DNA of 64,000 bases, taken from contig CP141126.1 of assembly GCA_035236585.1 (NCBI GenBank), forward strand, positions 11,669,001 through 11,733,000. The letters are read 5' to 3'. The notes beneath the pieces were generated by a model that worked only from the letters and a program-made list of their open reading frames with translations, made no database searches and was not told the DNA's origin. Origin of the DNA: Warburgia ugandensis (Eukaryota > Streptophyta > Magnoliopsida > Canellales > Canellaceae). Below are positions 1 through 64,000 of the stretch, piece by piece. The translations under genes and the position numbers were made by a program. The first letter of the stretch is position 1. Each line of letters starts with the position of its first letter.

Positions 1-2
1 AC

Positions 3-11605
<11,603 letters not shown>

Positions 11606-12527
11606 AGATCGTATCTTAATTTCTTGCTGATGTTTAAGAGAGATGGTGCGGATTAGCTGAGGATAATATCGTAAATTCTTGCTGAAGTTTAAGTGAGATG
11701 GTGCCACAACATGAAACCATCACGGAACCACTCTTGGAGATACAAAACTGTTTTCTGCATGCAGAATTGGATGTTGATGTTGTCCGTCCGTGATTTGGTT
11801 AGCAGGACACTCCAGTTCCAGCAATTGTTGTATAAAGAAGATATGGCTACGAGTTCTCTGGTCTCCACAGTGACTTGACTTGATACAGGTTATTATAGCT
11901 TAACTAGCTTAGTGACTGTATTCAATCTAAAAGGTTGGCCAAGTGACCGGCAGTGCTGTTATCTTGTAATAAGAAGTATCTAGTTTCTTATAGCTTGATT
12001 AAGTTATCTGACACCGCAAATAACACAAGAAGCCGTGTTGATATGCCGATGAGTGGTGAAATATCATACCTACCCTTTGTATCTTGCCTTTCCTTTGTAA
12101 CTGTTTTATATTGGGATCTTCATAAAGAGTTTTGTGGGAGAAGATTAAATGTACTGTCCTAATATTTCCATGACAGGACCTTGCTATTGATATTCTTTGT
12201 ATTGGCAGTGGCTCTGAAGTTTAAATTGAATAAAATTGGTCTTGGCTCTGCTTATAATAACTGGTCTGGGTCCTCCACATGACATTAGAATGATCCATGC
12301 CCTTTTTCTGTAGAGAATGGTAATGGAATGACTTGTCAAGTGATTACACTTGCTAAATTATAAATTATCTTGATTTCCAGACGAATGGTTTACTGCAAAC
12401 TGGGTGGCAGTAGACTTCAGTTAAAACCATCAATATGGTAGATCGTGTTCTAGAAGAGCTAGCACAATATCAGAACCCATCCGAAAATTCCAACATTGAT
12501 TATATTCCTAACAATATATAAGCGGTT
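11606..12527 (+). other. 3' UTR and downstream of trihelix-UMP kinase gene
   Basis: No protein-like ORF. A candidate polyadenylation signal AATAAA is at about 12229-12234 (in TTGAATAAAATTGG). Otherwise plain AT-rich sequence. Confidence 0.5.
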
Positions 12528-12745
12528 TCCTGTTATGAAATAAAAAAATAAGTTAAGAAAAACAATAAAAACAAGTTTCCAGACAATCCTTTTGAATCTC
12601 CCAACGTAGAATAACTTTATTATGAGCCATCTATAGTCCTGTTATGAAATAAAAAAATAAGTTAAGAAAAACAATAAAAACAAGTTTCCAGACAATCCTT
12701 TTGAATCTCCCAACGTAGAATAACTTTATTATGAGCCATCTATAG
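12528..12745. repeat. Perfect 109-bp tandem duplication
   Basis: 12528-12636 and 12637-12745 are identical by eye over all 109 bases (each begins TCCTGTTATGAAAT and ends GAGCCATCTATAG). The second copy runs into the target-site duplication of LINE B. Confidence 0.95.
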
Positions 12746-12754
12746 AGCCCGAAG

Positions 12755-15700
12755 AACTCTGCCAATGCCGGTCCCAAGCTAGGATGAAAAAGGAGGAGGG
12801 TCATGCGTCAAGTGCTAGCTTGTAAGGAAGAAATAAAAATTATTTACAGCTTCTTAAAATTAAGGCAACCCTTTGCATTAGGTGACAGCTAGCAAAGGAG
12901 AAGTTGAAGATGATTTTGTTATTTTTTTCCTGCTTGCAAATATTTGTAAGAAAAAAATGAAAATAATCTCCAGCTTTTTAAAACTATGGCAACCTTAATA
13001 TGACATGAATAAAAAACTGGCATTTCCCATAAGCGACGCGCTACATCGGATCCCGAGTGCAGTGAAAAATGGGCAAGCGTTGCTAGGGCATTCCCTTAGA
13101 AGCAACGCACTATATCGGATCCTGAGTGTAGTGAAAAATCGGTAAAGGCTGCTAGAGCATCCCCTCGGAAGTGATGTGTTGCATCAAAACCTAAGTGCAA
13201 TGAAAAGCAGACATAGGTTCATGCCATGGAAATCGAGAAGGGCGCTAGTAAATAGGATATCTCCAGAACATAAGATTCGTATCGTCACATAGAATATAGG
13301 AACATGTACAAGTAAGAATTTGGAGTTAGTAGACACGATAAAATGTAGGAGAGTCAACATCGCTTGTATCTATGAAACCAAGTGGAAAGGAAGCTAAAGC
13401 TAGAAAAATCGATGGGTATAAATTATGGTATTTATGAAAGGATAATAACAAAAATGACATAGGAATAATAGTGAATAAAGAATTAAAGGATAAAGTTGTT
13501 GACATTAAAAGAATCAGTGATAGAATTATAAAAATAAAACTTATTCTAGGAGAGCAGATCATAAATGTTATAAGTGCATATACACCACAAATAGGCTTAG
13601 AAGATATAATCAATAGACAATTTTGGGAAGATATAAAAAGAGTCATGCAAGAAATCGACACTGAGGAGATATTTATAAGAGCATACTTAAATGGCCATAT
13701 AGGAAAAGAAAAGGAAGGATATAATAGAATACACAAAGGGTATGGTATAGGTGAACAAAATGAGATAGGTGAAACTATCATGGATTTTGCTTTATCATAT
13801 AACTTGGCTATTGCAAATACACTCTTTAAGAAGAAGGATGAATACTTAATAACCTTTAAAAGTAGACTTCATACAAGCCAAATAGACTTTTTTCTATTTA
13901 GGAATACTGAACGATCACTGTGTAAAGATTGTAAGGTAATACCCAGTGAGATTTTAACCTCGCAACATAGGTTAATGGTTATAGATATTAATATCAAAAG
14001 ATGGAAAAAAAAAGAAATGAACTTAATAGGTATCGAAAAACTAAGTAGTGGAACTTAAAAAGAGAGAAAATAACCTCATTCAAAAATAAGTTGATGGTAG
14101 AAGGAAGGAAACTAAAACTACAAAACAGAAGTAAACACCATGTAGATTAATATTGCTCAGTCCATTAAAAAAGTGGCAAAAGATGTCTTAGGAGTATCTA
14201 AAGTTAAAAGACAATTTGTAAAGGAAACATGGAGGTAGAGTGAAACAGTACAAAAAGTTATTAAAGAAAAACGGATGTGTTTTAAAGCATGGCAGAAGAC
14301 TAGAAATAATGAAAACTACGAACAATATAAGAATGCTAAAAAGGTTGTTAAGAGAATAGTAAGTAAGACTAAACTTAAGGCATATGATGAGCTATATAAT
14401 AGACTAGAAACAAGAGAATGTGAGAAAGATGTGTTTAAACTTACAAAAGTAAAAAAACAGAAGGGTAAGAACTTATATCATGTTAGGTGCATTAGAAGTG
14501 ATAATCAAAGGGTATTTGTTAAAGATAATGAGATCAAACAAACGTGGGAGATATACTTTCAAAAATTGTTAAATGACAAACCTAAATACTATAAGAATAT
14601 AGGGATTGAAAATACTATAAACCTAAATAATATTGGATATTATATATATGAACGTAGAATTGGAATACCTGAAGTAAAAGAGGGTTGGAAAAGGATACAA
14701 TTAGAAAAGGTCATATGACCCGATGATATACCAATAGAGGTTTGGAAACATATGAGAGATATTGGGGTAGTTTGGTAGACCAAGTTAATTAACAAGATTA
14801 TAAAATATATAAAAAAAATGCCTGATGAGTGGAGGAAAAGCTCTATTGTACCAATTTATAAGAATAAATGAGACATATAAAGCTACATTAATTATCAAGG
14901 GATCAAAATTATGAGGCACACTATGAAACTTTTTGAAAGAATGATTGAGAAGAAGCTACGGCATAAGACAAGTGTATTGGAAAATCAATTTGGTTTTATG
15001 CCAGGAGGTCTACAGGGAAGTTATTTTCTTAAAGAAATCTTATGATAGTCCCTAGAGAGTTAATATAGAATATGTTGGGCAAAAAAAGGATTTCGCGGAG
15101 GTATATATGCATAAATAAAGATACGTATGAGGGAGCGGTAACAAATGTTAAGACCGCTAGTTGCAAGACTGCTGATTTTCTTGTCATTATAAGATTGTAC
15201 ACATTGAATCTCTATCTTTTCACATTGGTTATAGATGAGTTAATAAAAACATCTGCACAAAGAGATTTCCTAGTGCATGTTATTTACAGATAATATAGTC
15301 TTATTTGATGAGACAAGGAATGTGTAAATACAAAGCTAGAGTTATGGAGAGAAGCATTAGAATCTAAAGGATTTAAAATCAGTAGAACTAAGACAATATA
15401 TAGAATGCAATTTTAGCAAGAAGAGTGGGACTAGAACACCAGTCAAAATTGATAACCAAGAAGTCCCCGTAAAAGACCACTTTTGATACTTAGGATCAAT
15501 GATTCATGAAAATGGAGAGATTGAGAGAGAGGTTATCCAGAGAATCCAAGCGGGTTAGAACAAATGGAGATATGCATATAGAGTTTTGTGTGATCGGCGG
15601 TGCCGCTCAAACTAAAAGAAAAATTCTTTAAGATGGCCACAAGGTCAGCCATGCTCTATGGATCAAAGTGTTGAGCAGTTAAGGAACATCATGCTCATAG

Positions 15701-16068
15701 GATGAGCGTCGCAGAAATGAGGATGTTAAGATGAATAAGGAATAAGACAAAAAAGGATAGAATTATGAATGAAAATATTAGAGAAAATGTATGCGTACCA
15801 CCAATAAGTAACAAGATAAGGGAGATTAAACTTAGATGACTTGGAACATATCTAAAGGAGACCAAAAACGATACCAGTTAAAAGGAGTGATGCAATATAA
15901 GTAAACGGTTTTAAAAGGGCGAGGTGAAGGCCCAAAAGAACGTAAATAGAAATGGTGATGAAAGATTTAAAACTTTGAGGTTAAATTAAGCCATGATACT
16001 TAATAGAGAGGAAGAGAGGAATAAGATTCATGTGACCAACCCCTAATTGGGATATGCCGATGATGCTT
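12755..16068 (+). mobile_element. RTE-clade LINE, copy B (full length, degenerate)
   Basis: Flanked by a TSD TATAGAGCCCGAAG (12741-12754) / TACAGAGCCCGAAG (16069-16082), 13 of 14 matching. The leader begins AACTCTGCC and shares GGTCCCAAGC--GGATGAAAAAGGAG with copy C. Three 69-bp repeats follow (from about 13034, 13103 and 13172). The endonuclease region is about 13260-14050, with an open stretch 13471-14058 containing ISAYTPQIGLED, NGHIGKEKEGY and SQIDFFLFRNTERS. The linker is 14275-14718 and RT about 14720-15640, with many stops. The tail reads GATATGCCGATGATG. Not capable of autonomous movement. Confidence 0.9.
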
Positions 16069-16082
16069 TACAGAGCCCGAAG

Positions 16083-16589
16083 GAAGTGGTTAAGGCCATT
16101 GGCCTCGTTATTACATTTGCCGGCTCATATTTCCTCAGTGATAATATGCATGTTTATCATATAACAGCCACTCGGCTACATTGATTTAATCATTTCCTCC
16201 CAAAATTATCAATCGAAAGGCTCGTCCATGCATCCCCATCCACTTGACCTTAATTAGTGATCCTGATCCACCAACTTACGCTTAAGATCTTCTGCTATAT
16301 TAAAGACTTGACTATGCAGCTGGAGACAGTACCTAAACTTCAGTTTGGATTCCTTAATGAACTCCTTTTAGCCCTGGATCTTGACACAAACTGAGTTGAA
16401 ACATCTGAACTCATCAAGAACATAGCAGCCATTTGAATTTTGAACGTCAAAATGCAAAAAAATAAATAAAACAAAGGATGTAGGGATGATACAGCAATCA
16501 TCTACTAGTAAAGAACTTTGCAGCGTCACCAGGTCAGACACAGGCTGCTACAGAGGGCAAAACATAAGAAGAAGCGCAACCACATCAGT
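16083..16589. other. Intergenic and probable 3' UTR of the receptor kinase
   Basis: No protein-like ORF. The part near 16450-16589 is probably the 3' UTR of the minus-strand kinase. The strand-reversed TTTATTTATTTT at 16460-16472 offers AATAAA-like strings only on the + strand, so the poly(A) site is uncertain. Confidence 0.4.
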
Positions 16590-18910
16590 TCAGTAGCTCG
16601 CCAGACCATCTTCAGTTGCAGCAAGAGATGGCGAAAAGGAACTGCGGGACTCCAAGTCTTCTCCCAACGGCGACTGCTCCACTCTTATCTCCTCGATCAT
16701 CTTCACCACCTGAGACATTGCCGGCCTTTCCTCCGGCTGATCGGCCGCACAAGCCAGAGCCACACGAAGCATTGACACCAATTCCTCCTCAATGTTCTTG
16801 TATCTCAACAACTCGGCGTCGAATATCTCTGCCGTCCATTCCTCTTTCACAGTCGATCTCACCCATTTTGGAAGATCGGTCCCACCAACCGGTTCATGGG
16901 CCCGAGAAGAAGTGTGCAGCGCGAGAGCTTTTCCAGTAAGAACTTCCAAGAGCAAGACGCCGAATCCGTACACGTCGGCTTTTTGAGAGAGCCTTTTTAT
17001 TCCTACTTGTTCTGGTGCCCTGTAACCACCCAATTTGGCCGTGGCCTGTACCGGGTTTAGCAGCAGGGAGAGCCCGAAATCCGCGATGCAAGCGATTCCA
17101 TTTTTGTCGAGAAGTACGTTGGAGGATTTGACATTGCCGTGGGGGATTTTGCTGCCGCTGTATTCTTCGTGGATCCAAGCCAGACCTCGAGCTGCTCCGA
17201 GTACCAAGCTGATCCTCGTCGTCCAATCTAGAGGAGTTCTTCCGGGGCCGCGATTTCCTGATCGAAGTACAAAAACCAGAACTCAGAAAAGTCGAACCGA
17301 GTTCATTAACGCAGAAAAATTGTAAATCTAGTTCGTCAACGGAGAAAAATTCAATAACGCAGAGGAATTAAGACAGACCAGAAACACAAAATCCAGAAAA
17401 TTAGTTCAAACCAAGTTCGATACGGGAGGGAAAATCAAAAGCAGTTCATCAACATGGAAGGATAAAGAACCCAGTTCGACAAACACAGGAAAATCAGAAC
17501 CCAGTTCCCTAACACAAATGGAAAATATAATTCATTACCAGGGAAAAAAAGGTGAAAATTAAAGCAAACTAAAGAAGAGAGGACATTACCGTGAAGCAGA
17601 GAATACAAGCTACCGTTAGGCAGATAATCGTAAACAAGCAGCTTCTCTTCCTTCGCATAATAATACGCCCTCAGCTTCACAATATTGGGATGCCTGAGCT
17701 TCCCAATCACATCCATATACCGCTCATACTCCTTCCTGGAACAAGAATTGGCATCTTTCAACCTCTTCACAGCCATGATCGACCCATCTTCTAGAACCGC
17801 CCTATAAACCGACCCCAAACTCCCTTTTCCAAGCATTTCCGCTGAAGCTTTCAACAGATCCTCCAACTCAAAATACTTCTTCCGACCAAAGAAAACCAAC
17901 TTACTTCTTTGGTCCATCTCCTCACTGTCTCTCCCTTTAACCACCACCTTGTTCTCGCTCGAAGCAACGCTACTTCCACTCTTCTTCTTATCAGCGTTTT
18001 CATCATCGTCTCCGGTATTAGCATAACGGTTACAGTAATAAGCTACCAGAAACGACGTAATGACTAGAAGAACTACAATATCTCCAATTATTATCCCAGC
18101 AATGGCGCCTGTGCTAAGTCCCTTTCTCTTCTCCCCTTTATTTTTCTTCCCGACGGTAATTGCAGAACTTCCCGGCATAGAACTAGAATTGGATGGCACT
18201 ACTGTTTGTCCTTCCGGCGGTAACCGCAGAGAAGTATCCGTATACGAACATTCCGGCAACTGGGTAGACCCACACAACCCTGCATTGCCAGAAAAACTCG
18301 CCGCGCCAAACTTCTTCCGTAATCCATCGGGTACTTTCCCGTATATCTCGTTGTTTGATACATTGAACTCTCGGAGATCCGGCAGTGACAAATCCGGCAA
18401 GTGACCGGAGAGTGCATTGTTTTGAAGACGGAGAGTGATTAACCGGGTGAGATTGGAAAAGGTGGACGGAATTTGACCCCAAAGATTGTTATCGGAGAGA
18501 TCGAGACGGAGAAGACGTCTTAAGAGAGAGAATTCTCTTGGGATTCGGCCCGTGAAATCGTTGCCAGAAAGGTAGAGGATTTTCAGATTGGAGCAGTTGG
18601 TGAGTGGAGCCAGAGAGCCGTTGAGGCGTCGGTTACTGTGGAGGTCTAAGAAGCGGAGCTGATCGAGGGAGGAGAGAGCATCGACGTGCCCGCGTAGGTC
18701 AAGGGAGGGAAGAGAAAGGGAAGTGACTCGGCCGGAAGTGCAACGGACGCCGAACCAGGAGCCGATACAAGCGTCGGGAGTGGTCCAGTTCCCGGCTAGA
18801 GTTGCGTGGGTGTCGGTTTGGGAACGGAAAATGGTTAGGGTGTGGGTATCATTCTGGGAGAAGACTGGGCGAGGAGAGAAGAAGAGAAGAAAGAAGAAGA
18901 AGAAGGCCAT
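16590..18910 (-). CDS. PXC1: LRR receptor-like kinase, PXC1-like
   Basis: Two exons on the minus strand, 18910..17590 and 17257..16590, with a 332-bp GT-AG intron that splits a glycine codon; 662 aa. Order: signal peptide ([11 protein letters not shown]), N-terminal cysteine pair C48/C57, about five LRRs (60-200), one membrane helix (268-293), an acidic juxtamembrane segment, then the kinase: GKGSLGSVY loop 361-369, lysine 382 (MAVK), IPHGN at 478-482, DFG 500-502. The catalytic HRD is HGN, so the usual aspartate is asparagine; this is an atypical, probably weakly active or inactive kinase, as in many LRR-III members. Sequence recalled for Arabidopsis PXC1 (At2g36570, vascular/secondary wall) is the closest I know. 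An upstream in-frame ATG at 18949 exists, but a TATTTAAA box at 18981-18988 makes 18910 the better start. Confidence 0.88.
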
Positions 18911-18980
18911 GTGTGAGAGAGAGCGAGAGAGGGAAAGACAACGTTTCAAGTGAGAAAGGGTGGAGAATGTCTTTGGCTCA

Positions 18981-18988
18981 TTTAAATA
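18981..18988 (-). promoter_or_regulatory. TATA-like box of the PXC1-like gene
   Basis: TATTTAAA on the minus strand, about 70 bp upstream of the preferred ATG (18910). A GA-rich leader (complement of 18911-18950) lies between. Confidence 0.45.
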
Positions 18989-19406
18989 ACTGAAGAAGGG
19001 TGGTTTTGTTCCTTCATTTACTCTGTGTTCTTCTTCCTATAGACACTTCTTGGCTTGTTTCATTTTCTTTCTTCCTTAAACATTGATAGGATTAGGAACA
19101 CTCCCTTTCTATAATCTAAACTGGCGATTAAAAGTTCAAGGGAAAGCCAACAGCAAATTTCTTCTCCCTTGAGTGATCACGGCTCCAAAAGGCTTGGATA
19201 TTAGAATTTGAAAACCTTGAGCAGTTGGAGATAGAGGGAGTTTTCCCTCAATTGGTTGGATCCCATAAAGATGAGCTCCTATTTGGCCAATCACCACTTT
19301 TAGCAAGGTGTTTGTCAATTGCGATGTTGAAATATTCAAGCTAATATTCCATGGACCATTAGAACAAGTGTATCAAATAGACTCCGTAACCGTTGATAAA
19401 ATAAAG
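18989..19406. other. Upstream region of receptor kinase, nothing recognised
   Basis: Probable promoter DNA. A 67-codon minus-strand ORF (19136-19339) has no recognisable motif and is not called. Confidence 0.4.
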
Positions 19407-19535
19407 TGGGCAGCCCCCCGGTGCACAAAGCTCCCACCCATTCGGGGTCTAGGAAAGGGGCAGACCACAAGGGCCTATAATATGTAATCTTACCTTATAT
19501 TTTTGCAAGAGGTTGTTTCCATGCCTCCCCTTCTT
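19407..19535 (-). mobile_element. Au SINE, internally deleted
   Basis: Strand-reversed Au: GGGCAGCCCCCCGGTGCAC, GGGTCTAGGAAAGGGGCAG, TTGCAAGAGGTTGTTTCC, then a jump from CATGCC to TCCCCTTC. The B-box part (about 50 bp) is missing. A second copy follows about 30 bp on. Confidence 0.8.
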
Positions 19536-19565
19536 CCGTAATTATTAATACATAAAATAAAAAAA

Positions 19566-19740
19566 AAAGGCAACCTGGGGCATAAAACTCTCATATATGC
19601 AGGATCAGGGGCAGACCATAAGAGATTATAGTATGCAGTCTTAACTTGTATTGTTGCAATAACCTGTCTCCACGAATCCGTGGCCTCAAGGTCGTGACAA
19701 CAACTTTACCATTACCATTGTGTCAAGGCTCACCTTCTAA
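19566..19740 (-). mobile_element. Au SINE, near full length
   Basis: Strand-reversed Au from GGCAACCTGGGGC to CAAGGCTCACCTTCT. It includes the B-box region (GTGGCCTCAAGGTCGTGAC) and the 5' ACTTTACCATTACC-TTGTG segment. Diverged. Confidence 0.8.
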
Positions 19741-21240
19741 TAATTATCCCCGTGACTGCAAAGTATAAGTCTTATAGAGAGGTTAAAAGTAAAAGTAGGG
19801 TCGAAGACCCATCATCTTTTGGGCTTTCCTAGCTGGGGCACAAAGATTAGCATGCACATGCACTGTGGTCGAGCTACTGTGACACAGTCCCTTCAAGTCT
19901 TACTAGAAACTGGAAAGTGGGGAATTTAAAGAGAAGTAGGCGGGGCATTGCTATGACCAGGATTGGCAGCATGATTTGATTTCCCCCTAAAGTAAAGCGA
20001 AACCAAGAGAGACTGATTTGCATGCTGGGGCAATTTGGGTTTGGAGATTGATGGCTTGAATCATTGCTGCTCTCCACTAGGAGAATGAAATGAGTGAAAA
20101 AGGAGTTTCCAAATCAAATCATCCCTTTTTCCTCTTAACTTTTCTACTTCTAATGCCGCGTGATCCATTGTAATTGAGGACCTCTTGTCTTGCTGGTTCG
20201 GTGGTTCTAGCACCACCATCCCAAATTGTGTGACTTGCCATCCTCTCTAATGGTCCACATCCATGTCCAGAACTAGGTCCAGGGCTGGTGGGTCACCGGA
20301 TGAGATTGTGAATTTGGAGGGGAATCCAATGCTGTCGATCTATTGGGGCCACCACATGAAAGTGATGCTAACAGTCTGATCAAAACAGCTGATAGCATCA
20401 ACTTGAATTAATGGAATGATCAAGATCATCCGGTGGTTTTAGTCTCCAGGTGATTTACTGGCCTGTGAGGGGATAGTAAGAAGCTCTACAGGAAATGCCA
20501 GGGTAAGAATTCCTTTGGGAGACAACGAGAATGGAGAAGCTTCGGATTCACCCACCACATGACATGCATCATAGCCATCTGAACAATTTATCTTGTTGGA
20601 GTCCCCTATGCATGCGGCTACCTCGGGTAAAAGATCACTCTGATGGTGACTCTTCAACAATAGCCGGCATACCCACAGTTAAGCAATCTGGATTGCAATG
20701 ATCATCCAAAGAAATATTGGCTGAAGGGCTCGGATCAGTGGCAAATCGCCGACCATGGTCCATGTAGACATACCCTAACAGGTTGTAGCGGTTGGTCAAG
20801 CTAGTGGAGCCACCTTGAGCATTAGGTGTCCTAAGTAGGCCTGCTGGTTTCTGTTGATACGTCAACATGGTTTGACTCTCTGTAGTAACTATTTTGCTAT
20901 CATACTTAACCAGCATTCAGTAATCAGAAGACTAGTTAAGAAACCAAAGACCCAGAACCACTGCGAGACTGTACGACAAGCGTGCAGGTCTCCAAAACAA
21001 AGCCTGGTGTAGCTTTTTCAAGGGTTAACATTGGTGCAGCAGTAGACAAAAGCCGCCTTCGCTGGTCGCGGTTCCCAAAGGAAGACTGTTTGATGTAAAA
21101 CCAAGACATCATCTGCTTTTGAAAAAGGCCGTAAAAGCTTGCTAGGCCAGGTCTGACGTGTGCCTATCAAAACAAGGGAAAAATATACAAACTCAAACTT
21201 TCCCCGCCATTTAGCCTAGTGTCACCGACTAAGGCTTACT
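19741..21240. other. Intergenic; unidentified minus-strand ORF pair at 20439-20916
   Basis: Minus-strand ORFs at 20635-20916 (93 codons, real ATG preceded by an in-frame TGA) and 20439-20660 overlap by 26 bp in different frames. Read across one frameshift they would make a continuous protein-like stretch of about 160 residues (…GYVYMDHGRRFATDPSPS… then …LLPEVAACIGDSNKI…). I do not recognise it; it may be an exon of an unknown gene, a frameshifted remnant or chance. The rest of the segment holds nothing I can name. Confidence 0.25.
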
Positions 21241-21379
21241 TAACTGGTAGACTTAAAAGAGATTAGGCACATCAATTTGTAGAGAAAGTCTAAAAGGCTC
21301 TGATTCTAAAAATATTCTCAAAAATATTTAGAATTTAGAATATTGTAGACTTAGGATATTTTAAAAAATATTCTAGAGA

Positions 21380-21560
21380 ACAATCTAATTATACACATGT
21401 AATAATTTTTACTATTTATTGAGGAGGTAAAAAAGGAATGAACTCCTATAAATAGAGGAGCTCCCTCATTTATAAGACATCTTATAATCAAGCATCAAGC
21501 TTTGAAGAATCATAGTGTAAGTTAGTAGCAGTAATATATATAGTGGTTTTTTTCAGGTTT
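21380..21560 (+). promoter_or_regulatory. Promoter-like segment, possibly from an LTR
   Basis: TATAAATA at 21447-21454 lies inside an almost palindromic CTCCTATAAATAGAGGAG. It is followed by a C/T- and A-rich leader typical of LTR promoters. No coding region follows and no matching second LTR was found, so this may be a decayed solo LTR. Confidence 0.35.
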
Positions 21561-21728
21561 TATGCTCTCTTCCCATATTTTTTTGCAAGCTTCTGTAATT
21601 TAGGCTAAACTTAGTCTTGGTGCCTTAAGCGCATTCAAGACTAAATGCTGCACGGGAGTCTGAAAGTCTGAGCCCGTGATACTAGGAATCGAAGAGTGTG
21701 AGTAGTAAGGAGAGCCTAAGCACAATTG

Positions 21729-21842
21729 TAGAGTTGTCGTCACATGACCTTAAGATCATAGGTTTAAGTCATAGAAAAAGCCTCTTGCAAAATGTAAGGT
21801 AAAGCCACGTACTATTTATCCTTATTGTCTGTCCCTTTTCTG
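21729..21842 (+). mobile_element. Au SINE, truncated
   Basis: Au in canonical orientation: GTTGTCGTCACATGACC, B-box-like GGTTTAAGTC, AAGCCTCTTGCAAAATGTAAG and TGTCTGTCCCTTTTC. Both ends are incomplete. Confidence 0.75.
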
Positions 21843-22188
21843 CCGGAGCTAGCAGAGTTCATAACTTGCCTGTTGCCATGGTCTGCACTGACTCAGTTTA
21901 TGCGAGTTGAGATGGTTACTACTTGAGATGCTTCGGCAGGGTTCAGCCGTACCAGTTGAGCAGTAGATCAATGGGCACTATTTGCAACGCATGCAAAGCC
22001 CCCATCAAGTCTCAACGGAGGACTTACTCTATGGAAGATGGCATTTCTTTTTCCATTTTTGCAGGCTATCCGCCAAAACCTTTTTATTTAAATCATATTT
22101 TAAAAACTCAGAAATAAAAGTCAGATGAGTAAAAAGTTTAGAATAATCAGGTGATATTTTTAATAATATTTTATTTGTGTTTAGTTAT

Positions 22189-22207
22189 ATATATATATAT
22201 ATATATA
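22189..22207. repeat. (AT)n microsatellite
   Basis: About nine AT units. Confidence 0.9.
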
Positions 22208-22449
22208 ATTACACCATATTAGATCACTAGTCAAGTTAGTTAAGGCGTTTGATTGTAGATTAGAAGTCTCCAAGCAACAGATTTTTGTCATGTACAAGTT
22301 ATAACTTGTTGAGTAATTTAATTTAACATAGAGCCGACTAATGATGATTTTTGGAGATTGTTCTCATAAATGTAGCCTGCTCTTGTCTCTATATTTATTG
22401 ACCATTTATATTCTCAAATTAGAGGCTTAGAAAAGTTAATCACTGGCCA

Positions 22450-22605
22450 AAAGCTTAGGAGCCCAGTGGCTTGGTGAAAACAGGCGCCTCTCCTGATTGA
22501 TGACAGGTTGTAGGTTTTGAGGTCCGTCACCACGTTCCATCCTACTAGGGTTAGACAGATCTACTCGTAGTGGTTCCTTTATAATTCTTCGTTTGTACCA
22601 ACAAA
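22450..22605 (+). mobile_element. Putative tRNA-derived SINE (non-Au)
   Basis: A-box-like AGTGGCTTGGTG and B-box-like GGTTTTGAGGTCC are spaced about as in a tRNA. The 3' end TTATAATTCTTCGTTTGTACCAACAAAAAAG resembles the ends near 31475 and 32130. No clear TSD. Confidence 0.5.
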
Positions 22606-22886
22606 AAAGTCACTCAAAGGAGTTTGACTTCGGTGCATGCTCCATCCATAGCAAGCCCTAGCTGATAAATGGTTTGGATCATTGAACAGTGCTCTGCCAG
22701 GCACTTCTTCTTTACCACAAGTATAAGCATCCACCATATAACAGCCCCAACTATTTCAGACTCCATAGTCAATATCACGGCAAGAGATGTAGTGTAACGT
22801 TGCGGCCATGGCATCCATGCTTCCTTCCTTGTTTGTATTAACAATTTCTAAGTGTGATTAGTAAGCAACGGGTGAGGGTGAAAAAT

Positions 22887-23060
22887 AAAGGGCAGCCCCG
22901 GTGCACCAAGCTCCCGCCTATGCGGGATCCAGGGAAGGGGCGGACCACAAGTATCTATAGTATGCAGCCTTATCTTGTATTTTTTACAAGAGACAGTTTC
23001 ACATCTTGAAACTGTGACCTCAAGGTTACACGACAACTTTTACCTTTGCACCAAGGTTTG
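22887..23060 (-). mobile_element. Au SINE, near full length
   Basis: Strand-reversed: GGGCAGCCCCGGTGCACC, TATGCGGGATCCAGGG, GCGGACCACAAG, CTTGAAACTGTGACCTCAAGG, ACGACAACTTTTACC, CACCAAGG. One of the best preserved copies. Confidence 0.88.
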
Positions 23061-24530
23061 GTGACAGTGAGAAATGATGATTGAAAAGGATTTGTAGTTT
23101 AGGAGGCAAAGTTGACCCATATCTACAGACTAATGTCACAATTGCCTCTTGTACTAACTACTGGGTTCAAGAAGATCATAATTATACTTCCTTTTCCATA
23201 ATTTAAGTAATCTCTTCATAAAATTCTCTAAAATTTTAATACGCTAATAGGAATGGTCCTTGTCTATACTTTTTTGTAGAAAAATAGAAATCCGAGGCAA
23301 AGTGAGAGAATCTTATTTGTATAAGAGCATAATATATCTACTATATCTAAATGAATCGAAGTAAGTATAAGTGAGATTCTGTTAGATGAATCTTGAAATA
23401 GGATATAACCCCCAACAAACAAACTCGACTCTACAGTTCGATCAAAATTGTTGTTTCAACTAACAGTTATAGATGGATTGACAATTCCAATTAGAATTGA
23501 CTAATTCACTATATTCGGCATTCATATGAGTGCATCTATGTTAACTTCTATGTTTGCTATACACTCACAAATGTCCATCTCCCACTCATTAGGGGGCTCC
23601 TAAATAAGTTAAAATAAGAAAATATTTCAAATACTCAGCCAACTTTTTGAGAAATATCAAATGTCATCTTCACTTTTATAAGATTTCAAATACACCCAGC
23701 TGTATTAAGATTGTGACCCGGTTTGTGCTAGTAAGCTAGTCTAACATGTAGTTTTCTGTTATCTTTGTTAAACAAAGATTAGAAAGAGGCATCCTTTTAT
23801 TTTTGGAGAAAGAGGAACAGTTTTCTATTTTTATTTTTCTCTTTCCTAGCTAGGAATGCAAAAAATGAGGGCCTCATCTATGAAAAAATGAGGAAAAAAC
23901 TTGTAAGGGGCTATAGTTGGCATTTCAGTCCATAGAAGGAATTAGACAAGAAAAAATATGTAAGAGGCTAGTAATTGGAATTTCAGCTCATTAATAGGGT
24001 CAATTATCTAAAGGTGGACTCCATTCATGCAAAATTGATGGAGCTTAAAAATGCTCAATAAGGCCTTCTGAGAGTATTCTCTATCCTACGAAAATATAAA
24101 GAGAGAAATAAAAACTTTAAAAATTCTCCTTCTAATTCTTGGTTAAGTATATATATATAATATTATAATTAAGTAAGATATTAATATCTTATTTTGAAAA
24201 AGCAGGCTACTAATGAAGATTCCATCCCAATCTTAACAATAGTTGGGTAATTGAAAAAAGAAAAAAGAAAAACTTGGTTGGCTATTTAGAACTTTAGAAA
24301 AGCAGGGATGGTATTTGATATTTCTTTAAAAAGTTGGTTGGGTAAATACAATTTTTCTTAAAATAATAAGTGTTTTAATATATTGTATGGTCTTCCTTAT
24401 TCTCATCTGCTAGAAAAGAAATAGAGTAATGTTTCTCCAAATCTTCCTATTTTTATCTTTCTTCCTTATTATACCAATTTCAAGCATTCAATTTGTAATC
24501 ATCTATTATTACATATTTAAGCTAATGGTG
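23061..24530. other. AT-rich intergenic DNA
   Basis: No protein-like ORF. A short imperfect duplication near 23880-23990 (GAAAAAA-GTAAG-GGCTA-TTGG-ATTTCAG). Otherwise nothing recognised. Confidence 0.5.
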
Positions 24531-24534
24531 CTTT

Positions 24535-24820
<286 letters not shown>

Positions 24821-25099
24821 CTTCTAATTCTTCAGGAGATTTTTCTAAAAGATTCACTACATAACAAAATTTCTACCACTATTATGGAAACTTTTTTATT
24901 TTAAAAAATACAAAATATAATAAAAGATCAAAATTTACCATTATTCAGAATCAAAATGACTAGAGCAAACAAAATAGACCAGATTCCACCGAATTCTTTT
25001 AATATCAATTATATTAAGTGTTCCATTCTACAACAAAATGTTTTGAGAGTTGGACCTGAAGAGAACAGAATTGACTACTATGTCTCAAATACCACACAT

Positions 25100-25225
25100 G
25101 TGGCTAACCATTTATTGGAAAAAATTGAGAAGCTCAACATGAAGGAAGAGAAAGAAATAGGAGTAACTTGGTCCCTAGCACCTACCATTATACCAACAAT
25201 GATCGGCCATACTATGAAATGGAAA
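25100..25225 (+). pseudogene. rps19: Nuclear copy of plastid rps19 fragment (NUPT)
   Basis: The + frame reads [21 protein letters not shown] and [10 protein letters not shown], which is the N-terminal half of chloroplast ribosomal protein S19. It breaks off just after GHT by a small deletion. Upstream residues in the same frame do not match S19. The plastid gene makes a 30S subunit protein; this nuclear fragment lacks the C-terminal half and cannot. Confidence 0.75.
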
Positions 25226-26619
25226 TCAATTCGATTCCATTAAACTTAGGCATAGATAAGGTAGGATCAGGTCCTACTTAAAAAGTATTTCTTTTTCAAC
25301 TCATTTTTCTTTATTTTTTCTTTTTTATGGCTTGACTAGCCAGTTTAATGTCTCCATTTGATATCTTCGTATACAAGAATCAACCAGTTTGATTTCATAA
25401 GGATAAGGATAATGATTGTTACCGGCAAACAGATCACATGGGAAAAGGTAAGAGAGTCTGGCCAATGAACCTACGAACTCGTACTAATCGTTGACCACAA
25501 CACATGTACCATCCAAGAATGTCTTGCAGGGTGTTAGTAGTGCTTTAGGTATGCTTGAGATAAGATGAACTGACTGAAAATGAGATGAGATGGGCCATAT
25601 AACTTTTAATGTCATTGGAGTACCTGGGCTGAGATGAAGTGATATCTCTTCATACCACTGGTAGTGGTTTTTGAGATGACTTGAGATGAAAACCATCTCA
25701 TCTCAGCTCATTGTTAGTGGTGCATGAGATGAAATGAAACAAAAATCATCTTGTCTCATCTCACTGTTAGGTCTACTTCAGATGAAATGAGAAAATCCTA
25801 ATCTCAACCTAGCTCACCATTAATAGTTTGCATGTCACTTCCATCTCATCTCATTCTTAATAGAAAAGAAAGTCATTTCTTCCCATCCCAAAATTCAGCT
25901 TCACCCGTCTTTTGCTTGAGATAGAACCATGTCATGTTGTCATAACCCTGCCCATCCCACAACTAGCTTTCCAACTCATTTTAACATATCTTGTTGATAT
26001 TTCAAGTCATCTCAGTGCATTTCGTGTTAAATGTGAGTCATCTGAACCCAGCTTAAATAATCTCAAGCCCCACTAAGTCCATGTTGGATGTCTTGCTTAT
26101 TCGTTGTTTGTTATTATGTTACTTTGGGGGCCTCCCGATTGCCTAGAATTTCATTTGGCCGGGCTAGGAGCTGTTTCTTGGGTCTGGGGCTTCCTTTTTT
26201 TCTTCATCAGTATTTCTTTCTAACTTTTTTCCTTTTACGAAGGTGAAAATGCAACATAAATTGATGAATGTCATTTAAATATTACAAATAATTAACCGAG
26301 TTGAATCATTGCGACGGTACTGAATTTTCCTGTTTCCTTACTGTGAGGAGCAACCTCGTTAAGAAGAAAAGAAGAAGAAGAAAGATGGTGTCCTGCAGCT
26401 CTTTGTTCTAGCTGACTGTGAAAGTGGCCCCAGTTTGACATGTGGTTGGCCCAACCCTAATCCTAACATATTCCAACATCCTCATTTTCCTTTTTCTTTC
26501 CCCGTTTGTCGTTGAAATTGAAGGCAACGGCTGGCAGAGTTGGTAGGATTGAAGGCGGGATTGACGTTGGAATACATCAAATCTCTCTCTCTCTCTCTCT
26601 CCACGTCCCTAAAAATGCA
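25226..26619. other. Intergenic, with GAGATG/CATCTC-rich repeat at 25500-25870
   Basis: Between 25550 and 25860 the words GAGATGA and CATCTCATCTCA recur many times in both orientations (for example near 25580, 25630, 25693, 25758 and 25840), so the segment can fold on itself. A GAAGAAGAAG run lies near 26360. No protein-like ORF. Confidence 0.5.
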
Positions 26620-26800
26620 AAACTAAAAAAAGCAGTCTCGGTGGACGAAGCTTTGTATATTCAGAGTCCGAGAAAAGGTGGATCACAAAGGTTAATAGTA
26701 TGTAATCTTACTTTGCATTTTGTAGGAAGTTACTTTAAAACCTTAAACCCATGACATCAAGATCGCACAACGAGAACTTTACCATCTTAAACCTCAGTAC
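26620..26800 (-). mobile_element. Au SINE, diverged
   Basis: Strand-reversed: AAGCAGTCTCGGTGGACGAAGC, AGTCCGAGAAAAGGTGGATCAC, TTAAACCCATGACATCAAG and ACTTTACCATC. Many transitions. Confidence 0.7.
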
Positions 26801-27562
26801 CCTCAAAATCTTATGAAGCAGATAATACGCACCAGGCTTTTTAGCTACCATTTCAGATCGCAAGAAGATAAGGATTTGCATCAATCAAGGGGCAATAAGC
26901 TTTGTGGGGCACCGTCTATCTAACATAATTAGCGGGATTAGAAAAGTGAAGATCAAGAAAGAAACGCAATCATTAATACTAGGGAGACTACAAAATCCAT
27001 TTCTTCAACTAAGATTTACATAAAATACAGTCATTCACTCATGTGTAGCTGCCGACATGATTTGCTACAATCCTTTGAAAACAATGACCGATCTTCTCAG
27101 TGTGGTTTAGTAACTCATTCTATATATTAATTTACTGAATTTGTTTAACCAATGCTCTGACTTTTAATGTTCATGATATGATGCTGGAGCAATGATAATC
27201 ATTATACGCACAAAATGCATCCCCATGGGAGATGTTCTTTATTTTCATGGGATAGCCGTGATTGTGGGGGGTCTAATCCGTTTATCTTATTTGGTCTCGT
27301 GGATTACCTAGACACCAAAATTCATGCCAATTAGATTATATTCGCCTGTGTTTTCAATGAGTTAAAAATAGCTACCATTGATTCTTAGAACTGACAAAAA
27401 GTACATAAATAAAGCTTATAAACATCTATTGCCGTGACTTTTTCTTATCAAGTTGGGGCAAACAAGATGAGTAGCTTAAATCTATAATAAAGGCATCCTA
27501 GGCATGTGTCTCCATATGAGAGACAAGGTGTACAAAGTGCATCTCTGAATATCGTTGTTCAT
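26801..27562. other. Intergenic, nothing recognised
   Basis: AT-rich, no protein-like ORF, no repeat that I can name. Confidence 0.4.
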
Positions 27563-27576
27563 GACGCAATTTTTAT

Positions 27577-27731
27577 AAAGAAAGGGCAACCCCAGTGCAC
27601 GAAACTCCCGCATATGCAGGGGTTCAGTGAAGAGGCAGATTACTAGGGTCAATAGTATACAATGTTATCTTGCATTTTGCAAGAGGCTGTTTTCATGCCT
27701 TAAAGCTGTGCCCTCAAGATCACACAACAAC
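27577..27731 (-). mobile_element. Au SINE, 5'-truncated, with TSD
   Basis: Strand-reversed Au from AAGAAAGGGCAACCCCAGTGCAC to GATCACACAACAAC. Flanks GACGCAATTTTTAT (27563-27576) and GACGCAATTTCTAT (27732-27745) match at 13 of 14, a TSD. The SINE 5' end (A box) is missing, consistent with incomplete reverse transcription. Confidence 0.85.
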
Positions 27732-28008
27732 GACGCAATTTCTATCATCTTTTACTATAAATATCTGATTTTTTTCCTTACTGAGTTGCTTAAAAAGAGT
27801 AACCGTAGATCATGGGAGGTTTATATAGTTTATGGGAGTGTAGAGAGTACAAGGATAAGCAGGTTCAGCCCCAAAAAGATGTATTTTGGGCGTACATGTT
27901 TGCATTCAAAACTGCTCCACAAGGCCACATCTGAGATAACTGAAGCACCAAATATCGGATGCATGATCAAGTTGAGTACCAAGAGCATGAAACAGAAAAG
28001 ACTCTTGT

Positions 28009-28066
28009 AGTCCGCCCCTTTTCCAGACCCTGCATATGCGAGAGCTTCATGCACCGGGGTTGCTTT
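28009..28066 (+). mobile_element. Au SINE 3' fragment
   Basis: Canonical orientation: GTCCGCCCCTTTTCCAGACC, GCATATGCGAGAGC, GCACCGGGGTTGCTTT. Only the last third of the element is present. Confidence 0.7.
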
Positions 28067-28950
28067 ACCCTCTAGTATTTCACTCAGAAGATGAGTTTGA
28101 ATAGCCAACCATGTGGCCCCGTTGCATTTTCGAGTAGGGGCTCGGATACCGCACAAGATCTTGATAATTACATGTAAAAACTTGATTGAATTGTGATGGT
28201 TCTGATAATGAGACTCACATAAACAAGAGGGAGTTCATCAGTTTGATAACTATATGAGAATTACTTTATTCCCTGATATGGACTTTCGTATCTCTTGTTG
28301 AAAAAAGATGCGAGGTTAGAACAATTATTAGGCCGACTTGAAGGCAAAGAAAGTGAACAAGGTGGTGCCATTTGTGACCCTGAGATCTTCCACACCACAG
28401 TACTATTTTAGTAGAGTCTTCCAATGAAAACAAAGCCTTAAGCTGCCAATTAGTTGTGTTTTTATCCCCTTTCCTTGTCTTTAACTGAGAATAGCAACGG
28501 CATAGAAGAAAGCAAAATTACTTTCATAAAGAGAGAAGAAAAGGAGGTGGAAATGTTGGGGAAAGGGGGTGAATGCATTATTTATGGTGAATTATTGAAG
28601 TTGTTTGCTTCTCTGCAAACATGACAGAAATAAAGTTATCTTTCTCCATACAGTCTATAATTAAGCCAATCTTCAAATGAGTAGAGACTGTAGATACGTC
28701 CATTTGATTGTATTGGCAGATTCCTCATCCTGGAAATTTTCTTTTACAAGGCACAAGTTTGAGCGTGTGCAAATCAGCTGCCTTTGTCATGTAAATATGC
28801 ACTGCCATATTAAAATGGAAGATGGAACCTGGGTGAAGGAAATTTTCTTGATAAGTAAACATAATCCTTTTTCCTTTTCTTTTTCTTTATTTATATCAAT
28901 GAAATAAATTACTACAATTTATCACCTTGCTTAGAAAATAGATCGTTGTA
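28067..28950. other. Intergenic, nothing recognised
   Basis: A 76-codon + ORF (28677-28907) shows no known motif and is not called. Confidence 0.4.
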
Positions 28951-28972
28951 TTCATAGAAATTGACGTAGAAA

Positions 28973-29151
28973 AGGGCAGCCCTGGTGCATGAAGTTCCCA
29001 CTTATGAGGGTTCTGGAGAAGGGGCGGACCATAAGAGTTTATAGTACGCAGCCTTACCTTTTATCTTTGCAAAAGACTGTTTCCATACCTTAAACACATG
29101 ACCTCAAGATCACACGATGACAACTTTACCATTGCGCAAAGGCTCCCCTTC
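28973..29151 (-). mobile_element. Au SINE, full length with TSD
   Basis: Strand-reversed from AGGGCAGCCCTGGTGCATG to GGCTCCCCTTC. Flanks TAGAAATTGACGTAGAAA (28955-28972) and TAGAAATAGACGTAGAAA (29152-29169) match at 17 of 18. This fixes both ends and shows an Au length of 179 bp here. Confidence 0.92.
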
Positions 29152-29462
29152 TAGAAATAGACGTAGAAAGAAAATTAATATATAGACCATATCAATGAAT
29201 CTATTGTTATTGTTGGTGGTGGTGTTATTGTTGTTTTATACATACATACATACATACAAATAGGTTTCTTTCTTCAGCCTATTGAACCTCACTTTCTCAT
29301 GCTCTATGTAGGCATTCTCCCTTGAACCCTATTTTTGATTGTGCAATGTAAGACTTTTAAATTTATTTTTATTTCATTGGTTAAATAAGTGGCCAAAGGG
29401 ATTTCTCTATTCCTAAAATCTCTCTATTAGTGTTTTTTATTTTTATACAATACTTATCCTGT

Positions 29463-29464
<2 letters not shown>

Positions 29465-29518
<54 letters not shown>
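29465..29518. repeat. (TC)n microsatellite
   Basis: About 26 TC units, at the end of an AT-rich segment (29270-29460) related to the repeats at 24.5 and 29.6 kb. Confidence 0.9.
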
Positions 29519-29520
<2 letters not shown>

Positions 29521-29631
29521 ATAAGAATCTTAACCTCAAAATCTCTACAAAAAACAAATTTTAAAACTATTGTCTCTCTTCTTCCTTTTGGTGTTTGTAT
29601 CTATTATATACTAAGGATGTTTTTAATTGAG

Positions 29632-29995
29632 CACTTGAATCCTTTTTCCTTGTGCAATGTAGGCCTTTTTAATTTTTAATTGTTTATATTTTATTTTCTA
29701 TCATTAGTTGCAAGAATGGGCCCCTAAACAATTTGCTTTATAGATCTTTTCACTTTGAGTCACATGGCATATCTATCTAATTTAATTTTCTTTGAACACT
29801 TGAATCCTTTTCTTCCTTGCACCATGCGGGCTTTTTTTTAAATTTATTTTTATCTTTTATCTTCAATCATTAATTGGATGAGTGGGTTGCTGAAGAATTT
29901 GCTTTACTAGCCTTTACTCTTTGAGCTACATGACATTTTTATCTAATTTAATTCTTTTATGATTGAATACTTGCCCTACTATTAATAAAATCTCT
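29632..29995 (+). repeat. Tandem pair of the dispersed AT-rich repeat, period 165 bp
   Basis: CACTTGAATCC begins each copy (29632 and 29797). Shared landmarks: CTTG-GC-ATG--GGC, ATTTGCTTTA--GCCTTT, TGAG-(C/T)ACATG-CAT, TATCTAATTTAATT. The second copy ends in a short (TC)n tract at 29992-30004. Confidence 0.75.
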
Positions 29996-30296
29996 CTCTC
30001 TCTCCCCGGCCATTCTTATTTTACTTGTCCTATTTTTCTCTAATATTTCCTTCTTTCCTCATTCTCTCTCATAGGTTTTTCTTTGAGCCAAACTTATTAG
30101 ATATTTCTAAAAGTTTGAATTATTTCTAAATGTAAAACCCTAGTTAAATCAGTCATTAAATGATAATTAGCTTCTCATCATGGAGTGTAGGTTAAAGAGC
30201 CATGTGGCTTATCCAGATGCTCCTAACCTGTATGAGCGGTTAAAGCCCAGCCAGATATCATTCTTCTTAAATGGAAAAGGAAAAGTAGTTCTGTTT

Positions 30297-30335
30297 CCCA
30301 GTGCACAAAGTTCCTGCATATGCAGGTTCGGGTTT
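30297..30335 (-). mobile_element. Au SINE scrap
   Basis: CCCAGTGCACAAAGTTCCTGCATATGCAGG (in pieces) matches the 3' part of Au, strand-reversed. The rest is absent. Confidence 0.5.
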
Positions 30336-31319
30336 CTTAATAAAAAGATTTGTTTCTTTTAAAATGTAAATCAAGAACTTGAGTTAGTCGATCTGGATTC
30401 CTTATAGAGCTACTAATAAGTTTTGAATTTATGGACCTGATCTTTTAGGCCAATTCTTTTCTAAGCCACCCAATCCAGTGAATTCTTACAAGCCCATGAG
30501 ATTTTAGAAGCCCTCTTAAGAGTTTCAAGCATTAAGGAAGTAGGCTGAAAGAAAAGCGTGAAACTAAAATATCCAAACCATACTGAGAGAAAGAACAAAG
30601 AAGTTTGGATCCGCAAAAACATACTTAGGCAGTTCCTTCGCAGAGCACAACAGAATGAAGAGGAATTTGTACCTTCTAACAGATGTTCTGTCTTTCATTA
30701 GTAACATCTGCTAATAAGAAAAACGAAGGATTTGCTAGTCAGCAAAAAGCGTGGAACTAAAATATCCATGCCATACTGGCCCTAAAGCATGATATGACAA
30801 GACCCAATATATCCTCTTAGCTGCTAGCATTGCACGAATATGGACCAAAGCACCCAAACCCCTTCATCCACTTGGGCTGGTTTCAACCCTTCTTCACCTG
30901 AATTTTGCCAAGTCAACCTAAGTTTGCAGTGTTAAAAAAGAGATGTATTAATCATTTTTTTCAAATATATGATCATCCACTTGTGACAGAAAAGTGGAGA
31001 GAAGAATATTGTTCCTACCAAGTAGATAACATTTTGTTTAGAATCGTGATACAATCGGTTATATCATATAATTACTCGTAAAATCGGAGAGAAGAATGTT
31101 TTTCTTGGAAGGTGGGAAAAGATACCAGAAAACCAGTTATCTATAGAAGTTATTAGGATATTTTAGAAATTCTATAGGGAAAGTAGAGTGCTTTACTTTT
31201 AGTGGCTAATGTGTATAGGCTTTTAGGTCTTTTGGATGACGGATAATTTAGACCATAGAATTAAGGATATGTTTCTTTTCAATGAATATTTGCAAGGAAG
31301 TATAATTGAGGCCCACAAG
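30336..31319. other. Intergenic, nothing recognised
   Basis: No protein-like ORF. The phrase AAAAGCGTG-GAAACTAAAATATCCA-ACCATACTG occurs twice (near 30554 and 30747), a small diverged duplication. Confidence 0.4.
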
Positions 31320-31324
31320 TGTCT

Positions 31325-31480
31325 AGCAGAGTTGGTAAGAAACAACTCAGCATTTCTCCTGGAATACACTTAGTTGTGGGTTTGAGTTGTCACTTCTTTG
31401 TGTGTGTGTGCACGCGCGCGCACATGATTTGCTTTGTAATCCTTGACTTGTATCAAAATAAATAAATAAATAAAGATCAT
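31325..31480 (+). mobile_element. Putative tRNA-derived SINE with GT/GC tract
   Basis: A-box-like TAGCAGAGTTGGTAAG and B-box-like GGGTTTGAGTTGT, spaced as in a tRNA. Then a (GT)n(GC)n run at 31399-31422, and TTTGCTTTGTAATCCTTGACTTGTATC before an (AAAT)n tail. Confidence 0.6.
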
Positions 31481-32019
31481 TAGATTTTTTGGGTAGAATA
31501 GGAAGAGAAGGATGGCTTATGCTATTGGTTTCAATCATATTATCAAAATGTGTGTTGCATTGACTCAGAACTTGCCAAGTCGATACGGCAAGTTTATACG
31601 ATTTTGAACTTCTCACATTTTGCATTTTGGACTTGTTGATTCAAGGAAAAGGATTTTTAGAGGTGAATATTTCCCGCTGATAATATTAGAGTATATATTT
31701 GAATATTCAGCATTATCCTCGAGTCAACTTATTTTTGCAAAGTCTGTGTTTTGAGTTTTGACACCTTGGCTTCAATTATGAAGATTTTTTGTGCATGCTG
31801 AAGGTGCTTTTCAAATAAACACTAGAGAAAGACTGGAGGCAAAGTTTGACATAGTTAGAATTATTTATTAAATTTGCACAAATGCCACATATTATGTAAA
31901 TTTTGTGAATCTAAGAGATGAAAAAGAAAAGTAAAATTTGCAAAGGCCACATTTTTATTCTAATATTAAGTTAGATTTTTTTATTAACAGCGTCTAGCAT
32001 ATGCTGTGGCAAACAACAA

Positions 32020-32135
32020 GACATCTCCTCTAAAGTACACTTGGTTGCATGTCAGTAAAAGCTTTCCTTTTTGGTTGGAGATTAGCTTTCAGATTAATTT
32101 GCTTTGTAATTCTTTGCTTGTACTAAAAAAATGTG
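32020..32135 (+). mobile_element. 5'-truncated copy of the same SINE family
   Basis: CATCTCCTCTAAAGTACACTTGGTTG matches the middle of the 31.3-kb element. TTTGCTTTGTAATTCTTTGCTTGTAC then AAAAAAA matches its 3' end. No internal promoter left. Confidence 0.55.
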
Positions 32136-32630
32136 GCAAGTGGAGAAATAACAAATTTAAGTTGTAAAGTCAACAGTGTCATACTTTTTCATGGATTGAA
32201 GAAGCGCACAGTTGAATAACTTCAAAAGAAACACCTGAAATGGTGATTGGTCAAAACCACTGAAACCTTGTTTTGTCTAGGGTATTTGTAATGTATAATC
32301 ATTGCCACTACTCAAGATTTTAGATCTCTAATGCACAAGTTTAGACATGGCCGTAACAGATCTTTCATGTCCTTTTTTTAATTGGTGCAATTTGTATTAC
32401 TGAAATAATAGAACAGAGCACTCTATTTATGATAAGTTGAGCAAGATGATCACCAAATCACAGACAGGTTAATATACATCCAGGATCAGCAAAATGATAA
32501 ACAATCAAAAGTATCAAAAACCCAACAAAAAGCAACGTGGCAACAGAAGGATCTAGCTTTGTCCTTGTTGTCTATAAATGATACTGTAGTTTCCGGAAAG
32601 TATACAGCTTGATTGGCATGGGCGTCTCCA
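32136..32630. other. Intergenic, nothing recognised
   Basis: AT-rich, no protein-like ORF. Confidence 0.4.
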
Positions 32631-32659
32631 GCATCAGCAGCAGCTTTGTGATTCCTCAT

Positions 32660-33012
32660 GTTTGTCTTCAGTCCATCCTCTGATTTGTTCTATTCTGTCC
32701 AAAAGCCTCCATGGTGGTTGTTTATTTTGATTAAGCCAAGCTGTGATGGGGTAAGATTCAACTTAGACCAAGCTTTCATTTCTTCAAACATAGCACAGAA
32801 CTCTGCCTCTATAGCATCTCAAAATCCAGGTGACCCATGAGTTCAAAAATGATGTTCCCTTCGTGATTGCACAATAGAACCCAAAAACCAGCTACACCCG
32901 GGTTCCCTTTACTAGCTCCGTCAAAATTCAGTCTGTAAGTTCTGGCAGGAGGTGCTTTCCATTTTGGTTTAGTTTTCAAGACTCGATGATAAGACTTATA
33001 ATGAGTTTCCAC
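32660..33012 (-). pseudogene. RNase H domain fragment of a non-LTR retroelement
   Basis: Minus-strand frame: KWKAPPARTYRLNFDGASKG then NPGVAGFWVLLCNHEGNI, the start of a plant retroelement RNase H domain with its first catalytic aspartate. A frameshift or stop near 32815 is followed by DAIEAEFCAMFEEM, where the catalytic glutamate would sit, then further stops. No RT is next to it, so only the tail of an element survives. Confidence 0.7.
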
Positions 33013-33180
33013 TCTATGAGGAATTGAGAATGTAATGAATCTCGATATTGTTTCTGAGGAACTTTAGTAGACCACCTAAAAGGAGGGTGTCTGCTTGTGT
33101 GGGTATTTTCTCTTAAAGGTACAGTTCAACAAGTTCAAACCTCAGACATTATGGGGCTGTTTGCAATTGGAATAAGATTC

Positions 33181-33336
33181 AAGCCTGGCACAACAATAGT
33201 GTTGTCATCGCGTGACCTTGAGGTTACAGGTTCGAGGCATGGAAACAGCCTCTTGTAAAAAAGCAAGGTAAGGCTGCATACTATAAGCCATTGTGGTCTG
33301 CCCCTTCTCCAGACCTCATGCACCTAGTTGCCCTTT
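33181..33336 (+). mobile_element. Au SINE, near full length, intact B box
   Basis: Canonical orientation: AGCCTGGCACAACAATAGTG (A-box part), GGTTCGAGGC (B box), AAACAGCCTCTTG, AAGGTAAGGCTGCATAC, CTGCCCCTTCTCCAGACC and GTTGCCCTTT at the end. The flanks form a perfect 13-bp inverted repeat (33155-33167 against 33337-33349) rather than a TSD. Confidence 0.88.
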
Positions 33337-33639
33337 ATTGCAAACAGCCATCCATGGAGTATCTTCACTCAAAATGTTTTTCATTTCACAAACCACCTAA
33401 AAGGAGGGTAACTTCTTATGTCTAATATAGATAGATGATATAGATGATTAATATGTGAAAGATATCTATCTATTTTGGACTATTATACGGTGAGCTAGTG
33501 TCATTTTTCTGCTTGTGAAAGATATATTTTTAGCACTGAAAGCAGTTTAAATGATCATATACCCTAAACATCTTCTCCACTGGATGATGATAAACCTCAC
33601 ATTGATTAAGATTATCTTGCCCTCCATTTGTACCTGCAG

Positions 33640-34330
33640 AATAAATTTGGTTAAGATCATCCAATCCTTTGGTGCATGGCCTATCTAAGACATCATCTTA
33701 AGCAGCTTGAGCACCAAACATCTTTAACCACTTGAGATCTAGCAGCCGAAATCTGTGTACTTGCAGGTAATGCAACCACTTCAAATCTAGCAGCTGAAAT
33801 CTGTCCTTGCTTTACTCGCCTAGACCCAATATAAGAGCTCATCAAGGTGCCCACCATCTAATCAATTTTGCACATAAATCCAGTGTTGCTACGGAAATAG
33901 CGCTCAAAAAATTGAATTCTACATTCGGAGGTGCTAATTGAATTGTAGGGAAATGCCGAAGTAAGCAAGAAAATCATTCAACATGGGTCGTATGTTCTAA
34001 ATGCTTTGCATGAACTACCCCATATTGTTCACTGAAAAGAGGCATTGGTTAAAGATCATTCAATGGGCAATCTAAAACTTGGCCTAAGCAGCTTGAACAC
34101 CAAGCATCTACACCCACATGTAAATCTAGCACCAGAAAATCTGTATATCACTTTACACGCGTTGAAACTATAAAAAGAGCTCATCAAAGTGACAGAGATT
34201 AGCATAACTTACTAATTCTGCACATAAATCCACTGTTGCCAACGCAAATAGCCCTCAAAAAATGCATTCCGGATTCGAAGGCGCTAGTAAAATTGCATGA
34301 GAATCGCCCAAGTAGCAAATGAGAAATGTG
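33640..34330. repeat. Two diverged direct repeats, about 350-390 bp apart
   Basis: Shared strings in order: TTGGTTAA-GATCATCCAAT, AGCAGCTTGA-CACCAA-CATCT (33701 and 34087), AGAGCTCATCAA-GTG, GCACATAAATCCA-TGTTGC (33870 and 34220), ATAGC-CTCAAAAAAT, GGATTCG-AGG-GCTA. No ORF links them. Confidence 0.7.
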
Positions 34331-34880
34331 ACCCAAAATCATGCTTGTTTTGAGTAAGCAATATCCGGTTGATCATGCAAAGCAACAATAACGTCCCATG
34401 TTAGGGCTGCCCGTCAAAACTGGCATTTACGGCTCAATCCAATCTGTCAACTTTCACCACTCCAAGTTTCCTTGCAGCCCTTGGTTTTGTTGCCAGAAAT
34501 GGCTAAAATTAAATGAAGAACAAAGGGTGCATGATAGGGTCAGCTAAGCAGAACAAGTAAGCCTCATTCTTCGTTCATCCGTAACCATTCATCGGCTGGT
34601 GCCACATTCTATGTACTTGAGATGCCGCGTAAATTTCCACTTGATGATCCTAACTAGCCTTTAGCATGCATCATCAATGTAGATGAGATTATTGGACGCC
34701 ATGTATCTAAGATAGGTCCTACAAGACAAGGATTTACATGCTTACAAGGCTAGTGGTGATGGTAAACACCCATCTTCACGGTCAAGGGACTATGATTATC
34801 GTATACAACATCCATTTTGTGTCCCGGGTAAAACTTGTTAGGATCATCCAATTGGCAGATTTGATTAGGCTCATAAGATA
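34331..34880. other. Intergenic, nothing recognised
   Basis: A further short echo of the repeat above (GTTAGGATCATCCAATTGG) occurs near 34838. No gene-like ORF. Confidence 0.4.
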
Positions 34881-34889
34881 AAGGATTTC

Positions 34890-35060
34890 GATCGGCAAGG
34901 ATGTTCCTTCTGTGGCACTCGCAAATACCGGCAGTCCGGACACGGATGGGTCCAGTCCGGTCTCGGTACGCATGGCAGGAGATCGAAAAATTTTGGTCCC
35001 GTCCACTTTGAACCCTGAAAACGGACTGGACCAGACCATGCACACCTCCATCCTATACAG
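34890..35060 (-). mobile_element. Possible hAT/MITE terminal fragment, CCGGTC-rich
   Basis: On the minus strand: GGTGTGCATGGTCTGGTCCA then GTCCGTTTT, and further on GAGACCGGACTGGACCCATC. This repeats the GGTCCGGTCC style of a common plant hAT-derived element end. No second end or TSD identified. The overlapping ORFs here look like by-products of this GC-rich repeat. Confidence 0.4.
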
Positions 35061-35360
35061 GCCAAGACCATGAAAACTCTCTAACCAAAGTCACCAAACA
35101 GCTAGGATAAAGTCCTCCAATTTTTTTCTGTGTCTAGCCTTAGCTGTCTACTGAATTTGGATATCCATTTGTTTGTTTCACTCCGATTGAATCATACCCG
35201 AAGACAAATTCAGTAAAGGAATAGAAAGAAGATGGGATGCTGAAGTACGTACTGTTTCTCCAAATCATAGTACATGTGCATCTCTCATGAGTGGTCTAGC
35301 TTGGGGGACCTACACACCATAACGCCCAAGTTCACGAGCAGCTTGTATTCTATTATTTAA

Positions 35361-35512
35361 AAGGGGAGTTCGGAGAAAGGTGGACTGCAAAGCTCTATTG
35401 TATGCAGTTTTATCTTGCATTTTTGCAAGAGGATGTTTTGATGCCTTGAACCTATAATCTCAAGGTCACACGATGACAACTTTACTGTTGTGCTAAGCCT
35501 CCCCTTCACTTG
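35361..35512 (-). mobile_element. Au SINE, 3'-truncated
   Basis: Strand-reversed: GGAGTTCGGAGAAAGGTGGAC, ATGCAGTTTTATCTTGCATT, TTGCAAGAGGATG, CTCAAGGTCACACGATGAC and TGCTAAGCCTCCCCTTC. The 3' GCTGCCC part is missing. Confidence 0.8.
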
Positions 35513-35831
35513 TTAAGAACTACAAATTTCAAACAACAGGTGTGGGTTTCTTCTGAAGATCAAGCACACAGTATGCGGCAAGCAGGCCTACACACACAGT
35601 TTGCTCTTGTGGCCCTATTTCTCTCTATCTGCCACTGCCACCAAATGGACCCTACACCCAGCTAATCAGTAGGAGCACGTGTGACCACTGACTGTGTCAG
35701 TCCTGTGTGGGGCACAGCACGTGAGGACGCACTAGAGTGGGCATATGCTCCCAACAATTGACACATGCATGGTGGGTCGTTTTCTCACTATACCAGGCCC
35801 TACTTGCAGCAGTAAGTAAATTACTTGAGCC

Positions 35832-35838
35832 TATATAT
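35832..35838 (+). promoter_or_regulatory. TATA box candidate for SAUR gene
   Basis: TATATAT 28 bp upstream of the preferred ATG at 35866. This would give an extremely short leader, so it may not be the box in use. Confidence 0.3.
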
Positions 35839-35865
35839 CCCCGAAGAAGTTCAACAAATTGCATC

Positions 35866-36291
35866 ATGGCTGCAAGAGAGAGCAGAAGGTGCACCATTTG
35901 CAATCTCGTGACACTCAGAAGAATGGCAAGACTGTGGAGTAAACTGGCCGGCGGGACGAAGAAAGCCCCGGCTGATGTTCCTCCTGGTCACGTAGCTATT
36001 ACCGTAGGAAATGCAGGTAGAAGATTTGTCATAAGGGCTACTTACCTGAACCACCCTGTATTCAAGCGGCTGCTAGAACAAGCAGATGAAGAGTATGGTC
36101 ATCATCAGCAGGGTCCCCTTGCTCTTCCTTGTACCGAAATGCTCTTTGAAGAGATAATTCAGTCCCTAAGAAGTGGAGAATGTCGGAACTTTTGGCATTG
36201 CTCTTCACAACTAGCTGAGGAGGCTGGCTTCAGTTCATGGAGAGATACTAGACCTCTGCTGCATGGCTTTTCAGCGACAAGGACGTGGTAG
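35866..36291 (+). CDS. SAUR family auxin-responsive protein
   Basis: Intronless, 141 aa, typical for SAUR genes. Residues 37-102 carry the family signature: DVPPGHVAITVG (37-48), RRFVIRATYLNHPVFKRLL (52-70), EQADEEYG (71-78) and GPLALPCTEMLFEEII (83-98). SAUR proteins commonly act at the plasma membrane by inhibiting PP2C.D phosphatases, which raises H+-ATPase activity and cell expansion; this is family knowledge. Only the frame supports residues 103-141. An earlier in-frame ATG at 35737 would add 43 residues without SAUR similarity, so the ATG at 35866 (MAARESRRC) is preferred. An AATAAA at 36609-36614 is a plausible poly(A) signal. No neighbouring SAUR copy is in the window, although the family is often tandem. 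Confidence 0.9.
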   Translation: MAARESRRCTICNLVTLRRMARLWSKLAGGTKKAPADVPPGHVAITVGNAGRRFVIRATYLNHPVFKRLLEQADEEYGHHQQGPLALPCTEMLFEEIIQSLRSGECRNFWHCSSQLAEEAGFSSWRDTRPLLHGFSATRTW

Positions 36292-37610
36292 AAACGGTGC
36301 AAGTTTGTTGAAAATTAGAGCAAATTTGTTGAAGCATGCGAAGAGATGCATCATTTTCAGCATATACCTGCATTTCCGGAGAGCAATACATGTGCCGCCA
36401 CCTCCCTGTAGAGGACCCACCAAAGTTTTGTAACATTTTTTCCTCTCTTTGTCGATCCCTTCTCAAATCACCAGTTTTTGCAGCTGCCTGCTGTTTTCCC
36501 CACTTTTTTTCATTTTAGGAGTTTATGTTCTCTTAAGACTGATTGTGAGTTAACATTCAAATCCTATTTTGGAAGTGACGGGTTCTGTTTTCACCTGTCT
36601 TTCCTGTCAATAAACGGTGCTTTAGTTTTTAGCTTTTATATGATGCCTACGCGTTTAGAGTCCGGTGATTTTAATCCGAAGCTAATAATTCATTTGGGTC
36701 CTCCATCTTCTTGGACCTTGGTGATCCAGAATTCAAATCCGTTCATTATGTTAGGACATCCTAACCGCTACTGTTTCTTGATACAGATTAAAGTCAAAAC
36801 AATGGTAATAAATTTTTTTTTCTATTCAGAGAGTTAAGTTTATCCAACTTTGAGCCATTGCCTATCTAAGATGGTCATCTGATCTTCAGGATCATCAGAT
36901 GCAACACATTTACTTTTTGCAGCACCTGAAAAGCACAGACAAGCACTTCTCCGCTTGTTGGTGTCATGCCAAATGCTATCTACTAATATCCTCGAAAGCG
37001 GCAGATTTAGACAGATGGAATGGGTAGTGAAAAAAATGAAAATACAGCGGGAGATGGGGCAACGGCAACCACGATTAAGGAACAAGCATCGGGCCACAAA
37101 AGCAAGAGATAATGGAAACTTACAACAACTGGTTTAAGATTAAATAGAATTTGTTGAAGTAACTTCGGCCACCAATACACAACTCATTTATCCATTTTGT
37201 AATCTGTACACCAAAAATATCATTTATTTCAGAAAGAAAGAATATCAATCGCGAACTTCATGACAGCCGCATCTTCTGCCGGGCATAGAAGTGACTGTAC
37301 AAGCGATCCCATTTTTGGGGCCCTGGTTCAAAAGCACAGAGACCACCATTGAGGACCATCTTACAGATTATGGCTTTTACCACATCTATAAATTGTATGT
37401 CCCTGTTAAGATTCCGACTGCTGCAGTGTCTCATCCTTTGCTGTGTATGAAGACAATAGGTGCGCATATTGCTACTTGGGGCGTGGCTCCCACTTCAGAA
37501 TTTTGCTGTTCATAGAGACTTAGTTTCCCAAGTAGCGCTGTTTCCACCAACTGTTGGTTTCTGAATTCAAGTCACACGTGCTCCTTGGCCGAAAATTCAG
37601 ATTGCATCCG
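36292..37610. other. SAUR 3' region and unidentified sequence
   Basis: The minus-strand ORF at 37258-37467 (69 codons) is followed by an AATAAA on the same strand near 37220. A neighbouring minus frame (about 37440-37600) reads LEFRNQQLVETALLGKLSL before a stop. Together they could be the last exon of an old gene, but I do not recognise it. The opposite-strand ORF 37291-37515 overlaps and is equally unassigned. Confidence 0.3.
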
Positions 37611-37618
37611 ATCCAGTT

Positions 37619-40600
37619 CAACTCCACCGATGCTGGTCCCAAGCCTGGATGAAAAAGGAGGGTCTTGCACCAGGTGCCACCCAACAAGAAAGAAGTTGAA
37701 GATGATTTTAATTTTGTTTTTTTTTTTGTACTTGCAAATGAATATGCATTTGTATATTCGTTTGTAAGTACGAAGAGAAGATAATGAAAATCATATCCAG
37801 CTTCTTTAAAGTATGATAACCCTAGCATGACATGAATCGAAAACTGATATTCCATCAAGCTAGGGCATCCCCCATAAGTGACATGTTGCATCAAATCCCG
37901 ATGCAGTGAAAAATGGGCAAGGGTTGATAGGGCATTCCCTGAGAAGCGACACGCCACATCAAATCCCGATGTAGTCGAATATGTGCAAGGCTGCTAGAGC
38001 GTCCCCTTAGAAGCAGCGCGCTACATCAGAAACCAGGTGCAATGAAAAGTGGGCATGAGTTCATGCTATCAAGGTCGAGAAGTGCACTGGTAAATAGGCT
38101 ATCTCAAAAGCATAAGATTCGTATCATCACATGGAATATAGGGACATTGACAAGTAAGAGTGGAGTTAGTAGATACTATGAAACGTAGGAGAGTCAACAT
38201 CACTTGTATCCAAGAAACCAAGTGGAAAAGGGCTAAAACTCGAGAAATTGATAGGTATAAACTCTAGTACATAGGAAAGGATAATAACAGCAATGACGTA
38301 GGAATAATAGTAAAAATAAGAATTAAAGGATAATCAAGTGACAGTTTTGGGTAGATATGAAATGAGTCATGCAAGAAATTCCCAACACTGAGAGGATAGT
38401 TATAGGAGCAAACTTAAATGACCATGTAGGAAAAGAAAAGGAAGGATATGATAAGATACATGGAAGGTATGGTATAGGAGAACGAAATGAGATGGAGAAA
38501 ACTATCCTCGATTTTGCTTTAGCATGTAACCTGGCCATTGCAAATACATTCTTTAAGAAGATGGATGAAAACTTAATAACCTTTAAAAGTAGACTCTATA
38601 AAACCCAAATAAACTTTTTTCTACTTACGCATACTGAAAGATCAATGTATAAGGATTGAAAGGTAATGCCCAATGAGAATTTAACCTTACAACATAAGTT
38701 AATATTTATGGATATTTATATTAAAAGATGAAAGAAAAGAAATGAACTTAATAGGTATCCAAAAACTAAGTGGTGGAACTTAAAAGGAGAGAAAATAACC
38801 TCATTCACAAATAAGTTGGTGATAAAAGGAAACTGGAACTTTGAAACAGAAGTAAACACCATGTGGGTTAATATGGCTGGGTGCCGGAAATCCGGTACAT
38901 CATCTGGTGAAAGAACACTGTCAATGTGCTGATTTGAAGATCACATCACGTACTTTCGAAGCCATCCTTCTTGTTCTCTCTCTCCTTGTTACCGAGAACC
39001 CTGTGAGACAACTAGTAACCAAGAGTATTCACCACTAATAAAAAAGGCATGAGTGTGAGAGATGCGTGAGTCCATTAAGAAAGAGACAAAAGATATCTTA
39101 GGAGTATCTAAAGGTAAAAGACAATTATCAAAGGAAATATTGTAGTGGAGTGAAACAATGCAAAAAGTTATAAAGAAAAACGGGTGTGTTCTAAAGCATG
39201 GCAAAAGACTAGAAATAATGAAAATTATAAACAGTATAAGAATACTAAAAAGGTTGCTAAGAGAATAATAAGGGAGGCCAAACTTAAGGCATATAACGAC
39301 CTTTATAGTAGATTAAGATCAAGAAAAGGTGAGAAAGATGTATTTAAACTTGCAAAAATAAGATAACAGAAGGTTAAGGACTTAGACCATGTTAGGTGCA
39401 TTAGAAGTGATGATCAAACAGTACTAGTCAAAGATGCCGAGATCAAACAAAGGTGGAAAACTTACTTTTCAAAATTGTTAAATGGCAATGGCTCTAAGAA
39501 TATAGGGATTGAAAATATTGTAAACCTAAATAACATTGGACATTATAGATATGAACATAGGATTAGAATAGTTGAAGTGAAAGAGGCTTTGAAAAAGATG
39601 AAATCAGAAAAGGCCGTGGGGCCCGATGATATACTAATAGAGGTTGGAAAGCATATGGGAGATACTGGATTAGTTTGGTTGACCAAGTTGTTTAACAAGA
39701 TTATTAAATCAAAGAAAATGCCTGATGAATAGAGAAAAAGCTCTATTGTACCAATTTACAAGAATAAAGGAGACACAGAGCTGCACTAATTATTGGGAGA
39801 TCAAACTTATGAGCCAGACTATGAAACTTTTTAAAAGAGTGATTGAGTAGAGGCTACAGCATGAGATAAGTGTCTCGGAGAACCAATTTAGTTTCATGCT
39901 TGAGAGGTCTACCATGAAAGATATTTTCTTACTAAGACAATTGATAGAAAAATATAGGGAGAGAAGGAAAGACCTCCACATGGTCTTTATTGACTTAGAG
40001 AAACCTTATGATAGAGTCCCTAGAGAGTTAATATGGAGAGTATTGGGGGAGAAAGGGGTTTTGCGGTAGTATATAGACATAGTTAAAGATATGTATGAGG
40101 GAGCAGTAACAAATATTAAGACCACTAGTGGCGAGACCGGTGATTTTCCTGTCACTGTAGGATTGCACCAAGGATTGGCATTGAGCCTATACCTTTTTGC
40201 GTTAGTTATGGATGAGTTAACAAAACATCTGCGCAAGGAGATTCAAATGTGCATGCTATTTGCAGATGGTATAGTCTTAATTGATGAGACAATGGAGGGT
40301 GTAAACATAAAGCTAGAGTTGTGGAGAGAAGCATTAGAATCTACAGGATTTAAAATCAACAAAATTAAGACAGAATATATGGAATGCAATTTTAGCAAGG
40401 AGAGGAGTAGGAGTAGAACACCAATTAAGACTGATAACCCAGAAGTCCTCGTAAAAGACGACTTTCGGTACTTAGGATCAATGATTCATGAGCGAGGAGA
40501 GATTGAGAGGGAGGTTACCTAGAGAATCTAAACAAGTTGGAACAAATGGAGATGTGCATCTGCAGTTCTGTGTGATCAGTGGATGCCACTCAAACTAAAA

Positions 40601-41052
40601 GCAAAATTCTATAGGGTGGCTACAAGGCCAGCCATACTCTATGGATTAGAGTGTTAGGTAGTTAAGGAACATCATGTTCATAGGATGAGCGCCGTGGAAA
40701 TGAGGATGTTGAGATGGATGAGTGGCAAGACAAGAAAGGATAGAATTAGGAATGAAAACATTAGAGGAAACTTAGGGATAGCACAAATGGGTAACAAGAT
40801 GAGAGAGATTAGACTTAGATGGTTTAGACATGTCCAAAGGAGGCCCAAAATGACACCGATTAGGAGTAAGGCAATGCAAGTAGAAGGTTCTAAAGGGCAA
40901 GGGGAAGGCCCAAAAGAACGTGGATAGAAGTGGTGAGAAAAAATTTAAAAACTTTGGGATTAAATGAAGCCATGGTACTTAATAGAGGGGAATGGAGGAA
41001 TCAGATTCATGTGGCCGACCCCTAATTGGGATAAGGTCTTGATGATGACCCA
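37619..41052 (+). mobile_element. RTE-clade LINE, copy C (full length, degenerate)
   Basis: TSD ATCCAGTT at 37611-37618 and 41053-41060. The leader shares GGTCCC AAGCCTGGATGAAAAAGG with copy B. Three 67-68-bp 5' repeats (from about 37880, 37948 and 38015). Endonuclease region 38100-38760 (LNDHVGKEKEGYDKIHG, ITFKSRLYKTQI). Linker 39184-39366, RT about 39470-40530 with the catalytic box mutated to FADG (normally FADD). Best preserved C-terminal region 40685-40927 (MRMLRWMSGKTRKDRIRNE, RWFRHVQRRP). Tail GGTCTTGATGATGA. A 187-bp foreign segment sits at about 38879-39065. Many stops. Confidence 0.92.
38879..39065. other. 187-bp insertion inside LINE C, origin unknown
   Basis: LINE copies A and B run directly from AATATGGC to AGTC-ATTAA, but copy C has about 187 extra bases between. 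No TIR or TSD is obvious. It contains CACCACTAATAAAAAAGGC near its right end. Confidence 0.7.
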
Positions 41053-41684
41053 ATCCAGTTTAGAAGATGATCCCCAACCACAATAATTGACAGTAAAAAG
41101 TTAGATCACTTCAAAATCCAAGAGTTTGATCCTGTCTATGGACCTCAGGTTGATGATGAGAAGAAGATTTCCACTCTAAGCCAAAGTAACAATCATATAT
41201 GGAAAGCCGGTCAAAGGCATCAAAGTTTACCTTCAATCCAACAAACTGGCTCCCTAGCTGTGCACACCCAGCATCTGGCCACTTGCAACCCTCGCTGGTG
41301 TGGAAAGGGCAGAGAGTCACAAATTGGACTGTCTAGACTGTAAGATGCAAGATTGCCCTCCGTAACAGAAATAGACTCAGATAGATCTGATTTTTCTTCA
41401 AGCTGCCCATTACCATCGGGTTCTTTCATGGGATTATAGATGAGTTTTCATTTTACTTCGAGTAGTGTGCTGCCCATGTCCAAGGAACAACCACCATTGC
41501 CTGAGAAATGCACCTTGCATCCAAGAGATTGAATTGCACACTTTATGGCTAAACTCTTCCCACAGGCCCATTTCACCAACTCCATTGATGAGCTGCTGAG
41601 TTTCTTCTCCTTTAATATTTCTACTGTAAGAGACTCCATGCTGGTTATGACATCTTTAGCTTTCACTTCTGCCATTTCTTTAGC

Positions 41685-42109
41685 CTGCAGTTCCCCAAAT
41701 GCGAAAGAAAACACATGCACATCATGGCTTGCAACAGAGGAACTCTCTTTTAAGGAAACACTTCTATGCTAAGCATGAGTTTAGTCAAGTGGTTTTGGAT
41801 CTAAATACCTTTTACAGGGTCAATTACAAAAAAGATCCAAACGGACAATGTAATTAACTGATAAGTAAAATGTAACAGAATCCGAGAGGCTGTTTTTTCT
41901 TTTTTTTTCTAGATCCAAAAATCAGGCAAAAGCAACAACTGTTCCAACTTAAAAACAGGCAAGGCACCAAAGAGAAATGATTAGCAAGGGAAGTCATGCT
42001 TAAAGAAAATAAAGCACGATTATCAAGTTAGAAGTCATGCACATGTACTTTTTAACTTCTCTACAAGAGTCAAAAGAAACACAAACAGTAATGCTGCATA
42101 ACTCCAGAC
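41685..42109 (-). other. Pseudogene intron where catalytic exons should be
   Basis: Only 425 bp of non-coding sequence separates the exon ending in VHC|S from the coiled-coil exon. Both intron ends are GT...AG. No trace of the expected DGWDRT segment on either strand in this interval. Confidence 0.75.
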
Positions 42110-44440
42110 CTGCAATGGACCAGCACTGAGGAAGATTCTGAAGCTACTCGTGCAGCAATCCAAGCAGAACCAGCTAGGCCACTCTGAACATGGATTAACC
42201 ACCCACTGTCTCCCAAGGGTTGAAACAGAAACAGACATACTGCTTAAGTTTCCACCTCCCCATGTCCATCCTCCATTTCTCTGTAATTCAAATGACTTAA
42301 GACAGTTACAATCCATCATTGCAGCCTGAGAACAAAAGAACCCGCCGAACTCTAAAGCGACAGTATATGTGAGTAAACTACACAACAATCCACCAGTCAT
42401 TTTCTTACACAGCTATATTCAAAGGGCATAGAATTTGGAATGTTCTGTAACAATAAAGTATTCTATATGTTGTGTGGATGCATACATGTATATAAGAGGA
42501 AGGCATCACCATACCCCCCAAATCTTGCATTCAAAAATCATGATAACAGTTAACTTGTTTTGATAAAATAATAAATATTATCTTGAGCTGCAATAGTCAA
42601 ATGTAAGGGATGTGGGAAGCTAGCCAAGAATTATAACATTCCATCTGAAGATGTGGTAACATGTGTATCTCGATAGTCTCAGTGTTGAGCAAGACTATCC
42701 CTCATGGCATGAAAATTGTCAATCCCAAAGAAGAGAACCTAAATAGCAAGTCAAGAAAATACAGAGTTGTATCATTGACAAAAAATTGAGATTTACTTAA
42801 TCCCACTGCAACTGCAAAGAGTCATACAAAACTCAGACTGGAAATAATTAGAAGATGACTCTGAACCACCTCCCACTGCTCCATTTGGCTAAGGCACTCT
42901 TTCTAGGCCTTGCATCAGCTATATAAAGTTTCCTGCAGAAAACATCACTTCTAGAACCATTGCAAAATACAAGCATAACAAGATCACAAAACGCATAGCT
43001 AAACTTCTGTCAATGAATCATAGAATTGGACAACTCATTGAACAAAAGAATGAAACAAGAATGAAAATAGTTAAAAGGCTATTGAAAAACAGTTTACAGC
43101 GTAATGCAGATCTGACAGCGCAAACTAAAAACCTGACAAGGTAAAATCATTAGTGGTTACAGAGTTCAGCAATTATAATAGCCAGGACCAGGCACACAAG
43201 AAGAAATTCTGAACTGCACTCATTGGACATGGCATCCAAAATAGAAGATCTTAAAATAGTATGATGTCATATTGAAGAAGATACAAGTTTAATTTCTTCT
43301 AGAATCGTGCTTACAAAAGCAGGAACTCAAATAGAACCAGCAAATCAGGGAAGGCGGAGAAAGCAATAAATTTCAAGAATGTGTTGCTATTTGGATTGCC
43401 AAGATGAAGTCTAAAAGCAGGATTAGAAGTCAGGTGCTCTGACAGAATACCTTGGGCACAAAATAGGAAAGTGCATGTTTACATATTATTGTTAAGGTTA
43501 ACTTCACCGTTCTTCATGGAGAAAGATTCAGACAATGAAATACACCAGGCTACTCAGATAAGTAGAGATCCATGGAGATTGTGCTGTTTATTTAACAAGG
43601 TAGATGTTTGCAAGTGAATGACTGTTTTTTCAAGAACATCTTCTGGGATGCCATGAATTGACTGATAGCCGGTAAAATTTGGGCAAAACTATGAGATTTT
43701 TAAGGAGGGCAACTCTATCCCTGATGCAATTTTTGTTGTTTCCTCTTTTGTTTAAAAAAATCTGGTAACGTTCCCTTTACAATACAAGGAAAAAGAAAAA
43801 GCCAGCACAGATGTGCTGCCCATATTGTAAACTAAAACTATCCCATGACTACTTATCTGATTATTGAGATGTACTGCACAAAAAGAGAAGAAAAAAAAAG
43901 AAAGAGGCAACTAAAACAGCAATGAAAACATACCTCCGTGATCCTTTCTCACCAGCAGTTTGAGTGCAAAGGGCAGCGACAAGCTTTTCATCAGCATGAC
44001 TGCAGCACATTTACAGGAGAGTATTGTAAGCAATCAAGACAAGATAAAATTGCAGAGCTCTTATCACTCTGGAACGTCCATTAATGTTCTAATAGGTCAT
44101 GATACTCTATCATCATGCTCAAAAATGACAAAGTAATAATAGAAAAATAAATAGAGGTCCAACATCTCTCAACTGCTAACCCAGATGTTTGCAACAGATT
44201 ACCTCCTCGTATTCATCATGAGACCAACTAAAGGTTGAGATGAACAAGCAAGCACCACTCCATTGCCTACAACAAGAACAAGATTCGAGTTAAATCCAGT
44301 TCCTAAACCTTAGTTGGAAGGAGCCAATATGCAGCAAGGCCAGAAAGAATGACATTTAACAAAAACCTGGATGACACCATGAAACTACAGGTAATCAGTA
44401 CCTTGCACAGAAGGAGGAAGCCTGTACTACTTCTTCATCA

Positions 44441-44598
44441 ATGGTAGAAGCAAGCCAGAAGGTATCTCTTAAGGGTAGTAGACACTATCACCAATAGCTA
44501 AGAGTTCAAATGAATGAATAATAACAAAGAAAGCTACAAGCTTCTGCCAATCTCTAAACACATCCATACACAAAATTATAGACATATCGAAAAAATAT
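44441..44598 (-). other. Broken intron, possible fossil U12-type AT-AC intron
   Basis: The exon ends ...ATCAG at 44599 and the next coding begins TGATGAAG at 44440. The intron starts ATATTTTTTC and ends ..TACCAT instead of GT..AG. ATATCCTTT is the U12 AT-AC donor and AC the acceptor; C-to-T changes alone would convert them to what is seen. A branch-like CCTTAAG lies about 28 nt from the acceptor, farther than usual. Confidence 0.4.
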
Positions 44599-45243
44599 CT
44601 GATGCACTTAGGGACAATCAACCAGAAGGGATAGGTTAAACACATTGTGTAGTTGGAATTCACAGCACTTATTCGCCACCAACAATTTGACACTGGAAAT
44701 GATCCATCTTCTATGGAACTAGTTGACACATGATAGGAGCTATGCCCGATTGAATTTAGAGGGTCCACATGTAAATGTATAAAGATCCCATAAATTTGAT
44801 GGCCTAGTAAACCGCAACAATGCATCAAACACAGCTCGCGTCTGCAAGGATTGCAAGATACCCACACGGCTATTAGAATATATCCAAGCATAACGACTAC
44901 ATCATGAGTTATGTAGTAACCAGAACGATAGTAATTACTTAAAACATAAAAGGAATTAAAATTTACTTCATAATGTTCCACCGGAGAACCATAACAATAA
45001 CCGATAACTATTATTTTAGTAAATGAGAATTACGATTATCTGCAAAAGCTACCTTGGATAAAAACTACTTCGTAGTTAAAACTACTTCATAAGAAGAACC
45101 TCTCTAGGCAGGGAAGAGAGTTTGCAAATGCTGCAGGGTAAAAGGATAGCAACTGCAGAAGAGACTCAACCGAAAGTTAGCCTCACCTTGCTGACCATTA
45201 TGCGGTAGCCTAAGGGTGCTTAGGGTTTAAACTATAAGTAGAG

Positions 45244-45590
45244 TGTTGGGGATTTTCGTCCCCGCCCAAGATCATACACACAAAAAAAACGCAGAGTTTT
45301 AACGTGGTTCGGCCAATAAGCCTACGTCCACGGGAGAGAATGATTTCACTATGAAACTGGGGTTTTATAGAGAGGTATACACGGGGGTTTTACAGAGGAA
45401 TGGGGTTCTTCACTTGCCCTCTTGGTATCCCTATTTATAGGGAATTTTCGGGTCTGATTTTCAACCCGTTTTACACAAAGTCACTGGCGGTGGCTGGCTG
45501 AGCGCCGCCGTTGAAGCCGGCAATGCACCGACTGACATCGCGCCCGCCACCGTTGAATACGGCGGCCGCCCGAAATGGGTCTGACCAACA
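45244..45590 (-). repeat. 3' LTR of Copia element
   Basis: TGTTGG...CCAACA, 347 bp. TATAAATA (minus strand) at 45432-45439. Compared with the 5' LTR there are three substitutions in the first 240 bp, a scrambled GC-rich patch of about 50 bp near 45490-45540, and two differences at the end. Flanked on the left by TAGAG (45239-45243). Confidence 0.95.
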
Positions 45591-45604
45591 AATCTCCCCT
45601 CCAG
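45591..45604 (-). other. Polypurine tract of Copia
   Basis: On the minus strand CTGGAGGGGAGATT directly precedes the 3' LTR (TGTTGG). Expected plus-strand priming site. Confidence 0.7.
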
Positions 45605-45629
45605 GGCCCATTAACCGAAGGAGGTTTCT

Positions 45630-48600
45630 TCACGTATGGACTTTGTGCGTAAGCCCATCCCGACCAATTCTCTGCAACTCTCGAACTTGCTCCGAGGTAA
45701 TGCTTTTGTCATCATATCTGAACTATTATCGTCAGTATGAATCTTCTCAAGCTCTAACGACTTCGAGTCCAAAATATCACGTATCCAATGATACCGAACA
45801 TCAATGTGCTTTGACCTTCCATGAAAAGTAGAATTCTTGCTAAGGTGTATAAAGCACTTTGACCGTCGCAAAATAACGCATACCTCTTCGCATAAAGCCA
45901 AGTTCGTTCACGAGCTTCTTCATCCACAATAACTCTTGCATGCTTCGTCACAAAGAATAAACTCGGCCTACCGTCGTAGATAAGGCAAACACACTTCGTA
46001 GCTTTGATTGCCATGACACGGCTCCCCCAAAAGAAAGTAATCAAGTAGCCCGAAGTAGACTTCCTCGTGTCAATATCACCACCATATCCGAATCGGTGTA
46101 GCCCTCGAGCACGGGCTTGCCGCTGCCAAATCCCAAACACAACTTAGAAGTACCACGTAGATATCTCAATATCCACTTCATCGCATTCCAATGTTCTTTT
46201 CTGGATTTGATAGAAAACGGCTCATCGTACCAACCGCATATGTAATGTCTCGGTCTAGTGCATACCATGGCATACATAAGACTCGCCAACAGCATAAGGA
46301 ACATCTTGCATGTATTCCTTCTCAAAGATCACTTGTTGGAACTTGATTCTTACTAAGCTTAAAATGAGTAGCAAAAGGTGTACTAACCACTTTAGCTTTA
46401 TCCATGTGAAATCGTTGAAGTACCTTTTCTATGTACTTCTCCGAGACAGCCCATAACCTCTTATTCTTCCCGTCACGAATGATAGAAATCCCGAGAATCT
46501 GTCCGCGGATCCTAAGTCTTTCATAGCAAAGACTTTGTTCACCTCCTTCTTTAATCGATCGATCCTTGAAGAGCTTCTTCCAACAATAAGCATATTGTCG
46601 ACATAGAGTAGTAAGATGATGAAATCATCTTCTCGAGAATCTCGCACAAACACACAGTTGATCCGAAGTAGTCTTTCGATAACCCCGTTGGGTCATGAAC
46701 CGCCGAACTTCTGTACCACCTGCCCGGGAGCCTCGCTTTAAGCCATACGTACTCTTCTTCGCCTTGCGTACATACTTCTCTTTGCCTTTAAGCAACAAAC
46801 CCTTACGGCTGCTCCATATATATCTCCTCCTCTAAGTCACCATGGAGGAACGCCGTGTCTTCACATCCATCCGCTCAACCTCCGCATCAAGGTTTGAGGC
46901 CAAACCCAATACAACTCGGATTGAAGACATTTTAACAACGGGAGAAAATATCTCCTCGAAATCAACACCTTTTCTTTGACCAAAGCCTTTCACGACAAGT
47001 CTAGCTTTGTATCGTGGTTGTGAAGTGTCACCTTCGTACTTCACCCCGTATATCCACCGATTCTTCAAAGCTTGTCCCGCCAGTAATCTTACCAGCCTCA
47101 AAAGTGTGGTTGTCTTGTAAGGATTTCATCTCATCCTTCATAGCTGCAATCCACTCGCATTCTCTTCACTTTCAACCGCCTCTGTGTAGCTCTCGTGTTC
47201 TCCCCGTCGTGAGGAGTACGGACTCATCTGATGAATATCGAGTGGAGGGTAGACGATCTCTCGAACTCCGTCTCAATGAAACTGCCGGTTCCTCGCAGGA
47301 ACCTCTGCCGAATATCATCGCCTCGGCCGACGAAACATCCATGTCTTCAGCAGCTTCATGTTCTCCCTCAGCCTGATTATCTTGAACATCAACTGGAGCA
47401 CCACCATGGTCATTGGTGCCATCTACACTTGGCGTATGTGAAACAGGAACTGGATCTAAATCTATCAGAGTATCAGAACTTTGAGTTTCTGATACTTTGG
47501 CTTTGTCGATGTGTTCAATGGTTTGGTCTTCCATAAAGACCACATCACGACTTCTAACCAACTTCTTTGCAACAGGATCATATAGCCTGTAACCAAACTC
47601 ATCCTGCCCATAGCTGATGAAAATGCATTGTTTGGTCTTTTCCATACCATAGCCTGTCAGGAACATCTGCATTCAAGGCAACTATTGGAGATAGGTTAAT
47701 AACATAGGCTGCAGTGTATAGCGCCTCACCCCAGAAGGAACCAGGCAGCTTTGCGAAAGCAAGCATCTGACCCTCTCCATCAATGTCCTGTTCATCCTTT
47801 CTGCTAAACCATTTAGCTGAGGAGTCTTCGGAGGAGTTCTTTGATGTCTGATCCCTTGCTTCTTACAATAAGCATCGAAAGGTCCACAATACTCGCCACC
47901 GTTGTCTATGCGAATGCATTTCAGCTTCTTCCCCGTTTGCCGCTCAACAGACGCTTGAAATTCTTTAAACTTGTCAAGCACCTGATCCTTAGTTTTCAAA
48001 ACATAGACCCAGAGTTTCTTGGAATAATCATCAATAAATGTGACAAAATATAATGCACCACCAAATGTGCGTACCTTCATAGGACCGCATACATCTGAAT
48101 GTACCAATTCAAGCACGCCTGGCTTTACTCGGAAGAATGATGGCTTTTGAAGGAAACTCGTTGTCGTTCCCTAAGAAGACAATGAGCACATTTGCTCACC
48201 TTTGTAGCTTTGAGCCCTGAAAGCAAATTCTTCTTGACTAGACAACCTAGTCCTTTCTCACTCATGTGACTGAGCCGCCTGTGCCACAACTCTGAAGAAC
48301 CAGCAATATCAACTGCGTTCACAGAGTTACTAGGAATCGAAGCTTGCATCACATACAAGCTGGGATGATTTCTTCCCTACGGCAACCACAAGTGCTCCCT
48401 TAGAGAGCTTCCACCGTCCCATCGCAAAGGTACTACAGCATCCATCATCATCAAGCTTTCCTGGGCCGATATTAAGTTCAACCTGGATATCCGTACATGC
48501 CTAACGTCCTTGAGAATCAACCTTGTTCCGTTGTTGGTGTCCAAACAGACGGATCCGATACCAAGAACCTTTCGACAGCCCATCGTTACCCATCTTCAAC

Positions 48601-49568
48601 ACTCCAAAGTCACCAGGGGGTGTACGAGGTGAAAAACTCCTCTTCGAGGTAACATGAAAAGAAGCACCACTGCCAACAACCCATCCAATCTCATTGGAGG
48701 CCAGGTTGATTTCATTTTCATCACTGCACCATGACAAGGCCTGAAGCAGTGGCATTACACGATCATTCCCCTCATCATTTCTTCTCTCCTCGCTGCATTT
48801 TCTCGTTTTGTTCTCGCTTTCCACTCAGTAACAACGCCTTTTAATGTGACCCTTCTTGCCACAATAATTGCATTCCGCATTCTTGTATCCGGGACTTAGA
48901 TTTACTCGCTTCTATTATTCTTCTCTGTCCTTTGATCTTGCTTCTCCCTCGATTTTCTCGAGATCAAAATCTCGAGGCTTACCGTGATGTGGTGACAACT
49001 TGAGCTCGTTGCCTCATTTCTTCATTTAGAACCGCGCTTCTCGCATTCCCATGTCACAACACCACCTGGAGTGCACTAGCTAGAGAAACACGAAAATTTT
49101 CCCATGAGTCGTGCAAAGTATTTAAAAGCCATAAACCCATGATATCATCGTCAAACCTCGACAACATCGGATAGCTTGCTTGAAAGCATCCCAGGTCAAC
49201 TACGTTCAAGTGGCTCTGGAATAGAACTCCTTCCTCAGATTCTCAAGTGCATCGCTTGATTAAGTAGGAATAACTTATTATTCCCGGTTCTCGACACGTA
49301 CAAGGTTTCTAATTTGATCCATAGAGTTCAAAGATGTATTTCATTTTGAATATGATTCAAAACATTATCTTCTACCCATTGTCGAATAAAACCACATACC
49401 GTTTCGTGTTCAAAAGCCCACTCTTCTTCTGACTTATCCTCCGGTTTTGAGTAAAGAAAAAAACAGTAGATGTAATTTCTTCACAAAAAGAAGATCTTTC
49501 ATTTTTCCCTTCCACTTGTGATAGTTAGTACCATTTAAGCAAATCATTTTGCTCATGTTTGCCTCCAT
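45630..49568 (-). pseudogene. Copia gag-pol remnant
   Basis: Order on the minus strand: gag from ATG at 49568 (LNGTNYHKWKGKMKDLLF) with a CCHC zinc knuckle CNYCGKKGHIKRRC at about 48835-48875. Protease 48550-48710, where the active-site D-S-G reads GSGAS (Asp lost). HHCC pre-integrase 48125-48358 (LWHRRLSHMS). Integrase core 47682-48116 (HSDVCGP, RIDNGGEY, LNGLAERMNR). RT 46430-47100, with the YVDD box as YVDN. RNase H/3' end 45611-46325 (DDNSSDMMTKALP). Stops and frameshifts separate nearly every block; not active. Confidence 0.9.
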
Positions 49569-49717
49569 AAGTAAAGAAAGAGTACTTACAGCAATTTCAG
49601 GAGAAAATCTTACAAATATGAGAACACCACTGCGTTTGCCAAGAACTGGTCTATCCCCCTTGAAAACCTGCCAAAAATAGGTCTACTCCAGTCGAATCAC
49701 TGTTGCAACTCGTTACT

Positions 49718-52688
49718 TGTAATATCCTTAATTTTAAAGATAAAAATAGGAAATTATTAAATAAATTAAAATAAAAATTTATGGATGAAATTCTTTCCTG
49801 AAAACATAATAATTAGAAATTGCTCGTCGATACGAATCCAACGCCACCAAGAACGTGAAAAACGGAGCTCAAACGAGGGAGTTATGAGCCGTCAAAGTTG
49901 GAAGGGCAATTTGGTCATTTGGTAGAGACGTATTAGACAGGGGTCCAAATTGATACTGGCACCCCCGTCTTCCACACGTCTCTACCAGTGCCGGAAAAAT
50001 CGCCGGAGAGACGTGGAAAGAGGCGTGTGGGAAGAGTTTCTCTTCCCAAGACTCCAAAACCACTATATCATACGCTCCTGCAGGAGCCAAAACACTCCAC
50101 TTCGAGCGTTTTCCATGAATGCTACGCAAAACCCTAGCCGTAAAAACTTGAATTTTCCGGCGAGTGGAGCCCGGCAACACGAGCAACCCCGACTGTGCAC
50201 AAGGTAAGCCTCAAATCAGGTGTTTTTCTGTATTTATTAATTAGAAAATTAATTAGGGAAAGTATTTAAAAATTAGGAAAAAATCGATTTTTAGGAACTT
50301 TGTGCACGCTACCGTTGGAGCGTGATTTCAATGGATCAAACCTAGTCCGTTTGAAAATCGCACCGTCCAACTAGTGCACAAGAGACCCCAAGAGCATACC
50401 CTTTAAATTTGGGAGTGATCCAACGGTGGATTTCTCTTAGAAAACCCAAAAACCAAGACCTAGGGAGGTTTTTAGAACTTGGGAAAAATCATTTAAAAAC
50501 CATGGTTTTTGGGAAAATTAGTGCAAAAGGAGGGCATAAATGGATTCTAGAGAGAATTGCTGAAGAAAATGGCCCAAAAATCACGCAAAACGGAGCTCGT
50601 AGCTCAGCCGAGGCGACCAGGAATCCGGCCGTCTCTCCCGCGGCCGTCAACGCAGCCGCGCCTCGGTGCTGACGCCATGACGCACTTGGTGACGCGCGAG
50701 GGACGACGTCGCCGTCCGCACGCGTGCGCCGCGGCCGCGCGCGTGTGGGGCACGCGACGGCTTGTCGCGGTGGGACCGGACGCGCGCGTCCCGGCGACCG
50801 TGACGCACGCGCGCGTGCCGTTCGGCGCCCGCGTCTGGCTGCGTGCGTCTTCGTGCGCCAGATACGCCCGGTGTAAACCGGCGGCGAAGGGTGCCGCCGG
50901 TTTAAACCACCTTATGGTGGTCCGGCGAGGCCCATTTTTAGCGTAGTTTCTACTAAAACTTGATTTTTGGGAGCTAGAGGTCCAAATCACGATCAGGAAG
51001 AGGCGTTGTGACCGTATTGACGACGCGGACCTAGTTTTAACTTAAAACTTAGAAATGACCACTTTTTATTTAGAAAAATTTTAAAATAGTGATGTGACAT
51101 GTACAGTGGTGCACTTGAATATACCAATTAAAGGGAGTTATTAGCAAGCTAGTGATCTCACACCGAGGTAGGTGACGACAACTAATGTTTTGCCTTGATT
51201 TTAAACCATGTTTAAACAATGGCATCATGTGTGATTGTGTTTTAAATTGCGATTTTTATTTACCATGGATTTCATGCGACATTGCGTACGTGATGGTTAT
51301 TCCAAATTGAATTCTTTACCGAATAAACCTATTTAAACTGCTTTTACAAGCATGATGTTAATTAGTTATGCTTAATTAGAGATTTATTACTTATTATATA
51401 TATAGAAAATGCATGGATTTACATGGAAATGAGTATGAGGCTTAGTAAATTGGTCCTTTTATAAAGGCTAACCCCGTGATGAGGGGCATGTCTTGGGGAT
51501 TTCAAGCTATAAGTGCTCTTGAGTTTTAGTATATACATATGATTTCCGTGTTTTATATTTGATGACGGGTGCTCTCGCACTGGGCGTCATGCTTTAGGAG
51601 GGATGTGGCCGGGCCACCCACCTTCCGAGATTATGATGTGATGAGTTTGTGATATGATAGACACTGCCCATAGATGGCATTCGGTAGGGGTTTGGTAACA
51701 TGGATAGTCCACACTACCTATTCGAGCCTTTCCATGGGGATGGACGTTAAGTCTCCCGTTATGGGTGTCGACGGAGAGCGGCGGTGGTTGATACCCATGG
51801 AGGGTTGCCATCAAAGATGATGACCCATATTCTTGTTATGTGTGCATGTATGATGAGCATGGTTATAGATGGTATGCCTAGGTGTGACGACACTCAGAGG
51901 TTGACTATGTGTACTCCTGATCAGGGATGTTAGTGCGATGTGGTGGGACCCATTACCTTAGGGTGCCCTTATTCTTGTTGTATGCTCCATGTTATTGATT
52001 CATGTCATGTTTTAACTCAGTGAACTTCATGTTTTAGCATTTGGAATAAATTGGCATTTATTTGAACATGGCATTATGATATCACTATTTCCATAAATGT
52101 TAGACTTTTCATCAATGTCGTTTCATTATTTCTTGCATTTATTACATTAATTGTCTATGTACCTACACAAGCGATAGCTTCGAGGTGCTTTGTTTTGCAA
52201 TGCCTTAGATCTCGAGCGACACCGTGAAAGGAAAAGCTGCTGATAAACCTTGAGAGCCGTAAAGACCATTTTTCTATGTTGTTAGACAAAGATGATGTGA
52301 GTCAATAAACAGGATTATCATTTGGATTTTATTATGGACTGCATACTTTATATTTAGATGTGATTTAGATGTTTGGACATATGTTGGACATTTATATGGG
52401 ATGTTATGATGGATAGACCCTGGGCCATATTATTATTGTCTTTTGAACGTTTATTTGATTTAAAATAAAGGCGCCTATTTATTTGACGTTGATTTATACG
52501 CGGATTATTTATTTATGTTTAAATTACATATACGCCATTTTGAGAAAGGAAAAATTAACACCCGGAGTTTTAAGATAGGTTTAGTAAAATGTTAAATAAA
52601 TCTTTTCTCATGGGATCCCAAAATGCTCTTATTTAAAATGCCATTATTATGAGAAAAAAAAATTGTCTTAAAGACTCGGGGTGTTACA
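49718..52688. mobile_element. Large solo LTR nested in Copia leader
   Basis: 2971 bp, begins TGTAATATCC and ends GGGTGTTACA (mutated inverse ends TG..CA), with perfect 5-bp TSD TTACT at 49713-49717 and 52689-52693. No coding, no PBS/PPT and no second LTR, so it is most likely a solo LTR of a Ty3-type element with long LTRs (inference). It interrupts the Copia leader just upstream of gag. The GC-rich stretch 50590-50900 is dense in CpG; ORFs there (for example 50557-50946 and 50604-50990) are composition artefacts. Confidence 0.88.
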
Positions 52689-52693
52689 TTACT

Positions 52694-53060
52694 ATTGCAA
52701 CTCAGCTACGGTTGCACTCGAACTGTTGCAACCGTCTAAGATCGTTGCAAATACGCCACCGTTTCAACTTAGCTACCGTGGCAAATGCGCTACTATTTGC
52801 ACTCATTACAACTCTATACTTGTTGTAACTCCGTATTTGTTGAAACTCGAATCATGGAACCCGCACACTGCATCAGGCCAACTCGCACCGTAGTAGTCCG
52901 TAGGACAGTAGCCGACAGTAATGATGATGCTTTACTGTAGAACATGATAACGTGATTTTCACTGTAGCAGCAATGATGATTATTGTAGCAACTGTAGCAG
53001 GAATAGTTTTCTTCCTCCTCTCGACCGGCTGAATCAGAAATCCGTCAGCCTTCTGTTTCA
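52694..53060 (-). repeat. Copia leader with degenerate GTTGCAAC-type repeats
   Basis: TTGCAAC, GTTGCAC, GTTGCAAC, TTGCAAATACGC and GTTGTAACTC-like words recur every 15-30 bp from 52694 to 52850, followed by CTGTAGCA words at 52935-53000. Non-coding leader between the 5' LTR and gag. Confidence 0.6.
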
Positions 53061-53072
53061 CGGCAGAACCGA

Positions 53073-53084
53073 GCTCTGATACCA
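53073..53084 (-). other. Copia primer binding site (tRNA-iMet)
   Basis: On the minus strand TGGTATCAGAGC, two bases inside the 5' LTR, complementary to the 3' end of plant initiator tRNA-Met. Confidence 0.92.
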
Positions 53085-53086
53085 CT

Positions 53087-53438
53087 TGTTGGGGATTTTC
53101 GTCCCCGCCCAAGATCATACACACACAAAAAACGCAGAGTTTTAACGTGGTTCGGCCAATAAGCCTACGTCCATGGGAGAGAATGATTTCACTATGAAAC
53201 TGGGGTTTTACAGAGAGGTATACACGGGGGTTTTACAGAGGAATGGGGTTCTTCACTTGCCCTCTTGGTATCCCTATTTATAGGGAATTTTCGGGTCTGA
53301 TTTTCAACCCGTTTTACACAAAGTCACTGGCGGTGGCCGCCGGCGGCGCCCGCCGCTGTTGAAGTCAGCAGTCGGCACCGACTACTGCGCCCGCCACCGT
53401 TGAATACGGCGGCCGCCTGAAATGGGTCTGGACCAACA
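53087..53438 (-). repeat. 5' LTR of Copia element
   Basis: 352 bp, TGTTGG...CCAACA. TATAAATA on the minus strand at 53275-53282. Right flank TAGAG (53439-53443). Confidence 0.95.
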
Positions 53439-53443
53439 TAGAG

Positions 53444-54780
53444 TTCTAACCCTTCATGTAGTGATGATCAGCTTCTGCTGAAGATGACAAGGTATAGAAG
53501 TTTCAAACTACATTAGATTTGAGAAGAACTGTCTCTTGTCCTTTTCTTTTTCCATGTTTGTATCTACTTTTCTGTGTATGTGTGTGCTTGTGCGGGTGGG
53601 TTCGGCAATGGGGGGAATAAAATGCCAATGAAACTCCATAAAGAAAGGAGCTGGCACTCATTAAGCATGAGGTGGTGATAAACTGCCAGATACAGATAAA
53701 CAGACTCAAGAACTCAATTACATCACTGTACTAATGACTAGAGAAGAGGATATAGCACAAGACATACTCTGTACACCCACTCTTACAGGCTCATAGGTCA
53801 AACCCCATGCTCGATTATAAGACACGTCAAACCCTTTTCTGCTTACAAAGAAAGACACTTGTATCCATCGGAAGCAACGTATTTTGGCAGTTTAGTGCAG
53901 TGTTGTTTCAAGAGCTAACCAGGCAATAGAAGCGTAAGTTACTACCAAAGTGAAAAATGAAGCCCATGAATGTCCCAAAGCCTAGCCCCATGGCACCACC
54001 AAATAAGAAGTTACAGAATATCCAGCCATGAGTACATAACAATGAAGAGCTAAAGAAACTCTGAGTGATGTATTCATATATAGCATCAATACAGGGGAAT
54101 ATGTAAGCAGGACGTCACTGGAAATTAGAATTGCATTATCACCACACACCCTCAACACAATCCATCCATCAAGCTCACACTGGCATACTAATCCAGCAAG
54201 GCATTTGAAGCAGAAGAGTAAGGTTGACCACTGCCTCATGAAAACCCAAAAGTCACCTCCTAAAATTTAGAAAATGGATCTTGGAAGACATTTGTAGATG
54301 TTGCCACAATCATTGAGAGCAACCGTAAAGCACCAAACAAGCTCTAGATAACCAAAGGTTAAAAGGTAAGAAAATAACCTCTTACTCAAGGAAAAACTGA
54401 ATTTTTTTCATAGTCATCCAGATCAGGTTTCAACATTTGTTTGGTGTTTTGTACGATGAGAGTTGAAAATGTAAAGATCTGTTAAATAAATATCATGGTC
54501 TGCCTTCAAACTTCTGACTGCATACAAATTGTTCTAACTACCTATTAACTGTTTCCTTCTTTTGAAAAAATAGAACCTAAATCACTAGATTGAACAAAAA
54601 AGATAAGGTGAGAGAGTCATGTAACAACTACTAGATTCTTTGTAATTTATTACTAGATCTGTAAAAATCAACTCATGTTAATACTGTACATCAAGCAAGT
54701 GAAGGCTAGGACAACCATTTACAGAGCATGAAGCTGCAATATGGCCAAAAATAGAAAAAAGAAAAACATCACAGAGTGAC
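53444..54780. other. Remainder of pseudogene intron, nothing recognised
   Basis: AT-rich. Short ORFs on both strands without motifs. No transposon ends identified. Confidence 0.45.
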
Positions 54781-54830
54781 CTTCTTAGTTCGGGGTCTAA
54801 ACCCAAAAACAATAATCCGCAAGTCTTTAC

Positions 54831-55429
54831 CTGCAAAAGAGAGCTATGTTGTAATAACATGAACTAATTCAGTGGTTTATGCAAACACAAGTTCTTATCC
54901 TTAATTTCACATGCTTGGAAAAAAAGAATTCACTTAAGAAATAACAGGAAAAGAAAGAGACTGTTACTAACTATCCTGTGAACCATTTGCATGATTCATT
55001 GGTCCACTGGAAATCAGTAAAGCAAGAAAACTAAGGGATCATGTTCAACCATTCTTTTATTGTTAATATTTTTATTTATTTTTTCTTTCAGAAAGATCAA
55101 CAATGTAGTTTATTGTTTTTGGTGATACCCAAATTTAATTGCTACATTTTCACAATTTGATATGTTTAAGGACTTGTGCCTTCACAATCGATATGTTTAT
55201 GGGCTTGTGCCTGGTAAAAGAAGAAGATGCATCTCGGTTTTCCGTAAAAAAGAAATCATTGACCTATGCATGAGAAGTTGTTAAAAGCAGCAAAAAACGA
55301 GTCGACCAAAGGTCAAACAACTGCACATGTTTCTCCAATGAAGTATCAATCATTTATAACATCCAAACCACAAGTAAATACTGCATACACATATATAGTT
55401 GTATATGTACTAGTTTTTTCTTTTCTTTT
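54831..55429. other. Upstream of the last visible myotubularin exon; no further exon found
   Basis: I searched this by eye for the preceding GRAM-domain exons and found none. They are lost or outside the window. Confidence 0.4.
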
Positions 55430-55545
55430 TTTTAACAGGGAATGGTAGACACACACACACAACCATGAACAGCACAGACCTAAACCCTGGTCAACCAGTT
55501 GAGAGGCTCTTTCTTGTGCCACTGCGCTACATGGAGCATGCATGT
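55430..55545 (-). mobile_element. tRNA-derived SINE with A-rich tail
   Basis: On the minus strand: GTAGCGCAGTGGCACAAG (A box), CCAGGGTTTAGGTCTG (B box), a (GT)n run, then CCATTCCCTGTTAAAAAAAAG. It is unlike Au in body and tail, so a different SINE family. Confidence 0.6.
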
Positions 55546-56099
55546 TCAATTATATGCTTTATGTGTTAATATTTAGCAGCAAAAGTTTTTGGCAGATTTT
55601 TATTCTTTAGAAGCAATTTGTCCACCAGTAACAATGCACTTTGCCATCTCAAAGTCCTACATTTCCCATGTACTCCTCTATATTCATTCAAATACAGTTG
55701 TGCCACCAAAATTTTCTTTTCGTTAAAGATCCCCCACCCCTTTTCCTGAGCCTACATCTCTGTATTCACTGATCATGACACTCTTTTTCATAATTCCCAA
55801 AGTACCTTCCTATGTAGTCGCAGGCGCAAGGGGCGACCTACGCCCAGAGGGACTAGTTGCATGACTAGGTATCAAGATGCAAAATTAAGGATTTTAAATA
55901 TTAAAAAAATCAGAATATATCTAAAAAATTGTAAAAACAAATCCAAAAAATAGAAAAACATAGAAATATAAAGATATAAATAAATACTTGTCAAATGAGT
56001 GAAATGAAATTCTTAAGTAATATATCAACATGTCAACAACAATAACCTATAGTTAAACCAAACAAACAATAACCTATAGTTAAACCAAACAATTAGACA
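55546..56099. other. Flank of the hAT transposase remnant
   Basis: Contains a GC-rich island near 55819-55875 (TAGTCGCAGGCGCAAGGGGC, GACCTACGCCC) in AT-rich DNA, a candidate transposon end, but no partner end was found. Direct repeat ACAATAACCTATAGTTAAACC near 56040 and 56066. Confidence 0.4.
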
Positions 56100-58817
56100 T
56101 AATTAAGTTCAAAAACATACAAATATAATGGTAGTGATCTCGATGCTACTCCCTCAATCCCTTGTGGCCTCAGCATTATCGCCACTATCTTCCTGTAAAT
56201 CTAATAACAATAAATAATTAAACAATAGTTACATAAATAAAGTGAAGTAAATGTTAGAGTTAACTACTAAGACTTAAGAGTCATCTTCATATACCTCTTC
56301 TTGATCAGGAAAATCAATATTGTCATCAGAATCATCTCCCTGAGAAATATAGACATCCTCCTCCTCAATCTCCTCATCGTCCTGCTCTTCTCCAACATCC
56401 TCACGTGGTTCTCAATGAGTTTGAGATTGAGAAATGCAGCTCCCCCTTTGCCCCCTCTCCTATCTTAGGTATTGCCTAGAAGATAGAGCATCATCTTCAC
56501 TTGATCCTTCAGCGAGCTCAACATCTAACCAAATGAAGTCATCACCTGGATGCACCAGATCATCTCATACATCTTCTTGAACAATCCACTCATCACTTTT
56601 GTCAACCTGTCGTAAAAGAATAGGATCTGTATACATTTGCATTTTCAAACGATCCTCATGTCTATGACGAAGGCGTTGATTGTATTGAATGTATGCTAGA
56701 TCGTTCAATTTCTTGGAGTGCAGCTTATTCCTCGTCTTAGTGTGGATCTGAAAAGAAAAAATACATATAAATTTAGAATATAATAAATGTATACTAAATA
56801 ACTAATAAGTACTAAATCTTAATATTTAAGTAGCTTATATTCTCAAAGACACTCCAATTATGCTCCCAAGGAGATGCGCTGCATATCTGAGAGAGGACCC
56901 TAATGGCGAATGTCTGAAGATAGAGGCTTCAGCCCCAAAGTTTCATCACTCACTCCACAAGTTGAAGAAAATTAAAGTTAGAAAAATAAACAAAATTAGA
57001 ATATTATAAAATAAAATTTAGAAGTTAAAACTTAAAATATAAAACAACATAAAACACTTACAAGGGGCTAGAGTTTTTCTCTTGCATATTACTAAGTCAT
57101 TGCCAAACAAGCCTCTAGCATATCTGTAAATAGATATCTCATCTACCACCATGTCAGCCTCCTCTCCATCATATAGCCTACTAATGGCATGCATTAGACC
57201 ATTCTTAACATCATTGTTGCACTCAATTTCAATGTCATGGTCTTAGTAGAAAGATGGGTTGAGCTAATATCCCGCTGCCTGCAAAGGCTGGTGAAGCTGA
57301 GAACTCCATCTACTGTTTATAATCCCCCAAATATGAGTGGCCTGACGCTCAGCCCCTGCTAAATTGGCTTGAATCTTTTCTTTGGCCCTGGCTATAGCCT
57401 CAAAGATATATCCCATCACCGACTTCTCCTCACTGTCCACCACCCTCTAAACCTCTACAAGCGGAGCCATGATCTTCAAACAAAAGAGGACATGGTTCCA
57501 AAAGCTGGTACGGGACACAATTTTTTCAACTCTTTTTCCTTCAGGCCTTTTCAACCATTTACTGTTCATCCACTCTAAACAGCAGAACATTGCCCTCAAC
57601 TCTGTCTTCAAATTGCGTATGCTTTCTAGGCTCAAGAAATTGGTGGCAAAGGGCGTCACTATAGGTCTGACCAAATCTCTTCTTTTTTTTGTAAATCTTC
57701 TCATAAGATTAAGGACATGTGTGTGGCTGTACATAAAAACCGTCATCTCGCTAGCTTCTACCACAGTTTTAATTTGCCTATGTCCTCTAACATCAAATCA
57801 ATGCAATGAGCTGCATAAGGGATCCAATATAAATGTGGCATCCTCACCATCAACTCCCTTTCTGCAGCCACGTAGTTGGAGGCATTGTTAGTTATGACCT
57901 AAAATACAAAAAAAGGTAAAATTAAATAGGATGAATTGCATTATAAACAAGTTAAAATAATTTAAAAATTATAAATATAAAATTAAACAATTACCTAAAC
58001 TACACTGTTCTCTCCAACTTCATCAATCACCTTCTTTAGCATGTCAAGTATTAAGTTTGCACTCTTGACATGGGCAAACCCATCAAGAGATTTTTAAAAA
58101 AATGTCCTAGTTGGACAGTTCACTAAAAAGTTGACAAGGGTGTGACCCTTGCCATCAGTCCACCAATCCAACATGATGGAGCACCCATACTTATAAAAGC
58201 ATAATAGAGCACTCTTGCTGTCAATGTCAACTTAAGACTTGAAAGCAATATGCAATAATAGTGAACACATACCTAATCCAGTTAGCTTTACACTACTGTA
58301 TGTACTCTTTTGTCTTCTCTACTTGCTTTTGAAAAAAACTCACCCTCAACTCGTGATACGAGGGTGCCTTGAAACCTTAGACATATAAGTTTATGAGATG
58401 TAAAGATTAGGTAAAAGCCTAAAATAAGTATTAAACTATTTATTATTAAAAATATAAGATAAATACCTGGACCATGTTGTGCAGCTATCTCTAACATGAT
58501 CTAAAAGGAATGGTTACGAGCAACATTAAACGCAATACTATATTCATAATACCAAGAGGCAATGTAATCGCATGCTCTTCTCCTAAACTCCTTCTTATAT
58601 GCTCTGTTCATTGTCATCTGCTGCATGGGTGCTTTCCCCTTACCCTGGCCCCAAGGTTGGGAGCAAATAGACAATCAATAGGCCCCTTTGTTGTTTGTTG
58701 CGTGTGTGCCTTTCCCTTGTGCTTCTTGCTTCCAATAGAAATGCCACCAGTCCTAGCACTATCAATCTCCTCCACCTCACCATCATCATCGTGCATGCTA
58801 AATAAATTCTTTGGCTT
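56100..58817 (-). pseudogene. hAT-superfamily transposase (DUF659 type), left arm of palindrome
   Basis: The minus-strand ATG is at 63071, on the far side of a 4.24-kb insertion that enters after codon 3. Then an acidic segment (DDDGEVEEIDSARTGG), a frameshift, a DYIASWYYEYSIAFNVA segment, an intron, the DUF659 region about 57830-58330 (CSIMLDWWTDGKGHTLVNFL, DEVGENSV), NNASNYVAAE and YAAHCIDLMLEDIGKL near 57800-57900. Then 57447-57764 (one open frame), the C-terminal dimerisation motif AIRVLSQICSASPWEHNWSV at 56831-56912, and an acidic tail to 56100. Several stops and frameshifts (for example TGA/TAG near 58250 and 58090). Transposases of this group cut and paste DNA with TIRs and 8-bp TSDs; this one is dead as a protein. 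Confidence 0.85.
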
Positions 58818-59107
58818 AGGGGTGGCAATTCGGGTTGGCGGGTCGTGTTTGTGGCAACACGGACACGACACAATTAGAGTTATGGGTCGACATGAACATG
58901 ACACTATTAATAGTCATGTCAAAAACCTATGACTCGTACACGACCCGGTTCTTAAAAAAATAACACGACACGACCTGTGTAACACGATTAATTGACTGAG
59001 TTGTGTTGGATACACGACACGACATGAAACGACTCAATTTCCCTATTACGACTTAGTAAAAAAACTGCTCCCAAGTGAATGGAGCCAAACCAACCACAAA
59101 ACATATG

Positions 59108-59345
59108 ACGGTTATTTTACAACCGTCCTATAAAACACATAACATATAGGACGGTTGTGAAATAACCGTCCTATATGTTATGTTTTATAGGACGGTTATG
59201 TCATAACCGTCTTATATGTTATGTTTTATAGGACGGTTAGTGCATAACCGTCCTATATTGTCTAAATATAGGACAGTTATGCACTAACCATCCTATTTTT
59301 ACATAAGAATATAGGACGGTTAAGGACTAACCATCCTATTTTACA
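59108..59345. repeat. Palindrome array 1: six GACGGTT...AACCGTC hairpins
   Basis: Six units of about 27 bp, each TAGGACGGTT-(3 to 7 nt)-AACCGTCCTA or a slight variant, 40-45 bp apart. Neighbouring units also pair with each other (AACCGTCCTATA against TATAGGACGGTT). Located about 290 bp from the left TIR. Confidence 0.92.
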
Positions 59346-59685
59346 CATATGGATATGGTTTATTAGTACTTTACCAATCTGTGAGTGTGACTATGATGTG
59401 TCAGACTTCCAGTGACCAGTCTGCTTGTGCGGGCAAACGGCCTAGCCTTAGCGCCGGCCTGCCTGACAGGGACAGATAGTTTTCTTTCCTCCAATTCTAA
59501 ACTAGCAAGTGACAACTGGAGTTAATGAAACTTACACTTCAATCATTTGTCAAATATTTTGAGTTCTTGATGTTAGATCCGACGAATGGGCCCCCCTTGT
59601 AGTGGCGCGAAAACAAAATGAAAACTGAAAACATAAAGGTTTAACTAATTAATAATTATCTAAGTCTACTAAGTCAATCTAGTCT

Positions 59686-61232
59686 AAGGCAATTGTTTTG
59701 TCTTTTTGTATGTAAGTAAGCCCAATTCCCAAATCCAATTATCCAATTGAATTTGAAGTCTTATGCTAAAGCTAAGCTGCTAAAGCGCCCTAGCCTAGCT
59801 GGTGGTTGTTTGCTATAAGTTATAAACTAAGACTTAGTTACACGTACACACTATCTCTAATTTTCTTATCAACCATTTTAAGATTAGCTACACATTGTCA
59901 GTTACAAACTTACAAGTTACACTTAGTAGAAAATTAGTTAACCAAGTTTTGTAACTTGTACAAGTACAAGTGAAGTGAGAGACTAACTAACTGTCATATA
60001 TTGTAGAAAATTATAAATACTAATGATTTTCTTATGTTAATTTCACATGTCATCACCAATTGATCTAATATATCTCTTTTTCATCAAATTCATGAATATC
60101 ATCTATCTAACTTATATAACTCATCTAACTCCTAATTGATGATAATAGATTAGGAATAACTCATTCATCCATGATCCATCATTCATGCAGAGTAAAATTT
60201 AGTAACTCCCTTAATAATATCATTCACCACGTGTTTTTTCTCTCATGATTATTATTCATTTTACCATCAATGCCACTTATTTTTAGTTTTCACTATAGAG
60301 TATAGACCACAATCCATAATTAATTTTAGTTTCACCAAAGTTATCATATCAATATCCTTCTAATTCTCTCTTGATAAGCTTTTATGTTAATTCAACACAT
60401 AACTCCTATTCTCTGTTCTCATTTTCACCTCACATAATAAGTTAATTATATAGCTAATAACTATTCCCTTCCTATACTCATTATCCACCAATGAGATAAT
60501 TACATAACTCTTTCTATACTAATTCTCAAGGCAATTGTTTTGTCTTTTTGTATGTAAGTAAGCCCAAATCCAATTATCCAATTGAATTAGAAGTCTTAAG
60601 CTAAAGCCCCTGCCCTGGTCGTTGTTTGCTATAACTATAAGTTATAACCTAAGACTTAGCTACACCTATACACTGTCTCTAATTTTCTTATCAAATATTT
60701 TAAGATTAGCTACACATTGTCAGTTACAAACTTACAAGTCACACTTAGTACAAAATTAGTTAACCAAGTTTTGTAACTTGTACAAGTACAAGTGAAGTGA
60801 GAGACTAACTAACTGTCATATATTGTATAAAATTATAAATGCTAATGATTTTCTTATGTTAATTTCACATGTCATCACCTATTGATCTAATATATCTCTT
60901 TTTAATCAAATTCATGAATATCATGTATCCAACTCATATAAGTCAATATTTGTTTCTCATTTCTAACTCCCAATTGATGATAATAGATTAGGAATAACTC
61001 ATTCATTCATGATCCATTGATCCATCATTCATGTAGAGTAAAATTTAGTAACTCCCTTAGCAATATCATTCAACATTTGTATTAATTCAACACATAACTC
61101 CTATTCTCTGATCTCATTCTCACCTCACCTAATGAGTTAATTACATAACTAATAACTATTCCCTTCGGACCCTTCCTATACTCATTATCCACTAATGAGA
61201 TAATTACACAATTCTTTCTATACTCATTCTCA
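59686..61232. repeat. Tandem duplication, period about 843 bp
   Basis: Copy 1 59686-60528, copy 2 60529 to about 61232. Both start AAGGCAATTGTTTTGTC and end TATACT-ATTCTCAA. Copy 2 lacks about 150 bp (the segment around 60230-60380 of copy 1). Similarity is high, about nine in ten bases by eye. Confidence 0.88.
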
Positions 61233-61680
61233 ACTCTTAAGCTACTGAGTTAATTACATAACTGTTTCTATTCTCATTCAGTCATTCTTACCTAATGAGT
61301 TAATTACATGACTCTTTCTTTACTTATCCTCAGCAACTTTTGAATTGAGTATGAGTTACTTACATAACTTTGCTTTTTTAAGCTGATCCTCAACTGAGAT
61401 CAGATGAGTTAAATACATAACACTTACTTTACTCATCCTCAACCTCAACAACTATTGAATTGAGTATGATAATATGAGTTACTTACATAACTTTGTTTTT
61501 AAGCTGATACTCAACTGAGATGAGTTAATTACATATATGCTCTGTCTTTTTAAGCTCATCCTTAAAGAAATTAAGATGAGTTAATTACATAACTCTTTCT
61601 TTACTCTATACTTAATAACTATTTTTATTTAAGCACATCCTCAACTAAGATTAATTAAATACATAACTCTTATAGCTTAT
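61233..61680. repeat. Degenerate minisatellite, ATGAGTTAATTACATAACT core
   Basis: The core GAGTTAATTACATAACTCTTTCTTTACTCATCCTC recurs (in variants) at about 61250, 61300, 61350, 61405, 61480, 61525 and 61580, alternating with AAGCTGATCCTCAACTGAGAT. Period about 50-60 bp. Confidence 0.75.
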
Positions 61681-61835
61681 ACGACGGTTATGCAACATGT
61701 CAACAACCGTCTTATACCTTTCTAATAAACAAAATAACCATCCTATATAACTTATAGGACGGTTATAAAAAAACGTCATATATTTCATTATATATATTAT
61801 AGGACGGTTATTTAAAAACCGTCCTATATTGTTCT
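61678..61835. repeat. Palindrome array 2
   Basis: Three diverged units of the same ACGGTT/AACCGTC hairpin (near 61680, 61760 and 61800), internal to the hAT element. Confidence 0.8.
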
Positions 61836-61917
61836 ATATATCATTTTTCACCTCGATCAACCCTAATTTCAAATTTTCAATCTTCCAGCGGTCCAAACTA
61901 CTGAGAAAGTGAAAATG

Positions 61918-62230
61918 ACCATTCCTCTTCGATCTTTCACAGATCTAAGCAAAATAAGGTATGTATTTATGATTTTTACAATCTGTATACAGTTCTATAA
62001 AAAAACATAAAAACCAGTACCCTTTTTTTCAATTTTTTTGTTTTTTGTTAACTATTTTCCATAGATCTTGATGGGTTTTAGTCTGAGAAGGTGAAAACAA
62101 CCATTCCTCTTCGATCTTTCACATATTTAAGCAAAAAAAGGTATGTATTTACAAATTTTATAATCTTTATTTTTTTTTCAATTTTTTTGTTTTTTGTTAA
62201 CTATTTTCCATAGATCTTGATGGGTTTTAG
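61918..62230 (+). repeat. 182-bp tandem duplication carrying an exon-like start and splice donor
   Basis: ACCATTCCTCTTCGATCTTT at 61918 and 62100, each followed by AAGCAAA then AAG|GTATGTATTTA, a good donor site. ATG at 61915 opens a short frame (MTIPLRSFTDLSKIR) in copy 1. It may be the decayed first exon of a parent element. Confidence 0.6.
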
Positions 62231-62644
62231 TTCTATGTGTATGAGAAACATTCCATTTGAGTTTTATACTTCTTTGCTCTAGATTTGAATTTGTTTTTAG
62301 GTTTTTTACTGTTTTTTTGAAAAAATCAGTTACGAAAATTTTATAAAAAAAAAGTCATTGTTTTTTCGTATTTCTTCATTGAAAAGTATTTCTATCCACA
62401 TATAGAGCTTTCCCATGTTGTGTATTCATGTGTGATAATGTTTTCATCTCTCTCTTTTTTTTGTAATTTAGTTTTTTTTTTAATTTTTCCAAAAAAATAA
62501 GTTACGAAAATTAGGAAAAAATTGTTCTTTTTTATATTTATTAGTTAATACCTATTCTTATCCACATATATAGCTTACTCATGCTTGAATCTTCATGTAT
62601 TAATGATTTTTAGCTAATTTTTAGCATTTAATCTAATTTTTAGT

Positions 62645-62855
62645 AATATAGGACGGTTCCTGAATAACCGTCTTATATTACTCATGTAATATAGGACGGT
62701 TCTTGAATAACCATCTTATATTGCTAGTAATATAGGACGGTTATTCAGGAACCGTCCTATATAACTAGCAATATAGGATGGTTCTTCAGGAACCGCCCTA
62801 TATTACATGAGTAATATAAGACGGTTCCTCAAGAACCGTCCTATATTTTCAACCA
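62645..62855. repeat. Palindrome array 3: five hairpins arranged as a larger palindrome
   Basis: Units TATAGGACGGTTCCTGAATAACC (variants) twice, then their reverse complement GGTTATTCAGGAACCGTCC, then two more. CATGTAATATAGG at 62680 mirrors CCTATATTACATG at 62797. Located about 200 bp from the right TIR. Confidence 0.9.
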
Positions 62856-63064
62856 TTCCATAGGTTAGAATCATGTCAAAGTGATGAGTAAATAGGTCGC
62901 ACGTCAAACAGGTCGACACAACGGGTCAAATTGATTGACTCGAACACGACACGATTTTTGGCGTGTCACCCGAAAATGACACAAACACGATAAGACTCGA
63001 CCCAAACCCGCTAAATTCGTGTCGGGTTCGTGTCGTGTCATATTTTGCCGCCCCTACTTTGGCT

Positions 63065-64000
63065 TCTCCATCTTCTTTATTATTCTCTCTCTATTCTCTT
63101 TCTTCTCCTTTAATTCATTCATATAATCTAATATCTTCTTAGAAATGTTAAGAGTGACAAGAGAGCATTTTTTTGCATTTCTAAATATTCCACCGTTGAA
63201 AGAACATTTGACGGATAGTCATAAAAATGCAAAAAAATGCTCTCTTGTCACTCCTAACATTTCTAAGAAGATATTAGATTATGTGAATGAATTAAAGAAG
63301 AAGAAAGAGAATAATAAAGGAGATGGAGATGCGAGAGAATTTATTTAGCTTGCACGATGATGATGACGAGGTGGAGGAGATTGATAGTGCTAGGACTGGT
63401 GGCATTTCCATTGGAAGCAAGAAGCACAAGGGAAAGGCACCCATGCAACAAACAACAAAGGGGCCTATTGACTGTCTATTTGCTCCCAACCCTGAGGTCA
63501 GGGTAAGGGGAAAGCACCCATGCAGCAAACGACAATGAACAAAGCATATAGGGAGTTTAAGACAAGAGCATGCAATTATATCGCCTCGTGACACTATGAA
63601 CATAGCATTGCGTTCAATGCTCTCGTAGCCATTCCTTTTAGACCATGTCAGAGGCAGTTGCAGAACATGGTCCAGGTATATATCTTATATTTTTAGTAAT
63701 AAATAGTTTAATACTTATTTTAGCCTTTTACCTAATCTTCAAAAGCAAGTACAAAAGACAAAAGAGTACATACAGCAGTGTAAAGCTAACTGGATTAGGT
63801 ATGTCTTCACTATTATTGCATATTCCTTTCAAGTCTCAAGTTGACACTTATAGCAAGAGTGCTCTATTATGCTTTTATAGGTATAGGTACTCCATCATGT
63901 CGGATTGGTGGACTGATGGCAAGGGTCGCACCCTTGTCAACTTTCTAGTGAATTGTCCAACTGGGATAGTTTTTCTGAAATCTCTTGATGGGTCCGCATG
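63065..64000. repeat. Centre and right arm of large transposase palindrome
   Basis: 63161-63180 is the exact reverse complement of 63225-63244. Centre spacer 63181-63224 (44 bp). The left arm continues 63180 to 63065, then (across the hAT insertion) 58817 down to at least 58069. The right arm is 63225-64000 and runs off the window. The right arm lacks about 75 bp present at about 58320-58400. The arms are diverged (roughly nine in ten identical by eye). Confidence 0.92.
63323..64000 (+). pseudogene. hAT transposase 5' part, right arm of palindrome
   Basis: ATG at 63323 in MEMRENLFSLHDDDDEVEEI, then SARTGGISIGSKKHKGKAPM, a frameshift near 63500 and ACNYIA continuing in another frame. An intron-like gap follows, then MSDWWTDGKGRTLVNFLVNC (DUF659) at about 63896-63958. 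It mirrors the minus-strand copy. 3' part outside the window; at least one frameshift. Confidence 0.85.

Follow-up and report, generated by a model that had tools for sequence, protein, structure and literature searches.

A decayed inverted pair of hAT (DUF659) copies within a myotubularin-like gene intron, probably formed stepwise and probably inert today

Introduction

The closest described parallel to the locus reported here is Mu killer (Muk), a maize inverted MuDR derivative with arms of ~1.3 kb, a 2.4-kb hairpin and mudrA-adjacent TIRA ends, which was born in an active line and whose silencing has been demonstrated (PMC3440606, PMC2563033). The Muk hairpin is called perfect in PMC2563033, and the read-through model for Muk is disputed in PMC3440606. 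Smaller structures are known from rice, where juxtaposed inverted TE copies serve as the hairpins of osa-MIR815b/c and osa-MIR1879, to which small RNAs were mapped (PMC3086885). Maize Ac/Ds alternative and sister-chromatid transposition yields inverted structures that have intact ends and no simple TSD-flanked insertion (PMC8225341).

We analyzed a 64,000-nucleotide stretch of DNA from Warburgia ugandensis (the window) that holds most of a long palindrome comparable to all three. The palindrome resembles Muk in duplicating a portion of a transposase gene in inverted form, with a breakpoint within that gene, in having one and the same element end at either outer edge, and in adjoining or lying inside host transcription units. 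It differs in belonging to hAT and not MuDR, in having 3' ends and not TIRA ends outermost, in its interrupted 3-kb arms that have diverged by 6.6%, and in a source copy that was probably dead. With the rice loci it shares two adjacent, inverted copies of one TE in a stem-loop, although its arms reach 3 kb. It shares with the Ac/Ds structures a hAT inverted arrangement with intact ends and TSDs that do not frame one simple insertion, but its centre is a deletion-type junction within the element. Our literature searches turned up no description of this particular locus.

We read the locus as two sister hAT (DUF659) copies, paired stepwise, since decayed and today probably inert, a reading to which we give a probability of about 0.7. 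The rise and ageing of an inverted transposon pair can be followed here with unusual clarity, from an empty site and two target sites, through a central deletion of mirror-like form, to decay and a near-identical inter-arm tract. This helps to sort the long inverted repeats of plant genomes into live silencing triggers and relics. Interest would be broader if the locus were a live trigger, but the sequence does not suggest one here.

Results and discussion

Anatomy of the palindrome

When contig sequence past 64,000 is included (extended coordinates, which carry the window numbering onward), the arms run from 63183 back to 55810 and from 63222 to 66252, ~3 kb each, with extended coordinate 66252 and 55810 as the outermost pairing partners. 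The left arm, on the minus strand, consists of an outer part (55810..58816), which is the 3' portion of a hAT/DUF659 element and ends exactly at the element 3' end (CTATGTAGTC...) at 55810, and an inner part that the arm alignment traces up to the present centre (63057..63183). The right arm carries the DUF659 gene on the plus strand (63222..64000, continuing to extended 66252) and stops there at this 3' terminus of the element as well. It measures 3031 bp, and the left arm 3134 bp without a 4240-bp insertion. The arms are 93.4% identical, with 197 mismatches over 3001 aligned sites (6.6%, K2P 0.069) and 15 gap openings; the longest palindrome piece has a blastn E of 0.0, far above chance.

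An earlier note on this DNA had described the same DUF659 gene head to head across a centre, and the arm alignment and the right-arm domain match bear this out. Its in-window arm sizes also agree with ours (right, 779 bp against at least 776; left without the insertion, ~866 bp against ~865), and the alignment and extension that it had called for reveal a palindrome about four times longer than it saw. Reading frames are broken in each arm, so coding is dead in both, as the note had stated. Its view that pairing capacity is kept also holds: the arms share 45 perfect runs of at least 21 bp that sum to 1739 of the 3001 aligned sites, and predicted duplex energies lie between -1.56 and -1.87 kcal/mol per nt in four of four segments. 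Searches of the window with Rfam (gathering thresholds) and ARAGORN gave no matches. Of 554 candidates for the same junction elsewhere, the 40 that were scored included no second locus with both arms.

The right-arm ORF matches PF04937 (E 1.3e-11, 44.9 bits, cut-off 34.7), which places the element in the hAT superfamily, DUF659 type. The family is high-copy, with 742 first-look candidates, and has the ends CTATGTAGTC/GACTACATAG with short TIRs; its TSD is 8 bp, and in five of the six copies with both ends recognised the two flanks agree in at least 7 of 8 letters. Both outer ends of the palindrome are the exact 3' end of this family.

The unpaired centre is 38 bp today (63184..63221, inversion point 63195/63196), which corrects the 44 bp at 63181-63224 given before. 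It is asymmetric and looks wider because the left arm has lost 30 bp between TAGA repeats, a stretch present in 23 of the 23 other copies shown. Absent from both arms is the 5' 1.4 kb of the element, the element 5' end lying ~1.4 kb from the arm breakpoints, and these breakpoints are 16 bp apart. The right arm shows a 71-bp gap relative to the left. The left arm alone holds the hAT-type insertion of 4240 bp (58817..63056; termini TAGGGGTGGCAA / TTGCCGCCCCTA, with internal repeats), flanked by a perfect 8-bp TSD (CTTTGGCT, 58809..58816 and 63057-63064) and, as the note had proposed, later than the palindrome.

Two sister copies and an empty site

In a tree with 23 other copies the arms are sisters (support 100/99), although these are 23 distinct copies out of the 742 first-look candidates and a closer relative may exist. 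Both arms have a 1-bp deletion and single-base changes in common that occur in none of 18 other copies compared, and because of this deletion the source copy was probably already dead (frameshifted) before the palindrome arose.

No common TSD surrounds the palindrome. The left flank octamer GTACCTTC (55802..55809) and the right flank octamer ATCACATG (extended 66253-66260) agree at 3 of 8 letters, which rules out one insertion with a TSD. The empty site is preserved in a duplicated region on C3, and there the two octamers lie ~106 bp apart, each beside its own flank, though the C3 copy could instead have gained the ~106 bp by insertion. Because a common TSD is lacking and ~106 bp separate the flanks at the empty site, we infer two head-to-head insertions ~100 bp apart, followed by a central deletion. 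An already frameshifted copy would have resided in, or transposed into, a myotubularin-like gene intron, and a sister copy would then have inserted in reverse orientation at a distance of ~100 bp, like a local hop. Next, the 5' halves at the centre would have been deleted, together with the intervening DNA, at near-mirror positions; pairing of the two copies as a hairpin or cruciform would give such a mirror-like deletion. The arms have since aged, the left losing 30 bp and the right 71 bp, with the 4.24-kb hAT entering the left and probably one conversion exchange between them.

The strongest competitor, though an unlikely one, is a single fold-back event in which aberrant transposition or break repair duplicated one element into a palindrome, now present as one insertion, and ~106 bp of flank were lost simultaneously. 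Such an event would suit the sisterhood of the arms, the 16-bp offset at the centre and the confinement of the arms to the element. Yet the element ends are base-exact despite the missing TSD and stand beside different flanks ~106 bp apart in C3, and the event needs a deletion that stopped precisely at an element end.

A possible intronic hairpin and the case for silencing

Pfam on ten ORFs gave one myotubularin match, and a motif search then located two exons on either side of the palindrome: one downstream of it in the gene sense (54781..54830, minus strand, ..KDLRIIVFGFRPRTKK) and the preceding one near extended 69225-69300 (..RTPSS*LLQVIG), with limits taken from GT/AG edges and both supported by colinearity with C3. 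Placed between these exons, the palindrome is intronic. Compared with the C3 copy, the host copy has gained 1 bp, lost 47 bp and acquired a stop; the C3 myotubularin matches themselves include two with internal stops, which may reflect introns or real damage. Given the intronic position, a host transcript could cross the centre and form a hairpin, an unexpected point in favour of the earlier note: the intron of a transcribed host (pseudo)gene would hold antisense-then-sense sequence that Dicer-like enzymes could cut, and any silencing by it would be incidental.

The arms also contain a near-identical tract of 398 bp with one mismatch (56097..56494, minus strand, against extended 65586-65983), a tract of a kind that 0 of 20000 shuffles yielded. 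Seven of 11 other copies are comparable over part of this region, at 82-91% identity. Gene conversion between the arms, later than the palindrome, is the likely source of the tract.

The earlier note had likened the locus to Mu killer. The geometry holds, in that part of a transposase gene is inverted with the same element end (here 3') outermost on both sides; the near-perfect, uninterrupted hairpin does not, given 93.4% identity, the 71-bp gap and the 4240-bp insertion. A working locus of this type, in which intron transcription gives hairpin RNA and siRNAs that silence hAT/DUF659 in trans, is improbable. It could draw on the long pairing still kept, a possible promoter in the host gene, the 398 almost identical base pairs and possible targets in stop-free DUF659 stretches, and 32% and 22% of the 24-mers of the two arms exactly match some other sampled copy. 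These fractions, however, fall within the 10-38% seen for single copies, so the arms show no special trans-matching, and the hairpin is diverged, doubly broken and devoid of the element 5' end. Nor do the sampled copies include a young target, the same-flank C6 cluster aside, because end branches in the tree are otherwise ~0.05 or more. The host copy is broken and methylation-type changes in the arms show no excess over ordinary copies; for these two reasons the locus is probably an inert relic. Slightly less credible still is a myotubularin-like pre-mRNA whose 3-kb hAT hairpin is held partly identical by conversion between the arms, feeds 24-nt RNAs against hAT/DUF659 and perhaps contributed to silencing its own host copy while the C3 duplicate was better kept.

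Unrelated insertions and assembly

That two family members of different lineages inserted head to head by chance is very unlikely. The family is high-copy, the flank octamers differ, and over one segment (63736-63994, 259 bp) two other copies are 93% identical to the right arm, against 91% for the left arm. The sisterhood of the arms could in part be the trace of an older gene conversion. Unless such conversion is responsible, sister arms with a private 1-bp deletion disfavour unrelated insertions. Fold-back chimeras produce inverted repeats, but an assembly artefact from a fold-back read is ruled out for practical purposes because the arms have diverged by 6.6% and the 4,240-bp insertion is one-sided; the flanks, moreover, differ and are colinear in the C3 copy.

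Some of the stop-free DUF659 stretches in the genome lie at places of this family (C6:81833332, C13:16732697), and a live relative may therefore exist.

An inverted pair of hAT elements

The inverted repeat that an earlier note had claimed at the right end of the window is genuine and consists of two copies of a hAT/DUF659 element lying head to head. From the assembly (1.12 Gb, 14 contigs), in which the window is C1:11669001-11733000, we took about 20 kb beyond the window as segments L009 and L010, continuing the window numbering into them (extended coordinates). The note had proposed aligning the arms and following them past 64,000, and the right arm indeed goes on from the present centre (63184-63221) to an outer end at 66252 (extended); the left arm reaches its outer end at 55810. 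Over the full arms, 197 of 3001 sites are mismatched (6.6%; K2P 0.069), with a transition/transversion ratio of 3.1 and 15 gap openings. Both outer ends are the base-complete 3' end of the element, and its 5' half is absent from both arms. At the centre, the breakpoints (the left arm's last versus the right arm's first bases) are offset by 16 bp in the element, within a stretch that we take, by reading, to be a BED-type zinc finger; a search with the right-arm ORF returned no Pfam match there. The left arm later suffered a 30-bp loss between TAGA repeats, and the later insertion previously noted in it is confirmed as 4240 bp (58817-63056) with a perfect 8-bp TSD, confined to that arm. Close to both ends of this insertion (62645-62847 and 59100-59340) are tandem palindromes of AGGACGGTT units, including one 98-bp arm pair with a 7-bp loop and 92% complementarity. 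Tandem repeats of ~235 bp at extended 73453-75098 (L009/L010) are in part akin to the hAT insertion end at 58817-58991.

One tract stands apart from the rest of the arms: 56097-56494 and extended 65586-65983 differ by a single mismatch over 398 bp, a pattern seen in 0 of 20,000 shuffles, and other copies over part of this tract (7 of 11 comparable) show 82-91% identity. Probably the arms exchanged sequence here by gene conversion, at a time long after their formation.

Relationship of the arms to other copies

Besides the window's own, 35 loci resolved into 23 distinct copies of the element, whose ends read CTATGTAGTC...GACTACATAG. The 5' end was recognised in 16 of the 23, 1.3-1.5 kb upstream of the palindrome-centre position. 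Among 11 other copies with fetched 3' regions, seven carry a 3' end-like motif and six of these also a 5' end; 8-bp flanks agree at 7 or 8 of 8 positions in five of the six and do not match in the sixth, L014. Four copies on contig C6 (L022 and L028-L030; 81.77-83.15 Mb) have a common upstream flank and look like segmental duplicates, not fresh insertions.

A tree that covers the first 1.5 kb of the arms together with the 23 other copies, and does not draw on the near-identical tract, pairs the two arms (support 100/99). It is star-like, with end branches of ~0.05-0.08 for most other copies, longer ones for L021, L008, L027 and L034, and shorter ones for three rows of the C6 cluster. Compared with a majority sequence of 18 copies (omitting the long-branched L021 and L008 and the near-duplicates L028-L030), the arms have in common a 1-bp deletion and several base changes that all 18 lack, as well as a stop (TTTCAG to TTTTAG) also present in 3 of the 18. 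The deletion would be a frameshift by frame reading in the majority sequence. The arms are sisters among the copies sampled, and their source was probably already dead. Counting against this is one 259-bp segment in which two other copies are 93% identical to the right arm, versus 91% between left and right arms.

Pairing capacity and the comparison with Mu killer

The palindrome had been likened to a silencing locus of the maize Mu killer (Muk) type. In Muk, as described in PMC3440606, part of mudrA is duplicated in inverted orientation, TIRA lies at either end and the arms measure ~1.3 kb; the same paper reports antisense transcripts that begin within Muk and disputes the read-through model. 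Muk's product is described as a perfect 2.4-kb hairpin, with siRNAs (PMC2563033). The palindrome has a similar inverted geometry and still pairs strongly; its sequence proxies of activity are ordinary. Pairing capacity has been kept as claimed, with 45 perfect runs of at least 21 bp between the arms; duplex energies range between -1.56 and -1.87 kcal/mol per nt across all four segments, and shuffled partners (five per segment) give about one-fifth of this. C-to-T type changes at CG, CHG and CHH sites (12, 19 and 5% in the right arm; 22, 25 and 7% in the left) are not raised, all lying inside the single-copy range, and exact 24-mer matching to other sampled copies is not unusual (32 and 22% for the arms, 10-38% for single copies). 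We regard an inert relic as the most likely reading of the palindrome. A live target may nevertheless exist: a genome search for DUF659 (at least 263 matches, 150 scored among 1985 candidates) gave stop-free matches, two of them at places of the palindrome's family, which count against the relic view.

Formation of the palindrome within a duplicated host gene

The octamers flanking the palindrome, GTACCTTC and ATCACATG, are unlike, and in the paralogous region on contig C3 both flanks are colinear with ~106 bp separating them. The simplest explanation would be that two elements inserted ~100 bp apart, at separate target sites, and that central DNA was then lost; this deletion may have relied on pairing between the two copies, as its mirror-like breakpoints suggest. 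Origin by one fold-back insertion is unlikely, since a deletion would then have to stop at the precise end of an element. In four flank segments the K2P distance to C3 is 0.17-0.22, against 0.069 between the arms, which by a rough clock would make the arms younger than the C3 duplication.

The host sequence is myotubularin-like: an ORF at 44469-45029 (minus) matches PF06602 (E 7.2e-7), and a genome search for this family found six matches, four on C3 and two at the palindrome locus. Stops inside two of the four C3 matches may reflect introns. The exons on opposite sides of the palindrome, ..RTPSS*LLQVIG at ~69.2 kb (extended) and KDLRIIVFGFRPRTKK at 54.8 kb, are colinear with C3; we take them to be adjacent in the host gene because of GT/AG at their edges and their presumed match to plant myotubularin sequence. 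Compared with C3 over four exon pieces, the palindrome-side gene is interrupted by a stop, carries one inserted base and lacks 47 bp, which make it probably a pseudogene. This degenerate gene extends on the minus strand over 41876-45069 and 53442-71568 (extended), and its better-kept C3 duplicate lies at ~82.65 Mb; the pair is a trace of genome or segment duplication.

Other elements lie in and near the window. A Copia-like LTR retrotransposon occupies 45244-53438 (minus), with LTRs (45244-45590 and 53087-53438) differing at 14 of 344 sites and TAGAG flanking each side; on C3 the sequences from both sides are colinear and just ~75 bp apart, and the element is therefore absent there. Related non-LTR copies, LINE-like from ORF reading, occur at 5223-8209, 13105-16054 and 37665-41048, and a non-LTR fragment at extended 66510-67069, ~260 bp beyond the right arm. 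Finally, 12528-12745 consists of a 109-bp unit and its exact tandem copy (100% identity).
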